A stretch of DNA of 64,000 bases from Sulfurimonas sp. (lineage in GTDB: Bacteria; Campylobacterota; Campylobacteria; Campylobacterales; Sulfurimonadaceae). Shown in pieces: positions 1 to 64,000 of the stretch (within the stretch, counting starts at the first letter, position 1; every line of letters begins with the position of its first letter). The stretch lies in NCBI GenBank assembly GCA_021648285.1, contig JAKITC010000001.1, forward strand, positions 62,001 through 126,000, in the 5' to 3' direction. The translations under genes were made by a program, and so were the position numbers. Below the pieces are notes generated by a model. That model was not told the DNA's origin. It was given only the letters and a program-made list of their open reading frames with translations, and made no database searches.

Positions 1-564
1 TTAGCCTACTATCTGCTTAAAGAGCATCTGAGTTTAAATACCATATTTGCACTTATTAGAGTTTTTTTAGGAATAATCCTTATAGTAAAACCTTTTGGGT
101 TGAGTATCTCGTATGCACACTTTTTGGGGATACTCGGTGGATTTTTTGCTGCTGCCGCATATACAACTATTAAAAAAATAAAGGATATATATGATTCAAG
201 AGTTATAGTCCTTTCTTTTGTTGGTATTGGCACAATTCTACCGGCAATAGGGTTTTTACTGGCACCATATGTAAATGCACCAGAAGCTATAAGTTTTATG
301 TTTCCTGTTTTTAGCATGCCTGACACAACATATGTCTGGTCGCTTATAGTGTTTATGGGACTTATTTCAACACTCTCTCAATGGCTGCTTACAAAAGCGT
401 ACAGTGCTTCAAAGGTAAGCATAATCGGAGTGATTTCTTACACAAACATACCATTTTCTATAGGTTTCGGATGGATGCTTGGTGACGCGCTTCCTGACAT
501 GTATATGTATATGGGAATAGGGTTGATTATAGTTGGTGGTATTTTGGTTGGGATGAAGAAGTAG
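1..564 (+). CDS. DMT-superfamily (EamA) transporter, 5' end cut by window
   Basis: The frame is open from base 1, so the gene begins outside the window and 187 codons are visible. The product is very hydrophobic, with about six predicted membrane segments in this part. Short charged loops such as KKIKDIYDSR separate the helices, and it ends GLIIVGGILVGMKK. This is the pattern of the EamA/RhaT drug-metabolite transporter superfamily, inner-membrane carriers with ten helices in two repeats. What is seen would be the end of repeat one and all of repeat two. The substrate cannot be told from sequence. The TTG at 100 is only an internal codon, not a start. Confidence 0.8.
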   Translation, partial: LAYYLLKEHLSLNTIFALIRVFLGIILIVKPFGLSISYAHFLGILGGFFAAAAYTTIKKIKDIYDSRVIVLSFVGIGTILPAIGFLLAPYVNAPEAISFMFPVFSMPDTTYVWSLIVFMGLISTLSQWLLTKAYSASKVSIIGVISYTNIPFSIGFGWMLGDALPDMYMYMGIGLIIVGGILVGMKK

Positions 565-571
565 AAATTAT

Positions 572-973
572 CTAAAACTTATATTTCTGCATATTCTTTT
601 TATTATATATATCAGCATCAGTAGCGTTTGTATCTACTGTAACATTTGCATCAGCAGGAGTTTTTTTTTCTACCACTATAACAATACCATTCTCTTTGAC
701 ATACTCTTCTATATCTTCATCTGTCATTTTTACATAAGTTGCATAATCTACAACACAACCCCCGTTCCTTTCGACATATTTTTGAGCAGTTTTTTTCGCA
801 GCAAAGCCAAAGTTTTTCTTCATCGTTCCATGTTGTTCATTTCCGATTACATAAAAGGCAGTTTTTGAACCTATTAGTTTAATTGTTGTCACATCTATTA
901 TATAGCTTGGTATTTTTCTCTCAAAGGCACTAAGAGATAAAGTGAGTAAGATTATTAGTAGTATAGTTTTCAT
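572..973 (-). CDS. small secreted protein of unknown function
   Basis: About 133 residues starting MKTILLIILLTLSLSA, a clear Sec signal peptide with likely cleavage after LSAF. An in-frame ATG four codons upstream (985) has no ribosome site, whereas GGAT lies before 973, so the inner start is preferred. The mature part holds a motif around GGCVVDYATYVK, an acidic stretch (TDEDIEEYVKENG), a hydrophobic strand, and an Ala/Asp/Thr-rich tail. I do not recognise the family. It probably acts in the periplasm or outside the cell. It converges with the transporter at 1-564, eight bases apart. Confidence 0.6.
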   Translation of the reverse strand: MKTILLIILLTLSLSAFERKIPSYIIDVTTIKLIGSKTAFYVIGNEQHGTMKKNFGFAAKKTAQKYVERNGGCVVDYATYVKMTDEDIEEYVKENGIVIVVEKKTPADANVTVDTNATDADIYNKKNMQKYKF

Positions 974-1103
974 ATTGTAATCCATTTAGTAAAATTTAAT
1001 AGTAATGATAGCAATTTAATTGTTTATTTAATATAAATAGTTGTTAAGAAAGAGTAAGTAAAAAAAATAGAGAATAGATAGTTAGGCTTGGAGGAAATTT
1101 AAA

Positions 1104-1146
1104 TCTGCCTCAAAAGAGGCTAGCTTTAGTGCCTAAGCGGCTAGCA
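1104..1146 (+). repeat. intergenic palindromic element, copy 1
   Basis: Contains hairpin GCCTC-aaaa-GAGGC (1107-1120), then TAGCTTTAGT and GCC-taa-GCGGC, the alpha and beta modules of the intergenic family described in the findings. GCTAGC occurs at both ends of the beta module. It lies downstream of the peroxiredoxin gene, between two genes read on the minus strand. Confidence 0.6.
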
Positions 1147-1147
1147 C

Positions 1148-1177
1148 TCAGTATATAGGTTCTTGCTCATATACTGA
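1148..1177 (-). terminator. hairpin after the peroxiredoxin gene
   Basis: Nine-base perfect inverted repeat TCAGTATAT / ATATACTGA around a 12-base loop, 11 bases past the peroxiredoxin stop. It has no strong U-tract on the minus strand, so termination is inferred from position and structure only. Confidence 0.4.
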
Positions 1178-1187
1178 ATTTAATAAA

Positions 1188-1784
1188 TTAAAGCTCACCC
1201 TCATGCTTACCTAAGTATTCAGCCACACCTTCAGTAGTAGCTTTCATGCCTTCGTCACCTTTTACCCAACCAGCAGGACATACTTCACCATGCTCATCAG
1301 TAAACTGCATTGTATCTACCATTCGTAACATCTCATCAATGTTACGACCAAGTGGTAAGTCATTAACAACAGAGTGACGAACAACACCTTTACCATCGAT
1401 AAGAAATGATCCACGTAGAGCAACTGCTTCACCAAATAGTACATCATAATCCTTAGAGATTTGTTTTGTAAGGTCTGCTACCAGTGGGTAACCAACACGG
1501 CCAATACCACCAGCATTGATTGGAGTCTCTCTCCATGCAAAGTGAGAGAATTGACTGTCTACAGATACGCCGATTATATTAACACCACGATCTTTAAAGT
1601 CTTTTAGTCTATGATCAAAAGCGATAAGCTCTGATGGGCATACAAAAGTGAAGTCTAGTGGGTAAAAGAATAAAACTGTACCTTTTTCACCAAAGTTTTC
1701 TGATAATTTAAAGTCTTCAACGATTGAGCCGTCACCTAAAACTGTAGTTGCCGTAAAGTCTGGAGCTGTATTTGTTACTAACAT
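1188..1784 (-). CDS. ahpC: 2-Cys peroxiredoxin (AhpC/TSA family)
   Basis: 198 residues, the usual length. It reduces hydrogen peroxide, organic hydroperoxides and peroxynitrite in the cytoplasm, normally recharged by thioredoxin in Campylobacterota. The peroxidatic cysteine is Cys49 in DFTFVCPSEL and the resolving cysteine is Cys169 in GEVCPAGW. A GGIG motif (residues 92-95) is present, but the C-terminal YF motif of overoxidation-sensitive enzymes is absent (the tail is GKHEGEL). The start ATG is followed by MLVTNTAPDF, as in homologues. It stands alone, with no ahpF or thioredoxin gene next to it. Confidence 0.95.
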   Translation of the reverse strand: MLVTNTAPDFTATTVLGDGSIVEDFKLSENFGEKGTVLFFYPLDFTFVCPSELIAFDHRLKDFKDRGVNIIGVSVDSQFSHFAWRETPINAGGIGRVGYPLVADLTKQISKDYDVLFGEAVALRGSFLIDGKGVVRHSVVNDLPLGRNIDEMLRMVDTMQFTDEHGEVCPAGWVKGDEGMKATTEGVAEYLGKHEGEL

Positions 1785-1869
1785 ATATAATGTCCTTGTG
1801 TTTTAATATGCTGAAATTTTAACTAAAAATTATTAACAAATCTTCTCTTATATAAAGTAGTAAAGTTTT

Positions 1870-2044
1870 TTAAGGATAATTTTTATCTTTTATAACTCTT
1901 CTCTTATTGCCACCACCATATAAAATAATTTCAAAACACACACCATCTTTAGTATTGTTGACATTCAACTTTCCTGAGCTATGGTTTTCAATCACTACTT
2001 TAGAGATGTAGAGTCCAAGACCTGTACCATTTTTATCATTTTTT
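1870..2044 (-). pseudogene. 3' remnant of a sensor histidine kinase
   Basis: Reading the minus strand gives an open stretch containing [15 protein letters not shown], the G2 box of a HATPase domain, then strand residues ending in TAA at 1870-1872. Just upstream an in-frame TAG closes the frame, and the sequence turns into the transposase remnant. The dimerisation domain, H box, N box and sensor are all missing. Only about 58 codons of the ATP-binding domain survive, so it cannot be functional. It was probably cut by the neighbouring insertion sequence. Confidence 0.75.
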
Positions 2045-2857
2045 CTTATAGGTAACTAAATAGTCATCTACCATTTTCAACTTCAAACTTTTAGTAAACC
2101 CATTGTGTATTTTGAGTAACTTTTTCATTGGCGAAAATACTCCGCCATCTATTACATTTGTAGTATTATGGATTTTATAATCTTTGTGATTTTTATAGGT
2201 AAAAAGGTACGGTAAATTTGTATTTATACCCTCAAGGGGTACCTCGAACTTCTGTATGCAGATACTAGTTTTTTAGTAAAAATAGTTTGAGTAGTTGATG
2301 TTAAACTATACATAATTTTCTGTAAATCTTTCCCAGCTTCTAATCTTGGATGCATAGTTATATACCTTTGTATAACTTTCTTTTAATGAAAGTGGCAATT
2401 TGCACTGGATAATCTTTAAAAGCCTTAAATAAGCCTTTTTTGCCATCAATAATGATAGCTTTCACGACATAACCATAGTCTAAAAGTCTTTGAAGTAGTT
2501 GTTTGTAATCTTTGACTAATTCACTTTGAACATGCTTCCAAATAAGTATCTCTTTAGATAAAATATCTTTAAATACTAAAGTACCTAATTTATCTCTCTT
2601 CTTACCATAAAAGGTGGCATCACAAACGATGACGACTTCTCTTGGTTTATGAGTTTTCTCCATTGGTTCATATTCGAATATTTGTTTCTTAATCCATGGA
2701 ATACTTCTATGATAATCTTCTGCTAAATGTTTTAGGATCTGTCTTCTATAAACATACTTTTTAAAGATTATTTCTTGTAGGTTTTTTGGTCTTCTTTTTG
2801 AACTAAACCAACTGTCACATTCATGACTACCTATAAGAAAAAATGATTATTTAGGAG
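2036..2857 (-). pseudogene. decayed transposase (IS256-like, variant zinc-binding type)
   Basis: Pieces in three frames join into one transposase. From 5' to 3' on the minus strand: SHECDSWFSSKRRP and a helical region; VIVCDATFYGKK with the first catalytic Asp; IIIDGKKGLFKAF with the second; PVQI, then a frameshift near 2397 into CHFH; a stop (TAA, 2383-2385) where Gln is expected; RYITMHPRLEAGKDLQ; an apparent loss of about 30 residues; and a last segment containing TNLPYLFTYKNHKDYK and TTNVIDGGVFSPMKKLL. The single 101-residue open frame at 2358-2663 is only its middle. Family placement rests on remembered motif order. I could not define the terminal repeats. Confidence 0.75.
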
Positions 2858-2953
2858 CTCAAATTTTCCATTAAGCCAAACTTTTAGTTATGGCAGGATT
2901 TAGTTTTTAGTTCTAGAGTGCTTACAAATAACTAAAAATTAATTATACTTAGC

Positions 2954-2959
2954 TATAAT
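2954..2959 (+). promoter_or_regulatory. -10 element of metK promoter
   Basis: TATAAT in the context TTAGCTATAATTCGC, 48 bases before the metK start. Campylobacterota sigma-70 promoters rely on such a -10 with poorly conserved -35. Inferred by eye. Confidence 0.5.
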
Positions 2960-3007
2960 TCGCTCGATTTATAGGACAAGATTCTATATTTCAATAAGGA
3001 AAAATCG

Positions 3008-4168
3008 ATGACAAAAGAGTATACATTTACTTCAGAGTCTGTAACAGAAGGGCACCCTGATAAGATGGCAGATCAAATCAGTGATGCAATTCTGGATTAT
3101 ATTATTGAACATGATCCTAATGCACGCGTTGCGTGTGAAACATTAGTATCAAATGGTTTTTGTGTAATTGCAGGCGAACTTAAAACAACGGCTTATGCCC
3201 CTATGCAAGAGATTGCTAGAAAAGTTATTCAAGAAATTGGATATACAGATGCGACCTATGGTTTTGACCATAGAGCTGCTGCAGTTTTAAATGGAATAGG
3301 TGAGCAGTCACCTGATATTAACCAAGGTGTTGACCAAGAGAGTGGTGAGATTGGTGCAGGTGACCAAGGTATGATGTTTGGTTACGCTTGTAGCGAAACA
3401 GATGTACTAATGCCTATGCCGATTTACTTAGCACACCGTTTAACTCGAAGACTTGCGGAAGTTCGTAAAGAGGGAATTATTCCATATCTTCGCCCTGATG
3501 GAAAAGCACAGATAAGCATTAGGTACATAGGTGATAAACCAGTTTCAGTTGAAACAGTGGTTGTCTCCACCCAACACGCTCCTGATGTTTCTCAAGATAA
3601 AATTCATGAAGATGTGATTAATGAAGTAATAAAGTATGTTATTCCGGCTGATATGATGAGTGAGGATACCGTAATCCACATTAATCCGACAGGAAAGTTT
3701 GTAATAGGCGGTCCTCAAGGTGATGCAGGTCTTACTGGCAGAAAAATAATAGTTGATACATATGGCGGAAGTTGTCCTCATGGTGGTGGAGCATTTTCAG
3801 GAAAAGATCCAACAAAAGTGGATAGAAGTGCTGCTTATGCTTGTCGACATGTAGCTAAAAATTTAGTAGCTTCCGGAGTTTGTGATAAAGTAACAATCCA
3901 AGTTTCATATGCTATTGGTGTAGTTCAACCAACCTCTATCTTTGTGGATACACATGGGACAGGTAAAGTAGATGAAGAAAAAATTGAAAAGTGCGTAGAA
4001 GAACTTTTTGATTTATCACCAAAGGGTATTATTGACTCTCTTGATTTACTTCGTCCAATCTACAGAAAAACCGCTACTTATGGGCATTTTGGAAGAGAAG
4101 AAGATGGCTTTACTTGGGAGTTAACAAACAGGGTTGATGATATTAAAAAATACTTAACTCTTCAATAA
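3008..4168 (+). CDS. metK: S-adenosylmethionine synthetase
   Basis: 386 residues, full length. It makes S-adenosylmethionine from methionine and ATP in the cytoplasm, the methyl donor used by methyltransferases and radical-SAM enzymes such as MiaB, RimO and the pigment methyltransferase in this window. Signatures are [10 protein letters not shown] (ATP/methionine site, residues 14-23), [12 protein letters not shown] (P-loop-like hexapeptide region) and [16 protein letters not shown] near residue 260. The ribosome site AAGGA lies eight bases before ATG. It heads the metK-ferredoxin-ndk-rpmF-plsX-fabH order seen in Helicobacter. Confidence 0.98.
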
Positions 4169-4279
4169 TAATAAAAAGTGTAACAAATTTATATTTTTAT
4201 GAACTAACAGAAGACATTTTAGCTATCTTTAAAAATCTTCTGTTAAACTTACTTTGAAAATAAAATCAGGAGAATCTAA

Positions 4280-4564
4280 ATGGCAGTAATTATTAATGAT
4301 ACATGTATTAACTGTGGTGCTTGTATTGATGAGTGTCCGGTAGAAGCAATTGTGGATGAAGATGATAATCCGCAAGATGAAGAAATTTATTATGTGTATG
4401 GTAATAAATGTGTAGAGTGTGTTGGTCACCATGATGAACCAGCATGTGCTACAGCATGTCCTACAGAAGGATGTATTACTTGGGATGCTATTGGTGAGAG
4501 TCCAGCGCATCGTGATGAAATTACAGACGAGCAACGTTCAAACAAAGAGCCTGTAGTAGACTAA
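4280..4564 (+). CDS. fdxA: 2[4Fe-4S] ferredoxin (FdxA/YfhL type)
   Basis: 94 residues with two cluster motifs. The first is Cys9-x2-Cys12-x2-Cys15-x3-Cys19 followed by Pro. The second is the expanded Cys44-x2-Cys47-x8-Cys56-x3-Cys60 typical of the YfhL/Helicobacter FdxA group. It is a soluble low-potential electron carrier; in Helicobacter this ferredoxin is linked to pyruvate oxidoreductase chemistry and nitroimidazole response (known for the family, not shown here). The AGGAG ribosome site lies at 4268-4272, and ndk follows. Confidence 0.9.
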   Translation: MAVIINDTCINCGACIDECPVEAIVDEDDNPQDEEIYYVYGNKCVECVGHHDEPACATACPTEGCITWDAIGESPAHRDEITDEQRSNKEPVVD

Positions 4565-4665
4565 TGTTTTATATACTACAAAGTGCTTTGTACTTTGTAG
4601 TATCCACATTTATAATCTTAATTCATAAATTTTTCAATTTAATTTAAAACACACTCTTTTTTAGG

Positions 4666-4671
4666 TATAAT
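4666..4671 (+). promoter_or_regulatory. -10 element of ndk promoter
   Basis: TATAAT preceded by a T-rich run (CTTTTTTAGG), 34 bases before the ndk start. The arrangement resembles the metK promoter in this window. Confidence 0.5.
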
Positions 4672-4705
4672 TCCACTTAAATTTTATATATTTACAGGAG
4701 ATTTA

Positions 4706-5119
4706 ATGGAACGTACACTATCGATTATTAAACCAGATGCCGTAGCTAAAGGTGTTATAGGTAAAATTCTAGATCGTTTTGAGAGCAATGGTCTCAAAAT
4801 AGCAGCAACAAGAAAAATTCAACTTTCTCGTGCAGACGCAGAAGCTTTTTACGCAGTTCATGCAGAGAGACCTTTTTTCGGAGACCTAGTTGATTTCATG
4901 ATTAGTGGTCCAGTAGTTGTAACAGTTTTAGAAGGTGAAAATGCTATGAGCAAAAACCGTGATCTTATGGGTGCTACTAACCCTAAAGAAGCTGAAGTTG
5001 GTACAATTCGTGCAGACTTTGCAGAAAATATAGATGCAAATGCAGTTCATGGAAGTGACTCTGTTGAGAATGCGGCTGTTGAAATTGCATTCTTCTTCTC
5101 AGAAAGAGAAATTTCTTAA
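4706..5119 (+). CDS. ndk: nucleoside diphosphate kinase
   Basis: 137 residues, normal length. It transfers the gamma phosphate from ATP to other nucleoside diphosphates through a phosphohistidine. The active His is His115 in NAVHGSDS. The N-terminus [15 protein letters not shown] and the loop [14 protein letters not shown] are diagnostic. ATG follows ACAGGAG by a good spacing. A DUF177 gene begins six bases after the stop, suggesting one transcript. Confidence 0.98.
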
Positions 5120-5125
5120 GCTTTT

Positions 5126-5482
5126 ATGAATGTAACATTACGCAAAGTTGGCAAAACACCATTAGATTTTGAAGTAAAATCTGATGAAATAACTTTTAAA
5201 GGTTATTTACAGTATTATGCCGACAAATTAATTTTGTTAAAAGCAAAATTAAGTGGTAAGATTACTACGAACTGCGATGTCTGTGCTGAAGAGTTTATGC
5301 TGAATGTTGATGAAGATATAGAATTTTTTATCTCAGATGGTATTTATGAAAAAGAGGAAGACTCTATATTAGATGTTGTTGAATCATTTGATTCCACAAT
5401 TGAAATAGAAGAGATTATGAATTCAGAAACTGAGCTCATAAAAAGTGACTATAACAGTTGCAAAAATTGTAAAACAGAGTAA
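5126..5482 (+). CDS. DUF177 / YceD-family protein
   Basis: 118 residues. It carries the DUF177 pattern: a beta-rich N-terminal half, Cys pair NCDVCAEEF near residue 50, the acidic middle EEDSILDVVESFD, and a second pair CKNC at the C-terminus. These four cysteines probably bind zinc. In bacteria this family is encoded just before rpmF (as here) and has been linked to 23S rRNA processing and ribosome assembly in plants and Escherichia coli. There is no obvious strong ribosome site, so translation may be coupled to ndk. Confidence 0.85.
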   Translation: MNVTLRKVGKTPLDFEVKSDEITFKGYLQYYADKLILLKAKLSGKITTNCDVCAEEFMLNVDEDIEFFISDGIYEKEEDSILDVVESFDSTIEIEEIMNSETELIKSDYNSCKNCKTE

Positions 5483-5493
5483 TCCGTGAGTAC

Positions 5494-5679
5494 TCTGCCT
5501 CTAAAAGATGTTAGCTTTACAGAAAATCATTTAGTGATTTTCTGCATAATGGCTTTAGCCAAAAAGTGACCACAGCGGTCCAAGCGAAGTAAAAGAGACT
5601 TGTTCCTTTTGCGGATAAATAGGATGAAGGTTGCCTTCATTTTATTTTATGAAATAAAATCAAATAAAGGAAAAAATTT
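5494..5679 (+). repeat. palindromic leader element before rpmF, copy 2
   Basis: This 197-base gap is packed with short inverted repeats: AGAAAATCA-tttag-TGATTTTCT (5521-5543), GGCT-tt-AGCC (5551-5560), GACC-acagc-GGTC (5568-5580), ATGAAGG-ttg-CCTTCAT (5624-5640) and an ATTTTAT/ATAAAAT palindrome (to 5660). They are followed by the rpmF ribosome site AAAGGA. From 5565 onward it closely resembles the nusA leader (29209-29315, minus strand). It also contains AAGCGAAGTAAAAG, shared with the copies at 27977-28068 and 21697-21785. Confidence 0.7.
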
Positions 5680-5829
5680 ATGGCAGTACCTAAAAGAAGA
5701 GTATCTCATTCTCGTTCAGCGAAAAGAAGAACTCACTATAAAATCACTTTAGCTAAACCAGTTAAAGACAAAGATGGAACTTACAAACTTCCACATCATA
5801 TCAATCCAACTACTGGTGAGTATAAGTAG
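5680..5829 (+). CDS. rpmF: 50S ribosomal protein L32 (bL32)
   Basis: 49 residues, a short gene that is easily missed. It begins [20 protein letters not shown], the universal L32 N-terminus, and ends [10 protein letters not shown]. The C-terminal zinc cysteines of some L32 proteins are absent, i.e. the zinc-free form. The ribosome site AAAGGA sits at 5667-5672. plsX starts three bases after the stop, the widely conserved rpmF-plsX-fabH coupling of ribosome and lipid synthesis. Confidence 0.97.
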
Positions 5830-5832
5830 TCA

Positions 5833-6831
5833 ATGGTAAAAATTGCTATTGATGCAATGGGCGGGGACTTTGGTCCTGAGCCAATTGTTAGAGGTTGTAT
5901 TCTAGCACTTAAGAAGAAACTTTTTATACCTATTCTCGTAGGAAAAAAATCTGAAATTTTACCTTTGTTACCAAAACGTTATAGAGATAAGATTTCTATA
6001 GTCGAAGCTGATGATATCATATCTATGAATGATGCTGCAACTGATGCAGTAAAGAGAAAAGATAGCAGTATCTATGTCGCTATAGAATTGGTAAAAAATG
6101 GTGATGCCGATGGTGTAGTCTCTGCTGGACACAGTGGAGCGACTATGACGCTTGCTACTCTTAGACTAGGACGTCTTAAAGGTGTTTCTCGTCCGGCTCT
6201 AGTAGCTCTTATGCCTACAAAAAGCTCTCAAAAATCAATAGTTTTAGATGTCGGTGCTAATGTTGACTCAAAACCTGAACATTTAGTAGAGTTCGCTATT
6301 ATGGGTGGATGTTATGCTGAAGATATGTTTGGTGTTGAGACTCCGTCGATAGGTCTTTTAGCTAATGGCGAAGAGAAGAGTAAAGGTAATGAAGTAACAA
6401 AAGCAGCATATAAAATACTTGATGGCTACAAAGGTTTTAAAGGCAATGTTGAGGGCAGTGACATTTTCAACGGAACATGTGATGTAATTACATGTGATGG
6501 CTTTGTTGGAAACTTGGTATTAAAAGCAAGCGAAGGTGTTGCTTCAACAATTAGTGGCTTGATAAAAGAGTATATTAGAAAGTCGCCGGTAGCTATTACC
6601 GGTGCACTTTTAATGAGAAAAGTCTTTAGACTTCTTAAAAAGCAGATGGATTATGATGAAATAGGTGGTGCTCCACTTATCGGAATCAAAGGTTGTGCAA
6701 TTGTTAGCCATGGAAAAAGTACTCCAAAAGCAATACAAAATGCAATCTATCAAGCTATAAATTATGTAGATACAGGTATAAATGACCATATAGTTGAAAG
6801 ACTTGAAGTTTTAAAGAACAAGGAAAATTAA
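5833..6831 (+). CDS. plsX: phosphate acyltransferase PlsX
   Basis: 332 residues. It converts acyl-ACP and phosphate to acyl-phosphate, the acyl donor for PlsY in phospholipid synthesis, and is a peripheral membrane enzyme. It begins [20 protein letters not shown], the family signature, and has [17 protein letters not shown] in the middle and [11 protein letters not shown] near the end. The gene lies three bases after rpmF and overlaps the fabH start by one base (TAATG), so the three are almost certainly co-transcribed. Confidence 0.97.
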
Positions 6832-7829
6832 TGGCTTATGCTGCATTTCGCTCTATTGGTGCTTATGTTCCAAGTAAAATACTTTCAAATGAAGACCTCG
6901 CTACTATGGTTAATACTTCAGATGAGTGGATTACCAAAAGAACAGGCATCAAAGAGCGTCACATTGCAGCGCAAGATGAGTTCACTAGTGACATGGGTGT
7001 TAAAGCGGCAGAGCTGGCTATTGAGAGAAGTGGCATAGATAAAAGCGATATTGATATGGTTGTTTGCGCAACCATATCTCCTGATTACTTCTGTATGCCA
7101 TCAACTGCTACAATAATCTCTACAAAACTTGGACTTGGTAATGCAACTGCATTTGATATATCTGCTGCATGTACAGGTTTTATTTATATCCTTTCAATAG
7201 CTAAAGCATTTATAGAGTCAGGAATGAAAAAAAATATTCTAATAATCGGTGCTGAAAAATTATCTTCTATTACTGATTATACAGATAGAGGCACATGTAT
7301 CCTTTTTGGTGATGGCGCTGGTGCAGCTGTAATTTCTGCTACAGATAACAAAGATGAAGCTATCATTGATGTTCATACTGGTGCAGACGGAACATTCGCA
7401 GATTTACTTATGACACCAAACGGTGGAAGTGGTTCTGTTCATGATTCATTAGACCAAGAAGCGAACAGCTGTTTTATGCAAATGAAGGGTAATGAGACTT
7501 TTAAAGTTGCAGTTAGAACTCTTACAAAAGATGTCGTTGAGATTTTAAAAGAGAACAATATTGAGAGTTCTGAAATCAAACACTTTGTTCCACACCAAGC
7601 TAACTATCGTATAATTAAAGCCGTTGGTGATGCCCTTAAGCTAAAAGAGGAGCAGGTTGTACTTACAGTTGCAAAGTATGGGAACACTTCAGGTGCTTCT
7701 ATTCCTATGGCAATAAATGATATTTATGAGCGGGGGATACTCAAGCAGGGTGAGTTGATGCTGTTAGATGCCTTCGGAGGCGGTCTTACTTGGGGAAGTG
7801 CTCTGGTCCCTTTTTCCCCTCTAAAATAA
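6831..7829 (+). CDS. fabH: 3-oxoacyl-ACP synthase III (KAS III)
   Basis: 332 residues. It condenses acetyl-CoA with malonyl-ACP to start fatty acid synthesis. The catalytic triad is complete: Cys114 (SAACTGF), His255 (FVPHQANYR) and Asn285 (GNTSGASIP). The start ATG overlaps the plsX stop by one base. It is the housekeeping initiator and is distinct from the KAS I/II-like synthases of the pigment cluster at 38-50 kb. Confidence 0.97.
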
Positions 7830-8108
7830 CAAAAAAATAACTCTTTTGTCCTATTTCGGCGTTAGATAACTTATTTTCTTTTCGTCATTTACTACAAGTA
7901 AACTCCTCAATAAAAATCTAACTCTGCCTTGAACTAAAACAAAATAGAGAATTTTAAATATCAGTGATTATTATATATGTTTTTCATAACTCAAATTAAA
8001 TGAACGATTCTGCAACCCAAGGGTTAAAATAGAAACTATTTTGGGGTACCCACAGTGAGGCCTAAGGGAATAAATTTGAATTATGAGAGAAAAAGTGCCT
8101 TTTACTGT
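7830..8108. other. intergenic region between fabH and the HIT gene
   Basis: This gap of about 280 bases lies between convergent genes. I see no gene. It holds a seven-base hairpin AAAATAG-aaa-CTATTTT (about 8027-8043) followed by GGGGTACCCACAG, which faintly recalls the tail of the intergenic repeat family read backwards. The match is too weak to call a copy. Confidence 0.4.
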
Positions 8109-8477
8109 TTATAAATTCTCTAAAGCTTTTTTAACTTTTTCGTGAAATATTTTCTCATCTGGTAGATTTAGATTTGCAATTCTAAGTTTTTCTCCCCACA
8201 TAGGGTTTGGAAAGTGGCTGTCTCCTTCATATCTGGCCATTATATGTATATGCACACGCGGGAGCATATTCGCAAATGATGCCATATTTATTTTTTTAGG
8301 GTTATAGTAGTTTTTCATCTCTTCTTCAATGATGTCATACACATTCCAAAGCCTAGAACGTAGATCTTTTGGAACATCTCCAAGCTCTTTATAGGCTTCC
8401 TTTGTGAAGATTTTTAACCATGGTATTTCACTCTCTTCTTTCTCTATATATAGCTCTTTATCTTCATAAATTATCAT
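8109..8477 (-). CDS. HIT-domain nucleotide hydrolase/transferase
   Basis: 122 residues. The histidine-triad region reads RVHIHIM, so the central catalytic His and the following one are present, but the first position of the usual H-x-H-x-H motif is Arg. The following loop ARYEGDSHFPNPMWGEK is typical of the Ap4A-hydrolase-like HIT branch found in Campylobacterota. The likely role is to cleave dinucleoside polyphosphates or AMP-lysine type adducts; the substrate is not predictable. It has its own upstream region. Confidence 0.85.
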   Translation of the reverse strand: MIIYEDKELYIEKEESEIPWLKIFTKEAYKELGDVPKDLRSRLWNVYDIIEEEMKNYYNPKKINMASFANMLPRVHIHIMARYEGDSHFPNPMWGEKLRIANLNLPDEKIFHEKVKKALENL

Positions 8478-8625
8478 ATTTTCTCTTTTTTAGTAAATGG
8501 TAGCAATAAATGTTCTATTTTGTAGAATTGCTATTGTAACGGTTTGAAGTAGTTTTCAGAAAGTGGTAGTTTTATTGGTAGAGTTATTTTTTTGGATGAA
8601 TTATAGATTATAAACTTTTTTATCT

Positions 8626-8656
8626 GTACATGTAAAATAAAATATTCTACATGTAC
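8626..8656 (-). terminator. hairpin after the DEAD-box helicase gene
   Basis: GTACATGTA and TACATGTAC, nine bases each, flank a 13-base AT-rich loop directly past the helicase stop. Each arm is itself almost a palindrome (TACATGTA), so a cruciform or two small hairpins are also possible. The U-tract is weak. Confidence 0.4.
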
Positions 8657-8664
8657 GCAGAGAG

Positions 8665-10257
8665 TTAGTCTCTGCTTCTGTTACGGTTTCTGTCACCGCC
8701 ACCAGAACGGCTACCTTCGCTAGAAGAAGATTTCCCACGGTAACCACCGCCTCCACCAGAACGATTTCTATTGCCATTGCCTGAACGGTTTCTATCACGA
8801 CCTCCACCACCGCCTGAACGTGGTTTATTCCCACGGTAACCACCGCGTCCACCACTTCTGCTGTCATTTCTTTTACCGGCACGCTCTAAAATAGCTGCTA
8901 GTTTGTCAGCAGGAATACCAATAGTATTTGGACCTTTAACAGCTTGCCTATCTAAAATCATTGAAACTAGTTTAAACATAATAGTCTCTTCATCTATATC
9001 TTCTTTTAACATGTCAAGAATTTGATGTGCCTCGTCATAGATGTGTTGATCTTCTATATTTTTTACAATAGATTTTAAATTTAATGCTCTTAAATCATTT
9101 TTACTTGGAATAAATGCATGATTCATCGATGTTCCGACTTTAGTTTTTATTCTCTGAAGTTCTTTAAACTCTAGTGGAGTTAAAAGTGTGATAGCTTTAC
9201 CTTTAGTTCCAGCACGTCCAGTTCTACCGATACGGTGAACATAAGACTCTGAATCAAAAGGAATATGGTAGTTGAATACATGAGAAATATCATTTACATG
9301 TATACCACGAGCAGCAACATCGGTTGCAACTAAAACTTTAACACTGTTGCTTTTGAAACCTTTGATAACTGACTCACGTTGACGTTGCTCCATATCTCCA
9401 TGAAGACCATTTGCTAAGTAACCAGAGTTTGAAAGTACGTTTGAGAGTCTATCAACTTCACTTTTTGTTCTACAGAATACAATTGATTTTTTTGTAGTCT
9501 CAGAATCCATAAGACGAATAATTGCATCATCTCTTTCAGACTCTTCGATTACATAATACTCTTGCTCGATATCTGTATTTGTAGTTTCACCACCAGTGAT
9601 AGATATAAACTCTGGGTTATTTAAGATTCTCTCAGCAAGAAGCTTGATTGGTCTAGGCATAGTAGCTGAGAAAAGAAGTGTTTGACGGTTTGTTGGAAGA
9701 TATGAAAATATTTCATTGATATCATCCAAAAATCCCATATCAAGCATCTCATCAGCTTCATCTAGAACAACCACGCTTGGTTTGAAATCTTTTAACATAC
9801 CTCTTTTAAGAATGTCTAGAAGACGACCAGGAGTTGCAACAACCACTGCTGCACCTCTTTGAATAAGGTCAAGCTGTCTGCTATATGAACTACCACCATA
9901 AACTGTTACAGTTCTAGCGCCGATACCTCTTCCATATTTGAATAGCTCATCACTTACTTGAGTAGCAAGTTCACGTGTTGGAGTGATAACTAAAAGACCA
10001 ACACCATCTTTAGGGTTGATATTGTTTAGTGCAGGCAGACCAAAAGCAGCTGTTTTACCGGTACCAGTATGTGCTTGACCAACTATGTCGCGACCATCAA
10101 GTATAAATGGTATTGCCGCAGCTTGAATAGGGCTTGGAACTACAAAACCAGCTTCTTTTACAGCTCTTTGTATCTCACTGTTTAAACCTAAATCAGCAAA
10201 TGTGATTGTCGGTTCTTCATTAATTTGTTCCTCGTTTGTTTGTGCATTTTCTTGCAT
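8665..10257 (-). CDS. deaD: DEAD-box RNA helicase
   Basis: About 530 residues. Numbering from the upstream ATG: Walker A AHTGTGKT (63-70), PTRELA, TPGR, the DEAD box at 167-170 (VLDEADEMLDMG), SAT (LFSATMPRP), HGDMEQRQR, ATDVAARGIH and HRIGRTGRAG, so both RecA-like domains are complete. The last ~65 residues are Gly/Arg/Ser-rich (RGG-like), an RNA-binding tail. It probably unwinds rRNA or mRNA structure, especially in the cold. Of two adjacent ATGs, the second (10257) is five bases from AGGA, the better spacing. The 5' leader is over 70 bases and contains a CTGTC/GACAG hairpin. Confidence 0.93.
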   Translation of the reverse strand: MQENAQTNEEQINEEPTITFADLGLNSEIQRAVKEAGFVVPSPIQAAAIPFILDGRDIVGQAHTGTGKTAAFGLPALNNINPKDGVGLLVITPTRELATQVSDELFKYGRGIGARTVTVYGGSSYSRQLDLIQRGAAVVVATPGRLLDILKRGMLKDFKPSVVVLDEADEMLDMGFLDDINEIFSYLPTNRQTLLFSATMPRPIKLLAERILNNPEFISITGGETTNTDIEQEYYVIEESERDDAIIRLMDSETTKKSIVFCRTKSEVDRLSNVLSNSGYLANGLHGDMEQRQRESVIKGFKSNSVKVLVATDVAARGIHVNDISHVFNYHIPFDSESYVHRIGRTGRAGTKGKAITLLTPLEFKELQRIKTKVGTSMNHAFIPSKNDLRALNLKSIVKNIEDQHIYDEAHQILDMLKEDIDEETIMFKLVSMILDRQAVKGPNTIGIPADKLAAILERAGKRNDSRSGGRGGYRGNKPRSGGGGGRDRNRSGNGNRNRSGGGGGYRGKSSSSEGSRSGGGDRNRNRSRD

Positions 10258-10333
10258 CATAATCCTTTAAAAGCTAGGAGATGATACAAGACTGTCTCAC
10301 TGACAGAGCATCTTCCCCCAAACTATTTCGCGA

Positions 10334-10339
10334 ATTATA
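10334..10339 (-). promoter_or_regulatory. -10 element of the deaD promoter
   Basis: On the minus strand TATAAT lies in GGGTATAATTCGCG, about 75 bases before the helicase start, leaving a leader long enough for structure. The rest of 10261-10543 contains no gene I can support. Confidence 0.45.
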
Positions 10340-10543
10340 CCCAAATTTACCAAATTATTTATTTAAATACATTATACTTGGAATTACTTAAGTTTATATT
10401 GTGTAAAAATGAGTAGAGTTTGATTACGATAATATTTATATTTAATATACTTTTCACTTTTGTTTCTTATGCCTATTTTTGCTATGATACAACTATGAAA
10501 ATATAAACCAATATAAACGAACTAGAATAGGAAATCTTTAGCA

Positions 10544-10732
10544 ATGCAGATACAAACCCAGTACACTTATGAAAAAACATGGACTACGACTAATGAGACT
10601 GACCTTCTTAGAATGATAGAAGAAGAGATAGGTGATGCAGATCCCAAGGGTACGTTAAACTACATAAAAGAAGCAATAAAAACAGGTAAAGTCATAACTG
10701 TTGGTGGATGTAGATTTAGAGTTGAAAAATAG
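10544..10732 (+). CDS. small conserved-looking protein, unknown function
   Basis: 62 residues, MQIQTQYTYEKTW to GGCRFRVEK. It is predicted soluble: a short beta-rich N-terminus, an acidic helix around LLRMIEEEIGDADPKG, and a basic C-terminal strand. No family is recognised. Its stop directly precedes the MscS gene, so the two are probably co-transcribed. Codon use looks like neighbouring genes, which supports a real gene despite its size. Confidence 0.6.
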   Translation: MQIQTQYTYEKTWTTTNETDLLRMIEEEIGDADPKGTLNYIKEAIKTGKVITVGGCRFRVEK

Positions 10733-10741
10733 GTGAATAAA

Positions 10742-11569
10742 ATGGAAAAAGAACTTGAAGAAGTAGGGCAGTTTTACAACATTGTCATAGAGTTTATAAC
10801 AAACTATAGTTTTCAAATTATAGGTGTAATTATTATTTTGGCTATCGGTGTAGTAGCCTCTAAATACATTCACAGATATGTATTAAAGCTACTTTTAAAG
10901 ACTACAATAGATGAGACTTTAGGTGGCTTTATTGCCAGTTTTGTAAGATTTTTAGTAGTTGCAATGATGGCTATTTTAGCGCTTGGGAAACTTGGTATTT
11001 CTATAGCTCCATTTATTGCCGCTCTTGGTGCTATTTCTCTTACTGCCGGTTTGGCTCTTCAAGGAAGTGTCTCAAACTTTGCAGCTGGTCTTGTCCTTAT
11101 AGCTACAAAGCCTTTCAAAATAGGCGATACTATTAGAGTTCACGATATTTATGGAGAAGTACAAGAGATAAAATTAGCGTATACCATTTTAATCAATGAA
11201 GACAAAGAACAGATAACCATACCTAATAAATATATGATAGGTGATGTTTTAGTAAACTCATATCTTTTTAGAATTGTTGAAGGCAGTGTCGGAATATCTT
11301 ATGATAGTAATGCAGATAAATCAATAAAGCTTGTAAAAGAAACTATATCTACATGTAAAGAAGTCTCAGATGAGAATGAGCCTATTGTTGGCATTGAAAA
11401 TTTTGGAGATAGTTCGATAAATATCGGTTATAGATACTGGGTACCTACAAATAGTTTTTTCAAAGCACAGTATGAAGTTAATCTAAAAATATTAAAAGCT
11501 CTTAATGAAGCAAAAATCGCAATACCTTTTCCACAAAGAGAGATTCGTATGCTAGGAGATGAAAAATAA
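10742..11569 (+). CDS. mscS: small-conductance mechanosensitive channel (MscS family)
   Basis: About 275 residues, the size of a minimal MscS. It has three membrane helices (about residues 20-45, 60-85 and 90-125). The third is the Gly/Ala-rich pore helix GALGAISLTAGLALQGS, then SNFAAGLVLIATKPFKIGDTI, the family signature of the beta domain, and a C-terminal alpha/beta domain. It opens under membrane tension to release solutes in osmotic downshock. GTG at 10733 is an alternative start, but AGGTG before ATG 10742 gives a better ribosome site. The stop overlaps the DoxX start by one base. Confidence 0.93.
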   Translation: MEKELEEVGQFYNIVIEFITNYSFQIIGVIIILAIGVVASKYIHRYVLKLLLKTTIDETLGGFIASFVRFLVVAMMAILALGKLGISIAPFIAALGAISLTAGLALQGSVSNFAAGLVLIATKPFKIGDTIRVHDIYGEVQEIKLAYTILINEDKEQITIPNKYMIGDVLVNSYLFRIVEGSVGISYDSNADKSIKLVKETISTCKEVSDENEPIVGIENFGDSSINIGYRYWVPTNSFFKAQYEVNLKILKALNEAKIAIPFPQREIRMLGDEK

Positions 11570-11949
11570 TGAATGATATAGCAAAACTGATTTTAAGACT
11601 TACAGTTGGAGTTATGATACTTTTTCACGGTGTTGAAAAGATTATAAATGGTATAGGAGGCGTGAAGCATTTGACTCTGAATGCAGGTTTGCCTGAGTTT
11701 TTAGCTTATGGCGTTTATGTAGGTGAGATTGTAATGCCGATTTTAATCGTACTTGGAGTATATGCAAGAGTTGCATCTTTGGTTTTAGCATTTAACATGT
11801 TGATTGCTATATTTTTAGCATATGGCGGTTCTTTGTTTGTTTTAGGCAAGCATGGAGCACCATCTTTTGAACTTCCATTTTTATACTTAATAATGTCAAT
11901 TTTAATATTTATGATTGGAAGTGGAAAGTACGCTGTAAATAGTAAGTAG
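11569..11949 (+). CDS. DoxX-family membrane protein
   Basis: 126 residues with four predicted membrane helices. The N-terminus LILRLTVGVMILFHGVEKIINGIGG and the segment GVYVGEIVMPILIVLGVYAR are characteristic of DoxX/DUF417-type proteins. Members are linked to quinone/thiosulfate chemistry in archaea and to redox stress in bacteria; no reaction is proven for this branch. It overlaps the mscS stop by one base and is probably translated with it. Confidence 0.85.
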   Translation: MNDIAKLILRLTVGVMILFHGVEKIINGIGGVKHLTLNAGLPEFLAYGVYVGEIVMPILIVLGVYARVASLVLAFNMLIAIFLAYGGSLFVLGKHGAPSFELPFLYLIMSILIFMIGSGKYAVNSK

Positions 11950-11970
11950 TAAGAGTCTTAAAAGTCCTGC

Positions 11971-12528
11971 TTATGGATGTGGGACTTTTACTTTAGAGTT
12001 CAGACTCCATCCGATAATAGCCATAAGAGTAATAACACTGACAGCCGGCAAAAAATCATAACTAGATCCTAAATAAGTTAGCCAGAGTAAAATTGCTCCC
12101 AGCGGCGTTGGTACACCTGTGAAAAATTTATCTACCTCTCCAACATCTGTATGAATATTAAAGTGGATGAGTCTTCTTAATCCTGAAATAACATAGTAAA
12201 TGGAAACAATTGCTGCAAGCAGCATTGACATGTTAGAAAAATTTATGACATATACAGATTGAAATATTAGAAATACAGGAACAAGAACAAAGCTTAAAAA
12301 ATCTGCGAAACTATCCAGTTGAACTCCAAACTCATTTGACAAGTTGTATTTTCTAGCGATTTTACCATCAAAAATATCGAAAGCTCCACCAATCCAAGCT
12401 AATACAATAGCAACAAAAAAGTTGTTTTGAGTGATAAAATAAGTTGCCATAAGACCTGCTGTAATATTTACAAATGTAAACATATTTGCCAGATTAAAGT
12501 GTGATGATGAATTATAGAGAAATTTCAT
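11971..12528 (-). CDS. CDP-alcohol phosphatidyltransferase (PssA-like)
   Basis: 185 residues with about six membrane helices. The complete CDP-alcohol phosphotransferase motif is present: DG-x2-AR-x8-G-x3-D-x3-D in FDGKIARKYN...GVQLDSFAD. These enzymes move a phosphatidyl group from CDP-diacylglycerol to an alcohol. The N-terminus (HFNLANMFTFVNITAGLMA) and size fit the phosphatidylserine synthase branch, the route to phosphatidylethanolamine, but other alcohol acceptors cannot be excluded. Transcribed alone, convergent with DoxX. Confidence 0.85.
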   Translation of the reverse strand: MKFLYNSSSHFNLANMFTFVNITAGLMATYFITQNNFFVAIVLAWIGGAFDIFDGKIARKYNLSNEFGVQLDSFADFLSFVLVPVFLIFQSVYVINFSNMSMLLAAIVSIYYVISGLRRLIHFNIHTDVGEVDKFFTGVPTPLGAILLWLTYLGSSYDFLPAVSVITLMAIIGWSLNSKVKVPHP

Positions 12529-12598
12529 ATATTGCCTAGTTTAATCAAGTTAAACGAAATTATAACAGAATTTATGAAACATAATCCTATAGCTTTCT

Positions 12599-12617
12599 GA
12601 TATTCATTATCAATATT
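12599..12617 (+). promoter_or_regulatory. Fur-box-like site 1 before the porin gene
   Basis: GATATTCATTATCAATATT matches the classical Fur box at 15 of 19 positions by my count. It lies about 60 bases before the porin start and 16 bases upstream of a second site. Confidence 0.5.
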
Positions 12618-12633
12618 AAGAGAACATTAAGTT

Positions 12634-12652
12634 GATATTGATTATCATTTGA
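12634..12652 (+). promoter_or_regulatory. Fur-box-like site 2 before the porin gene
   Basis: GATATTGATTATCATTTGA also matches the Fur consensus at 15 of 19 positions, with an intact central TGATTATCAT core. It ends 26 bases before the porin ATG, so a bound repressor would cover the promoter or early leader. Confidence 0.6.
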
Positions 12653-12678
12653 ATGAATTTACTAACAGGTTATAAATA

Positions 12679-13875
12679 ATGAATAGAATATTAAAAATCA
12701 GTTTTACAGTAAGTTTAGTGTTGTCTGTTCTTAATGCACAAGATCTAAAAGAGACATCAACAGTAGAAGAGATGTTTTTAAATGCTACAGTCTCGGGAGA
12801 GATTAGAATGATTTCTTTTGAATACAATCAAGAAGCAGTAGGCGAGGGTAATACATATGCAACGGCTGTTGGTGGCAAAGTAAAGTATGAGTTAGCCGAA
12901 TTAAACGGCTTTAATGCTGCAATGGCAGTTAGAACTTCTTATGATATGGATTTAGTAACTGGAGACGGTGCAAAGCAAAACAGTGAGCTATCTTCATCAG
13001 ATGGTAAATGCACGGTTGCAAGTGAAGTATATTTAAACTATAAAAATGGTGGCTTTAATTTCCGTGCAGGTCGTCAAATAATTGACACACCTTTAGCAGA
13101 TAGTGATGATATTAGAATGATTCCAAATACTTTTGAAGCATATATAGCTACTTATGAAATAGATAACCTTAATTTTATGTTAGGTAATTTGCAGGACTGG
13201 CAAGGTTTTGATGCCGGATTGGATGATGGTTGGGTAAAAGCAGGGGAAGATGGAACTTGGTTTGGTGGTATAACTTACACTACTGATACTGTAGAGGCTA
13301 GTGCTTGGTACTATAATATCACTAAACTTACAAATACTGCTTATTTTGATATTGCTCTTAATTATGAGATAAACAGTGATGTGTCAATTGTTGGAGCTGC
13401 TCAGTACTTAAATGAAAATGAGATAAGTAATAGTGGCACTGAAGCAAGTATATATGGAGTTATGGCGGAATTATTAGCATATAATGTTGGTTTCACTCTT
13501 GCATATAACGATTCAAGCAGAAAAGCAGGTAAAGAGACTTTCAGCGGATTTGGTGGCGGCACACTATTTACGAGTATGGACACATTGATTTTAAATGATA
13601 TAGCAGTTGATCGTGATGTAAGGGTAGTCGTTGCAGGCATAAGTTATGAATTTGATGACATCTCTATTTTTTATGCTTATGGTGATTCTGATGGTGGTGC
13701 TGACGGTTTAGGGGTTAAAGCTCACAATACTGAGTATGACATAGGTTTTGAGTACACTATTAGTGACGAGCTTATTATTAATGCAGTTTATACAATTCAT
13801 GAAGATAAAGAAAATTTAGCAAAAACAGATTTTTATTGGGACCGGTTTTACCTTATATTGGCATATAATTTTTAG
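12679..13875 (+). CDS. outer-membrane porin (OprD-like), probably iron-regulated
   Basis: 398 residues. There is a signal peptide to about residue 20 (ISFTVSLVLSVLNA), then a short linker and alternating amphipathic strands ending in FYLILAYNF, the terminal aromatic of a beta-barrel. The segment NFRAGRQIIDTPLADSDD with Arg-Gln near residue 135 is typical of the Campylobacterota OprD/major outer-membrane porin group. Two Fur-like sites precede it and a third follows it, before feoAB. I infer a porin expressed under iron limitation that lets ferrous iron or small chelates reach FeoB. The substrate is not shown. Confidence 0.8.
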   Translation: MNRILKISFTVSLVLSVLNAQDLKETSTVEEMFLNATVSGEIRMISFEYNQEAVGEGNTYATAVGGKVKYELAELNGFNAAMAVRTSYDMDLVTGDGAKQNSELSSSDGKCTVASEVYLNYKNGGFNFRAGRQIIDTPLADSDDIRMIPNTFEAYIATYEIDNLNFMLGNLQDWQGFDAGLDDGWVKAGEDGTWFGGITYTTDTVEASAWYYNITKLTNTAYFDIALNYEINSDVSIVGAAQYLNENEISNSGTEASIYGVMAELLAYNVGFTLAYNDSSRKAGKETFSGFGGGTLFTSMDTLILNDIAVDRDVRVVVAGISYEFDDISIFYAYGDSDGGADGLGVKAHNTEYDIGFEYTISDELIINAVYTIHEDKENLAKTDFYWDRFYLILAYNF

Positions 13876-13894
13876 TTTAATCATCCTTTAATAT

Positions 13895-13913
13895 GATATC
13901 TATTATCATTATA
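13895..13913 (+). promoter_or_regulatory. Fur-box-like site before feoA
   Basis: GATATCTATTATCATTATA matches the Fur box at 15 of 19 positions and lies 20 bases before the feoA start, between the porin stop and feoA. It implies iron repression of feoAB independent of the porin promoter. Confidence 0.6.
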
Positions 13914-13933
13914 GAAAAATAATGAGAATAGAT

Positions 13934-14188
13934 ATGTCCAATAAAACAGATGCAAGCGAGATAAACAAACTGAGTGATTGTAAAAAATCTCATGTTGTAA
14001 AAGTTTTAAAATTAAACGCTCCCTCAGAGCTAAAACAGAGACTTATATCTTTTGGAATTATGAAAGAAAGTATTATTGAAGTGTTAAAGTATTCTACATC
14101 CAAAAATACTATGGAGATTAAAGTTGGAAAAACAAGGATAGCTCTTCGTGCTCAAGAAGCTGCTTTAATAGAGGTTGTAAAGTTATGA
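13934..14188 (+). CDS. feoA: ferrous iron transport protein A
   Basis: 84 residues from the preferred start. It is a small SH3-like domain: LSDCKKSHVVKVLKLNAPSELKQRLISFGIMKES and the tail KVGKTRIALRAQEAALIEV are typical of FeoA, which binds FeoB on the cytoplasmic side and supports ferrous iron import. An ATG at 13922 is in frame but has no ribosome site, while GAGAAT precedes 13934. The stop overlaps the feoB start (ATGA), indicating coupled translation. Confidence 0.92.
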   Translation: MSNKTDASEINKLSDCKKSHVVKVLKLNAPSELKQRLISFGIMKESIIEVLKYSTSKNTMEIKVGKTRIALRAQEAALIEVVKL

Positions 14189-16320
14189 CTACAGATGTAA
14201 AGACATGCCCTATAACAGCTAATCATATAAAGATAGCTCTTGTAGGACAACCAAATGTTGGTAAGAGTATGCTTATTAACTCTGTCTCTAACGCCCATCT
14301 ACATGTTGGAAACTTCTCGGGAGTGACTGTAGATAAAACAGAAGTTCTATTTGATTATAAAAATTACCATTTTACAGTAGTTGATTTACCCGGAACTTAC
14401 GCACTAAATGAATATACTATTGAAGAAAAAGTAACAAGTGATTATCTCTCCGAATATGATTACGACCTGATAGTAAATGTAGTTGATTCAACAAATCTAG
14501 AAAAAAATCTTCAATTAACCTCTGAGCTTATGAGTGTTGATAAAAAAATGGTTATTGCTCTAAATATGAGTGATGAGGCAGTCAAAGAGGGGATAAATAT
14601 AAGTGGTAGCTACATGTCTCAACTACTTGGTATTAGTTGTGTAAAAGTATCAGCGGTTACAAAAGAGGGTATAGCTGACCTGATTGATGCAATTATAGAA
14701 GAGTTTGAGGCTACAAGTGTAGAGCATAAACTTATTTTTAGTGAAGCAGTAGAAGAAGAAATATTTAAAGTTGTTGATTATTTACTCAAACATAAATATA
14801 AAGACAGTAACTCATATAGAAATATTGCGATAAACCTTCTCAAAAATAATAAAACTACGTATGCAAAACTTCACGATAATCCAATTTGGACAGAACTACA
14901 GCTAATTCTTATAGAAGCTTCTAAACATATTGAACTGCACCATGACACGGATGATGTTAAAGAGGCTTTTGCTTCAGAGTATGCATCTTTTAACAGAGGA
15001 ATAGTTGCTGAAGTTTTAAAACAGGACAAAGAGATTAAGAAAAAAACGCTCACAGACAAAATTGACAATGTTTTAATCCATCAACTGTTTGGCATACCAA
15101 TATTTCTGTTTTTAATGTGGGGGCTCTTTCAACTTACTTTTGAAGTAGGTGTGATACCAATGGAGTATATAGATGGTTTTTTTGGATGGTTCGGTGACAC
15201 GGTTGGAGCCACTATATCAAACGAGGATATTCGATCATTAGTTGTTGATGGAATCATTTCAGGTGTGGGAGCAGTTATACTTTTTGTTCCAAATATAATG
15301 ATTCTTTTTGTAGGTATAGCCCTCTTGGAGAGTACAGGTTATATGGCAAGAGTTGCATTTTTACTAGATGGGTTTTTTCATAAATTTGGTTTACATGGGC
15401 AATCATTTATACCTTTAGTTACAGGTTTTGGCTGCTCGATACCAGCTTACATGTCAGCAAGAATATTAAAAAATGATAGAGATAGACTTTTAACACTCTT
15501 TATTATAGGCTTTATGAGTTGTGGAGCCAGACTTCCAGTTTATGTACTCTTTGCAGGTGCATTTTTTTCAGAAGATATGGCAGGGAATATCCTATTCATA
15601 ATTTATATTAGCGGTGCTCTTATAGGATTAATTGCAGCTAAAATATTAAAATTAACTGCATTTAAAGGCGTAGATGAACCATTTGTTATGGAGATGCCAA
15701 AGTATAGATTGCCGTCATTTAAACTTATTTGGCACACTGTTATGACAAAGACCTGGATGTACCTGAGAAAAGCAGGTACTTATATCGCAGCTGCATCAAT
15801 GCTAGTATGGTTTTTAAGCAATTATCCTCATAATTTAAGCTTGCAAGAGAGTTATCAAAGCAAAATTGAAAGGGCTCTAAGCGAAGATGAAAAATCAAAG
15901 TTACAAAATAAATTATCGCAAGAATTGTTAGAACAGAGCTATTTGGGAACAATCGGTAGATTTTCTATGCCGATTTTTGAGCCACTTGGGTTTGATTGGA
16001 AGATGAGTGTAGCGCTTCAGACAGGTTTGGCTGCAAAAGAGGTAGTAGTATCAACACTGGGAGTTTTATACTCTTTGGGTAATGATGTTAATGAAGAGAG
16101 CAATTCTCTTATTGCAACAATAAGCAAGAATATTCCTTTTGCATCTGCTGTTGCTTTTATCGTAGTGATTATGATTTATCTTCCATGTTTGGCAGCTTCG
16201 GTTGTATTTACTCGTGAAGCAGGTGGTATAAAATATTTCTTTTATCTTTTAGCCTTTACTTCAATAGCTGCTTATGGACTTGCTTTTATCGCATACAATA
16301 TAGCTTTGATGCTTACTTAA
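14185..16320 (+). CDS. feoB: ferrous iron transporter B
   Basis: 711 residues, full length. The N-terminal GTPase has G1 GQPNVGKS (residues 20-27), a Thr-containing switch (FSGVTVDKTE), G3 DLPGTY and G4 NMSD. A helical guanine-dissociation-inhibitor region follows, then a C-terminal domain with about eight membrane helices carrying two Gate motifs, including TGFGCSIPAYMSAR and YLPCLAASVVFTREAG, each with a conserved Cys. It imports Fe2+ across the inner membrane. It is translated together with feoA. Confidence 0.97.
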   Translation: MTTDVKTCPITANHIKIALVGQPNVGKSMLINSVSNAHLHVGNFSGVTVDKTEVLFDYKNYHFTVVDLPGTYALNEYTIEEKVTSDYLSEYDYDLIVNVVDSTNLEKNLQLTSELMSVDKKMVIALNMSDEAVKEGINISGSYMSQLLGISCVKVSAVTKEGIADLIDAIIEEFEATSVEHKLIFSEAVEEEIFKVVDYLLKHKYKDSNSYRNIAINLLKNNKTTYAKLHDNPIWTELQLILIEASKHIELHHDTDDVKEAFASEYASFNRGIVAEVLKQDKEIKKKTLTDKIDNVLIHQLFGIPIFLFLMWGLFQLTFEVGVIPMEYIDGFFGWFGDTVGATISNEDIRSLVVDGIISGVGAVILFVPNIMILFVGIALLESTGYMARVAFLLDGFFHKFGLHGQSFIPLVTGFGCSIPAYMSARILKNDRDRLLTLFIIGFMSCGARLPVYVLFAGAFFSEDMAGNILFIIYISGALIGLIAAKILKLTAFKGVDEPFVMEMPKYRLPSFKLIWHTVMTKTWMYLRKAGTYIAAASMLVWFLSNYPHNLSLQESYQSKIERALSEDEKSKLQNKLSQELLEQSYLGTIGRFSMPIFEPLGFDWKMSVALQTGLAAKEVVVSTLGVLYSLGNDVNEESNSLIATISKNIPFASAVAFIVVIMIYLPCLAASVVFTREAGGIKYFFYLLAFTSIAAYGLAFIAYNIALMLT

Positions 16321-16354
16321 CTAATTATTAGTTTATCTTTGTTACAATCTGAAT

Positions 16355-17017
16355 ATGAAAAAAATATTAATGATTGAAGATGACTTAGAACTAGCAGAGA
16401 TATTAACAGAATATCTTGAACAATTTGAGTTTGAGGTTGTAACCGAAGATGACCCTTTTAAAGCAGTGAGTATATTAAAACTAGAGCCTTTTGATTTAGT
16501 TATATTGGATTTGACTCTTCCTGGAATGGATGGATTAGAAGTTTGTGAAGCTATTCGTGAGAGACAAGATATTCCTATTGTTATTTCATCAGCCAGAAGT
16601 GATGTAACAGATAAGGTTAAAGCGCTTGAACTAGGAGCTGATGACTATTTACCAAAGCCATATGATCCTAGAGAGCTTGAGGCCAGGATACACTCTGTTT
16701 TAAGACGCTATGAAGCAAAATCTCAAGAAAAACAAGAATCAAAAAGTGATTTTAAGTGTGATGTCTCATCTATGATGATTACATATAAGGGTAGAAATAT
16801 TGATTTGTCAAATGCAGAATTTGGGATTTTATCCTATATGATTGCTAAACAAGGTCTTGTCGTTTCAAGAGAAGATTTGATTCATAATGTGAATGCAATC
16901 AATGAAGACTCATCAAATAAGAGTATTGATGTTATGGTTGGCAGGATTAGAAATAAACTTGGAGACAAGTCTCTTATAGAATCTGTCAGAGGCGTAGGAT
17001 ATAAACTGCTTAAATGA
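16355..17017 (+). CDS. OmpR-type response regulator
   Basis: 220 residues. The receiver domain has acidic pocket EDD (residues 8-10), phospho-acceptor Asp in VILDLTLPGMDG, Thr/Ser in ISSAR, and Lys in LPKPYDP. It is followed by a winged-helix OmpR/PhoB domain ending SVRGVGYKLLK. The gene overlaps its kinase by four bases (ATGA). Overall similarity and pairing resemble the Helicobacter acid-response regulator ArsR (HP0166), which is essential there. Regulated genes here are unknown, though position after feoB invites an envelope or metal link. Confidence 0.9.
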   Translation: MKKILMIEDDLELAEILTEYLEQFEFEVVTEDDPFKAVSILKLEPFDLVILDLTLPGMDGLEVCEAIRERQDIPIVISSARSDVTDKVKALELGADDYLPKPYDPRELEARIHSVLRRYEAKSQEKQESKSDFKCDVSSMMITYKGRNIDLSNAEFGILSYMIAKQGLVVSREDLIHNVNAINEDSSNKSIDVMVGRIRNKLGDKSLIESVRGVGYKLLK

Positions 17018-18288
17018 GAAAAAATGCCGTTTTAATAACCGTATTATTTACACTTGTCGTAACATTATTAAGCGTAAGTGTGGTTTTTTGGGAAGTCTTT
17101 AAACTAAATAAACAGCGTTATATTAATCATATATTTGCAAAACAAGCAATTATTACTCAAATATATCGTCAACATCAACAGCGACTTACTTCACATATTA
17201 TGCTTGAAGCAAATCTGGCTGTGTACAATTTTGTCTTAGAAAAAAATGAGGCTAGAAAAAATATTATTATTAAAAATGCAAAAATCTTAAAGAAAAAAAA
17301 TTTTAGAAGTGTTGATTCATCTTTGATGTTATCACAAGAGGGCTTTTATACTCAAAAAATAATCACTGATTTAACAGTAACGATGTTGGAGTTTAATAAG
17401 GCAATATATTTCTATATTCAGTCACCGTCATCTTCAGTGCTGATCCTTGATGAAAAGTTAATGCCATACAAATACTGGTCTTTAGCTTACTCATACCTAA
17501 TAATTATACTTATTATTTCTTTCTCCTTTGTTTTAATATTACAGAGATTAAGACCACTTATACGACTCAGAAAAAAAATTGCACTATATGGTGACGGTAA
17601 TATGAATATATCGTTTAAAACTAAAGGAAGTGATGAGATTGCACTTGTATCAAATGAGCTAGAATCAACAAGAAGAAAAATCAACAATATATTAGAATCA
17701 AGAACGCTATTTTTACGAAATATTATGCATGAACTTAAAACACCTATTGCAAAAGGAACTATTGCAACTCAAATGTTAGATTCTCAAAAACAAGTTGATA
17801 GATTTAGTTCTATATTTGGTCGTTTGGAATCTTTAGTAACTGAATTTGCTCTTATAGAAGAGGTTACGTCTCTTGATGATAAAACAGATTTTAAGGAGTA
17901 TCGTTTAATTGATATTATTGATGAAGCTGTTGATATGGCAATGGTAGAAAGAAGTAGTGTAAGCGTTGAAATTGATGCAACGTATAAAATAAATGCTAAT
18001 TTTAGACTCTATACGACAGCTATTAAAAATATGATTGACAATGGAATAAAGTACTCCACTGATGCACATGTAAAAATATTAATTATTGATAATGAGTTGT
18101 GTTTTGAAAGTATTGGAGAGTGTTTAAAGCATCCTTTACAGTACTATATTGAACCATTTACAAAAGATAATCCATCTAAAAACAGTTTTGGTTTAGGTCT
18201 TTATCTTGTAGATTCTATTTTAAAAGCACACAATCAGGTTTTAGCACATGAATATGATAACGGCGTAAATCGCTTTATATTTGCATAA
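17014..18288 (+). CDS. sensor histidine kinase (ArsS-like)
   Basis: 424 residues. There is an N-terminal membrane helix (about 8-28), a periplasmic domain of about 115 residues, a second helix (about 158-178), then a HAMP linker. The H box is NIMHELKTPIAKGT, the N box NMIDNGIKYS and the G box FGLGLYLVDSIL. The HELKTPI box and the short ATPase domain are those of Campylobacterota ArsS-type kinases (HP0165), which sense low pH in Helicobacter. The actual signal here is inferred only. It is translated with the regulator. Confidence 0.9.
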   Translation: MRKNAVLITVLFTLVVTLLSVSVVFWEVFKLNKQRYINHIFAKQAIITQIYRQHQQRLTSHIMLEANLAVYNFVLEKNEARKNIIIKNAKILKKKNFRSVDSSLMLSQEGFYTQKIITDLTVTMLEFNKAIYFYIQSPSSSVLILDEKLMPYKYWSLAYSYLIIILIISFSFVLILQRLRPLIRLRKKIALYGDGNMNISFKTKGSDEIALVSNELESTRRKINNILESRTLFLRNIMHELKTPIAKGTIATQMLDSQKQVDRFSSIFGRLESLVTEFALIEEVTSLDDKTDFKEYRLIDIIDEAVDMAMVERSSVSVEIDATYKINANFRLYTTAIKNMIDNGIKYSTDAHVKILIIDNELCFESIGECLKHPLQYYIEPFTKDNPSKNSFGLGLYLVDSILKAHNQVLAHEYDNGVNRFIFA

Positions 18289-18311
18289 GTTTTTCATTGT
18301 AAACTAAGAGC

Positions 18312-19706
18312 ATGGATAAAAGTATCAAAGCTTCAATAATTATATTTTTTGCTATATCTTTTTTCTCTTTTGGATGGCTAAGCCATACAGCATATAAACC
18401 GGTTCACAGAATTGAGGTGCCTTCCATATTGGACAAGATAAAAAGGAGTAAGGTTCTCAATGTAGTCTTATTGAATTCCCCATCAACATATTATATCGGT
18501 CCGGATGGACCTAAAGGTTTTGAGTATGATTTACTGAATGATTATGCAAGACACTTGGATGTTAACCTAAAGGTAACCACAGTCAATACTATAAAAGAGG
18601 CTATTGAACTTAGCACAAATCCGGATATTCATATAACTTCCGCATCTTTGGCAAAAACTAAAATGAGAGAGAAGATTTTTAATTTTGGACCATCATATTT
18701 TGAAGTCCAAGAGCAGATTATATGTTCTAGACAAATGTTATGGGATGGTGTTTTCCCAAAAAATGTAGAGGATTTAGCTGGACTTAAAATAATTGTAGGA
18801 GAAGATACAAGCTATAGTCAAACAATAAAGCAGCTTCAAGAAGATGGTTTTGATATAAATGCGACATATACATCTGAATTCTCAACAGAGGAACTTTTAT
18901 CAAAAGTCGCTACCAATGAGATAGATTGTACAATTGCTGATTCAAATATATATGCACTAAATCAGAGATATTTTCCAAATATAGCACTTGCATTTGTAGT
19001 AAGTTCCAGGGAACAGTTAGCATGGGTTTTAACGCCAAATTCAAAAGAGTTAGAAGCTGATATGTACTCATGGTTAAACAGTTTTAATCAAAGTGGTAAA
19101 ATGGCACAATTAAAAGACCACTATTACAGTTATGCACTCTTTTTTGATTATTATAATACAAGTATGTTTTATAAACGAATAAAGGTAAGGCTTCCTAAAT
19201 ATGCAAAATACTTTAAAAAATATGCCAAGATGTATAATATCCCATACTTAGTTTTAGCTGCTCAATCATATCAGGAATCACACTGGAATCCAAAAGCTAA
19301 AAGCCAAACAGGAGTCAGAGGCTTGATGATGCTGACTCTTCCTACTGCAAAACAATTAGGAGTTAAAAACAGATTAGACCCGCAAGAGAGCATAAAAGGT
19401 GGCGCAAGACATCTAAAACAAATGATCAAACAGGTTCCTTTAGAGGTAGAAGGGGTAGATCGTTTAAAGTTTGCTTTGGCAGCTTACAATGTTGGAACTG
19501 GACATGTTCAAGATGCGCAAATACTAGCTAAAAAAATGGGTTTAAATCAAAATGTTTGGAATGACCTAAAACAAGCCCTTCCTCTACTTTCACAAAAAAA
19601 GTATTATAAAACATTAAAACATGGATATGCTAGAGGTAGTGAACCGGTTAAGTATGTGGATTCCATATATGATTATATAGATATTATGCAAAGGAGTAAG
19701 GAGTAA
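18312..19706 (+). CDS. mltF: membrane-bound lytic murein transglycosylase (MltF-like)
   Basis: 464 residues. An N-terminal membrane anchor (about 6-28) leads to a periplasmic solute-binding-protein-3 domain (about 45-260; [25 protein letters not shown]), then an SLT domain from about 300. That domain has the catalytic Glu in [16 protein letters not shown] and the motif [17 protein letters not shown], then [13 protein letters not shown]. It cleaves peptidoglycan glycan strands to anhydro-muropeptides. The SBP domain is regulatory in MltF. It starts 24 bases after the histidine kinase and may share its transcript. Confidence 0.92.
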
Positions 19707-19745
19707 TGATCTATACTCAAATAAACAAAATATTAAAAAATAAAA

Positions 19746-20081
19746 CTATAAAGCCTCTCCCTCTTTGCCATCAGCTAAATCGCTTAAAAAAGTTTCCATA
19801 TCATATTTAATTCTATATTCCGGAGTCATTATATGAATAAGAATATCTCCTAAATCTATAACAATCCAGTCACCACTCTCATCAACATTGTTAAAAGTCT
19901 CTTCTGGTTTAAGGTCATTTTTCAGGTGATCTAATAAGGCTGTTGTATGTCTTGAACCTAGGGATGAAGCAATTATTGCATAATCTACAAAGTAATTTTT
20001 ATCACGAAGATCAAAAACTTCAATACTCTCTGCTTTATTTTTATCTAACACTTGTGTTATTTTTTCTATTCTGTTTTGCAA
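19746..20081 (-). CDS. rsfS: ribosome silencing factor RsfS
   Basis: 111 residues, normal length. It binds ribosomal protein L14 and blocks subunit joining in starvation. The family core is visible: VFDLRDKNYFVDYAIIASSLGSRH, then DESGDWIVIDLGDILIHIMTPEYR. The gene overlaps the end of nadD by 16 bases, the conserved nadD-rsfS pair also seen in Campylobacter jejuni next to gap. Confidence 0.96.
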   Translation of the reverse strand: MQNRIEKITQVLDKNKAESIEVFDLRDKNYFVDYAIIASSLGSRHTTALLDHLKNDLKPEETFNNVDESGDWIVIDLGDILIHIMTPEYRIKYDMETFLSDLADGKEGEAL

Positions 20082-20614
20082 CGGTTTTCCTTGTAAAAAT
20101 TATATATATCTTGTGCACATCTTTTTGATAACTTTTCTAAAACCACTTCATCTCTTAAATTAGTTGATGAAATATTTTCATCAACGTCAAGTATCAAAAA
20201 ATCTTGTGGAATCTCTAACCCGTCTCTTGGAGCAATTACAAAAGTAACTAACTCTTTAAGCTCACTATAGCTATTCCACATGTGAAGTGATGCTAGATTA
20301 TCTGCACCTATAACGAGATATATTTTTTTATAACTCTTTAGTAGGTGCTTAACAGTTGTGATACTTGCAACAGCTCTATCTTGCTCAACTTCAAAAGTTG
20401 AAATTTCAACATTTTTATAATCGTCGAAAATCTTTTTTAGCCATTTCACTCTTAGTGAAGAGGGAGCGTAAAATTTAGATTTAAAAGGATTTAAAAATGT
20501 TGGCATTACGATAACTTTATCTACATCTTTGAAATTACACAAAGATTTGACAATAGCCTCATGTCCGATATGCGGTGGATCAAAAGAGCCACCAAAAAGT
20601 GCAATGGTTTCCAT
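20066..20614 (-). CDS. nadD: nicotinate-nucleotide adenylyltransferase
   Basis: 182 residues. It makes deamido-NAD from nicotinate mononucleotide and ATP. The nucleotidyltransferase signature GGSFDPPHIGHEAIV is at residues 8-22, and the C-terminal ISSTNLRDEV is the ISSTxIR motif with Leu in place of Ile. It is divergent from gap, with a 70-base gap containing the promoters of both. Confidence 0.96.
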   Translation of the reverse strand: METIALFGGSFDPPHIGHEAIVKSLCNFKDVDKVIVMPTFLNPFKSKFYAPSSLRVKWLKKIFDDYKNVEISTFEVEQDRAVASITTVKHLLKSYKKIYLVIGADNLASLHMWNSYSELKELVTFVIAPRDGLEIPQDFLILDVDENISSTNLRDEVVLEKLSKRCAQDIYNFYKENRCKTE

Positions 20615-20684
20615 ATTTAAAGCGAATTATAGCTAAGTTTTGATAAAATAGCTGAATTTTATTTATATAATTAGAGGATTTTTA

Positions 20685-21686
20685 ATGGCGCTTAAAATAG
20701 CAATTAATGGATTTGGTAGAATCGGTCGTTGTGTGGCTCGTATAGCAGCATCAAGGGATGATGTGGAAATTGTAGCTATTAACGATATGGCAAGTATGGA
20801 TATGATGCTTTATCTACTAAAGAATGATTCTGTTCACGGAACTTTTAACAGTGAAATAAATCAAGTTGATGATGAAAATATTAGTATAGATGGACAAAAG
20901 GTTAGAATATTTAGTGATCGTAATCCGAAAAATTTAAGGTTTGCTGATTGTGGTGCGGACATGGTTCTTGAGTGTACAGGTGTTTTCTTGACTCAAGAGT
21001 CAGCTCAAGTACATATTGATAATGGAGTTGAGAAAGTTCTTTTCTCCGCACCTTCAAAAGATACACAAACTGATACATTTGTTCTGGGCGTAAATGAAGA
21101 AAAATACAATGGTCAGAAAATTGTATCTAATGCCTCTTGTACTACAAACTGTTTAGGTCCTGTTGCAAAAGTTTTAGATGATGCTTTTGGAATCCAAAAA
21201 GGTCTTATGACTACTATCCACTCATATACAAATGATCAAAATATTTTAGATGTCAAACACTCAAAAGACAAGCGTCGTGCCCGCGCCGGTGCTATAAATA
21301 TGATACCAACAACAACTGGTGCAGCTAAGGCTATTAGTCTTGTAATGCCTCAACTCAAAGGAAAACTTCACGGTCAAAGTGTTCGTGTTCCTACTCCTGA
21401 CGTTTCTATGGTTGATTTAAATGTTGTTGTTAAGAAACAAACTTCAAAAGAGGAAGTTACACGAGTATTTAATGAGATGGCAGACACTAAACTAAAAGGC
21501 CTTTTACTTATGGATAAAGAGATGAGAGTGTCTCAAGATTTCGTTGGTAGTACATATAGCTCTATTGTTGCAGAAGATTTAACTCAAGTTATTAGTGGTG
21601 ATATGGTTAAAATCATGGCTTGGTATGATAATGAGTGGGGTTACTCTTCAAGATTAATTGATATGGCTATTCACATTTCACAATAG
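20685..21686 (+). CDS. gap: glyceraldehyde-3-phosphate dehydrogenase, type I
   Basis: 333 residues. NAD-binding NGFGRIGRC (8-16), catalytic Cys152 in NASCTTNC, and the phosphate-site region HSYTNDQN. It interconverts glyceraldehyde-3-phosphate and 1,3-bisphosphoglycerate. In an autotrophic Sulfurimonas-like cell, which fixes carbon by the reverse TCA cycle, the likely direction is gluconeogenic. It is first in gap-pgk-tpiA-fabI; long palindromic gaps rather than overlaps separate the genes. Confidence 0.97.
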   Translation: MALKIAINGFGRIGRCVARIAASRDDVEIVAINDMASMDMMLYLLKNDSVHGTFNSEINQVDDENISIDGQKVRIFSDRNPKNLRFADCGADMVLECTGVFLTQESAQVHIDNGVEKVLFSAPSKDTQTDTFVLGVNEEKYNGQKIVSNASCTTNCLGPVAKVLDDAFGIQKGLMTTIHSYTNDQNILDVKHSKDKRRARAGAINMIPTTTGAAKAISLVMPQLKGKLHGQSVRVPTPDVSMVDLNVVVKKQTSKEEVTRVFNEMADTKLKGLLLMDKEMRVSQDFVGSTYSSIVAEDLTQVISGDMVKIMAWYDNEWGYSSRLIDMAIHISQ

Positions 21687-21696
21687 TCCAGTAAAA

Positions 21697-21785
21697 GGAT
21701 ACTTCGCTGGCGCCGCTTAGGCGACTCAGCGTGGAGAATGCCACATGTTAGCATTCCTAAAAGCTTGCCTCTTTAGAGGCAGAAA
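21697..21785 (-). repeat. intergenic palindromic element, copy 3 (gap-pgk gap)
   Basis: Read on the minus strand it follows the family order: hairpin GCCTC-taaa-GAGGC (21767-21780), AGCTTTTAG, an inserted hairpin GAATGC/GCATTC (21736-21756), then AGTCGCCTAAGCGGC (21712-21726) and AGCGAAGTA (21698-21707). Its orientation is opposite to the operon, unlike the copies before tpiA and fabI. Confidence 0.65.
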
Positions 21786-21806
21786 ATTATTAAGACAAGG
21801 AAAAGT

Positions 21807-23012
21807 TTGGAATTATTAAATATTAAAAACTTAGATATGTCTGGTAAAAAAGTTTTTATCAGATGTGACTTTAATGTACCGATGGATGAGTTTGGAAACA
21901 TCTCTGATGACAGAAGAATCCGCTCAGCACTTACAACCATAAATTATTGTCTGGATCAAGATTGTGCTGTTATATTAGCATCTCATCTTGGACGTCCAAA
22001 AGGTGAAGTAAATGAAAAGTATTCACTTGCTTCAGTTGCAAGAAGAATCCAGCATCTTTTAAAAAGAGAAGTGGTTTTAAGCTCTGATGTTGTTGGTGAA
22101 GATGCAATAAGTAAAGCTAACGCACTAAAATCTTGTGAAGTACTACTTTTAGAAAATCTTCGCTACGAAGCTGGTGAGACTGAAAATGATCAAATATTAT
22201 CAGAAAAATTAGCTTCAATGGCAGATTTTTACATAAATGATGCTTTTGGCGTAAGTCATCGTGCACACTCTTCTGTTGAAGGTGTAACTCACTTTTTTGA
22301 TGAAAAGCACAAAGCTGCTGGATTTTTATTACAAAAAGAGATTCAATTTTTTTCAAAACTGATTCAAAAACCAGTTCGTCCATTTGCAGCAATCGTTGGT
22401 GGCTCAAAAGTCTCAGGTAAGCTTGAGGCACTTATAAACTTACTTCCAATAGTAGATAAGGTTCTTATTGGTGGCGGTATGGCATTTACATTTTTGAAGA
22501 AGATGGGTTATGATGTAGGTGCTTCACTTGTGGAAGATGATTTATTAGAAGATGCCGGGCATGTGATGGATGAAGCTAAAAAACTTGGAGTTAAATTTTA
22601 CCTGCCTGTAGATGTTGTAGCTGCTGAAAAGTTTGCAGAGGATTCTGTAAGTAAATTAACATCAGTTCAAGAGATTCCAGAGGGCTGGATGGGTCTAGAT
22701 ATTGGTCCTGCGACTGTGAGGCTTTATAGAGAAGTTCTAGCTGATGTGCAAACTGTTTTATGGAATGGGCCGATGGGTGTTTATGAGATGGAGAAGTTTG
22801 CTCGTGGTTCAAATAAAATAGCTCACTTCGTTGCAGATAGTTATGCAACTACAGTTGTTGGCGGTGGAGATACTGCAGATCTTGTTCAGAGGATAGGCGT
22901 TGATGAGGAGATGAGCTTTATATCAACAGGTGGTGGAGCTTCATTAGAGCTTCTTGAGGGTAAAATACTTCCAGGTGTAGCACCACTAATAATTGAAAAG
23001 AAAAATAACTAG
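21807..23012 (+). CDS. pgk: phosphoglycerate kinase
   Basis: 401 residues. It transfers phosphate between 1,3-bisphosphoglycerate and ADP. The start is TTG, supported by ACAAGG nine bases upstream and the family N-terminus [18 protein letters not shown]. Other landmarks: [34 protein letters not shown], the hinge VGGSKVSGK, and the nucleotide loop [10 protein letters not shown] with [14 protein letters not shown]. Part of the gap-pgk-tpiA-fabI unit. Confidence 0.97.
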
Positions 23013-23020
23013 TTATTTTG

Positions 23021-23136
23021 AGTTTCCAGCACGAGGGAAACTAAGTGTTCAGAAAAAAATTTAGTTTTTTTCTAAGTCGCACTTTAGTGCAGAAGCGTAG
23101 CTAGAGGAATCGGCGTGCCCCTTGTGGGTATACTTC
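23021..23136 (+). repeat. intergenic palindromic element, copy 4 (pgk-tpiA gap)
   Basis: Holds AGTTTCC/GGAAACT (23021-23042), AGAAAAAAA-tttag-TTTTTTTCT (23051-23073, same loop as the hairpin at 5521-5543), GCACT-tt-AGTGC (23079-23090), and the tail GAATCGGCGTG + CCCCTTGTGGG + TATACTTCC (23107-23136). CCCCTTG can also pair with CAAGGGG just before tpiA (23148-23154), over or next to its ribosome site. Confidence 0.7.
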
Positions 23137-23162
23137 CTAAATAAAATCAAGGGGATTAAGTT

Positions 23163-23876
23163 ATGATAATTGCAGCAAATTTAAAAACAAATCTAACTCG
23201 GTTGCAGACAACAGAGTATATAAATAAAATAGAGAATTTTTTAAAAACTAAAAACATTAATCAAGAAGTTTTAGTTTTTCCTGCAATGACTAGCTTAAAT
23301 AAACATGTTGGAAGTGTTACAATTGGTGCTCAAAATGCATATGCTACAAATAATGGTGCTTTTACTGGTGAAATCGGACAAGACCATCTAAATGAGTTTG
23401 GCATAAAAACTATTCTAATTGGACATAGTGAAAGACGACATGTAATTGGTGAAACACAGGAGATGCTAATAGAAAAATTCAACTTTTACAAAGAGCTTGG
23501 ATACAAAATAGTTTACTGTATTGGCGAGCCTTTAGAGATTAGAGAAGCGGGACATGATAAAATGATGGAGTATATATCTAAGCAGTATGAGGGAATAGAT
23601 ACAAATTATAAAAATCTTATTATTGCTTATGAGCCTGTGTGGGCAATAGGTACCGGACTAACTCCCACACTTGAAGATATTGTAACCATACACAAAAAGT
23701 TAAAAGAAAAATCTCATGCGCCTCTGCTTTATGGAGGAAGTGTAAAAGTTACAAATGCTGCTGAAGTTTTGGCACTTGATGGTGTAGATGGTATCTTAGT
23801 TGGAAGTGCTGCACTTAATGCCGAACACTTTTGCACTATGGTAGAATATGCTCAAAATTTAGAAAATAATAAATAG
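23163..23876 (+). CDS. tpiA: triosephosphate isomerase
   Basis: 237 residues, slightly short as in other Campylobacterota. It interconverts dihydroxyacetone phosphate and glyceraldehyde-3-phosphate. N-terminus IIAANLKTN with the catalytic Lys, GHSERRHVIGE with the catalytic His, AYEPVWAIGTG with the catalytic Glu, and LYGGSVK in the phosphate loop. A ribosome site (AAGGGG) is 9-15 bases upstream and is itself complementary to part of the preceding repeat. Confidence 0.97.
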   Translation: MIIAANLKTNLTRLQTTEYINKIENFLKTKNINQEVLVFPAMTSLNKHVGSVTIGAQNAYATNNGAFTGEIGQDHLNEFGIKTILIGHSERRHVIGETQEMLIEKFNFYKELGYKIVYCIGEPLEIREAGHDKMMEYISKQYEGIDTNYKNLIIAYEPVWAIGTGLTPTLEDIVTIHKKLKEKSHAPLLYGGSVKVTNAAEVLALDGVDGILVGSAALNAEHFCTMVEYAQNLENNK

Positions 23877-23939
23877 AGTACCTAGCTGTAAAAGTAAAGC
23901 ACCTAGAAAATAAGAAAAGAAAGAGCATCTATATGCATG

Positions 23940-24012
23940 GGCTTTGTGCTGAGCAAAACCTAGTGTTAACGTAGGTAGAGGAATCAGTGTGCCCCCTTGT
24001 GGGTATACTTCC
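23940..24012 (+). repeat. intergenic palindromic element, copy 5 (tpiA-fabI gap)
   Basis: CCTA-gtgttaacg-TAGG (about 23959-23975) followed by GAGGAATCAGTGTG + CCCCCTTGTGGG + TATACTTCC (to 24012), the same tail as copies 4 and 6 with two base changes (CGGC to CAGT). The fabI ribosome site AAAGGAG follows 19 bases later. Confidence 0.7.
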
Positions 24013-24025
24013 GATACCGTATTAA

Positions 24026-24871
<846 letters not shown>

Positions 24872-24878
24872 TACTCTC

Positions 24879-25355
24879 TTATCTTTTAGTTGTGCCTATT
24901 ACAGGCATAGAATTAATCTTTTTTGTATGAGAATCTTTCTCATCTGAGACATGAGTACTATTGTAAACTGCCATCTTATCTATATACTCCTGTAGAGTGA
25001 AGTCTCTATCTTCATCTTTATATTTAACATGTACTTCTTTTTGTTTTTCAACTTGTACTTTAGTCATCTCTTTTAAAACTACGCCTGTCTTTACTTCCAC
25101 CAGCTTTGCAGAACCATCTTCATTTGGAACAATCTTTACTATTGTGTCTCCTGTTGGAGCCTCTGTACCGGATACAGTTGGACTCCACTCATTTTTTAAC
25201 CAATTATCAAGCAGGTTTTGCATAAAAGCAGGTTTTTTTTCTTTTTTTCCCGCAACAGCATTTACAACTTTATTTTGAGATGGATTAACTCCATCAACTT
25301 TAGAACAAGCACCGAATATAAATACCATAGGTATTACTAATAATAATTTTTTCAT
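24879..25355 (-). CDS. putative lipoprotein, unknown function
   Basis: About 158 residues. Signal peptide MKKLLLVIPMVFIFGACS with lipobox FGAC, so cleavage before the Cys and lipid attachment are expected. The mature part is charged and includes NEDGSAKLVEVKTGVVLKEM and a helical EKQKEVHVKYKDEDRDFTLQEYIDKM. An ATG five codons upstream would add MYNYT before the signal peptide and is less likely. No family recognised. Convergent with fabI. Confidence 0.65.
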   Translation of the reverse strand: MKKLLLVIPMVFIFGACSKVDGVNPSQNKVVNAVAGKKEKKPAFMQNLLDNWLKNEWSPTVSGTEAPTGDTIVKIVPNEDGSAKLVEVKTGVVLKEMTKVQVEKQKEVHVKYKDEDRDFTLQEYIDKMAVYNSTHVSDEKDSHTKKINSMPVIGTTKR

Positions 25356-25499
25356 AGTATAATTATACACAAATATCGTCAGAAGTATGTTACATAATAG
25401 AATAATATGACAAGTTTATTAATAATTAACCATAAGTTTAATTTAAATTAAAGAAATAAATGACATAATTATGACAAGATTTAATTCTAGGAGAAATAA

Positions 25500-26867
25500 A
25501 TGAGATTAACAAAATTAAGTTTAATAGCAGCAATGCTAATAGGTTCAAGTGCATTTGCAATTGATAATACAAAAGTATCTGGTGATGTAAAATTATTTTA
25601 CGGAACAATGGATTCTGATAGCGGTACTTACCTAGGAAACAGTACAGATTTATTTGATGCTGAAGGTGCTTACGGTGATGTAGCAGTTAACTTGCAGTTA
25701 ACTACTGACTTAACTAAAGGTGTTTCTGCTGGTGCTAAAGTTACTTATGTAACAACTTTAGGTTTAGAGCAAAACTTAGTAGATAATACTTGGTCAAATG
25801 CACACGGTATTACATCTAATACTGGTTCAAGTTTTGGTAATCCACCGACAAATGGTCTTCAGCTTGATGATGTATTTTTTATGGGTGAACTATGGGTAGC
25901 TGGTACTGCTTTTGATACAACTGTTAAGGTTGGTCGCCAAGCTTTAGATACTCCTTTAGCATTTACTGAGACTTGGGGTATTGATCAAAATACTTTCGAA
26001 GCTGCTGTATTAATTAATCAAAGTATTCCTGATACTACTTTAGTTGCTGCTTATGTTGGTAAGTCAAATGGTTCTGCAGATGACCTTGCAACATTATCAC
26101 TTAGTGGATCAACTTATGTGTCTGGTAGTTTAAATAATATTGGTGGAGCTGCTGCTGGTATTACTTCTCAAAATGGTAAGTTTAACACATTTGGTACAGA
26201 TGGTGTTTATGTTCTTGGTGCTATCAATAACTCAATTAAACCACTTACAGTTCAAGCTTGGTATTATAGCTTACAGCAAATGGCTGAGGCATATTGGATT
26301 CAAGCTGATGTAAACGTTGAAGGTATCTTAGCAGGTGTTCAATATACTCAGGTTGACGCAGATAAATTAATAACTGGTGTTGATAAAGATCAAGCATATG
26401 CTTTTATGCTAGGTTATGAGATGAAAGATGTTGCTACGTTTAAAGTTGCATACTCTTCAGTAGATGATGAAGGTACTATTGGTGTTGCAAATGTTGCAAC
26501 TGGTAATGGTGCAGCAGCTTCAAGAAATGGTTCTGGCGCACAGTCTAGACTATATACTGAAATGTGGTGGGCTTATGGTTCTGTATCACAAATTGGTTCT
26601 GATTCTTACTCTTTAACTGCTGAGGGTACTGTTGTTGGTATTGATTTACTTGCTGGTTACTACTATGCTGATATTAATGTTGGTGCTGGTTCAACAATTA
26701 ATGCAAATGCTGATCAAGAAGTTACTGAGATTGCTTTAACTGCTTCTAAATCATTTGGTCCATTAGATACATCTGTAGCAATTATCCTTAATAATGTTGA
26801 AGATAATGTTGCAAACACTGATGAAGATACTAACCACTTACAAGTTTATTTAACATATAACTTCTAG
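25500..26867 (+). CDS. outer-membrane porin (OprD-like)
   Basis: 455 residues. Signal peptide MRLTKLSLIAAMLIGSSAFA, then a barrel of alternating strands rich in Gly, Ala, Thr and Asp, ending VYLTYNF. It shares the motif VGRQALDTPLAFTETWG with the porin at 12679 (GRQIIDTPLADSDD), so the two are paralogues. Codon choice (many TTA, GGT and GCT) and the strong hairpin after the gene suggest high expression; it may be a major porin. AGGAG lies eight bases before ATG. No Fur-like site was seen. Confidence 0.85.
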   Translation: MRLTKLSLIAAMLIGSSAFAIDNTKVSGDVKLFYGTMDSDSGTYLGNSTDLFDAEGAYGDVAVNLQLTTDLTKGVSAGAKVTYVTTLGLEQNLVDNTWSNAHGITSNTGSSFGNPPTNGLQLDDVFFMGELWVAGTAFDTTVKVGRQALDTPLAFTETWGIDQNTFEAAVLINQSIPDTTLVAAYVGKSNGSADDLATLSLSGSTYVSGSLNNIGGAAAGITSQNGKFNTFGTDGVYVLGAINNSIKPLTVQAWYYSLQQMAEAYWIQADVNVEGILAGVQYTQVDADKLITGVDKDQAYAFMLGYEMKDVATFKVAYSSVDDEGTIGVANVATGNGAAASRNGSGAQSRLYTEMWWAYGSVSQIGSDSYSLTAEGTVVGIDLLAGYYYADINVGAGSTINANADQEVTEIALTASKSFGPLDTSVAIILNNVEDNVANTDEDTNHLQVYLTYNF

Positions 26868-26890
26868 TCACGTTCTACCCTTCTATAAGT

Positions 26891-26925
26891 CTATTTCCCC
26901 GTCCCTCCTATCATTGGGGAAATAG
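26891..26925 (+). terminator. strong hairpin after the porin gene
   Basis: CTATTTCCCC / GGGGAAATAG, a perfect ten-base stem around a 15-base loop, 23 bases past the porin stop. It has no U-tract, but the stem is GC-rich for this genome. Confidence 0.65.
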
Positions 26926-26928
26926 GCC

Positions 26929-26971
26929 CTCCTTATCTTCCCCATTTCCTGTTTTGAGGGAAGATAAGGAG
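26929..26971 (+). terminator. second hairpin, 14-base perfect stem
   Basis: CTCCTTATCTTCCC (26929-26942) pairs perfectly with GGGAAGATAAGGAG (26958-26971) around a 15-base loop, only three bases after the first hairpin. The 3' arm contains AAGGAG, a consensus ribosome site, so the stem would also hide it. It could serve as terminator, RNA stabiliser for the porin message, or translation switch for the next gene. Confidence 0.6.
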
Positions 26972-27006
26972 TGTCTATGTTAACTTTTTCTGATATAATC
27001 TTCTTA

Positions 27007-27966
27007 ATGAACACACTACTAAAAAAAATATTTTACATACTTTTTATGCTAATGCTAATATCTATCATCTCATTTTTAGCAATTCATGCTGCCCCAAATA
27101 GTTTCTTTGGAGCAGGTGAGCTGAATCCAAATATGACACAAGAGGCTATTACCGCTTTAAAAGCTGTATACGGACTGGATAAACCACTTCATATACAGTA
27201 TTTTAACTGGGTTATAAATATTTTTTCTCTTAATTTTGGTATCTCTTTTGTTTCCGGTCAAGATGTGAGTTCTGAAATACTAAAACGACTTCCAGTTACT
27301 TTGATTATGAATATAACAGCGTTGATAATCGTATTTATTATCTCTTTGTATCTTGGTATAAAAGCAGCACTTAATTATGAAAAAAAATCTGATTATATTA
27401 TTCGTCAAATCTCTTTAATTTCTTTCTCTATGCCATCATTTTATTTGGCACTGCTTTCTATCATATTTTTCTCTTTAAATTTGGACTTATTCCCTATTGC
27501 CGGGCTTCATTCAATTGAACCAAAAACTGGTTTTGAATATTATGCAGATATGGCTTGGCATTTAGTTTTACCAGTAGGCGTTATGATATTTGTCAGTCTT
27601 GGAAGTATGATAATTTATGTTCGTTCACTAACTTTAGAGATATTAAAAAGTGATTATTATTATTTTGCACTCTCTCGTGGAGTAAATGAAAAAAAGTTGC
27701 TTCGTTACTATATATTTCCAAATCTTCTGCCTCCTATAATCACACTTTTGGGGCTTTCTTTACCTGGACTTATTGGTGGTAGTGTTATATTAGAATCAAT
27801 TTTTGGTATAGAAGGAATGGGACAACTATTTTTTATGAGTGCCATGAGTAGAGATTATCCAATAATAATGGGAACTTTGATGATAACAGCGTTTTTGACA
27901 CTTTTAGGGAATATGATTGCGGATTTGATTCTCTTGCGACTAAACCCATATATAAAAAGAGGTTAA
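27007..27966 (+). CDS. ABC transporter permease (DppB/OppB type)
   Basis: About 320 residues with six membrane helices. It has the periplasmic segment LKAVYGLDKPLHIQYFNW typical of DppB-type peptide/nickel permeases and a coupling EAA-like loop ALSRGVNEKKLLRYYIFPN, ending NPYIKRG. It stands alone without partner permease, ATPases or binding protein. The start is uncertain. ATG 27007 gives the family-like N-terminus MNTLLKKIFYILF and has TATAAT at 26994-26999, implying a near-leaderless message. ATG 26977 has AAGGAG five bases upstream, but that site lies inside the hairpin stem. Confidence 0.85.
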   Translation: MNTLLKKIFYILFMLMLISIISFLAIHAAPNSFFGAGELNPNMTQEAITALKAVYGLDKPLHIQYFNWVINIFSLNFGISFVSGQDVSSEILKRLPVTLIMNITALIIVFIISLYLGIKAALNYEKKSDYIIRQISLISFSMPSFYLALLSIIFFSLNLDLFPIAGLHSIEPKTGFEYYADMAWHLVLPVGVMIFVSLGSMIIYVRSLTLEILKSDYYYFALSRGVNEKKLLRYYIFPNLLPPIITLLGLSLPGLIGGSVILESIFGIEGMGQLFFMSAMSRDYPIIMGTLMITAFLTLLGNMIADLILLRLNPYIKRG

Positions 27967-27976
27967 TTTATAATAT

Positions 27977-28068
27977 GAGCTTGAAAAGCTCTAGCTTTAG
28001 TAGCCACAGCGGCTCAAGCGAAGTAAAAGGAATCGGCGTGCCCCCTTGTGGGTATACTTCCTTTTTAC
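27977..28068 (+). repeat. intergenic palindromic element, copy 6 (most complete)
   Basis: Order: hairpin GAGCTT-gaa-AAGCTC (27977-27991), TAGCTTTAGT, AGCC-acagc-GGCT (28002-28014), CAAGCGAAGTAAAAG, then tail GAATCGGCGTG + CCCCCTTGTGGG + TATACTTCC. GTAAAAGGAA (28023-28032) pairs with TTCCTTTTTAC (28058-28068); GAAGTA can alternatively pair with TACTTC, giving two exclusive folds. It lies between the convergent permease and nusA genes and may terminate both. Confidence 0.75.
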
Positions 28069-28074
28069 GGACTA

Positions 28075-29208
28075 TTAATTAAACAGCGCTTCTAGGGCGT
28101 CAACACCATCTTTTGCTTCTTCAATTGTGCCATCTTCGTTAGTTGTACTGTCTGATTCAACAAGTTCAATGTTTAATCCGCTTAGCATTGAAGCTAGACG
28201 GATATTTATACCACTTTTACCGATTGCTTTTGATTTTTGATCAGCTGGAAGAGTGATGATTGCTTTTTCAGCTTCACCCTCTTCATTTTTTACAATCTCA
28301 ACATGCGAGATGATAGCTGGAGCCATAATTCTTGAGATAAAAAGTTCAGGAATAGATGTATACTCAATACAGTCTATATTTTCACCGTTTAATTCTTGAC
28401 TGACTGCGTTGATACGAACACCCTTAACACCAACAGTCGCTCCAACAGCATCAACTTGTGGATGAGTGCTTAAGAGTGCTATTTTAGCTCTTTCGCCGGG
28501 AATTCTTGCACTGCCCTCTACGATTACGGCCCCATCAGCAATTTCAGGAACTTCAAGTGCTAAAAGTTCCTCTAAAAATTTAGGAGATGTACGAGATAGC
28601 TCTATCTGCATACCATTCTCTTTATCCATGTTAACACGACGAACAACAGCTTTTAGGTGATCTCCAACTACGAATAATTCACCTTTAATACGGCTTTTCA
28701 TAGGAAGTACGGCACGAACTTCATCAACTTCTATATAGGTATTGTTCTGAGCGTCAACTCTTGTTACGCGACCTGTTACAAGTGTCCCGATTTTAGACTG
28801 GTATTTATTGTATAGTTCATCTTCTACTAGTCTTTGAATATGATATTCTATTTCACGATGAAGCTGAGATGCAGCAGTTCTTCCATACTCTTGCAGTTCA
28901 TGTGGTATTTGAAGTTGGTCATCAAGCTCGACTTGGTCATCATACTCTCTTGCTTCAGTTATTGAGATGTAAGCGGGTGCAATTTCTTCATCTTGAAGTC
29001 TTTCATCATCATCTGCCACAACCGTAATTATTTGAATTACATCAAGTGTTTTTGTCTCATCATTAATCACTGCTTCAAAAGCAAAATTTCTATCAATTAC
29101 TCTTTTTGCAGTTTGAATAAATGCTGTTTTTAAAGATTCAATAACTTGATCAGTTTGAAGACCTTTTTCGTGTGCGATTGCTTCTGCAATATCTAGAATT
29201 TTTTCCAT
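28075..29208 (-). CDS. nusA: transcription termination/antitermination factor NusA
   Basis: 377 residues. The N-terminal RNA-polymerase-binding domain (1-125) is followed by S1 (LVTGRVTRVDAQNNTYIEV, about 135-200) and two KH domains, with KH1 SARIPGERAKIALLS...VDAVGATVGVKGVRI and KH2 SKAIGKSGINIRLASML. The acidic C-terminal repeats of Escherichia coli NusA are absent, as usual in this group. The gene stands alone with a structured leader that closely resembles the one before rpmF. Confidence 0.97.
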   Translation of the reverse strand: MEKILDIAEAIAHEKGLQTDQVIESLKTAFIQTAKRVIDRNFAFEAVINDETKTLDVIQIITVVADDDERLQDEEIAPAYISITEAREYDDQVELDDQLQIPHELQEYGRTAASQLHREIEYHIQRLVEDELYNKYQSKIGTLVTGRVTRVDAQNNTYIEVDEVRAVLPMKSRIKGELFVVGDHLKAVVRRVNMDKENGMQIELSRTSPKFLEELLALEVPEIADGAVIVEGSARIPGERAKIALLSTHPQVDAVGATVGVKGVRINAVSQELNGENIDCIEYTSIPELFISRIMAPAIISHVEIVKNEEGEAEKAIITLPADQKSKAIGKSGINIRLASMLSGLNIELVESDSTTNEDGTIEEAKDGVDALEALFN

Positions 29209-29340
29209 ATTTATAATCCTTAATTTTATTTCATAAAATGAAGGAAACCTCCATTAATTAATTGCAAATAAAGGAACAAAGTCCCTTTATTTGCGCTGGC
29301 GCCGCTAAGGCGACTGAAGCTAGTCTTTAAAAAGACATAG
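29209..29340 (-). repeat. palindromic leader element before nusA, copy 7
   Basis: On the minus strand: hairpin GTCTT/AAGAC (29322-29335), TAGCTTCAGT, CGCCTTAGCGGCG, then an 11-base perfect hairpin GCAAATAAAGG / CCTTTATTTGC (29264-29294), GGAGGTTTCCTTC, the ATTTTATGAAATAAAAT palindrome (29224-29240), AAGGA and the nusA ATG. The last ~100 bases align with 5565-5679 before rpmF. The remaining ~165 bases up to 29507 are AT-rich and hold the promoter of the next gene. Confidence 0.7.
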
Positions 29341-29461
29341 TTTTAGGCATCTCATAAAAAATTTATTTTAAAAAAGTTTAATTTGGGATTTCTTATGAAG
29401 TATGACATTATACCTAAATTGCATAAAATCAACTTTAATGGGATTTTTAGTAGAGTTTTAC

Positions 29462-29467
29462 TATAAT
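29462..29467 (+). promoter_or_regulatory. -10 element before the HP0268-like gene
   Basis: TATAAT in TTTTACTATAATGCAA, 40 bases upstream of the start at 29508. It likely drives the HP0268-like gene, miaB and the following overlapping genes. Confidence 0.5.
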
Positions 29468-29507
29468 GCAATACTTTTATATAATAAAATAAAATTAAGG
29501 AATAATT

Positions 29508-29753
29508 ATGGAATTAAAGTTTGCAAGAACTGATGTTGATACAAAACCGAAGAAAGCTGATTTAGCAAAGATAGAAGCGACTGTAGAAAAAGATGAGAGC
29601 GTAATCTTTTATTTTGATAGAGAGAACTCTCACAAAGATTTACTGGAACTTCAAGATCATTTTGAAGCGAAAGGCAAAAGTTTTTATATGAGTGAAGTTA
29701 AATATGGACTTTCTGACAATGAGTATATGTACCAAGTTCACATTATAAACTAG
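29508..29753 (+). CDS. HP0268-family small nuclease-like protein
   Basis: 81 residues. It resembles Helicobacter HP0268 in size, in its core IFYFDRENSHKDLLELQDHFEAKGKS and in its end YQVHIIN, and has the same neighbour, miaB. HP0268 has been reported as a nicking endonuclease and ribonuclease with an Smr-like fold. I infer the same fold; nuclease activity in this protein is not shown. AAGGAA lies seven bases before ATG. miaB starts eight bases after the stop. Confidence 0.75.
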   Translation: MELKFARTDVDTKPKKADLAKIEATVEKDESVIFYFDRENSHKDLLELQDHFEAKGKSFYMSEVKYGLSDNEYMYQVHIIN

Positions 29754-29760
29754 AATATAA

Positions 29761-31062
29761 ATGAAAAAAAAGTTATTTATTGAAACCTTGGGTTGTGCTA
29801 TGAACTCTCGTGACTCTGAGCATATGATTGCTCAACTGACAGAGAAAGAGGGTTATGAGACAACTGATGATATGCCTTTGGCTGACCTTATTTTAATAAA
29901 TACATGTTCAGTTAGAGAGAAGCCGGTTGCTAAGCTCTTTTCAGAACTTGGTATTTTCAACAAAAAGAAAAAGGCATCTGCTAAGATAGGTGTTTGTGGT
30001 TGTACTGCATCACATCTTGGGGAAGAGATAATCAAAAGAGCTCCCTATGTTAACTTTGTATTAGGTGCAAGGAATGTATCTAAAATTACTGAGGTTTTGC
30101 ACAAAGACAAAGCTGTTGAAGTAGATATTAATTATGATGAGAGTGAGTTTGCATTTGATGATTTTAGAACATCTCCATACAAAGCTTTTATAAATATATC
30201 TATAGGTTGTGATAAGGCCTGTACCTACTGCATTGTTCCAAAAACTCGCGGTGATGAAATATCTATTCCTGATGAACTTATTGTGCGTGAAGCTCAAAAA
30301 GCAGTAGATAAAGGTGCTAAAGAGGTCTTTCTTTTAGGGCAAAATGTAAACAATTACGGTCGTCGATTCTCTGGTGAGCATGAAAAAGTTAATTTTTCTG
30401 AACTTCTACGTAGGCTTAGCGCTATAGAAGGACTTGAAAGACTCCGCTTTACTTCTCCACACCCTTTTCATATGGATGATGAATTTATAGAAGAGTTTGC
30501 AAGTAATCCTAAAATCTGTAAATCTATGCATATGCCACTTCAAAGCGGTTCAACAAAAGTCTTAAAAGATATGAAACGCGGTTACACAAAAGAGTGGTTT
30601 TTGGACCGTGTTGAAAAACTTAGAAGTATGTGTCCTGAGGTTAGTATAAGTACTGACATAATTGTTGCTTTTCCCGGAGAGAGTGATGAAGACTTTGAAG
30701 ATACACTTGATGTAATGAAAAAAGTTAGATTTGATCAGATTTTCTCTTTTAAATACTCTCCGCGTCCTGAAACAGAAGCTGAGCACTTTACAAATATAGT
30801 AGATGAATATGTTGCATCTTTTAGACTTACAACACTTCAAAATCTTAATACTGACATTTTAGATGAAAAAAATGCAACACAACTTTCAAAAACATATCGC
30901 GTATATTTTGAAGATTTAAACAAAGACTATTTTGTAAGCGGAAGAAGTGATAACAACCTTGTAATCAAAGTTAAAGGTTCAGATGAACTTTTAGGTGAGT
31001 TTAGAAATGTAAACATCACAAAAATAGGACGAACAATCTTCACTGGAGAAATTGTTGGCTAA
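29761..31062 (+). CDS. miaB: tRNA-2-methylthio-N6-dimethylallyladenosine synthase
   Basis: 433 residues. It adds a methylthio group to N6-isopentenyl-adenosine 37 of tRNA. N-terminal MTTase domain with [24 protein letters not shown] and GCTAS (three cluster Cys); radical-SAM motif [20 protein letters not shown] domain at the end (KTYRVYFED...[11 protein letters not shown]). AdoMet-dependent, so linked to metK. It overlaps the following acyltransferase gene. Confidence 0.96.
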
Positions 31063-31678
31063 AAAGCTGTTTCGTGCTATTGCACTAATGATAGTGCCGT
31101 TTTTAGGGGCACTTTTTATTAGATTAATTTACGCAACAAACAAAAAAGAACTTGAACCTGAAGCAGTTGTAGATGAAAAGCCTCTTATCTTTGCTTGCTG
31201 GCATGGAGAGCTCTTAATGCTTCCTTACCTCTATCGACGCTACAGAAAAATTCCACATGCTAAAGTTTTAATCTCAAATCATTTTGATGGCTTGTTAATA
31301 TCAAAAACTATTGAATCTTTTGGACTTGAGACTATTGCAGGCTCCACTAATAGAAATGCTGCAAAAGTTTTGATTCAAGGAATCAGAGCTTTAAAAGATG
31401 GGTATGATATAGGGATAACACCGGATGGTCCAAAAGGTCCTAGGCATGAAGTTGCAGATGGTATAATAATAATGGCACAAAAAACTGGCACAAAAATTGT
31501 TTTGATTAGAATGTTGGCAACAAAGTATTGGCAGTTTAGTTCTTGGGATAAATTTACAGTTCCTAAGCCTTTTGGTACTCTTAAATATTATGCTACACTA
31601 CCAATAGACGTTAGCGGATTAGAGTTGCAAGATGCTAGAGCTTTAATAAAAGAGGGGCTAGAAAAATATGAAACCTAA
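31055..31678 (+). CDS. lysophospholipid acyltransferase-like protein (DUF374)
   Basis: About 207 residues, one N-terminal membrane helix. The DUF374 motif [15 protein letters not shown] and [11 protein letters not shown] (H-x4-D-like) are followed by [15 protein letters not shown], all diagnostic. It probably acylates a lipid at the inner membrane, possibly lipid A- or phospholipid-related. The start is TTG: 31055 is six bases after GGAG inside miaB (31052 also possible). It overlaps both miaB and the next gene, giving a tight operon matching HP0269-HP0270. Confidence 0.9.
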
Positions 31679-32126
31679 AGTACTGATTCCGGTTGTAGCA
31701 CTCTCTTTACTTTTTATTATGGGTGTGTATTTTCTAACAAATCCATCTTATGAAAAATCATTAAAAGCGAAATATTATTATGAAATAGGTGACTACAAAG
31801 AAGCTTATTCTCTTGCTAAAGAATCATTTAGTTTGGATGTCTATAACCGCATGGCAGCAACTATTATGGCTCAGTCTCAAACATCTTTGAAATATACAAA
31901 GTATATCCAAGATGCTAAAAAGTACATGATAGATATAAATGAGATAGCAAAACATGAAAATATATTGGACTCCGATAGGGCTAGAATAAAACTTATTTGC
32001 AGGATAATGTTAAGTGCATATATAAAGCTTGCTCCAAGTGTGATAACTGATGATGAGTTAGTTAAAGAGTCTGCGAAATATCATGATAAATTTGAGAAAC
32101 TACTTGAAAAAGTTAATAAATACTAA
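31668..32126 (+). CDS. membrane-anchored helical protein, unknown function
   Basis: 152 residues. One N-terminal membrane helix (LIPVVALSLLFIMGVYFLT) precedes an all-helical periplasmic or cytoplasmic part with a TPR-like start (AKYYYEIGDYKEAYSLAKESFSLD). No catalytic motif. It overlaps the acyltransferase end by 11 bases and the xerH frame by about 44 bases, so translation is tightly coupled. I do not recognise a named family. Confidence 0.65.
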   Translation: MKPKVLIPVVALSLLFIMGVYFLTNPSYEKSLKAKYYYEIGDYKEAYSLAKESFSLDVYNRMAATIMAQSQTSLKYTKYIQDAKKYMIDINEIAKHENILDSDRARIKLICRIMLSAYIKLAPSVITDDELVKESAKYHDKFEKLLEKVNKY

Positions 32127-32943
32127 ACGCAAAGAGTTTTTGACAAACCTTGATGAAATAAGAGGGTACTCTGACTTGACTATAAAAAGTTATGATGAGT
32201 CTCTAAAAGAAGCATTTAATTATATAGAAATTATCGAGCAAGAGAAGCATCTACTATTTAATTTAATGCCATACCGTATAAAAATATCTTCATTAAATTC
32301 AAAAACAATAAGCAAAAAACTTAGTGCAATTCGTTCATTTGCAGAGTATCTTAATGAAAATACAATAGCAGTAATATTAAAAGCAGACGAGAGTATTAAA
32401 GTTGCTAAAACTCTTCCAAAACCAATTTCACATGAGCATATAGTTGAAGCTTTATCATATTGTGAGCCGTTAGAAAAGCTAGTTGTTACAATGTTCTACA
32501 CTTTAGGACTTAGAATATCAGAACTTGCATCCCTTAAAATAGATGATGTCTCAAATGAGTGGGTAAGGGTTCTAGGTAAAGGAAACAAACAGAGAGATGT
32601 TCCACTTTTAGCTTCAACAAAAGAGTTGTTGGACGAATATTTGGGCAGATCAATACAAAAAAAGTTTATTTTTGAGAAAAATGGCGAAAAATTAAGCGAA
32701 AACAGTCTAAGATATATCGTTATAAAAGTCTTTAGAAGAGTTGGGTTAAAAGTCACACCTCATCAGCTTCGTCACTCTTATGCGTCTCAGTTGCTAAACG
32801 GTAGTGCGCCTATTGCTGATGTAAGTGAATTGCTAGGACACTCATCTATGGCTACAACGCAAATATATACAAAATTGGGCAGTGCATTGAAACAACAAAA
32901 TTACAATACGGCACATCCTCTTTGTGGAGTAGATAAAATATGA
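32083..32943 (+). CDS. xerH: tyrosine recombinase XerH
   Basis: 286 residues. Catalytic residues are all visible: Arg144 (LGLRISEL), Lys in GKGNKQRDVP, His227 and Arg230 (PHQLRHSYAS), His253 (LGHSS) and Tyr262 (TTQIYTKL). Campylobacterota use one Xer recombinase (XerH) at difH sites to resolve chromosome dimers, and this fits that single-recombinase type. The long overlap with the preceding gene makes the exact start uncertain; TTG codons at 32092 and 32104 are alternatives. I did not find a dif site in the window. Confidence 0.9.
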   Translation: MINLRNYLKKLINTKRKEFLTNLDEIRGYSDLTIKSYDESLKEAFNYIEIIEQEKHLLFNLMPYRIKISSLNSKTISKKLSAIRSFAEYLNENTIAVILKADESIKVAKTLPKPISHEHIVEALSYCEPLEKLVVTMFYTLGLRISELASLKIDDVSNEWVRVLGKGNKQRDVPLLASTKELLDEYLGRSIQKKFIFEKNGEKLSENSLRYIVIKVFRRVGLKVTPHQLRHSYASQLLNGSAPIADVSELLGHSSMATTQIYTKLGSALKQQNYNTAHPLCGVDKI

Positions 32944-33950
32944 TTGCAAAGTTTTTAGAGGCTTTATATACAAAAGTTTTTATAAATATTATTGTTGAAA
33001 ATACAAGCACTATTGTATATATAGAGATTTGTTCTAGAGATGACGTAATAGATAGTATAGAAAAAAGTTTTGATACTACAAGTATAAATGCAAAAATATA
33101 CGATTTTATAAAATCATACAGCAGACAATCTCCGTTCTGCTATATTTCAGTTTTAGACAACTCCCCGTTGCAAGGTGCAATCCCCACATCTGTAAGCAGT
33201 GAAATGAATAAATATGTTGATATGAGTTCAGTAAAATATATTGCTTTAAAAGATTGGGCAGTTTATACACCGGAATACGATATTAATGCCGTAAAACATG
33301 AGTATAGAAGTATAGGGATAGATTTTATATTTTCACCGTTTTTGATAATGTTTAAATTTTTTAAAGATAAAATAGATAGTACTTTATCTATGTTTGTATT
33401 GGTAGAAGATAATTATCTCTCTTTGTCCGTTTTTGACAATTCTAAACTACTGTATGGAGAGTACCATGATATGGATAATCATAAAGATGATGAGCTGTTA
33501 ATGGATTCATCTTTAGATGAAGATGATATCTCTTTAGAGATAGAGGGCATAGATTTAGATGAAATAGATATAGATAATGATATTGATTCATTAGATGATT
33601 TTGCAAACATAGAAGATTTGGATATAAGTGGTGATATCGATGAGTTTTCTGAAGCACAAGATATTGAAGAGATTATCCATGCACATGATGAAGATAATAT
33701 AAGCTCAGATGGATTTAATGAAGATTATCAAAGGTTTTTGCTGATACAAAGTTCTTTAAGCTCTTTTTATAAAGATGATAAATATGAAAGTAAATTCATT
33801 GAAAATATTTATATTGCAGATGGCGTTGGAGTTAGTAGTGATCTTAAAGGGTATTTAGAAGAGGAGATGTTTTTAAGTGTTTATGTAAGAAAAATCAATC
33901 TTGGTGCCTCGGTTTGTAATATGGCAAAGGCTGAATTAAATGAAATATAG
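32940..33950 (+). CDS. PilM-like protein with acidic linker (putative)
   Basis: 336 residues, no signal peptide. The N-terminal part (1-180) has actin-like alternating strands such as TSTIVYIEICS and STLSMFVLVEDNYLSLSVFDNSKLLYGEY. An extremely acidic stretch (about residues 180-270: repeated SLDE, DLDEIDID, DISGDIDE) follows, then a folded C-terminus. The next two genes encode proteins with PilN- and PilO-like layouts, so I infer a PilM-like cytoplasmic partner of a type IV pilus or competence pseudopilus machine. Direct homology is not proven. Confidence 0.5.
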   Translation: MIAKFLEALYTKVFINIIVENTSTIVYIEICSRDDVIDSIEKSFDTTSINAKIYDFIKSYSRQSPFCYISVLDNSPLQGAIPTSVSSEMNKYVDMSSVKYIALKDWAVYTPEYDINAVKHEYRSIGIDFIFSPFLIMFKFFKDKIDSTLSMFVLVEDNYLSLSVFDNSKLLYGEYHDMDNHKDDELLMDSSLDEDDISLEIEGIDLDEIDIDNDIDSLDDFANIEDLDISGDIDEFSEAQDIEEIIHAHDEDNISSDGFNEDYQRFLLIQSSLSSFYKDDKYESKFIENIYIADGVGVSSDLKGYLEEEMFLSVYVRKINLGASVCNMAKAELNEI

Positions 33951-34464
33951 CTATATTAAACCAAGAACAAAAACAGTTCTTACTAAAGATATACAACTAC
34001 TTTTTACTTTTTTTAGTGTTACTCTGTTTATGCTGTTTCTGACATATGCTTTTTTATTATTTCGTGATTATAGATTTGATCAGGACAGAGCTGATATAAC
34101 CCAAGAAAAACAAGATTTGCGAGATGGTATATCAAAGATGAATAAGCATATAACATTGATTGAAAAACAGAGCATACAAGCAGAGAAAATTTTTACAAAG
34201 AATAGTGTATTGAAAGATAGCATCAATAATCTATTTGATTTGGTACCTAGTCGAATAACACTCTCTGAGGCAAATATAATGGAAAATGGGCTTGTTCTTT
34301 ATGGAATAACACCAAATAAAGATATCTATAATTTTATGCTTCAAGCACCGCTTCGTTCTATATTTAATAGAAGTTATAGTAGCTTTTACCCAGATAAAAA
34401 TGGCTGGCTAAGATTTGTATCTACTAACTATATAGATGAAGAGGAGACACAAAGTGAAAATTAA
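33940..34464 (+). CDS. PilN-like membrane protein (putative)
   Basis: 174 residues. Short cytoplasmic N-terminus, one membrane helix (about 20-43), a coiled coil (DITQEKQDLRDGISKMNKHITLIEKQS), then a ferredoxin-like periplasmic domain (LVPSRITLSEANIMENGLVLYG). This is the layout of PilN. It overlaps the gene before by 11 bases and the next by 11. In C. jejuni the comparable proteins belong to the Cts transformation system; such a link is inference. Confidence 0.5.
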   Translation: MKYSYIKPRTKTVLTKDIQLLFTFFSVTLFMLFLTYAFLLFRDYRFDQDRADITQEKQDLRDGISKMNKHITLIEKQSIQAEKIFTKNSVLKDSINNLFDLVPSRITLSEANIMENGLVLYGITPNKDIYNFMLQAPLRSIFNRSYSSFYPDKNGWLRFVSTNYIDEEETQSEN

Positions 34465-34993
34465 TTTTACTAGACAAAATATTTATCTTCTGGCAACCTC
34501 TGTTTTTTTGCTTATTTTTGTTTTAGTTTTCTCCTTTTCTGTTTTAATCCCCAAGGGTAAAGAGTATAGAGTTAAGAGGACGGAGCTCAGAAAAATGAAT
34601 CTTGAAACACGTCGGTTAAATGATTTTTCCTATGAAACATTAGAAATACTTCAAAAGCTTCAAGCTGATAATCGTAATATTATTACCGCATTTGATACTG
34701 AATTCTCTCCTGAGAGATTTGAGAAACAATATAAAGTTTTTTTCAACTCTTTAAAACTCTCTAAAAAAGCCAAAAGAGAAGATGAAGATGAGTTTAGTGT
34801 TTATGAAGTAAATACAACATCTGCGATAAGCTCACCAAAGAGTTTTTATAATTTTTTAGAGGCTGTTAATAAAAGTGATTGGATTGTAGGTGTTAATTTT
34901 CCAATAAAATTTAAAAGAGATGGTGAAATTATCAGTTCATCTTTTACAATGAAAACTTACGGCAATAAAAAAGATTCAAACAGCACTAAGTAA
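34454..34993 (+). CDS. PilO-like membrane protein (putative)
   Basis: About 179 residues from the preferred GTG start (34454), which is seven bases after GAGGAG; the ATG at 34436 has no such site. One membrane helix near the N-terminus, a coiled coil (YRVKRTELRKMNLETRRLND), then an alpha/beta periplasmic domain ending in Lys/Asn. With the previous gene it would form the PilN-PilO heterodimer that aligns a pilus or pseudopilus assembly. It runs convergently into tilS by 18 bases. Confidence 0.5.
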   Translation: MKINFTRQNIYLLATSVFLLIFVLVFSFSVLIPKGKEYRVKRTELRKMNLETRRLNDFSYETLEILQKLQADNRNIITAFDTEFSPERFEKQYKVFFNSLKLSKKAKREDEDEFSVYEVNTTSAISSPKSFYNFLEAVNKSDWIVGVNFPIKFKRDGEIISSSFTMKTYGNKKDSNSTK

Positions 34994-35977
34994 CTTTTCT
35001 ATTTTTAAAAAGGCCTTTTCGTTTTTATAAAGAAAGGGACGAAGTTTTGGTTCTATTTTTAGAACTCTGCACTTCTCTTTAAATTTATGAGGCATCTGTA
35101 ACTCCTCGGTTATAAATGGCGCTATAAAAATAAAATTAATACCTTGATTAATTACAAATTTTCTTCCTGCAACTACCGTACTATCTATTTTTAAAAGCTC
35201 TCTTTCATTTGAAGTCAGCATATACCCTTGCGACTTTAAATATTTATCAATCGCATAAATATTACTTCTTGAATTACTAGAGTTCTCAAAGTAAGCAAAA
35301 TCATCTATATTTTTTACTTTTATATCCCCAATTAAAATATCTCTATCTTCATCTATATATTTAAAACTTTTTTTAATGCCATCTAAGTGCTCTTTTAAAA
35401 GAGGGTTAGAGTGTTTGTGTCTAAAGCTATTTCTTTTTATGCTCTCATCTAAGTTACTCTCATCTTCAAAGTATTTAATAGTCTGTTTGTTTAAATACTT
35501 TAAAAGTTCACTTTTATCTACATGTAAGAGAGGGCGGATGAGTTTATAGTATTCTCGAGGTTCTATTGTTTTCATTCCGGCCAATTCAGCACAGCCGGCA
35601 CCTTTGCAAAACTGCATAAGCATCCATTCGAATCTGTCTCCTAAATGATGTGCAGTTATAAGGTTGTCATATTTGTGCTCTTTAACAAGCTCTTGGAAAA
35701 AGTTATATCTTATCTCTCTTGCACGTGATTCAAAGTTTTTAGATAGTTTTTTGGCATCTAAAATATGACATGTCAAACCATGTGTGTTAGCTAACTCTTT
35801 AGCGTAAACTACTTCATCTCTGCTTTGTTCTCTAAGTCCGTAGTTAACAGTTGCGATGTCAAAATTAATGTTGTGTTGAATTAGAAGAAAAAATAGAGCA
35901 GTAGAATCTACCCCGGCAGAAAAAGCTAAAAGATTTTTTTTATCCTTTAACTCCCAGAGCGTACTGTTTTCAAGCAT
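34976..35977 (-). CDS. tilS: tRNA(Ile)-lysidine synthetase
   Basis: 333 residues. It converts C34 of the CAU-anticodon isoleucine tRNA to lysidine so that it reads AUA. The PP-loop reads FSAGVDSTALFFLL (residues 19-32); the second Gly of SGGxDS is Ala. Also TAHHLGDRFEWMLMQFCKGAG and the basic C-terminal half. It overlaps rimO by eight bases and the PilO-like gene by 18. Confidence 0.94.
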   Translation of the reverse strand: MLENSTLWELKDKKNLLAFSAGVDSTALFFLLIQHNINFDIATVNYGLREQSRDEVVYAKELANTHGLTCHILDAKKLSKNFESRAREIRYNFFQELVKEHKYDNLITAHHLGDRFEWMLMQFCKGAGCAELAGMKTIEPREYYKLIRPLLHVDKSELLKYLNKQTIKYFEDESNLDESIKRNSFRHKHSNPLLKEHLDGIKKSFKYIDEDRDILIGDIKVKNIDDFAYFENSSNSRSNIYAIDKYLKSQGYMLTSNERELLKIDSTVVAGRKFVINQGINFIFIAPFITEELQMPHKFKEKCRVLKIEPKLRPFLYKNEKAFLKIEKLLSAV

Positions 35978-37280
35978 TGTCTACTGTAGCAGTTAAGATG
36001 TTTCCGACAATGTCGGTGATTTTGGCTTTATAAATTTTACCAAACTCCAGCTCTTCATCTTTAGTACGGTCATTTACGTAGATCTCACCATCTATCTCCG
36101 GTGCCCAGATGGTCTCTTTTGCACTCAAGAGATACTCATGCTCATCACTCTCACCGTCTATTGTGATTTCAACTTCTTTGCCAATCTCTTTTTTTAGAGA
36201 TGCCTCTAAGCACTCTGAAGCGATTTGACCAAGTATATCTGCACGTCGTGCGATAACTTCAGCAGGGTTTTTTTCACTCATGTCATATGCAGGAGTTGTC
36301 TCTTCATCAGAGTATGAAAATACATTTATTCTGTCAAATCCAAAGTTTGCTGCAAATTCACACATCTCATCAAACATCTCCACAGTTTCACCAGGGTGCC
36401 CAACAATAAAACTAGTTCTTAAAAAAGAGTTAGGAAGTGATTTCATAAACTCTAAAAGCTCAAGAGTCTGGCTTTTGCCGAAACCTCTTTTCATTATGCG
36501 CAGCATCTCATCGTTTATATGCTGAATCGGCATATCGAAGTAGTTATGAAAAATCTCACTCTTAGCTATATTTTTAAGTAGTGAGATTGTAGTTGTAGAT
36601 GGGTAAAGGTAAAGGATTCTTGCACTTTTAACACCATCTATAAGCTCTATTCTTTGGATAAGAAGACTTAGCCCATCTTTGATGTTCTGATCTCTTAAGT
36701 ATGAAGAACTGTCTTGAGATACAAAAGAAAAATCATAATAACCTTTAGCTACAAGTGCTTCAACCTCATTTGCAATAGAATCTAAGTTTCGAGAGTTTAG
36801 TTTACCTTTAAAAGATGGAATTGCGCAAAAACTACAAGTTTGATTACACCCCTCTGATAGTTTTATATAAGCATGATAAGTTGAACCAGTTACAATACGC
36901 TGAGCCCCATCAATTAAAAAAACTTCATCACTAAAACGGCTCTCTTTTTGTAAAAGTTCATCTATCTTGTCATAATCACCAACACCTGTAAATATATCAA
37001 CCTCTGGCATTTGAGTAGCTAGTTCTTCTTTGTATCTTTCACTAAGACAACCAGCCATTACTAAAACAGAGTCCTCTTTTCTAGCGTCATGAAGATTTAA
37101 AACAGTGTTTATCGACTCTTCTTTTGCCGCATCAATAAAGCCACATGTATTAACTATGATTACATCAGCATCGCCTTGTTCATCTGTAAGTTCGAAATTT
37201 TGAAGTTTACCCATCATTACTTCTGTATCAACCAAGTTTTTTGTACAGCCCAGAGATACTATGTGAAGTTTATTGCTCAT
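35970..37280 (-). CDS. rimO: ribosomal protein S12 methylthiotransferase
   Basis: About 436 residues. It methylthiolates an Asp of ribosomal protein S12. It is paralogous to the MiaB at 29761 but has the RimO marks: IVSLGCTKNLVDTEVMMG, NTCGFIDAAKEESI, MAGCLSERY, radical-SAM EGCNQTCSFCAIPSFKG, and a TRAM domain. ATG 37280 is preferred over the one at 37289 because homologues begin at SNKLHIVSLG. Divergent from the flavoprotein gene. Confidence 0.95.
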   Translation of the reverse strand: MSNKLHIVSLGCTKNLVDTEVMMGKLQNFELTDEQGDADVIIVNTCGFIDAAKEESINTVLNLHDARKEDSVLVMAGCLSERYKEELATQMPEVDIFTGVGDYDKIDELLQKESRFSDEVFLIDGAQRIVTGSTYHAYIKLSEGCNQTCSFCAIPSFKGKLNSRNLDSIANEVEALVAKGYYDFSFVSQDSSSYLRDQNIKDGLSLLIQRIELIDGVKSARILYLYPSTTTISLLKNIAKSEIFHNYFDMPIQHINDEMLRIMKRGFGKSQTLELLEFMKSLPNSFLRTSFIVGHPGETVEMFDEMCEFAANFGFDRINVFSYSDEETTPAYDMSEKNPAEVIARRADILGQIASECLEASLKKEIGKEVEITIDGESDEHEYLLSAKETIWAPEIDGEIYVNDRTKDEELEFGKIYKAKITDIVGNILTATVDNA

Positions 37281-37350
37281 TTTTACCACTTTTTTTGTTA
37301 TAAATATAATTCGAATTATATCTAAAGGTACCCTAAAGTATAATTTTATT

Positions 37351-38499
37351 ATGAAAATATATGATGTGATTATCTTGGGAGCAGGGGCGAGCGGGCTAAT
37401 GTGTGCCTCTCATCTGGACAAAAAGTTTAGCGTAGCTGTTGTGGAAAAGAACTCTAAAGTTGCACAAAAACTAAAGATTTCCGGTGGTGGAAAGTGTAAC
37501 ATCACAAATGTACATGTAAGTGAGGATAATTATGATGGTGATAGTGATTTTATATCCTATGCTTTGAATGACTTTTCTAGAGATGATTTACTAGAGTATC
37601 TACATGTCAATGGTGTTGAACCTGTTATTCGTAAAAATCGTTACTATTTCTGCAAAGACTCTTCTGATGAGATTATAAATATTTTAAAAAAACAAACCCT
37701 ACATGTAGATATGATTTTAAATAGAGATATACTACATGTAGGTAAAAAAGATGATGTGTTTGAAGTACAAACATCAAGCGAAGTTTTAAAAACGAAGAAG
37801 CTTATTGTAGCAACAGGCGGTAAAAGTTTTGCTTCGTTGGGTGCCAGTGATATTGGTCTGAATATTGCAAAAAGCTTTGATATAAAAGTTAAAGAGTTCA
37901 CTCCGGCACTTGTAGGACTTACAGTTCAAAAAGATCAGTTCTGGATGAAAGAACTCAGCGGACTTAGCTGTTATGTAAATATAAAAGTAGAAGATAAGAT
38001 TTTAAAAGAGGAGATGCTATTTGCTCATAAAGGCATAAGCGGACCGGCAGTTTTATCCGCATCACTTTATTGGAAGAAGGGAAACATAGCAATTGATTTT
38101 TTACCAAACAATAATATTTCAGAACTTATAAATGGCAGTAAAAAATTGGTAAGTTCTGTTATCCCCCTGCCAAAAAGATTATCAAAGGCTATTTTAGAAG
38201 CTCTACATGTAGAAGATGTTGAGTGTAAAAAAATAGATGAAAAGATTAAAAAAGATTTGGTGAAAATTCATAATTATGAGTTTGCTCCAGCGGGTAATTT
38301 TGGTTTTAGCAAGGCTGAAGTTTGTCGTGGGGGTGTTTTAGGTACTGAGTTGAACCTTGCAACCTTAGAAGCGCTACATGTACAAAATTTATATTTTATA
38401 GGTGAAGTTGTAGATGTAACTGGTGAATTAGGTGGATATAATTTTCAGTGGGCATTTAGCAGTGGTGTGACATGTGCAAGGGCTATAAATAATAATTAA
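37351..38499 (+). CDS. HI0933/YhiN-family flavoprotein
   Basis: About 382 residues. FAD-binding VIILGAGASGLMCASHL at the true start (ATG 37351; an upstream in-frame ATG at 37273 lies inside the rimO promoter region). Then KLKISGGGKCNITNV, family signature KLIVATGGKSFASLGASDIGL, and the C-terminal VVDVTGELGGYNFQWAFSSG. The function of this family is unsettled. The DNA carries five copies of TACATGTA, mostly as CTA-CAT-GTA codons for Leu-His-Val. Confidence 0.88.
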   Translation: MKIYDVIILGAGASGLMCASHLDKKFSVAVVEKNSKVAQKLKISGGGKCNITNVHVSEDNYDGDSDFISYALNDFSRDDLLEYLHVNGVEPVIRKNRYYFCKDSSDEIINILKKQTLHVDMILNRDILHVGKKDDVFEVQTSSEVLKTKKLIVATGGKSFASLGASDIGLNIAKSFDIKVKEFTPALVGLTVQKDQFWMKELSGLSCYVNIKVEDKILKEEMLFAHKGISGPAVLSASLYWKKGNIAIDFLPNNNISELINGSKKLVSSVIPLPKRLSKAILEALHVEDVECKKIDEKIKKDLVKIHNYEFAPAGNFGFSKAEVCRGGVLGTELNLATLEALHVQNLYFIGEVVDVTGELGGYNFQWAFSSGVTCARAINNN

Positions 38500-38632
38500 T
38501 ATATTATATTTTAGAAGTGTTATCTGCTATATGAGGACATGCCAGTAAATGAATCATGTGAAAATATTCTAAAAGTTGATTAGTTTATGGTTGTTTAGTA
38601 TAATGTGTTTAAAGTACAAGCAAAAGGTTATT

Positions 38633-38890
38633 ATGATAACAATAGAAAAGTTAAAAAATACATTAATTCAAGGCTTAAATCTTGAAGATATCACTGCCGA
38701 TGAGATAGAAGATAATATGCAAATTTTTGGCGATGATGGCTTAGGTCTTGATTCAGTAGATGCAATAGAACTAACTTTAATTATAGAAAAAGAGTTTGGT
38801 GTAAAAATAACAAATCTAGCTAAGGCTGAGGAGATTTTTGCTTCTTGTGAATCCCTAACTACATATATAAATGATCAGTTAAACAATTGA
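38633..38890 (+). CDS. acyl carrier protein 1 of the aryl polyene cluster
   Basis: 85 residues. The phosphopantetheine Ser is in DDGLGLDSVDAIEL (about residues 36-49), preceded by acidic helix I and followed by TLIIEKEFGVKI. Start ATG 38633, six bases after AAAGG; an earlier in-frame ATG (38576) would add a hydrophobic extension foreign to ACPs. It is the first gene of the cluster and overlaps the ketosynthase start (TTGA). Carries the growing polyene chain. Confidence 0.92.
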   Translation: MITIEKLKNTLIQGLNLEDITADEIEDNMQIFGDDGLGLDSVDAIELTLIIEKEFGVKITNLAKAEEIFASCESLTTYINDQLNN

Positions 38891-39990
38891 GAAAAGCTTA
38901 TATCAATGCTACTTCTATTAGAAGTATATGTGGCAATACAAAGCAAACATTGGATGCTGTATTTAATAAAAAAAGTTCTTTAACAATTCTTAGTGATGTT
39001 GTTCCAGATAAAACTATATGTATTGGTAAATTTCCTGATGAATCTAGTTTTGAAGAGTTACTATTTGATAGTGTTGATGAAATACTAAATGAGTCTAATT
39101 TACAAGACTATTCAAATACTCTTTTGCTGGTTGGTTCGTCAGTTGGCGGAATGGCAACAACAGAAAAAATACTTTTTCGTGATGATAGCTATAAAAACAT
39201 AAATGTAGATTCACATACGATAAATGTAATAGCTTATACTCTAAACAAAAAATATAATTTCTTGGCAACTCGTTCATTTTCTACAGCATGTACTTCAAGC
39301 GCAAATGCATTAAAGGTAGCAAAAGAGCTTATAAATGTTGGTGCTTATGATAATGTTCTAGTCGTAGGAGCTGATGAAACATGTTCTACAACAATCTTTG
39401 GATTCAGTGCATTAGGGATATTATCCGATGAAGTTTGTAGACCATTTCAAAATGGAAGAAAAGGTATGAATGTTTCAGAAGGAATAGGCACTTTACTGTT
39501 ACAAAATTCATCTCAAGATGATTCAGTAGAATTAGTTGGAGTAGGTGCAAGCAGTGATGCATATCATATAGCAAACCCAGATCCAACAGCTACAGGGGCA
39601 AAGACATCGATTGGTAAAGCACTCGCTAATGCTTCTTTAAACCCGCAAGATATAGATTATATAAATGCGCATGGAACTGGCACAATGGCTAATGATACAA
39701 CAGAAGCAAAAGCTATATTAAATATTTTTGGTGATCAAGTACATGTCAGTTCTTCAAAGTCAAATATAGGGCACACTCTTGGTGCTGCTGGGGCTATTGA
39801 AGCTGTAATCTGTGTTCAGTCTCTAAAAAAACAATTACTACCCCCTCAGATTTACTGTGCTGATAATGAAAATTCTCTTAATTATGTTGATATTGCTAAG
39901 AATGCAAAAATAGGATATGTATTAAGTAATTCTTTTGCATTCGGTGGAAACAACACGTCTCTGATTTTTGGAGCATGTCTTGAAAATTAA
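38887..39990 (+). CDS. beta-ketoacyl-ACP synthase (KAS I/II-like) of the aryl polyene cluster
   Basis: 367 residues, TTG start overlapping the ACP stop. Catalytic Cys135 (FSTACTSSAN), His262 (NAHGTGTMAND) and His296 (SSKSNIGHTLGAAGA) are all present, as is the C-terminal NSFAFGGNNTSL. It would condense malonyl units in aryl polyene chain growth. It directly precedes a chain-length-factor-like gene, the heterodimer arrangement of type II systems (ApeO-ApeC in Gammaproteobacteria, from memory). Confidence 0.92.
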   Translation: MRKAYINATSIRSICGNTKQTLDAVFNKKSSLTILSDVVPDKTICIGKFPDESSFEELLFDSVDEILNESNLQDYSNTLLLVGSSVGGMATTEKILFRDDSYKNINVDSHTINVIAYTLNKKYNFLATRSFSTACTSSANALKVAKELINVGAYDNVLVVGADETCSTTIFGFSALGILSDEVCRPFQNGRKGMNVSEGIGTLLLQNSSQDDSVELVGVGASSDAYHIANPDPTATGAKTSIGKALANASLNPQDIDYINAHGTGTMANDTTEAKAILNIFGDQVHVSSSKSNIGHTLGAAGAIEAVICVQSLKKQLLPPQIYCADNENSLNYVDIAKNAKIGYVLSNSFAFGGNNTSLIFGACLEN

Positions 39991-40621
39991 TGTTGAAATT
40001 ACTAAAAAAGCATTTGTCCACAATAAATTGAAAATTGAAGATTTAAACGAAAAAGAACTTGTACAGAAAATGCTTATTAGACGTCGTCTTAGTAGAAGTT
40101 CAAGGATACTAATAAACTTAGCTCATAAGTGTGATTTTACGGCTGGTGTAATGGTTTATGGAAGTGCTTACGGAGAGTTGATTGATACTGTAAATATTTT
40201 AGAAGCAATTAAAAATAATGACATGGTTAGTCCAAGTGCTTTTCAAAATTCTGTTTATAATACTGCAGCTTCATATCACTCTATAGTTCACGGCAACACG
40301 TCTGAGATATTGACACTGTCATGTGGTGATGAAACATCCTACAATGTGATGCAACAAGCTGCATTGAGCCTTTTAAAAGAGGATGAGGTTTTTGTTTGTG
40401 TTGTAGAAGCTATGAATTTTGATGGAGTGGATAGTTTGAATAAATGTGCAAATGAATTAGAGTATGGTATATCTTTTGTACTCAAACAAAGTGAAAAAGA
40501 AGTTAATGTTATAGTTCAAAACAAAATTCAAAAAGGTGTTCCATCTTCACTTTCTTGGATGAAAAATTTATATGATTTGTGTGAGAACAATGATGGTTGC
40601 GTCGTAGAAGTAGAATTATGA
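39980..40621 (+). CDS. chain-length-factor-like ketosynthase homologue
   Basis: About 213 residues, half the length of a ketosynthase and without catalytic Cys/His/His. Pattern AGVMVYGSAYGELIDTVNILEAIKNNDMVSPSAFQNSVYNTAASYHS matches the beta-ketoacyl synthase N-terminal family used as chain-length factor in aryl polyene systems (ApeC-like). TTG 39980 has GGAG six bases upstream; TTG 39968 is the alternative. It should pair with the synthase encoded just before it and set chain length. Confidence 0.85.
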   Translation: MKINVEITKKAFVHNKLKIEDLNEKELVQKMLIRRRLSRSSRILINLAHKCDFTAGVMVYGSAYGELIDTVNILEAIKNNDMVSPSAFQNSVYNTAASYHSIVHGNTSEILTLSCGDETSYNVMQQAALSLLKEDEVFVCVVEAMNFDGVDSLNKCANELEYGISFVLKQSEKEVNVIVQNKIQKGVPSSLSWMKNLYDLCENNDGCVVEVEL

Positions 40622-40968
40622 AAGAATTAAACTTACCACATAAAGAACCGATAAAGTTTGCAAAATACATTGTATCAAAAGAAGACACTTCGGCAGTTGT
40701 AAAAGTGCAATTTGATGAAATACCGAGTTTACCTATGTTAGTTGAAGCAGCTGCTCAAAGTAGTGCAGCTTTTAGTAATGAAGAGAACAAAATGGGCTTT
40801 TTAGTAACATTAAAAAATATCAAGTTAGTAAATAAACCTTGCTCATTTGAATATAATATAAAAGTTACTCTTGAACATCAACTAGATAGTTTGACATATT
40901 TCAATTTTGAAGTGTACGATGAGCATACAGTAGTTGCCACTGGAATATTTATAATTTCTATCCAGTAA
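40618..40968 (+). CDS. 3-hydroxyacyl-ACP dehydratase, hot-dog fold (ApeP-like)
   Basis: 116 residues. N-terminus MKELNLPHKEPIKFAKYI gives the LPH-x-x-P motif with likely catalytic His8, and MLVEAAAQSSAAF is the hot-dog helix. It probably removes water after ketoreduction to make the conjugated double bonds. ATG overlaps the previous stop (ATGA). Last gene of the first four-gene unit. Confidence 0.82.
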   Translation: MKELNLPHKEPIKFAKYIVSKEDTSAVVKVQFDEIPSLPMLVEAAAQSSAAFSNEENKMGFLVTLKNIKLVNKPCSFEYNIKVTLEHQLDSLTYFNFEVYDEHTVVATGIFIISIQ

Positions 40969-40979
40969 TATTTATTAAG

Positions 40980-41002
40980 TTCTCTAGCTAATAGCTAAAG
41001 AA
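40980..41002. terminator. bidirectional hairpin
   Basis: TTCTCTAGCTA/TAGCTAAAGAA around a single central base pair, one mismatch, between the convergent dehydratase and lipoprotein genes. Confidence 0.45.
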
Positions 41003-41015
41003 TTTATTATCACTT

Positions 41016-41420
41016 CTACAGAAGAGTAAGCTGTGACTGGATAGCTTGATTTAAATTTGTAATCCAACCATTGTAGTTCTGATGTATAGTTTGCTTTTCT
41101 CGATCATACTTTAAGTTAGAACTTTCTTTATATGAGATAGTGTAAGTATTTGTATCATATTTTATCGTAACCACAGCCTTGTGTGTTCTTAGATGCAATG
41201 TAGCCTCAGCAACTCCTTCTTCTATCTTGTGTACATTCCAACCAAGGCCAACACCAGCTCTTAGAATCGCTTTAAATACATCATCATTAGATATATTTTT
41301 TTTTGTACTTAAAGTCACAACTGATTGTTCAGGAACATTTTGTATACTTGCTGTTCTACAACCTGCAAAACTTAATGATAATACTAAGGCTATAAGACCA
41401 AGTTTTAGGATTCTTTTCAT
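41016..41420 (-). CDS. putative lipoprotein within the aryl polyene cluster
   Basis: 134 residues. Start MKRILKLGLIALVLSLSFAGCR with lipobox SFAGC; an in-frame ATG 13 codons upstream (41459) is less likely. The mature part alternates strands and helices (GVAEATLHLRTHKAVVTIKYDTNTYTISYK), a small periplasmic or outer-membrane domain. No named family known to me. It is opposite to the biosynthetic genes but enclosed by them, so a role in pigment placement is only inferred. Confidence 0.65.
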   Translation of the reverse strand: MKRILKLGLIALVLSLSFAGCRTASIQNVPEQSVVTLSTKKNISNDDVFKAILRAGVGLGWNVHKIEEGVAEATLHLRTHKAVVTIKYDTNTYTISYKESSNLKYDREKQTIHQNYNGWITNLNQAIQSQLTLL

Positions 41421-41459
41421 TATAACAACTCCATTTAAAATTTTATAAAATGCTACCAT

Positions 41460-41621
41460 TAAGTAACTTTACATATTGTTAATGTATAATCATAGATAAT
41501 ATAGTATGTTGATTGTATTTATATAATCAATCTATAGCCGTATTCAATTTAAAAGCATTAAAACTAAAATTAATTAGGTATAACTCTTTTATCTTAACCT
41601 TGATAAAAATTAAATAATACT
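41460..41621. other. AT-rich gap, no gene seen
   Basis: 160 bases, very AT-rich, between the lipoprotein and methyltransferase genes (both on the minus strand). It presumably contains the lipoprotein promoter; I could not define it. Confidence 0.3.
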
Positions 41622-42698
41622 TTATAGGATATTGTTTGATTTTTTACAAATCATTAAAGTATGTCCGAACCCTAGACCATTTATCTCTTCTTCTACTTCT
41701 AGTCCAGCTTCGTGTACAAATTTTTCCATCTCACTTGCTCTGTACATTTTACTTGTACCATTTGCTAATGCAGTAAAATATGGTGATGTGTTAATAAGAC
41801 AGTATGAACCAATCTCATGACTTTGTTTGTCCCAAAATGGTTCAACTATATAAACTCTTCCATCTTCAGTTAAAGAGTCTCTGGAACGTATTAAAAGTTC
41901 AATTATATCTTTAGGGGGAAAGCAGTCTAAAAATTGACTCATCCACACCCCGTCATAGTCTTTTGGAAAAGGAATACTGTGGTCAAGTAAATCAATAGCA
42001 ATCCCTTTTACCTTTTGCTCAACATCGTTGGCCTTTGCATTATTCATAGCAATATCAATTTGTCCTTGATGATCTAGTATTGTTATTTTAGTCTCTGGAG
42101 ATGCTTTTGTAAGTGCAATTGACCATTTACCAGTATTTCCACCTGGTTCTAAAAGATTCTTTATGCCTTTTTTACTCATAATTTTAATAAGGTCTACAAA
42201 TGCTGCATCTGAATAAAAGTGATCAAAATTAAACCAACTATCTTTTGCTTCTTTTGGTAATTTTGTAAGTATTGGATAAATTGTATCTTCATCTTTTGAG
42301 AAAGTCTTATGAAGTCCAGTAGGTTTCCTAGTTTTAAGTGCTTCATCAAGGTAAAAAATCCCCTTGTAGTTTACGTCATGGTTGTAATCCATATTCACTC
42401 TTGTCATTTCGTCATTTTGTAAAAAGTAACCAATCTTGGTAATAGTGTATATGTCATCATTTAGCTTCAATGCGCCCATACTAAATCCAGATTCACATAG
42501 AATTTGTACTATATACATAGAAATATCTAATTTTTTTGATATATCTTCAAGACTTAGTCCATTTTTATTATTTTGGAGTAACTCAAATATTCCCCAATCA
42601 CGTAAAAGTCTTGCGCATTGGAATACAATAGGTGCAAATGCGATTTTTTGAGCTTCTAATAATGCATCAGCTGCATTCATTTTTGTAGTATCAAACAT
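41622..42698 (-). CDS. SAM-dependent O-methyltransferase (family 2-like)
   Basis: 358 residues. N-terminal winged-helix dimerisation domain (ARLLRDWGIFELLQNNKNGLSLEDISKKLDIS), then a Rossmann core with LLEPGGNTGKWSIALTK, DHQGQIDIA and YDGVWMSQFLDCF. It probably methylates the aryl head group, as the aryl polyene methyltransferase does elsewhere. The first Met at 42701 would be GTG; ATG 42698 overlaps the stop of the small lipoprotein gene by one base (TGATG), so coupled translation fixes this start. Confidence 0.85.
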   Translation of the reverse strand: MFDTTKMNAADALLEAQKIAFAPIVFQCARLLRDWGIFELLQNNKNGLSLEDISKKLDISMYIVQILCESGFSMGALKLNDDIYTITKIGYFLQNDEMTRVNMDYNHDVNYKGIFYLDEALKTRKPTGLHKTFSKDEDTIYPILTKLPKEAKDSWFNFDHFYSDAAFVDLIKIMSKKGIKNLLEPGGNTGKWSIALTKASPETKITILDHQGQIDIAMNNAKANDVEQKVKGIAIDLLDHSIPFPKDYDGVWMSQFLDCFPPKDIIELLIRSRDSLTEDGRVYIVEPFWDKQSHEIGSYCLINTSPYFTALANGTSKMYRASEMEKFVHEAGLEVEEEINGLGFGHTLMICKKSNNIL

Positions 42699-42862
42699 CA
42701 CCTGTCTTTGTACTCTTGTGTTTCTTTGGAAAAATCATCTTTAACGCTATCCCATCTTTTTTCAGTTCCATCTTTAATATTATGGAAATTAGTTTTAATT
42801 TCTTTTTTTGTGCATCCAGTGCTGAATAGTAAAATAGCTACAATAATAAATACATACTTCAT
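42698..42862 (-). CDS. 54-residue small lipoprotein
   Basis: A short gene: MKYVFIIVAILLFSTGCTKK then a charged helix ending TQEYKDR. Lipobox FSTGC. Ribosome site AGGAAG precedes ATG 42862 closely. Its TGA overlaps the methyltransferase ATG, proving they are one transcript if translated. The short charged tail resembles small lipoproteins such as entericidins in layout only. Divergent from the hot-dog gene at 42940; the 77-base gap between must hold promoters for both directions. Confidence 0.75.
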   Translation of the reverse strand: MKYVFIIVAILLFSTGCTKKEIKTNFHNIKDGTEKRWDSVKDDFSKETQEYKDR

Positions 42863-42939
42863 TCACTTCCTTTGACTCTATTTAAAGCAATACTATACTA
42901 GAATATATATGTAAAATACTTTAGGCAAGAAAGAATAGA

Positions 42940-43233
42940 ATGATTTTGAATAACTTATATTTTTTAAAGTATAAAGATAATGAAAAAGCAGTAATTGACT
43001 TATGTGATAAGCAGCATCCTGTTTTTAAAGCACATTTTCCATCACAGCCTATTTTACCAGGGTTTGTTCATTTTGAAATAGTAGCAGATATTTTTAATAT
43101 TGATATACATACAATTAAAAAAGCCAAGTTTACTAAAGTAATTACGCCTTCGCAGACTCTTACTTACAAAAAAAATGACAATAAATTCAAAGTATTCTGT
43201 CAAGATGAAGAAGTTGCGAGTTTTAGTTTATGA
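42940..43233 (+). CDS. FabZ-like hot-dog dehydratase (ApeI-like)
   Basis: 97 residues. Motif QHPVFKAHFPSQPILPGFVHFEI carries the H-x-x-x-x-x-HF-P-x-x-PG signature of FabA/FabZ-type dehydratases, with His27 and His33. It is shorter than FabZ (about 145), lacking most of the C-terminus. It probably acts with the dehydratase at 40618, or as its inactive partner, in polyene formation. It heads the long operon to 54741; its stop overlaps the glycosyltransferase start. Confidence 0.82.
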   Translation: MILNNLYFLKYKDNEKAVIDLCDKQHPVFKAHFPSQPILPGFVHFEIVADIFNIDIHTIKKAKFTKVITPSQTLTYKKNDNKFKVFCQDEEVASFSL

Positions 43234-43916
43234 GCTTTTGCATAATTATTCCTGTTTACAACTCTCCATATATCAGAGAAGTTGTTGAAGATGTCTTAAG
43301 TTATGGGTATAAGATTATAGTTATAGATGATGGCTCTGAAAAAGCCGTTGATGTTGATGGCTTAGATGTAGAATTAGTTACTCATACTTCTAATATGGGC
43401 AAAGGTGAAGCAATTTTAAGTGGAGCAAAAAAAGCTAAAGAGCTTGGTTTTGACTCTTTTATCAGTATGGATGCTGACAAACAACATCTAAGTTCACAGA
43501 TAACCAAGCTCATTGATGCCTATGAAAACGAGACTATTATTATAGGCAATCGTAATTTTGAACAAGAAAATATTCCCAATAGCTCAAAGTTTGGTAGAAA
43601 ATTTAGCAATTTCTGGGTAATGCTTGAAACTCTAAAACCTCTCGGCGACACACAGAGTGGTTTTAGAATGTACCCAGTCTCTATTTTAGAGCTTCCCCTC
43701 GTCAACCGACGCTTTGATCTTGAAGTTGAAATTTTAGTACATCACTCATATAGAGGTGGAAATATTAAAGATGTAGAAGTTGAGTGCTATTATCCACCCC
43801 ACGATGAGAGAGTCTCTCACTTTGATAAACTGTGGGACAATGTTCATATAACATTACTTCACATAAAACTGCTTATGCAGAGATATCTTTTGTTTAGAGG
43901 GTGGTTGTGGAAATAA
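43230..43916 (+). CDS. family 2 glycosyltransferase of the aryl polyene cluster
   Basis: 228 residues. GT-A core with IIIPVYNSPYI, IVIDDGSEK, NMGKGEAILSGAKKAKELG and the metal-binding D-x-D in SMDAD; then TQSGFRMYPV and RFDLEVEILV. It belongs to the DPM1/dolichyl-phosphate-mannose-synthase-like branch that sits next to the LpxL-like acyltransferase in aryl polyene clusters, proposed to attach a sugar or head group to the lipid carrier. Starts by ATGA overlap. Confidence 0.88.
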   Translation: MSFCIIIPVYNSPYIREVVEDVLSYGYKIIVIDDGSEKAVDVDGLDVELVTHTSNMGKGEAILSGAKKAKELGFDSFISMDADKQHLSSQITKLIDAYENETIIIGNRNFEQENIPNSSKFGRKFSNFWVMLETLKPLGDTQSGFRMYPVSILELPLVNRRFDLEVEILVHHSYRGGNIKDVEVECYYPPHDERVSHFDKLWDNVHITLLHIKLLMQRYLLFRGWLWK

Positions 43917-44755
43917 AACAGCGAGGAAATGCTTATGGCTATAAACTACTTCTTCTGACATATAATATTTTTGGCTATAAGCTAGTAGTATTTATACTGA
44001 ATTTTGTTGCTCTTTACTACCTTTTCTTTACACCATCCGTTAAAAAATCTATGCAGAGCTATTATCAAAATCAAGGTTTAAAATTAACAAATAGAAGCTA
44101 TTTCAATCATATAAAAATGTTTGCTATATCCATTTTTGATAGATTTGTTTCATGTATAAAACCTGAGGATTTGACTTTTTGTGTGCACAACAGTGATGTC
44201 ATGGAACTTCTCAATAAAAATGGTGGGTTAATACTACTTTCACATGTAGGAAGCTGGGCAAGTGCAGCACACTGTTTGAGGAACGAGTTGCCACCAATGA
44301 GTATAGTTATGCGTGAGAATACTCAAAAAAATATCCAAAAAGTGGAAAAAAACAATCAAAGAGATAATGAGCACAGTGTGAAAATAATAGACCTAAACCA
44401 AGGTTCAATCTCCGCTAATGTTCAAATAGCAAATGCTCTCATAGAAAAAGAGTTAGTTGCTTTGATGGCAGACAGAGCGGCCGATGAATATAAAACAATT
44501 GAGGTGGAATTTTTAGGAAAAAAAGTACTTATAAATAAAAAACCTTTTGAGATTGCTATGAGAGTTAAAAAACCTCTTGTTGCTATATTTGTGACAAATC
44601 ATTCACTACAAAAATATGACATTACGCTAGAGCTGATTGAAGAGAGTTCACTTGAACAAATGACTCAGGATTATGCAGATATATTACAAAAAACAGTAAA
44701 AAGATATCCAAATCAATGGTATAATTTTTATGATTTTTTTAAAGGCAAGACTTGA
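43907..44755 (+). CDS. LpxL/HtrB-like acyltransferase of the aryl polyene cluster
   Basis: About 282 residues, one N-terminal membrane helix. LPLAT core LILLSHVGSWASAAHCLRNE, MREN, VALMADRAAD and the C-terminal YPNQWYNFYDFF. The usual H-x4-D/E catalytic motif reads H-V-G-S-W-A, i.e. the acid is Ala. GTG 43907, six bases after AGAGG, is preferred over GTG 43901. It is expected to join the polyene acid to a glycolipid in the inner membrane. Confidence 0.85.
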   Translation: MEIKQRGNAYGYKLLLLTYNIFGYKLVVFILNFVALYYLFFTPSVKKSMQSYYQNQGLKLTNRSYFNHIKMFAISIFDRFVSCIKPEDLTFCVHNSDVMELLNKNGGLILLSHVGSWASAAHCLRNELPPMSIVMRENTQKNIQKVEKNNQRDNEHSVKIIDLNQGSISANVQIANALIEKELVALMADRAADEYKTIEVEFLGKKVLINKKPFEIAMRVKKPLVAIFVTNHSLQKYDITLELIEESSLEQMTQDYADILQKTVKRYPNQWYNFYDFFKGKT

Positions 44756-46266
44756 TAATTGACAACCAAACACAAAGTTACAAAAATTTTATACATAACA
44801 GTGAAGTTAAATTAAATGATACTCAAGAGTTTATAGATTTTATAAAAGCAGGACACGATTATTTAATAGAAAATATCCGTAATGGTCGCCCTATATATGG
44901 TGTGACCACTGGATATGGTGAAGCTGGACAAAATTATGCTGCTTTTGAAGAAGCAGAAGAACTTCAGTACAATCTTTTTAGTTTTCATGGTTGTGGTGTT
45001 GGTGAATACCTTAGTGCCGATGTATCTCGCATTATGACTACTGTTAGAATGACAAGTCTTTCCAAGGGTAAAAGTGGCATCAGTTATGATTTGTTAAAGA
45101 GATTTGAACTTCTACTAAATAAAGAAATTTATCCTCTTATCCCATCTCAAGGTTCTGTAGGTGCAAGTGGTGATTTGACTCCACTTTCATACATAGCGGC
45201 AGTTATTGCAGGGGAGAGAGAAGTTATATATAAAGGCGAAGTACTATCTACAAGCGAAGTATACAAATCTTTGGGTATTGCGCCTTATTCATTCAAGCCC
45301 AAAGAGGCCCTAGCAATCATGAATGGCACAGCAGCTATGAGTGCAATCGCAATAGATGCAATAGAAAAATTTGAAATTTTACTAGATACTTCTGAGAGTT
45401 TTATAGCATCCATTTTTGAACTGTTGTTATGTGATATAACGCCACTAGAGCCATTTGTGCATGACTCCAAGCCTTTTGATGGTCAAATAAAAGCAGCAGC
45501 TAATATACTTAATAAATGCAAGAATTCTAAATTAACTCATGAAGCTTTTACTAGATACGAAAATTTTCACTTAGAAAAAGAGCAAAATATTCAAGATAGA
45601 TATTCAATAAGATGCTCACCGCAAGTTCTTGGTGTCATTCATGATAACTTGGAGATTGCTAAAAAGTGGATAGAAACGGAAATAAATGGTGTTAATGATA
45701 ATCCACTGATTGATCATATAGGTAAAAGAATTTACACATCTGGTAACTTTTATGGTGGCTATGTTGCTCATGCTATGGACACTATGCGCATATGTGTTGG
45801 AAACTTAGCTGATTTACTTGATAAGGAATTTGGTCTTTTAGTTGATCATAAATTTAACAAAGGTCTTGGTGAATCTTTAAAACTAAACACAAAGTCAACT
45901 CATCATGGTTTTAAGGCAATGCAGATAACACTAAGTTCACTTACGGCAGATGTCATAATGAACACTGTTCCTGCATCTCTGCATTCTCGTCCAACAGAGT
46001 CATATAATCAAGATAAAGTAAGCATGGGGACAACTGCTGCGCTTCACTTTGCCAAGCAGCTACCAGATTTAACAAATATGTTGAGTATAGCTATGATAGG
46101 GATGGCTCAAGGAGTTGATTTAAGAGGTAAAGAGAATTGTTCACCAGTTTTACAAAAAAATTATGAAACTATTAGAAAGGAAGTAGAAAAACTTACGAAT
46201 GACAGAAGAATGGATTTGGATATTAAGGTTGTAAACGAAATGGTAAAAAAAGGGCTACTTGCATGA
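44752..46266 (+). CDS. aromatic amino acid ammonia-lyase (HAL/PAL/TAL family, MIO enzyme)
   Basis: 504 residues. The MIO prosthetic group forms from Ala138-Ser139-Gly140 (GSVGASGDLTPLS). Active-site Tyr lies in YGVTTGYG (49-56) and NDNPLI is present. The residue pair that sets substrate choice, four and three before GVG, is Phe78-His79: histidine lyases usually have Ser-His there, Rhodobacter tyrosine lyase His-Leu and plant phenylalanine lyases Phe-Leu. I infer tyrosine to 4-coumarate, the starter of aryl polyenes; it could instead be histidine- or phenylalanine-specific. TTG start overlaps the acyltransferase stop. Confidence 0.88.
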   Translation: MIIDNQTQSYKNFIHNSEVKLNDTQEFIDFIKAGHDYLIENIRNGRPIYGVTTGYGEAGQNYAAFEEAEELQYNLFSFHGCGVGEYLSADVSRIMTTVRMTSLSKGKSGISYDLLKRFELLLNKEIYPLIPSQGSVGASGDLTPLSYIAAVIAGEREVIYKGEVLSTSEVYKSLGIAPYSFKPKEALAIMNGTAAMSAIAIDAIEKFEILLDTSESFIASIFELLLCDITPLEPFVHDSKPFDGQIKAAANILNKCKNSKLTHEAFTRYENFHLEKEQNIQDRYSIRCSPQVLGVIHDNLEIAKKWIETEINGVNDNPLIDHIGKRIYTSGNFYGGYVAHAMDTMRICVGNLADLLDKEFGLLVDHKFNKGLGESLKLNTKSTHHGFKAMQITLSSLTADVIMNTVPASLHSRPTESYNQDKVSMGTTAALHFAKQLPDLTNMLSIAMIGMAQGVDLRGKENCSPVLQKNYETIRKEVEKLTNDRRMDLDIKVVNEMVKKGLLA

Positions 46267-46955
46267 AAAAGGTTTTAATAACTGGATCAACTGGTGCAAT
46301 TGGCGAAGCTTGTGCAAGATACTTCCATGATAACGACTACTTTGTATATCTTCACTATCGTAGTCAAGAGGCAAAAGCGAAAGAGTTAAATGCTCAACTT
46401 TGCAACTCTCAAACAATACAGTTTGACATCACCAAAAAAGATGAAGTTTTTAGTGCCTTAGAGGAGTTAGAACTTGATGTTTTGGTTAATAATGCAGGTA
46501 TAACTAAAGATAATCTCTTCTTTTGGATGAGTGATGATGAATGGAGTGATGTTATAAACACTTCTGTTAACGGAACCTTCTTTGTAACAAAAGCAGTTTT
46601 GAAAAATATGATTGCAAATAAAAAAGGCTCAATCATAAATGTTGCATCTGTTTCAGGTCTTGTCGGGAATGCTGGACAGACCAACTACTCTGCTGCTAAA
46701 GGTGCAATGATAGCCTTTACAAAAGCACTCTCGACAGAAGTAGCAAGATATAAAATCAGAGTAAACGCAGTAGCTCCAGGTTTAGTTGAGTCTAAGATGA
46801 CAAAAGAGTTAGATCTAAAAGAGATGAAAAAGGCAATTCCTTTAAAAAGAATTGGTAAGCCTGATGATGTAGCCGAGTGCGTCTTTTTTTTAGGTGATAA
46901 AGCAAGTTATGTAACCGGTGAGACTCTTAACATCAGTGGTGGTATGGTTCGATGA
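46263..46955 (+). CDS. 3-oxoacyl-ACP reductase (FabG-like)
   Basis: 230 residues, an SDR. NADPH site GSTGAIGEACA (6-16), NNAGITKDNLF, catalytic Ser in VASVSGLVG and Tyr-x3-Lys in NYSAAKGA; ends YVTGETLNISGGMVR. It reduces the ketone after each condensation in polyene synthesis (ApeQ-like). It is the cluster-specific copy; a housekeeping fabG is presumably elsewhere. Both ends overlap neighbours by four bases. Confidence 0.92.
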   Translation: MKKVLITGSTGAIGEACARYFHDNDYFVYLHYRSQEAKAKELNAQLCNSQTIQFDITKKDEVFSALEELELDVLVNNAGITKDNLFFWMSDDEWSDVINTSVNGTFFVTKAVLKNMIANKKGSIINVASVSGLVGNAGQTNYSAAKGAMIAFTKALSTEVARYKIRVNAVAPGLVESKMTKELDLKEMKKAIPLKRIGKPDDVAECVFFLGDKASYVTGETLNISGGMVR

Positions 46956-48283
46956 ATATCGCCATAGTTGGAGGAGGTCTAAGTGGACTTCTATGTGCTT
47001 TTCTATTAGAGAAAAAAGGATATTCACCGACTATCTATGAGAGACTTCCAAAAGTTGGTGGAGTAATCGACTCATTTAAAAGAAAAGGAATTATGTTTGA
47101 TGTCGGTTTTCACTACTCTGGCTCACTTGCCCCAAAGCAGTTTTTATATGAAGAGTTTAAAAAATATAATCTTTTAGAGAAGTTTGAACTATACTCATAT
47201 GATGATGATTTTGACACTCTTTACTTTGATGGAGAAGAGTTTGGTATCCCAAATAGCTCTTTAGAGTTTAAACAAAAACTTAAAGCCTATTTTGAAGATG
47301 AAAAAGAGGCTTTAGAAGTTTTTTTTAACAAATGTTTTGAAGCTTCAAAGATAACTCTTAAACTAAAAAATGACTATGCGAACATTGATTCTCGCTCTCT
47401 GAGAAGTGTTATGCAAGATATTAAAAATCCACTTTTGAGAAAAATACTTCTACACTTTACAATCTTTTATGCAGAAGTTCAGTATGAGGAAGCTTCGTTT
47501 GATATTTATGCAAAAATCATGATTAATATGCTTGATGGAACAAGAAAGATAAGAGGTAATGGGAGAGCGATTGTAGATGTACTAAAGAGTGAATTACACA
47601 GTACAACTATAAAAACAAGAGATGAAATATCTGAGATATTATATGATGAAAACGGAGCTAAAGCACTTACATGTAAATATGGTGTCAAAGAGTACGATGC
47701 AATCATCTCGACTTTGCATCCAAGGACAATGGTAAATCTTTTAGATTTAGAGAACAAAAAACTAAAAAGATATGCCAAACATGTAAATGAACTTGAAGAG
47801 TCACCAACATTTTTTTCGATATTTTGTCTAGTAGACGCTGATATTACTTCAAATCTTTACTTCTACAGTGATGACTGCATCTCTGTTTTACCATCATCAA
47901 AAGTCGATGGAAAGAGTGTTGTTACTGTTATAGCAAGAAGCAGTTACGAGAAGTATGAAAAACTTGAAAAAGAAGAGTACAAAAGATTAAAGCAAGAAGA
48001 GTGCGAAGAACATATATCTGCTATGAAAAAGTTATATGATTTTGGAAATATAGAAATCATGGACTGCTCGACTCCACGTACAAAACAGTACTACTCAAAC
48101 GGGTATAAAGGCAGTGCTTATGGTGTTTTATGTTCTGCTAAACAAAAAAGTCTATCTATGGTTATGCCTAAAACAAGAATAGATAACTTATATTTGGCAG
48201 GAGAGAGCGCTTTAGCGCCAGGTCTTCTGGGGTGTTACTTAGGTGCACAAAAAGTTATGAATTATTTTGAGGAGTTAAGATGA
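46952..48283 (+). CDS. FAD-dependent oxidoreductase (phytoene desaturase/amine oxidase family)
   Basis: 443 residues. N-terminal dinucleotide fold AIVGGGLSGLLCAFLLEKKGY (4-24), then YERLPKVGGVIDSFKRKG and a C-terminal FAD motif NLYLAGESALAPGLLGCYLGAQKVM. The overall pattern is that of CrtI-like desaturases and isomerases. I cannot assign a step: desaturation, ring hydroxylation or double-bond isomerisation are all possible. It overlaps both neighbours by four bases, so it is an integral part of the operon. Confidence 0.85.
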   Translation: MNIAIVGGGLSGLLCAFLLEKKGYSPTIYERLPKVGGVIDSFKRKGIMFDVGFHYSGSLAPKQFLYEEFKKYNLLEKFELYSYDDDFDTLYFDGEEFGIPNSSLEFKQKLKAYFEDEKEALEVFFNKCFEASKITLKLKNDYANIDSRSLRSVMQDIKNPLLRKILLHFTIFYAEVQYEEASFDIYAKIMINMLDGTRKIRGNGRAIVDVLKSELHSTTIKTRDEISEILYDENGAKALTCKYGVKEYDAIISTLHPRTMVNLLDLENKKLKRYAKHVNELEESPTFFSIFCLVDADITSNLYFYSDDCISVLPSSKVDGKSVVTVIARSSYEKYEKLEKEEYKRLKQEECEEHISAMKKLYDFGNIEIMDCSTPRTKQYYSNGYKGSAYGVLCSAKQKSLSMVMPKTRIDNLYLAGESALAPGLLGCYLGAQKVMNYFEELR

Positions 48284-49506
48284 AGAGAGTTGTAATCACT
48301 GGTGTTGGACTTAATTCACCGCTTGGAAATAGTTATGAAGAACTTTATGAGAGTCTAAGAGATGAAAAGTGTGGAATAGAGTATGTGCCAGAATGGGAAG
48401 AGATAGACCATCTAGGAATTAAAGTAGCCGGCGTAGTGAAAAATATTGATTTCAAATCTATCCCTAGAAAATATCGTCGTTCTATGGATAGGGTAGCGCA
48501 ACTCAGTGCAATATCAACTTCTGATGCCATAGCAGATGCAAACCTGCCACAAGAGATTATCAGCTCAAAACGATGCGGGATAGCCTTTGGTTCAACTATG
48601 GGTGGAAATGAGACTCTTTTTGAGTATATTCCTGAAATTAAACAGAGCATGAGTTTTCGCGGTCAAAACTCAATGGCATTTTTAAAGATTATGAGTCATA
48701 CTGTAGCTGCAAATCTAGCTCAGATGTTCTCAATAAAGGGGCGTAATATACCAACTTGTTCAGCATGTACCTCTTCAGCTCAAGCTATTGGCGCTGGTTA
48801 TGAAAGCATCAAATACGGTATGAGTGATGTTATGATTTGTGGAGGAGCTGAAGGGATTCACTACCTAGCCGGCGGTGTTTTTGATGTTATGGGTGCAGCG
48901 TCTACAAAGCACAATAATGAACCAAAAGTTGCTTCTCGTCCCTTTGATGAGAGTCGTGACGGCTTAGTTTTGGGTGAAGGTAGCGGTGCTGTTGTCCTTG
49001 AAGAGTTAGATCATGCCCTAACTCGAGGTGCCAAGGTTTATGGAGAAGTAATCGGTTATGCAACTTCTTGCGACGGAGAGCATATAACCACACCATCCAA
49101 AGAGGGAATGATGCAGGTTATGGAGACATCTTTAGAAGATGCCAGTATTGAACCTAAAGAGATAGAGTATATAAATGCTCATGCAACGGCAACGCAGATG
49201 GGGGATATAGCAGAATCAAGTGCTACATTTAACCTTTTTGGCTCTAATACCCCAGTTAGCAGTACAAAGGGTCATATGGGGCATCTACTCGGCGGATGCG
49301 GGGTTGTTGAGAGTATTATTTGTCTTATTGCCCTAAACAAATCTTTTCTGCCAAAGACTATGAACTTTAAAACTTTAGATAAAGAGTGTGCAAATATTAA
49401 TGTTTTAGGTGAAAATATGCAAAAAGATATTACAATTGCGATGAATAATAATTTCGCATTTGGTGGGATAAACAGCTCACTGATTTTTAAAAAATATAAA
49501 GGTTAG
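48280..49506 (+). CDS. second beta-ketoacyl-ACP synthase of the aryl polyene cluster
   Basis: 408 residues. Catalytic Cys163 (CSACTSSAQ), His301 (NAHATATQMGD) and His335 (STKGHMGHLLGG) are intact, with the C-terminal NNFAFGGINSSLIF. It is FabF-like and about 40 residues longer than the synthase at 38887, so it is probably the stand-alone elongation enzyme (ApeR-like), perhaps for the first condensation on the aryl starter. An ACP gene follows after five bases. Confidence 0.92.
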   Translation: MKRVVITGVGLNSPLGNSYEELYESLRDEKCGIEYVPEWEEIDHLGIKVAGVVKNIDFKSIPRKYRRSMDRVAQLSAISTSDAIADANLPQEIISSKRCGIAFGSTMGGNETLFEYIPEIKQSMSFRGQNSMAFLKIMSHTVAANLAQMFSIKGRNIPTCSACTSSAQAIGAGYESIKYGMSDVMICGGAEGIHYLAGGVFDVMGAASTKHNNEPKVASRPFDESRDGLVLGEGSGAVVLEELDHALTRGAKVYGEVIGYATSCDGEHITTPSKEGMMQVMETSLEDASIEPKEIEYINAHATATQMGDIAESSATFNLFGSNTPVSSTKGHMGHLLGGCGVVESIICLIALNKSFLPKTMNFKTLDKECANINVLGENMQKDITIAMNNNFAFGGINSSLIFKKYKG

Positions 49507-49511
49507 TATTA

Positions 49512-49760
49512 ATGACTCAAAAAGAAGTATATGACAAGGTAGTTTCTGTTTTAGTTGAAGAGTTTGAAGTTGAAGATGATGACATCAACCTGGATGCTAA
49601 CCTTTTTACAGATTTAAAACTTGATTCTCTAGATGCTATTGACTTGATGGTAACACTAGATAAAGAGTTAGGCATTGAGATTAAAACAGAAGAGATGAAA
49701 GATTTACGTACAATAAAAGATGTGTGTGACTTTGTCTTAGCTACATCGAACAATGAGTAA
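49512..49760 (+). CDS. acyl carrier protein 2 of the aryl polyene cluster
   Basis: 82 residues, TQKEVYDKVVSVLVEEFEV, with the modification Ser in TDLKLDSLDAIDLMVTL (about residue 40). A second dedicated carrier is typical of aryl polyene systems (ApeE/ApeF pair), one perhaps loaded with the aryl starter by the ligase at 53554. No phosphopantetheinyl transferase gene is in the window, so activation relies on one encoded elsewhere. Overlaps the next gene by eight bases. Confidence 0.92.
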   Translation: MTQKEVYDKVVSVLVEEFEVEDDDINLDANLFTDLKLDSLDAIDLMVTLDKELGIEIKTEEMKDLRTIKDVCDFVLATSNNE

Positions 49761-50295
49761 TGCACTAGTACTACTCTTTGCTCCATCGTTCCTTATATCT
49801 ATACACTACTTAGAGTATAATACAGTAGTTCTATCCTATCTTTTTTTATCTATTTTATTTTTTACATATAAATTCTTTACAAAAAAAACTTTAAAAGATT
49901 TGACTCTACCTAGCATCTATGTCTTACTACTGTTTTTTGCATACTTTAGCGCTAGTTTTGAGATGGTGAAGTTTATACCTGTCTTTATCTCAGCAACATT
50001 CTTTGCTCTTTTTGTTGATGCAACTCTGCACAAAAGAGGGCTGATTCTCGGCTTTACAAAAAGATTTTATAAAAAAAAGTTGAGTCAAAAAGAGGTTTTA
50101 TTTTTAAAAAATGGTGACTTATTTTGGGCGGTCACCACACTTATAAACACACTCATCCAACTCACCTTAGTCTTTTTTGGAAGTGATACGTTATGGGCAT
50201 TTTATAGTTCTGTAGGTTGGTATGGATTCTTTTTTATATCTCTCGTTGTTCAGATATTATATGGGAGATTCTATGCGATTAAGCTGTATTCTTAG
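49753..50295 (+). CDS. conserved polytopic membrane protein of aryl polyene clusters
   Basis: 180 residues with about five to six membrane helices (first one LVLLFAPSFLISIHYL). Central charged segment KRFYKKKLSQKEVLFLKNGDLFWAVTTLINTLIQLTL matches the COG4648-like membrane protein regularly found between ACP and acyltransferase in these clusters. No catalytic residues; role in lipid attachment or flipping is suspected only. Confidence 0.78.
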   Translation: MSNALVLLFAPSFLISIHYLEYNTVVLSYLFLSILFFTYKFFTKKTLKDLTLPSIYVLLLFFAYFSASFEMVKFIPVFISATFFALFVDATLHKRGLILGFTKRFYKKKLSQKEVLFLKNGDLFWAVTTLINTLIQLTLVFFGSDTLWAFYSSVGWYGFFFISLVVQILYGRFYAIKLYS

Positions 50296-50998
50296 TATTT
50301 TTGCATTTGTCCTGTTTTTTGGTCTAATAGGGCTTTTTATTATTCCATCACTTGTTATCTATACCATAATTTATCTATTTGTAAAATACCCCCAAGATAA
50401 CTTTCAATACCTATCCGGTGCTATCTATAGAATCTTTTTTACACTTCAGCCAAGAATAAAGCTAGAGATTCACTTGCTTCAAGAATTCCCATCAAGTGCC
50501 ATTTACGTCTCTACGCACCAATCAAATTTAGACTATCCTATACTTGGATCTTTCATAAACAGATATATTATAATGACAACCATGAACTTCAAAAAGATCC
50601 CACTTATATCGCAAATTGGGCAGATGATAGGTATAAGACATTTAGAAAAGAAAAATCTTGGAAAAATTAGCAATACATATAGTGAGTTTGAACAGATGCT
50701 AAAGGAGAACAGAAATGTTATTTTTTTTGCAGAGGGAACGCGCGGCAGCGGAAAAAAGCTTGGAAGATTCAAAAAAGGTGCCTTTAGGCTGGCAATTAAA
50801 AGTAGCAGACCTATTATTCCAATCATCATTAGTGGTTCAGGAGATATACTCTCAAGAGGTAACTTCTGCTTTTCAAGCACTAAACAAAAAAAGATTAAAG
50901 TTCAGATGCTAGACCCAATCTATCCGGATAAGTTCATAGATGAGAGTAACATGTTAAAATACACATACAATATTATGAGTGAGTCATGTCAAAAATAA
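50273..50998 (+). CDS. 1-acyl-glycerol-3-phosphate acyltransferase-like (PlsC family)
   Basis: About 241 residues. Two N-terminal membrane helices, then H-x4-D in VSTHQSNLDYPI and the second motif FFAEGTRGSGKKLGRFKKGAFRLA, then IIPIIISGSG. ATG 50273 is five bases after GGGAG and overlaps the membrane protein gene; earlier in-frame ATGs (50222, 50261) lack a good site. It is the second acyltransferase of the cluster, and here the acid of the catalytic pair is intact. Confidence 0.88.
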   Translation: MRLSCILSIFAFVLFFGLIGLFIIPSLVIYTIIYLFVKYPQDNFQYLSGAIYRIFFTLQPRIKLEIHLLQEFPSSAIYVSTHQSNLDYPILGSFINRYIIMTTMNFKKIPLISQIGQMIGIRHLEKKNLGKISNTYSEFEQMLKENRNVIFFAEGTRGSGKKLGRFKKGAFRLAIKSSRPIIPIIISGSGDILSRGNFCFSSTKQKKIKVQMLDPIYPDKFIDESNMLKYTYNIMSESCQK

Positions 50999-51471
50999 TC
51001 ATACTGATATTTACTTTTTTAATTGCAGGTGCAGATAGCTTTAACTTCACAGAATTAAGGTATAGCGATGCTCTAGATAGGACCATAGAGCTTAAAGGTG
51101 AGATTAGTTTTTTGCAAAATGGATTGTCAATAGAGTACAAACAGAGCAAAAAGTCTCTGCATCTATTAGATGAAAAACTAACTTACAAAGAGGGTGAGCA
51201 GCTTATAGCTCTTGATGAATCAAAAAGTCAAAAAATCATTCAATATCTTGAGATAATAATCCTACTTCGCAACTCAGATGACAAACTGCTCAAAAGTATG
51301 TTTGACATGGAAATAAGCGGTGAAAAAACAGTTTTAAAACCAAAAGGAAATTTGCGTTACTTCTTAACATATATAGAGTTAGTCAAAAGAGAAGAGAACC
51401 TCAAAGAGATAAAACTATTTCTAAAAAATAGTGACCACATTATCATAAAAATAGCTGATGAAATACTCTAA
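50986..51471 (+). CDS. LolA-like periplasmic carrier
   Basis: 161 residues. Signal peptide SKIIILIFTFLIAGADS, then a LolA/LolB-like fold: strands GEISFLQNGLSIEYKQSKKS, LLDEKLTYKEGEQLIAL and ISGEKTVLKPKGN. In aryl polyene clusters a LolA-like protein is thought to carry the pigment lipid across the periplasm. Overlaps both the PlsC-like gene and the exporter gene, placing export functions together. Confidence 0.82.
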   Translation: MSKIIILIFTFLIAGADSFNFTELRYSDALDRTIELKGEISFLQNGLSIEYKQSKKSLHLLDEKLTYKEGEQLIALDESKSQKIIQYLEIIILLRNSDDKLLKSMFDMEISGEKTVLKPKGNLRYFLTYIELVKREENLKEIKLFLKNSDHIIIKIADEIL

Positions 51472-53557
51472 CTACATAATCTTTGCTCTACTCCTTGGGG
51501 TTGCTTTTTTAATAAAAGATAAGGTGAATATCTCATCAAACCTACTCTCACTCTTTGCTTCCAAAGAGTCTATAGAGAAATTAGATATCGCCTCTAAACT
51601 TGGATACTCAAAAGAAATGCTAATCGCTGTAAAAGGTTTTGACAATTCTGCAAAGACAAAAGTTTATGAACTCGCACAGGAACTTAAAACTATTAATGGC
51701 ATAAAGAGTGTTCAATTAACTCTATCGCCATCAGATGCACAACTACAGTACTATAGAAATAACTTTATCTATTTAGCCTCATTTAATGATAAGATGCAAA
51801 GTGTTCAGAGTGTACACAAAAAGCTTCAAGAGTCGTTTGACTCAATGACTAGAGATATTTTTTACACTTCTATTGATAAGAAGGACCCTCTAAAACTCTT
51901 TAACTTAACTAACACATCAAACCTTTCTCATAAAGGAGAGTTTTTAACACTTGGGGAGTTTGGCTACCTTATTCGAGCAAGCACAGATGTATCTGCATCT
52001 CAGATGAAGCAAGCAAAACTTCTTTATGAGAGAGTACATACCGTTCTAGCTAAGTACCCAGATGCAATTTCATTTGCCCCATTTTTCTATACCGTTGAGA
52101 ACTCAAATGAGATTAAAGATGATGTTAAATGGATTGTAGTTCTTTCTAGTTTAGTTTTGATTCTTATCTACTTTATACTAATTAAGAATATAAAATTGCT
52201 TTCTCATACACTCTTTGCACTCTTATCATCGATGCTCTTTGCAACGATACTGAGTACCATTATGTATTCAAGTTTCAGTGTTCTCTCCTTGGCATTTGGA
52301 ATGAGTATAACAGCAGTTAGTATTGATTATCTGTTTCACTACTATTTTCATAACTTCTACAAAAATAACAAGGCAATAGATAAAAATGTTCTATATGGGT
52401 TTCTTACTACAACAGCAGCCTTTGTGATTTTCTCTTTTATCCCGATTCCAATCATCTCACAAATCAGTTTTTTTGCTGTTGCTTCACTCTCTTTTGCATA
52501 TCTGTTATTTACTTTTGTATTTCCAAAACTGCAGATTCAAGAGTACAAACAAAACATTCTTATAAATGAGAGTTCCAAAAAACTCTCATCATCCGTGTTT
52601 TTTATGTTCTCTGTTGTGCTACTTGGCATCAGTTATTACAATCTTAATGTTGACAATAACATTAGAAATTTAGATTATCAAAACACTAAACTTATGAAGA
52701 CTGAAGAGTTCTTCAAATCATCTATCCAAACTAATCTACAACCAATAATTGTACAGGCAACTACAAAAGATGAACTCATAAGTAACCTGCATCTACTGCA
52801 TCAAAAGTTGCCAAATAGCTTTTCACTCGCTTCATTTGTTCAAGATAAAAAAAGTTGTGAGAAAAGAAAAAAACAACTTGAGAGTTATGATTTTGATTCA
52901 TTAAATGCCATGATTAACAAAGAAGCTTCTAGAGTTGGCTTTAAAGATGGCTACTTTAAAGAGTCATATATTTTTACAAAGAGCTTAGCGGAATGCAAAA
53001 CACCTGACTTAGAAATATTCAACTCATATAATCTCTATGTCTACAATGATAAAAACACTTACTACAGCATCGCATTAGTAGATGATGTATCCAAGGCATC
53101 TCTATTTGACTTTGTCACAAATATAGATATAAAAGAGATGTTTGCGAAACAGTCCCAACAGATGTATAGTGATTTGGGACTCTACTCACTCCTGGTAATA
53201 AGCGCTGTTTTTGTACTTCTTGCAATAAGCGTAAAAGAGAAATTTTTATATGCAATTAACTATGTCATATTTCCATCGAGTTTTGTACTGGCTGTGCTTA
53301 GTATTTTTTATACAATAAATCTTATGCATCTATTCTCCATAATTATACTTATAGCCATAGGTATTGATTATGGTATATATATGAGCAACTCAAATAAGAG
53401 ATCCAATACAGTCTTAGCCATCAGATATTCTCTTCTAAGTACCTTTGCTGGTTTTGGTGTATTGGTCTTTAGTTCTATTGTAGCTTTGGAATCTATAGGG
53501 ATGGTTATTAGCTTAGGTGTAATTTCTATCTTTTTGTTAATTAGGAACATGAAATGA
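51458..53557 (+). CDS. MMPL/RND-type exporter of the aryl polyene cluster
   Basis: 699 residues with about 12 membrane helices and two large periplasmic domains (about 40-220 and 410-560). It has RND-like helices ITAVSIDYLFHYYFHNFY and GIDYGIYMSNSNKR, each with an Asp in the membrane used for proton coupling. Predicted exporter of the COG4258 type: it would release the pigment lipid from the inner membrane to the LolA-like protein encoded just before it. Confidence 0.87.
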   Translation: MKYSNYIIFALLLGVAFLIKDKVNISSNLLSLFASKESIEKLDIASKLGYSKEMLIAVKGFDNSAKTKVYELAQELKTINGIKSVQLTLSPSDAQLQYYRNNFIYLASFNDKMQSVQSVHKKLQESFDSMTRDIFYTSIDKKDPLKLFNLTNTSNLSHKGEFLTLGEFGYLIRASTDVSASQMKQAKLLYERVHTVLAKYPDAISFAPFFYTVENSNEIKDDVKWIVVLSSLVLILIYFILIKNIKLLSHTLFALLSSMLFATILSTIMYSSFSVLSLAFGMSITAVSIDYLFHYYFHNFYKNNKAIDKNVLYGFLTTTAAFVIFSFIPIPIISQISFFAVASLSFAYLLFTFVFPKLQIQEYKQNILINESSKKLSSSVFFMFSVVLLGISYYNLNVDNNIRNLDYQNTKLMKTEEFFKSSIQTNLQPIIVQATTKDELISNLHLLHQKLPNSFSLASFVQDKKSCEKRKKQLESYDFDSLNAMINKEASRVGFKDGYFKESYIFTKSLAECKTPDLEIFNSYNLYVYNDKNTYYSIALVDDVSKASLFDFVTNIDIKEMFAKQSQQMYSDLGLYSLLVISAVFVLLAISVKEKFLYAINYVIFPSSFVLAVLSIFYTINLMHLFSIIILIAIGIDYGIYMSNSNKRSNTVLAIRYSLLSTFAGFGVLVFSSIVALESIGMVISLGVISIFLLIRNMK

Positions 53558-54741
53558 TTTTAGAGTATATAAATCCAAATAATTTAAAAGAAAAAATAGA
53601 TATAGAGTTCACAACTAAAACTAGTTCAGATTGGATAAATATAAATTCCAGTAATAAACTTGAATTTATAAAAAAGTTTTTGCCAGCTTATTATAGTGGA
53701 CAAAGACTTATTGTGTTTGACTCTAAGCATAAGCATTTACTTAAGTTTCATGAAGATAATAACATCAATAAATTTGAGAATATTAAAGAAGTGAATTTTA
53801 ATAGTAAAATTCTTTTTTTCACATCTGGTAGTAGTGGTTTCCCAGTAGGTGCTTTTAAAACAAAAGAAAATCTTGAGGGAGAAGTTCAAGTATTAAGAAG
53901 ATTACTAAAAGATTATAATATAAAACGAGTAGTTGTCACAGTACCATTTGTCCATATATATGGTATTTTAGTTGGCTTACTCTTTCCTATGTCTTTAGAT
54001 GGTGTAAAAATGGTTATTAAAGATGATTTTCTACCTTATGAGTTATTGGAAGAAGCTTCATTTAATGACACATTAGTGGTAACTACACCAGTTTTCATAA
54101 AAGCATTGTCAAAACTAAATACCAATAATAAATTAACTTCTAGTTTATTTATTAGCTCAACAGGCCCGTTACATGTTGATGATGCAACAATATTTGAAAA
54201 TAAATTTGAGACCAATTTATTACAGTTGTTTGGTTCGACGGAAACAGGAGGAATTGCTTATAAATTTGGCAAAAAAATAAAATGGACATCATTAGATAAT
54301 GTCCGCATATCTATAAAGGATGATAAATTAAATGTTATTTCACCTTTTGTATCACTGTTCTTATTAAATAAAAAAATATTGAAAATAGAGAATTCCTTTA
54401 CTACCGAAGATATTATTGAAATTGATGAAGATAAGTTCACTTTAATTGGTCGAAGTAATAAAATTATAAAAATTGCTGGAAAGCGTATATCGGCTGTACA
54501 AATTGAATCAATTCTAGAAACACTACCTGAAGTTAATAAGGCTATTATAGAATTAGTATATAAAAAAGAACTGCTAAGAAGTGAGCAAATTATAATTATT
54601 TTGGAAGCAAGTTCAAAAGTTGACAAAAAGATTATACAGCAGTCAATTAGAAAATGCTATGATACTCTTACCATACCATTTATAATTAAGTATGTAGATA
54701 AAATAGACTACTCTGCGATGGGTAAAAAAATTATATTTTAA
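53554..54741 (+). CDS. aryl/acyl-ACP or -CoA ligase (AMP-binding)
   Basis: 395 residues, shorter than typical (about 500), mainly at the N-terminus. P-loop FFTSGSSGFPVGAFK (about 88-102), LFGSTETGGIAY, LIGRSNKIIKIAGKRIS and the C-terminal catalytic Lys region YSAMGKKIIF. It would activate the aryl acid made by the ammonia-lyase (such as 4-coumarate) and load it on an ACP (ApeH-like). Last gene of the cluster, by four-base overlap. AT content is a little higher than in neighbours. Confidence 0.88.
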   Translation: MILEYINPNNLKEKIDIEFTTKTSSDWININSSNKLEFIKKFLPAYYSGQRLIVFDSKHKHLLKFHEDNNINKFENIKEVNFNSKILFFTSGSSGFPVGAFKTKENLEGEVQVLRRLLKDYNIKRVVVTVPFVHIYGILVGLLFPMSLDGVKMVIKDDFLPYELLEEASFNDTLVVTTPVFIKALSKLNTNNKLTSSLFISSTGPLHVDDATIFENKFETNLLQLFGSTETGGIAYKFGKKIKWTSLDNVRISIKDDKLNVISPFVSLFLLNKKILKIENSFTTEDIIEIDEDKFTLIGRSNKIIKIAGKRISAVQIESILETLPEVNKAIIELVYKKELLRSEQIIIILEASSKVDKKIIQQSIRKCYDTLTIPFIIKYVDKIDYSAMGKKIIF

Positions 54742-54801
54742 AATTAATTGAACCCTCTGATTAATTCATAGCAAATTTTTTAGTTTTTAAGTATTTTAAA
54801 A

Positions 54802-54876
54802 TGGTGCTCGATACTGGGCTTGAACCAGTGACTTCTTCCATGTCATGGAAGCACTCTACCACTGAGTTAATCGAGC
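54802..54876 (-). tRNA. tRNA-Val (anticodon GAC)
   Basis: 75 bases with an encoded CCA. Acceptor GCTCGAT pairs with ATCGAGC; D arm ACTC/GAGT; anticodon stem CTTCC/GGAAG with loop ATGACAT, giving GAC; T arm ACTGG-TTCAAGC-CCAGT. Isolated, between the pigment cluster and pckA; tRNA genes are common integration borders, but I see no integrase or repeat of the 3' end in the window. Confidence 0.95.
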
Positions 54877-54995
54877 AAGGCTGTAATTTTACCAAAAAAT
54901 ACTTAAATTAATTTTTCTTATTTTGCATAAAAAAAAAGTTTTTTAAATTTTAAAATACTGATATGTATTTACTTTTAATTTAGGTTTATTAAGTG

Positions 54996-55001
54996 TATAA
55001 T
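54996..55001 (+). promoter_or_regulatory. -10 element of pckA promoter
   Basis: TATAAT in AAGTGTATAATTTCACC, 36 bases before the pckA start, after a T-rich stretch. Confidence 0.45.
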
Positions 55002-55036
55002 TTCACCATAATTAATAAGCACTAAAAAGGTAAGTT

Positions 55037-56620
55037 ATGAACTTAACTGAGTTAGAAGAAATAGGTCTAAAAAATGTTGGTAAGGTTTTTCATAATCTTA
55101 GTTATGATGAATTAATTCAGCACGAAATTGATAATGATGAATGTGCAGTTACAAAATTTGGTGCAACAGCAGTTGACACCGGTATCTTCACTGGTCGTAG
55201 CCCAAAAGACAAATATTTTGTAGATCGTGACCCATCAAACAAATATATTGCTTGGGGTGATGTTAACAAAAAAGTTTCTGCTGATATCTTTACAGAACTT
55301 TTAGCTGTTGCTCAAGAACAGCTATCAAACAGAGACATTTATGTTACAGATGTATTTTGTGGTTCTAGTGCTGCTTCAAAAAGATCGGTTCGTTTTGTAT
55401 CTGAGATAGCTTGGCAGTCTCATTTTGTTAAAAACATGTTTATTCGTCCTACTCCATCGGAGTTGGAAGTTTTCAAATCTGATTTCACAGTACTGAATGC
55501 TTGTAAAGCTGTAGATGACAAATGGCAAGAGCATGGTCTTAACTCTGAAGTGTTTGTACTTTTTGATGTAGAAAATAACATGGCTATTATCGGTGGTACT
55601 TGGTACGGTGGGGAGATGAAAAAAGGGATTTTTTCAATGATGAACTACTGGCTGCCACTAGAGGGTAAACTTCCTATGCACTGTTCTGCAAATGTTGGTG
55701 AAAAAGGGGATACCGCACTTTTCTTCGGACTAAGCGGAACTGGTAAGACTACTCTTTCAACTGATCCTCATCGTGCTTTAATCGGTGATGATGAACATGG
55801 TTGGGATAACTACGGGGTATTTAACTTTGAGGGTGGATGTTACGCAAAAGTTATAGACATTGATGCTAAAAGCGAACCTGAAATTTACAATGCGATTAGA
55901 ACAAATGCACTCCTTGAAAATGTTGTAATGTATGGAGAGGGTGAAGTAGATTATGAAGATAATTCAAAGACTGAAAACACTCGTGTTTCTTATCCGATAG
56001 AGCATATCAAGAATCATGCAGCTAGTTTAAGTGCAGGTCATCCTGAAAATATCATCTTTTTGACTGCCGATGCTTTCGGTGTTCTTCCACCGGTTTCAAA
56101 GCTTACTAAAGAGCAGGCAATGTACTACTTTTTAAGTGGATACACTGCAAAAATTGCTGGAACCGAGCGTGGGATTACTGAACCTGTTGCAACATTCAGT
56201 GCATGTTTTGGTGAGGCTTTCTTACCACTTCATCCAACAGTTTATGCAAAACTTCTTGGTGAAAAAATTGATAAGCATGGTGTTAATGTTTATCTTGTAA
56301 ACACTGGATGGACAGGTGGAGCTTATGGTGTTGGTCACAGAATGAGTATAAAAGATACTCGTGCTTGTATTAATGCTATTTTGGATGGGAGTATTAAAGA
56401 AAGTGAGTTTGATACTACTAAAACATTTAGATTACATGTACCCAAGACTCTTGGTAGTATTAATCCAGAGATTTTAAACCCTCGTAATGCTTGGGAAGAT
56501 AAAGATAAATTTGATAAAACAAGAGATACTCTAGCTGAGATGTTTATTAAAAACTATAAAAAATACCAAGATGCAGATCATCCTGATTTTTCTCCATATG
56601 GTCCAAAAGTAGGATCTTAA
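55037..56620 (+). CDS. pckA: phosphoenolpyruvate carboxykinase (ATP)
   Basis: 527 residues, full length. It converts oxaloacetate and ATP to phosphoenolpyruvate and CO2, linking the reverse TCA cycle to gluconeogenesis through gap/pgk/tpiA. Kinase-1a loop [14 protein letters not shown], kinase-2 [19 protein letters not shown] (substrate site) and [15 protein letters not shown] are all present. AAAGG lies nine bases before ATG. Confidence 0.97.
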
Positions 56621-56624
56621 AAGC

Positions 56625-56732
56625 TTCATCTTTACCGCACTTTGCGCCCGAGCAAAGCGACAAAGTGCCCTTGGGGTGCACATAACTTAGTCGCAGCATA
56701 CTAATAGTATAGCCTTAGACTAAGTTTTGCAC
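56625..56732. repeat. nested palindromic element between pckA and dedA
   Basis: Two strong inverted repeats: GCACTTTG/CAAAGTGC (56637-56668) and AACTTAGTC/GACTAAGTT (56684-56726), the second with an inner ATACT-aat-AGTAT. GTGCCCTTGGGG between them recalls the tail of the other copies. It follows pckA directly and could terminate both it and the convergent dedA gene. The rest of 56733-56870 holds a TACATGTA palindrome at 56809 but no gene. Confidence 0.6.
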
Positions 56733-56870
56733 ACATTACAGCAAATCTAAAACCTTTAATATTACAGAATCTCCTTAAATTACAACAAAAATATTTTAAA
56801 ATTAAATCTACATGTAGATAGTTACTTTTCTTTTTATAAAGAAGCTATTTCCTACGCTTTGTAAAGAAAC

Positions 56871-57434
56871 TTACTTACGTCGTTTTGTGGCGTGAGTCAT
56901 GTATAACCATAAAGCTCCACCAAAGACTATAAGAATTATTGGTGCTATCCAAGGTTTATCCCCTACAACTCCCGCAGCTTTTACTAATGCATTTCCTGAA
57001 TAGTAACTTCCAAATCCAAAAACTAAAGCCCAGACTGCTGCACTTAGTACATTTAAAATAGCAAATTTTTTAAAATCATATTTTGTAAGACCAATTGCAA
57101 TAGGTATAAGTGTTTTAATCCCATAAACAAATTTTTGTATCAAAATTATCCATGAACCATTTTTTTTCATCATGATATGTGCGAGGGCTAATTTTCTTCT
57201 ATGTTTACGAAAACTTTCCATCATCATAGTTTTTTGGTAACGTGCCATATAAAAGAGTAAAACATCACCTATTGCATTTGCAACAAAAGCGGTAACTATT
57301 ACCGTAGTTAAATCCATTTTTCCCATAAATGATAAAACACCTGCGCCAATAAGCGCAATAAATCCTCCACCTAGAGAGTATAAAAAAAGTCCTATGTATC
57401 CATATGTTTCTAAATTACTAAAAGTATCTTCCAT
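56871..57434 (-). CDS. DedA-family membrane protein
   Basis: 187 residues, about five membrane or re-entrant helices. Features: FIALIGAGVLSFMGKMDLTTVIVTAFVANAIGDVLLFYMARY, then conserved basic residues KKNGSWIILIQKFVYGIKTLIPIAIGL; the Arg usually in this loop (F-x-R-F-x-P) is Lys/Ile here (QKFVYG). DedA proteins translocate phospholipids or undecaprenyl phosphate across the inner membrane. Just downstream of uvrB (14 bases), probably the same transcript. Confidence 0.88.
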   Translation of the reverse strand: MEDTFSNLETYGYIGLFLYSLGGGFIALIGAGVLSFMGKMDLTTVIVTAFVANAIGDVLLFYMARYQKTMMMESFRKHRRKLALAHIMMKKNGSWIILIQKFVYGIKTLIPIAIGLTKYDFKKFAILNVLSAAVWALVFGFGSYYSGNALVKAAGVVGDKPWIAPIILIVFGGALWLYMTHATKRRK

Positions 57435-57448
57435 AATTATTATTGTTC

Positions 57449-59431
57449 CTAAAGTTTTTTAATTTTTGTTATTTCATCTCTAAGTCTTGCGGCTTCTTCA
57501 AAATTCAGTTCTTTTGCTGCTTGTTTCATTTTCAGCATAAGTTCTTTTGTTAGAGCTTTTCTCTCTGATGCTGGCATTTTATCCATTTTTTTATGTTTTT
57601 GGTAAATATCACCATAATCTTCAACTTTTAAATTCTCATCAAGAGAACGTTTAGTTGTTTTTGGAATGATACCGTGTTTTTTGTTGTGAGCATCTTGAAT
57701 CTCTCTTCTGGCAGTAGTTTTATCTATCGCCCTTTGCATAGAACCTGTGATTCTATTTGCATAAAGTATTACTCTGCCATTTTCATTTCTAGCTCCACGG
57801 CCTATTGTCTGAACCAGTGCTGTTTCACTTCGTAAAAACCCCTCTTTGTCAGCATCTAATATAGCGACTAAAGATACCTCTGGCAGGTCTAAACCCTCGC
57901 GAAGCAGGTTTATACCTATAAGCACATCAAACTCACCAAGTCTTAAAGAACGTATTATCTGATTTCTCTCAATTGTATCTATGTCAGAGTGCATGTACTG
58001 GACTTTTATACCCAAATCTGCCAAATATTTTGTAAGTGCTTCTGCCATCTTTTTTGTAAGAACAGTAATGAGTACACGCTCATCTTTTACTGTTATTTTT
58101 TTAATTTCATCATGTATATCTTCAACTTGATTATCTGAACTTTTTATCTCTATAACAGGGTCAAGCAGTCCGGTAGGGCGAATAATCTGTTTTGCAACAA
58201 CACTTGACATGTCAAGTTCATATGGAGATGGCGTAGCTGAAACAAACATATAGTGAGGAGCTTTGTTTATGTACTCATCAGCCATTAGCGGTCTATTGTC
58301 AAGAGCACTTGGAAGTCTGAACCCGTAATCAACTAAAACGTCTTTTCTAGCTCTGTCTCCTGCATACATCCCGCGATATTGTGGAAGTGATACGTGAGAT
58401 TCATCTACGATTACTAGATAATCTTTATGATTTACTTCAAAGTAATCTAGTAGTGTAAACGGAGCTTCCCCAGGTTTTTTGTTTGTCAGAAGCCTTGAGT
58501 AGTTCTCAACTCCTTTACACATACCTGTAGTTTGAAGCATCTCTAAATCAAACTCGACTCTCTGCTTTAGTCTTTGGTACTCTAAAAGTTTTCCCTCTTT
58601 TTGAAAGTATGCAAGTCTCTCGTCAAGCTCTTCCTCTATCCGTTTAATTGCAACAGCCATTTTCTCCTGACCTACACTAAACTGCGAAGTTGCATAGATG
58701 GTAAATTGTTTATGGTCTTCAAGTCGTTTATTGTCAATAATGTCAAAAGTATAGATTGCTTCAATCTCATCACCAAAGAACTCTATACGGATTGCTTCTT
58801 GTCCAAAGTATGGAGGGTATACATCAATCGTCTCGCCATTAACACGAATATGACCGCTGTCAAAATAACTATCATTACGAGAGTAACCCATCTCAACTAA
58901 ACGAAGCAGAAGTTTTTTTTGAGGTATTTCATCGCCAACAGCCACGGACTGAACCATATTCTGATACTCTTCAGGGTCACCCAAACCGTAATTTGCAGAA
59001 ACAGAAGCGATGACGATTACATCATCATAACTAAGCAGGTTGGCAGTTGAAGAGAGTCTCATACGTTCTAGCTCATCATTGATGGCACTGTCTTTTTCAA
59101 TGAAAAGGTCCTGACGAGGTATGTAAGCCTCTGGCTGATAATAGTCATAGTAAGATACAAAGTACTCAACATGTGCATTTGGAAAGAAAGACCTGAACTC
59201 AGAATACAGCTGAGCTGCTAAAGTCTTGTTGTGAGTCATGATGATAGTAGGCATCTTAACATTCTCTATAACCTTCGCCATAGTGTATGTTTTACCGCTG
59301 CCAGTGACTCCTTCAAGCGTCTGGTAACGGTTACCTTCTAGTATGGAATCACTTATAGCTTTGATAGCAGTAGGTTGGTCTCCGGCTGGAGAATAATCTG
59401 ATTTTACTTTAAATTCTGGCTTATTTTTCAT
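57449..59431 (-). CDS. uvrB: excinuclease ABC subunit B
   Basis: 660 residues, normal length. Walker [11 protein letters not shown] (40-49), beta-hairpin [17 protein letters not shown] that clamps [11 protein letters not shown], helicase motif [13 protein letters not shown], and the C-terminal UVR domain ([28 protein letters not shown]). It holds damaged DNA for UvrC in nucleotide excision repair. The start ATG is followed by [19 protein letters not shown], as in homologues. Confidence 0.97.
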
Positions 59432-59533
59432 ATGTGGAATTATAGCTTTTTATTGTGAATTATAGTAGTTGCGAAGCTGTTAGCTTGAAATTATGATAGA
59501 ATTATATTAGAAGAATAGAGAGTAGGAATTTTT

Positions 59534-59761
59534 ATGCAAAATCAAACAACCTTAGAAAAATTAAATGAAAAAGTATCAGGTATATTACAACAGTATCACT
59601 CTTTAAAGGGTGAAAATGAGTTGCTTAGAACAGAGTTGGTAACTCTAAAATCTGAAAGTGAAATAAAAAATCAAGAGATAGAAAAATTAATAGAACAAAA
59701 TACTATGAAAGATTTAGAGATAGAAGAGATAGTTGAGAAAATAGAAAGTATTATGGGTTGA
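59534..59761 (+). CDS. short coiled-coil protein (ZapB-like, putative)
   Basis: 75 residues forming nearly one continuous coiled coil (heptads from LEKLNEKVSGILQQYHSLKGENELLRTE to EEIVEKIESIMG). Length and composition match ZapB, which bundles FtsZ rings through ZapA. The next gene, four bases on, is ZapA-like, which strengthens the guess. Coiled coils match easily by chance, so the name is tentative. Confidence 0.6.
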   Translation: MQNQTTLEKLNEKVSGILQQYHSLKGENELLRTELVTLKSESEIKNQEIEKLIEQNTMKDLEIEEIVEKIESIMG

Positions 59762-59765
59762 GTTA

Positions 59766-59984
59766 ATGAGTAAGAAGTTGGGCTTAAATATAGGTGGTCG
59801 CCGTTTTGATGTTGATGTCGAAGATAGCTTTGCTCCTTTTTTGGAACAACAGATGAAAAACGATTTTAATGTAGAGGGGAATAACGAGTTAAAAATATTA
59901 CTTCAAGCCTATATTCGCAAAAATCACGATTTGTTCTTACAGGAGCAAAAAATAGAAGAAATTAACAAAAAATTAGATTTGTAA
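59766..59984 (+). CDS. ZapA-like cell division protein (putative)
   Basis: 72 residues. N-terminal strands LGLNIGGRRFDVDVEDSFAPFLEQ and a C-terminal coiled coil (NHDLFLQEQKIEEINKKLDL). ZapA folds similarly (beta hairpin, helix, long coil) but is usually near 100 residues, so this is a short version. Likely translated with the preceding gene. Inferred from layout and pairing. Confidence 0.55.
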   Translation: MSKKLGLNIGGRRFDVDVEDSFAPFLEQQMKNDFNVEGNNELKILLQAYIRKNHDLFLQEQKIEEINKKLDL

Positions 59985-60017
59985 GCACTGATTTATAATA
60001 ACGTAAGTTAAAAGTGA

Positions 60018-60023
60018 TATAAT
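60018..60023 (+). promoter_or_regulatory. -10 element of the tRNA-Arg promoter
   Basis: TATAAT in AAAGTGATATAATTTCATCC, 28 bases before the tRNA-Arg 5' end. Confidence 0.5.
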
Positions 60024-60051
60024 TTCATCCTCCTTAAAAAAGAGATGGTGT

Positions 60052-60128
60052 GCGCTCGTAGCTCAGCTGGATAGAGCACTGGTTTGCGGTACCAGAGGTC
60101 ACAGGTTCGACTCCTGTCGGGCGCACCA
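60052..60128 (+). tRNA. tRNA-Arg (anticodon GCG)
   Basis: 77 bases with encoded CCA. Acceptor GCGCTCG/CGGGCGC with one G-T pair; D arm GCTC/GAGC; anticodon stem CTGGT/ACCAG with loop TTGCGGT, anticodon GCG; T arm ACAGG-TTCGACT-CCTGT. No integrase or duplicated 3' end nearby. The 215 bases after it (60129-60343) hold no gene I can see. Confidence 0.95.
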
Positions 60129-60343
60129 TACTTACTTAATAAACTCCCCAATTAATGATACTTTTACAACTTATGATAAAGCTAGACTCGTGGTTTGCGT
60201 ACTAGTCAATATGTTAGATTTGTCTCGAATTTGACTTAAAAGTTTTCTTCAAATCATTCCGAATATAATTAGAAAGTTACTGCTGTTCATTTTCATTTCA
60301 TTTTCATAATCTACAATTCAAATAATTAGAGAAGGAGATTGTT

Positions 60344-61051
60344 GTGATTTACAAAAATAAAATTATTTTATTTTTATTTATACTTCCATTTTTAGATGGT
60401 TGTGCGGGGGATAATATTTTTGCATTAGATAAAGATGAGGTTTGGCATAGTCATAGACCTATGTTAGTAATGCGTGAAAAAGTTGATGATAAAAAGGAGA
60501 TGAAGGAGAATGCCCCTGATCTGTTAGACGAACTTTTGTCACCTTTTGAAGATATGACAGAGTATGCTTTAGATAATGATGTTGATGGAATGAACAAGAC
60601 ATTAGCAGATATAAAAGAAAATCAAAACAGATATAAAAATCTTGATAATGGAATCAAGCAATTAGAGTTGTCTGTAGAAAAACATAATTACCAAGCTACT
60701 GCCTTAATCTCTACGAGGTTATTTAAAAAAAACATTGATAATTTTTCATATTCAAGTTATATTAAAGAACAAATACAAATAGAAAACTTAGACTACATGG
60801 GCTTTGAAATACTTGCTTTATTAAATCAAAAAAATATTGATTTTGCTGAAATAGAAACATTGATTATTGCAAGCAAAGAGCATTGGCTCGCTCTAAAAGA
60901 TAAAGTAAAAAATAAAAACAATCTTGATTCCTTTGAACTTTTATTTAAAGGGCTTGAACTGAGTGCCAAAAATAAAGATGTAAAAATGCTTCAAATATGG
61001 GCTTCTATGGACTTATCCCTAGTTGACATATTAGAAATTGATTTTAAATAG
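60344..61051 (+). CDS. putative lipoprotein heading an RND efflux operon
   Basis: 235 residues. GTG start six bases after AGAAGGAG. Signal peptide NKIILFLFILPFLDGCAG with lipobox LDGC. The rest is helical and charged, with repeated helical hairpins (ADIKENQNRYKNLDNGIKQLELSVEKHN). No family recognised. It is 10 bases before the TolC-like gene, so it probably supports that pump or its assembly at the outer membrane. Confidence 0.7.
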   Translation: MIYKNKIILFLFILPFLDGCAGDNIFALDKDEVWHSHRPMLVMREKVDDKKEMKENAPDLLDELLSPFEDMTEYALDNDVDGMNKTLADIKENQNRYKNLDNGIKQLELSVEKHNYQATALISTRLFKKNIDNFSYSSYIKEQIQIENLDYMGFEILALLNQKNIDFAEIETLIIASKEHWLALKDKVKNKNNLDSFELLFKGLELSAKNKDVKMLQIWASMDLSLVDILEIDFK

Positions 61052-61061
61052 GTAGATAAAA

Positions 61062-62252
61062 ATGTTTAAACTTTTTTTATATGTTGCTCTTATTAGCTTT
61101 ACATTAAATGCAGATGTATTGGATTTTTATAAAAATGCATTAAAAACTTTACAATATGATAAAACATATTCACTTTACAAACAAGCAAATAGCATGCAAA
61201 AAGATGGAATTACTTATAATAAGTATGCGAACTTTGCACTAGATGCTGATTATTCAAAAACAAAGGCTTCTTTATTGCCAAATACATTTGACACAACAAA
61301 TATAGGATTTAATGACACCATCGATTTATTTGGCAAAAGCAGTTATAAAATTAAAGAACTAGCCTTGAATGTCCAAGCTGAAAAAACTCTTCTAGATATG
61401 CAAAAAGAGCAATTGTTTGTCTCACTTGTATCTATGATAAGTGTATATTATCAAACAGAGGAGCGATTGACTCTGCACCAGTCATTGTTGGATAAACAGC
61501 AAAGTATCTACGATAAATTTCAAACACTACAACAAAGTGGCATAGTCTCACAAATTGACCTTTTAAGATTTAAAAATACACTTTCACAGCTTAAAACAAG
61601 AATTATAGATGAGAAAACTACTGTGCAAAAGATGAAACGACAGTTAAATCTATATGCACCAAATCAAGAAATCCCACTTTTAAAACATTTAACACTTGAA
61701 TGTACAAAAGAAGATTTTTTATCTCAAAATCAACAAGAAAAGTTGAATGCTATTGCAGCCAAGCAACTTTGGGTGCAAGCTCAGAATGCTTCTCATTCCT
61801 ATCTTCCAGATGTAACTGTAGGAATGAATTATCAACAATTAAATGATCCAACTTCTTATGGCAATAATTACTCTTTGAATGTTGCAATCCACATGCCACT
61901 GAGTGCTACTGACTTTAAACAAAGCGAAGCTCTAAAAGTTAGTGCTCTAAGTTTGAAATCTAAAGATATTGAATATAAAATTCAAAGAGAGAATGAATAT
62001 ACACAAAGATTTCAAGATTATCAAAGTGCTACAAATCAACTTGCAGTTTTAACTGACAATATAGTTGATTATGAAAAAAGTGAAGGAACCATAAAAACTG
62101 CATATTTAAAACAGTATGTTGACTTTAATACCTTTTTACAAGTTTTAACCGAGAGTTTGAATGCGAAAGAGCAAATTATCACACTTATATATCAACAAAG
62201 CGAACAAATTATTATTTTAAATGCTATTGCATCAGGAGCTATATATGAATAA
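61062..62252 (+). CDS. TolC-family outer-membrane efflux protein
   Basis: 396 residues, on the short side. Signal peptide FKLFLYVALISFTLNA; two long coiled-coil regions (QEERL to RLNLYAP and a C-terminal one) with FNDTIDLFGKSSYKIKE and LPDVTVGMNYQQLNDP strands between. TolC-type proteins form the outer-membrane duct of three-part pumps. It overlaps the adaptor gene start by eight bases. Confidence 0.87.
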   Translation: MFKLFLYVALISFTLNADVLDFYKNALKTLQYDKTYSLYKQANSMQKDGITYNKYANFALDADYSKTKASLLPNTFDTTNIGFNDTIDLFGKSSYKIKELALNVQAEKTLLDMQKEQLFVSLVSMISVYYQTEERLTLHQSLLDKQQSIYDKFQTLQQSGIVSQIDLLRFKNTLSQLKTRIIDEKTTVQKMKRQLNLYAPNQEIPLLKHLTLECTKEDFLSQNQQEKLNAIAAKQLWVQAQNASHSYLPDVTVGMNYQQLNDPTSYGNNYSLNVAIHMPLSATDFKQSEALKVSALSLKSKDIEYKIQRENEYTQRFQDYQSATNQLAVLTDNIVDYEKSEGTIKTAYLKQYVDFNTFLQVLTESLNAKEQIITLIYQQSEQIIILNAIASGAIYE

Positions 62253-63234
62253 GCTGTTTCTATTTCTACTAATGATGAAATCATTACTTCTAGCATCTTC
62301 TATAGAGGTTAGCGTTGTAACACCTGTGCAAAACAGTGATACTATAAAAATCGAAGCAGATGGTCTTGTTATATCAAAAAACATCACATTAACAGCCAAA
62401 ACAAGCGGAATCATCCATCGTTATGTGAATGATAATGTAAATGTCGCTAAGGGAGAGCTTCTTGCAAAAGTTGATGATAAAAGACGACATATGAAGTTAA
62501 ACTATCTAAAAGAGAGATTGAAGTTTTTAGATAATCAATTAATATTTGAAAAAGATAGAGTCCAAGAAATTCAAGAGAAATATAAAATGGGAATTGCTCC
62601 CAAAAATGAGTTTCTAAATGAAAAAATTATTTTAGAACAATTTCAAGAATCTAAAAAATCAACACTTTCAGATTATAAAATTTTACAACTTGAAGAAAAA
62701 GAGAGTGTCGTTATAGCTAAAGAAGATGGGTTTATCACTCAACTCTCAAATGAAAATAAATTTGTGAACTATGGAGATTCATTAGGGATTTTAACACCAA
62801 AAGATGTCGAAGTTAAGCTTTTTGTTGATAGTAAATATGCAAATAATATACAAGAAGGTATGAACGTTAATATGCAAAGTAGCTATGGCAAAATGACAGG
62901 TACAGTTCGTGGTGTTTTAGCACAAACTTCAAGCAATCTTTTAGAGGTTATGGTTGCATCAAATTCAATTTTACCGGTAAATTTGCAACTAAAAGCAGAG
63001 ATAAATATTCAAAATATAAAAGGTTTAAAAATTCCAAAAAGTGCCATTGTCTTGGTAGATAATCAACCGGCAGTATATGAAATACGAGATGGTATAGTAC
63101 ATCTCAAATTTATTGAGATACTCAGTGATAGGGTTGATTTTGCTTTAATCAAAAATACTCTATCCAAAGATGCAAAAATTGCACTCAAAAATACATATAT
63201 GCTGCATGACAACCTAGAAGTGATAGTAAAATGA
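62245..63234 (+). CDS. RND efflux periplasmic adaptor (membrane fusion protein)
   Basis: About 329 residues from ATG 62245 (MNKLFLFLLMMKSLLLASS, a signal peptide); the start at 62221 would put extra residues before it. Barrel-sandwich hybrid ITLTAKTSGIIHRYVNDNVNVAKGELLAKVDD, a coiled coil (62480-62700), then beta-barrel strands. It joins the TolC-like protein to the RND pump. The stop overlaps the pump gene start (ATGA). Confidence 0.9.
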   Translation: MNKLFLFLLMMKSLLLASSIEVSVVTPVQNSDTIKIEADGLVISKNITLTAKTSGIIHRYVNDNVNVAKGELLAKVDDKRRHMKLNYLKERLKFLDNQLIFEKDRVQEIQEKYKMGIAPKNEFLNEKIILEQFQESKKSTLSDYKILQLEEKESVVIAKEDGFITQLSNENKFVNYGDSLGILTPKDVEVKLFVDSKYANNIQEGMNVNMQSSYGKMTGTVRGVLAQTSSNLLEVMVASNSILPVNLQLKAEINIQNIKGLKIPKSAIVLVDNQPAVYEIRDGIVHLKFIEILSDRVDFALIKNTLSKDAKIALKNTYMLHDNLEVIVK

Positions 63235-64000
63235 TAGATGATAAAAAAAGTTTTTATGTTTATATACTCAAAAATAAACTTGCCATTATTTTAATCATAG
63301 CTCTCTTAACAGGTATTGGATACAAATTATCAAGTAGTATCCCAAAAGGCGTACTGCCAAATATATTTTTTCCCCGAATAGAAGTGAGCATAGACAATGG
63401 TTATGCACCGATTTCGCAGATGCTTTATGGTGTCACAAAGCCGACTGAAGAAGCGCTTAAAACTGTGCAGGATGTTGAAAAAATTGTTTCCTCAACTTCG
63501 GTTGGAACAACAGACATCAATATCTATTTTAATTGGAATATTGATCCATATCTGGCGTATCAACTTGTTCAGGCTCGTATGGCAGATATTAAAAGTCGTT
63601 TAAATCCACACGCTACTGTAACTATAAAACAGGCAACTCCAAGTATGTATCCTGTTTCCATCTACTCTATTGGCTCAAATACACTTTCTCGTGCACAGCT
63701 GAGTGAAAAAATATACTATGAGCTAAAACCGATTATGCTCTCAACTCCTGGAGTATATGATATTGATATAAAATCACCTGCTTGGAGTGAGTATAAACTT
63801 GTTCTTGATAGTAATAAGATAGCACAATATAATCTTAATATAGAAGATATTATTAAGCAGTTAAAAGCGCAAAATTCGATTGAATTTTTGGGTCTTATCG
63901 AAGATAAATATACGCAGTATGTTCTCTCTTTAAATCAAAAAAGAACAGATGCTAATGATTTTTTAAATCTTGATATTCCTCTTAGTAACAAAAGAAGTAT
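63231..64000 (+). CDS. RND-family efflux pump inner-membrane subunit, 3' end cut by window
   Basis: 256 codons are open to the last base. The first helix (KLAIILIIALLTGIGYKL) is followed by the RND motif FPRIEVSIDNGYAPISQMLYGVTKPTEEALKTVQDVEKIVSS, then GTTDINIYFNWNIDPYLAYQLVQARM, the porter domain pattern of AcrB/CusA-type pumps. The charged helix-4 residues that would tell metal from drug pumps are beyond the edge. It completes a lipoprotein-TolC-adaptor-pump operon. Confidence 0.9.
   Translation, partial: MIDDKKSFYVYILKNKLAIILIIALLTGIGYKLSSSIPKGVLPNIFFPRIEVSIDNGYAPISQMLYGVTKPTEEALKTVQDVEKIVSSTSVGTTDINIYFNWNIDPYLAYQLVQARMADIKSRLNPHATVTIKQATPSMYPVSIYSIGSNTLSRAQLSEKIYYELKPIMLSTPGVYDIDIKSPAWSEYKLVLDSNKIAQYNLNIEDIIKQLKAQNSIEFLGLIEDKYTQYVLSLNQKRTDANDFLNLDIPLSNKRS

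Follow-up and report, generated by a model that had tools for sequence, protein, structure and literature searches.

A palindrome of about 12 bp with the core ACATGT is enriched in certain Sulfurimonas and Sulfurospirillum genomes, occurs in lineage-specific dialects, is under selection at the DNA level and is statistically linked to an adenine methyltransferase; it probably marks own versus foreign DNA in these bacteria. The earlier note, which had drawn attention to the octamer TACATGTA, offered a DNA uptake signal, a methylation site or a protein-binding site as its function, and of these the observations speak most for a signal tied to a methyltransferase. By analogy with known systems, our leading reading is that the ACATGT palindrome may be a self-DNA signal coupled to methylation and acting most likely during uptake, although we rate this reading at somewhat less than an even chance.

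The window, that is, the whole stretch of 64,000 nucleotides analysed, comes from a Sulfurimonas genome (G000) of 1,968,053 bases in 55 contigs that is about 90% complete. It contains 14 copies of TACATGTA, compared with a mean of 1.52 and a maximum of 5 in dinucleotide shuffles, none of 100 of which reached 14, and among all 8-mers of the window TACATGTA ranks first, whether the Markov model is of order 1, 2 or 3. Twelve sites had been listed previously, against two or three expected from composition; all twelve were found where they had been placed, two more (4300..4307 and 9295..9302) were added, and the enrichment proved stronger than had been estimated. No strand is assigned to any of the sites. 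Two of them are non-coding and form a pair 21 bp apart (8627..8634 and 8648..8655); four lie within the open reading frames 10733-11569 (11350..11357), 34976-35977 (35519..35526), 46952-48283 (47668..47675) and 55037-56620 (56433..56440); a CTACATGTAG site falls outside the listed frames (56809..56816), and the remaining five are in the flavoprotein gene described below. Two other features of this DNA were observed: the 12-mer GGGTATACTTCC, a separate short repeat, is present in 6 copies in the G000 sample plus window (about 0.02 expected), and positions 38576-54741 of the window hold genes for acyl carrier protein and ketoacyl synthases, clustered with one for an aromatic amino acid lyase (PF00221, 44752-46266); the cluster resembles an aryl-polyene or related pigment pathway.

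In the whole G000 genome, TACATGTA occurs 313 times in 1.97 Mb and its reversed word, used as the control, 51 times, which answers the call for a genome-wide count against controls. In a 390-kb sample that includes the window, with both strands counted and an order-3 Markov expectation, there are 138 copies of TACATGTA against 14.1 expected and 540 of ACATGT against 137, far from the Markov-level frequency that would speak against the claim. With a z of 34, ACATGT is the most over-represented 6-mer, and the next palindrome reaches only 4.5. The leading 8-mers are CTACATGT/ACATGTAG, TACATGTA and TGACATGT/ACATGTCA; TACATGTA ranks first among the 8-mer palindromes and ACATGT first among the 6-mer palindromes. 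A flank-pair table for the G000 sample shows that the flanks of ACATGT favour TCT and TTG and that the two sides are roughly independent. Since ACATGT leads the 6-mers and its flanks have preferences, reaching TCTACATGTAGA and TTGACATGTCAA, the natural unit is a palindrome of about 12 bp around ACATGT and not the octamer.

The gene at 37351..38499 (+ strand) encodes an HI0933-like FAD-binding protein of the TIGR00275 family and carries five TACATGTA sites and seven ACATGT cores. Among its relatives, of which 80 loci out of 468 were kept, the nearest with a name belong to Sulfurimonas. When it is read from the ATG at 37351, all five sites fall at codon offset 1, with Val-His-Val at the TACATGTA site 37511..37518 and Leu-His-Val at the CTACATGTAG sites 37700..37707, 37733..37740 and 38204..38211 and the CTACATGTAC site 38375..38382. 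Five sites in 1149 bp have a Poisson P of about 1.5e-6, or about 0.003 when corrected for roughly 2000 genes; the cluster of mostly Leu-His-Val sites pointed out in the earlier note thus exceeds chance. It is real, but one of several in G000. Another G000 gene (L013:10189-11223) has 8 ACATGT cores in 1035 bp (P 9e-7), a higher core density than that of the flavoprotein gene.

Comparison of 29 orthologues of the flavoprotein gene shows how such sites arise. The octamer is found five times in G000, G017 and G032 and six times in G006, and four positions (37511, 37733, 38204 and 38375) are common to all four genomes; the site at 37733 is also present in G033, G034 and G011, that at 38204 also in G063, and that at 37700 is confined, within the 14 genomes shown, to G000. 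Among the other 25 orthologues, G033 and G011 have two octamers each and G063 and G034 one each, all four genomes being rich in the motif (as defined below); the 21 of 29 orthologues without the octamer include, besides those of the poor relatives, those of the rich genome G004 and of G060 and G062, for which no genomic count is available. At the shared positions, His in the rich genomes corresponds to Glu, Asp, Trp, Gln, Arg or another residue in relatives lacking the site, so the sites were gained by amino-acid change. At alignment column 382, a site is present in the G000 group and in the G033/G034/G011 group, and Glu or Trp codons occupy this column in the other seven genomes shown; the two groups reached this site separately.

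The codons around the sites point in the same direction. In G000, CTA makes up 22 of 25 CTN codons before CAT-GTN, compared with 16 of 127 before His without Val next, and Tyr before ATG-T is encoded by TAC in 16 of 26 cases, compared with 16 of 101 otherwise. The CTA effect is absent in genomes of the TTTAC dialect, as it should be if Leu is encoded there by TTA. Samples of eight rich genomes contain 150 Leu-His-Val tripeptides where 40.1 would be expected (3.7-fold), and 32 of the reversed tripeptide Val-His-Leu; in samples of six poor genomes, Leu-His-Val showed no enrichment (14 against 16.1 expected). The suggestion that selection acts on DNA rather than on protein is therefore strongly supported by the codon skew before His-Val, the Leu-His-Val excess and the gain of sites through residue changes. 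Such a DNA signal, which rewrites protein sequence into Leu-His-Val at many sites, matters for the reading of protein evolution in these genomes. An artefact of composition or codon usage, or a chance clustering, might be thought of for an AT-rich genome whose flavoprotein-gene sites mostly encode one tripeptide. Chance, composition and codon usage are ruled out by the shuffles, the Markov models, the reversed-word control, the synonymous skew and the Leu-His-Val counts, and 29 of 37 Sulfurimonas genomes stay below three times the control, so that we regard this explanation as having practically no chance of being correct.

The motif is patchy in Sulfurimonas and near-universal in Sulfurospirillaceae. 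In the set of 37 Sulfurimonas genomes, a genome was called rich when its count was at least three times that of the reversed word of TACATGTA; eight fall in this class (G000, 313; G004, 320; G006, 690; G011, 694; G017, 194; G032, 682; G033, 472; G034, 441), and among the 29 others G001 (8 versus 31) and several more are below the control. In a survey of 298 Campylobacterales genomes, where rich meant at least 90 copies and three times the control, judged by eye, the rich genomes comprised 26 of the 28 Sulfurospirillaceae, 6 of the 29 Sulfurimonadaceae and none of the 241 other Campylobacterales surveyed, whose maximum was 49 copies. The highest copy number, 1727, is in Sulfurospirillaceae. All lineages have the ACATGT core in common, and the flanks vary among them as dialects (CTTTACATGTAAAG, TCTACATGTAGA, TTGACATGTCAA): CTTTACATGTAAAG-like sites are used in the Sulfurospirillum genome G055 and in G011, TCTACATGTAGA in G032, a mixture of both in G006, and also TTGACATGT in G000 and G004. 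In G000, partial sites contribute to the excess; in G055, it is almost entirely accounted for by the full 10-mer. A resident Sulfurospirillum plasmid (L149-L150 / L179) carries site flanks that differ from the dialect of the chromosome. In a sample of the poor genome G031 (L129-L132), a different palindrome, GCATATGC, is over-represented (18 versus 2.6) and is perhaps another weak iterated palindrome. A full-text search of open-licence papers gave, among the matches listed, no earlier report of the motif in Sulfurimonas or Sulfurospirillum, and none of an iterated uptake sequence in this phylum in the open-licence literature searched.

With respect to genes, the sites behave differently in different genomes; the coding fractions given here derive from greedy open reading frame calls, are approximate and differ between scripts. 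About 90% of the cores in G000 are coding, as expected from gene density, and the ratio of non-coding to coding density is 0.9-1.9 in most Sulfurimonas samples and 3.7 in G032. Non-coding DNA of three Sulfurospirillum samples holds the octamer at 4.0 to 9.6 times its density in coding DNA, in gaps of any orientation. Among 50 TTACATGTAA sites in 100 kb of G055, 16 are coding, 15 lie in tandem, 8 in divergent and 8 in convergent gaps, and 3 at the ends of stretches; convergent gaps number only 10 there, and some gaps of 19-33 bp are occupied almost wholly by the site. Because convergent gaps are used and short gaps are filled by the site, the motif looks like a signal pushed into permissive DNA and not like a promoter element, and a promoter operator is ruled out by this lack of promoter preference (in G000 some 90% of the cores lie in genes, and in G055 gaps of all three orientations are used).

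It is worth noting that ten pairs of sites 21-23 bp apart, a window picked after the data had been seen, occur in the samples against about 1.4 expected by summation; 7 of the 10 are non-coding, and several could form inverted repeats. Spacing evenness is weak in general, the coefficient of variation being lower than for random placement in G104 (P 0.013) and in G055 (P 0.055); spacing is not more even than random in G210 or G011, and the sites are clustered in G032. Pairs two helical turns apart, together with a dimer-like palindrome whose half-sites are partly independent, would suit binding by an abundant protein, nucleoid-associated or other. The missing promoter preference and the frequent use of convergent gaps argue against a transcription factor, and the sole candidate examined, an S24/XRE regulator, is ruled out as the determinant because all 55 genomes searched, whether rich or poor, contain its family; we thus consider a DNA-binding protein improbable as the basis of the motif. 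On the Sulfurospirillum diekertiae plasmid pSDCE1 (L179), TTTACATGTAAG and CTTACATGTAAAG, at 20495 and 39645, lie directly upstream of two LexA-like S24 regulator genes that closely resemble each other, and one of these genes is divergent from a DNA polymerase IV gene; the two sites are possibly true operators that share the motif.

A candidate enzyme is a D12-class adenine methyltransferase (PF02086) of 331 residues encoded at G000:C6:2708-3700, whose start, MNYIGSK, we take to resemble that of M.NlaIII (target CATG). No named specificity for it was found in NCBIfam or PDB, and on this likeness its target is probably CATG. Homologues with at least 45% identity were sought in a panel of 80 genomes, of which 78 had counts and G060 and G062, with no TACATGTA count, were left out; G040, G056 and G058 had been put in since a D12 gene of this size was already known there, G203 was added as an outside genome, and G299, with a partial match only, was counted as lacking the enzyme. 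Of the 39 rich genomes, 28 have a homologue, as do 7 of the 39 poor ones (Fisher 3e-6; the 78 genomes are mutually related, so that P values overstate independence), and in 28 of 39 versus 4 of 35 when G040, G056, G058 and G203 are omitted. The tie is tight within a single genus of Sulfurospirillaceae (g20), where 11 genomes with the resident enzyme (45-53% identity) have 1223-1727 sites and six without it have 109, 342, 657, 671, 841 and 1201, two of these six having a different, 60%-identical form. Expressed as density, this is 484-576 versus 42-500 sites per Mb (Mann-Whitney P 0.001, for related genomes). In a MiaB tree, the g20 genomes without the resident enzyme fall in at least four places, several of the forks being weakly supported.

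The D12 gene is orphan-like and sits at conserved loci in most rich genomes. In the eight g20 neighbourhoods read, with gene identities taken from homology between loci, it adjoins conserved genes and no restriction endonuclease was recognised beside it. In rich Sulfurimonadaceae, 8 of 8 homologues are at the tsaD locus: the gene lies between dxr and tsaD in G000, G004, G006, G063, G141 and G219, and its adjacency to tsaD in G033 and G197 was deduced from coordinates. None of the three homologues in poor Sulfurimonadaceae (G031, G074, G089) is at this locus, neither tsaD nor dxr being found within 1.5 kb of them. The dxr-tsaD interval was seen to be an exchange hotspot in the six genomes that have the gene between dxr and tsaD, with the D12 gene constant and the partner gene variable (part of a histidine kinase, AAA/DUF4143, an Eco57I-type methylase and others). 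In G000, a 1229-residue fused methylase/specificity protein (PF02384, PF01420; L006:3967-7656, on G000:C6) separates the D12 gene from tsaD; with its N6_Mtase, Eco57I-type and type I specificity (Methylase_S) stretches, it resembles a restriction enzyme of a fused type IIG or MADS-like kind. Plasmid pSDCE1 (NZ_CP059996.1), whose counterpart is contig 2 of G055, also bears a D12 gene, at the same coordinates in both, and this gene itself holds four TACATGTA sites.

The association is incomplete in both directions, seven poor genomes having a D12 homologue and 11 of 39 rich genomes lacking one, including the single-contig G011, G032 and G164 as well as G130 and G221. Searches found no PF02086 in G011 and G032, no PF01555 in G011 and no PF00145 in G011, G032 and G164. 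The rich genomes without the enzyme may reflect recent loss, another methylase, or an enzyme that is helpful rather than required, and the complete ones among them (G011, G032 and G164) are the main weakness of our preferred explanation. As a trace of erosion after loss of the enzyme, G117 shows only a small excess of one-mismatch sites, 5.0 versus 0.5 per 100 kb. Other candidates were set aside: N6_N4 (PF01555) and C5 (PF00145) methylases showed no association by eye; CATG outside ACATGT is at 0.51-0.94 of expectation in all sampled genomes irrespective of the enzyme, and its depletion therefore does not serve as a sign of D12 specificity; and a restriction-avoided site is ruled out because ACATGT is enriched, not depleted. 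A separate observation concerns ACGT, which is absent from 100 kb of G012 (L119-L123) and at 0.07 of expectation in G021 (L155-L158), suggesting a strong restriction system with ACGT as its target.

Based on the results presented above, a methylation-associated palindrome of the HIP type, serving replication, mismatch repair, recombination or chromosome upkeep instead of uptake, roles put forward for HIP1 of cyanobacteria, has to be weighed, and this reading ranks close behind the methylation-coupled uptake signal, although we hold it to be doubtful. It would account for a palindrome with very high over-representation, an association with an orphan methyltransferase, the near-constant 484-576 sites per Mb in methyltransferase-bearing Sulfurospirillum and the presence of sites on a plasmid too, and the same constellation is described for cyanobacteria in the excerpts of Elhai 2015 (PMC4390886). 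On the other hand, flanked dialects of 12-14 bp need a reader beyond a CATG methylase, the complete rich genomes without the enzyme speak against a strict requirement, and the palindrome is AT-rich.

According to the methylation-coupled uptake signal that we favour, the resident, mostly orphan D12 methyltransferase would methylate the CATG at the centre of the palindrome, with CATG, ACATGT and TTTACATGTAAA as candidate motifs for m6A in Sulfurospirillum, of which S. multivorans strain N and Sulfurospirillum sp. JPD-1 have reportedly been read on the PacBio RSII (PMC7755780). A putative dimeric reader would bind the flanked palindrome (12-14 bp, in lineage dialects), most likely where DNA is chosen in natural transformation, as with CtsM-methylated RAATTY. 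DNA bearing the sites would be preferentially taken up and recombined, sites would accumulate by drive wherever protein constraint permits, their density would steady at about one per 2 kb, and they would erode once the methyltransferase is lost. We infer the CATG target, the methylation of the sites, the reader and the uptake function. This reading is chosen because a flanked palindrome with a constant core, an accumulation that changes proteins and fills gaps, and the tie to a methyltransferase occur together, and uptake is preferred among the possible steps because of the precedent in the same order, CtsM of Campylobacter jejuni. To our knowledge, no process other than uptake bias makes sites accumulate by the recombination of single fragments.

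An unlikely alternative in our judgement is a classical uptake sequence whose reader would be a pilus component and beside which the methyltransferase would only be hitch-hiking. The dialects around a fixed core, the non-synonymous gains of sites, the intergenic preference, the inverted pairs seen now and then in non-coding DNA at a distance of 21-23 bp and the rich genomes without D12 agree with it, and the tight within-genus tie of copy number to the methyltransferase does not. The resident Sulfurospirillum plasmid also bears the octamer (14 in 40 kb), which speaks against this alternative and against an uptake reading in general, such presence on a plasmid being unlike known uptake sequences; moreover, we know of no uptake sequence that is palindromic. 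The local argument advanced for uptake, that xerH and a PilMNO-like trio lie upstream of the flavoprotein gene, has no weight, as the sites are genome-wide; the recombinase was confirmed (PF00589), and the three PilMNO-like proteins gave no Pfam family match at E 0.001. ComEC was matched in 55 of the 60 genomes, both rich and poor ones, with no match in the incomplete genomes G000, G033 and G034; it does not separate rich from poor and is ruled out as the determinant.

A bolder reading is that environmental Campylobacterota have a palindromic self-DNA uptake signal that is coupled to methylation and diversifies into dialects. It would be the first signal of the uptake type to combine two strategies, the iterated motif of Neisseria and Haemophilus and the methylation of Campylobacter, and would also explain how HIP-type palindromes arise; the odds are clearly against it. 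Presence, dialect and copy number differ among close relatives alongside the candidate enzyme, which amounts to a naturally replicated experiment, and the question of why genomes accumulate iterated palindromes such as HIP1 becomes approachable in culturable Sulfurospirillum.

Among known enzymes, those of the NlaIII type are D12 adenine methyltransferases (PF02086) that seem to resemble the present one in the MNYIGSK start; unlike them, it mostly occupies fixed loci in rich genomes, with no adjacent endonuclease recognised in the Sulfurospirillum loci read. HIP1 and the alternate HIPs of cyanobacteria are, in the portions of PMC4390886 available, iterated palindromes with lineage variants and a link to an orphan methyltransferase, for which these portions give no known function, at about 500-2500 per Mb. 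The present motif is likewise an over-represented iterated palindrome with lineage variants and an orphan DNA methyltransferase link, and ACATGT is a short palindrome among the top over-represented words. However, it belongs to Campylobacterota, is AT-rich where HIPs are GC-rich, extends over 12-14 bp with dialect flanks, and reaches about 130-576 per Mb in rich genomes (313 in 1.97 Mb in G000, up to 576 per Mb in Sulfurospirillum); the linked methyltransferase is found in 28 of 39 rich genomes, other methylase families having been partly searched, and is missing from complete ones.

C. jejuni takes in only DNA methylated by CtsM at RAATTY, as stated in excerpts of PMC10046745 and PMC8468864. 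The two systems have in common the order, a palindromic motif, an adenine methyltransferase and, as proposed for the present motif, the distinction of self from non-self DNA; the CtsM motif is a short 6-mer, whereas the motif described here is a long iterated palindrome. In the DUS and USS of Neisseriaceae and Pasteurellaceae, as far as the extracts of PMC3630211 and PMC1852404 go, hundreds to thousands of copies, dialects, an invariant core, a non-coding preference and some inverted pairs are found as they are here; the DUS dialects have a common CTG core, and dialects around a constant core are a hallmark of uptake in Neisseriaceae (PMC3630211, in extract). The ACATGT motif, too, has many genomic copies and lineage dialects around a fixed core, but it is palindromic and is also on a plasmid. 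Within the open-licence literature searched, it is best filed as an apparently new, putative palindromic self-DNA motif in the class of iterated motifs.
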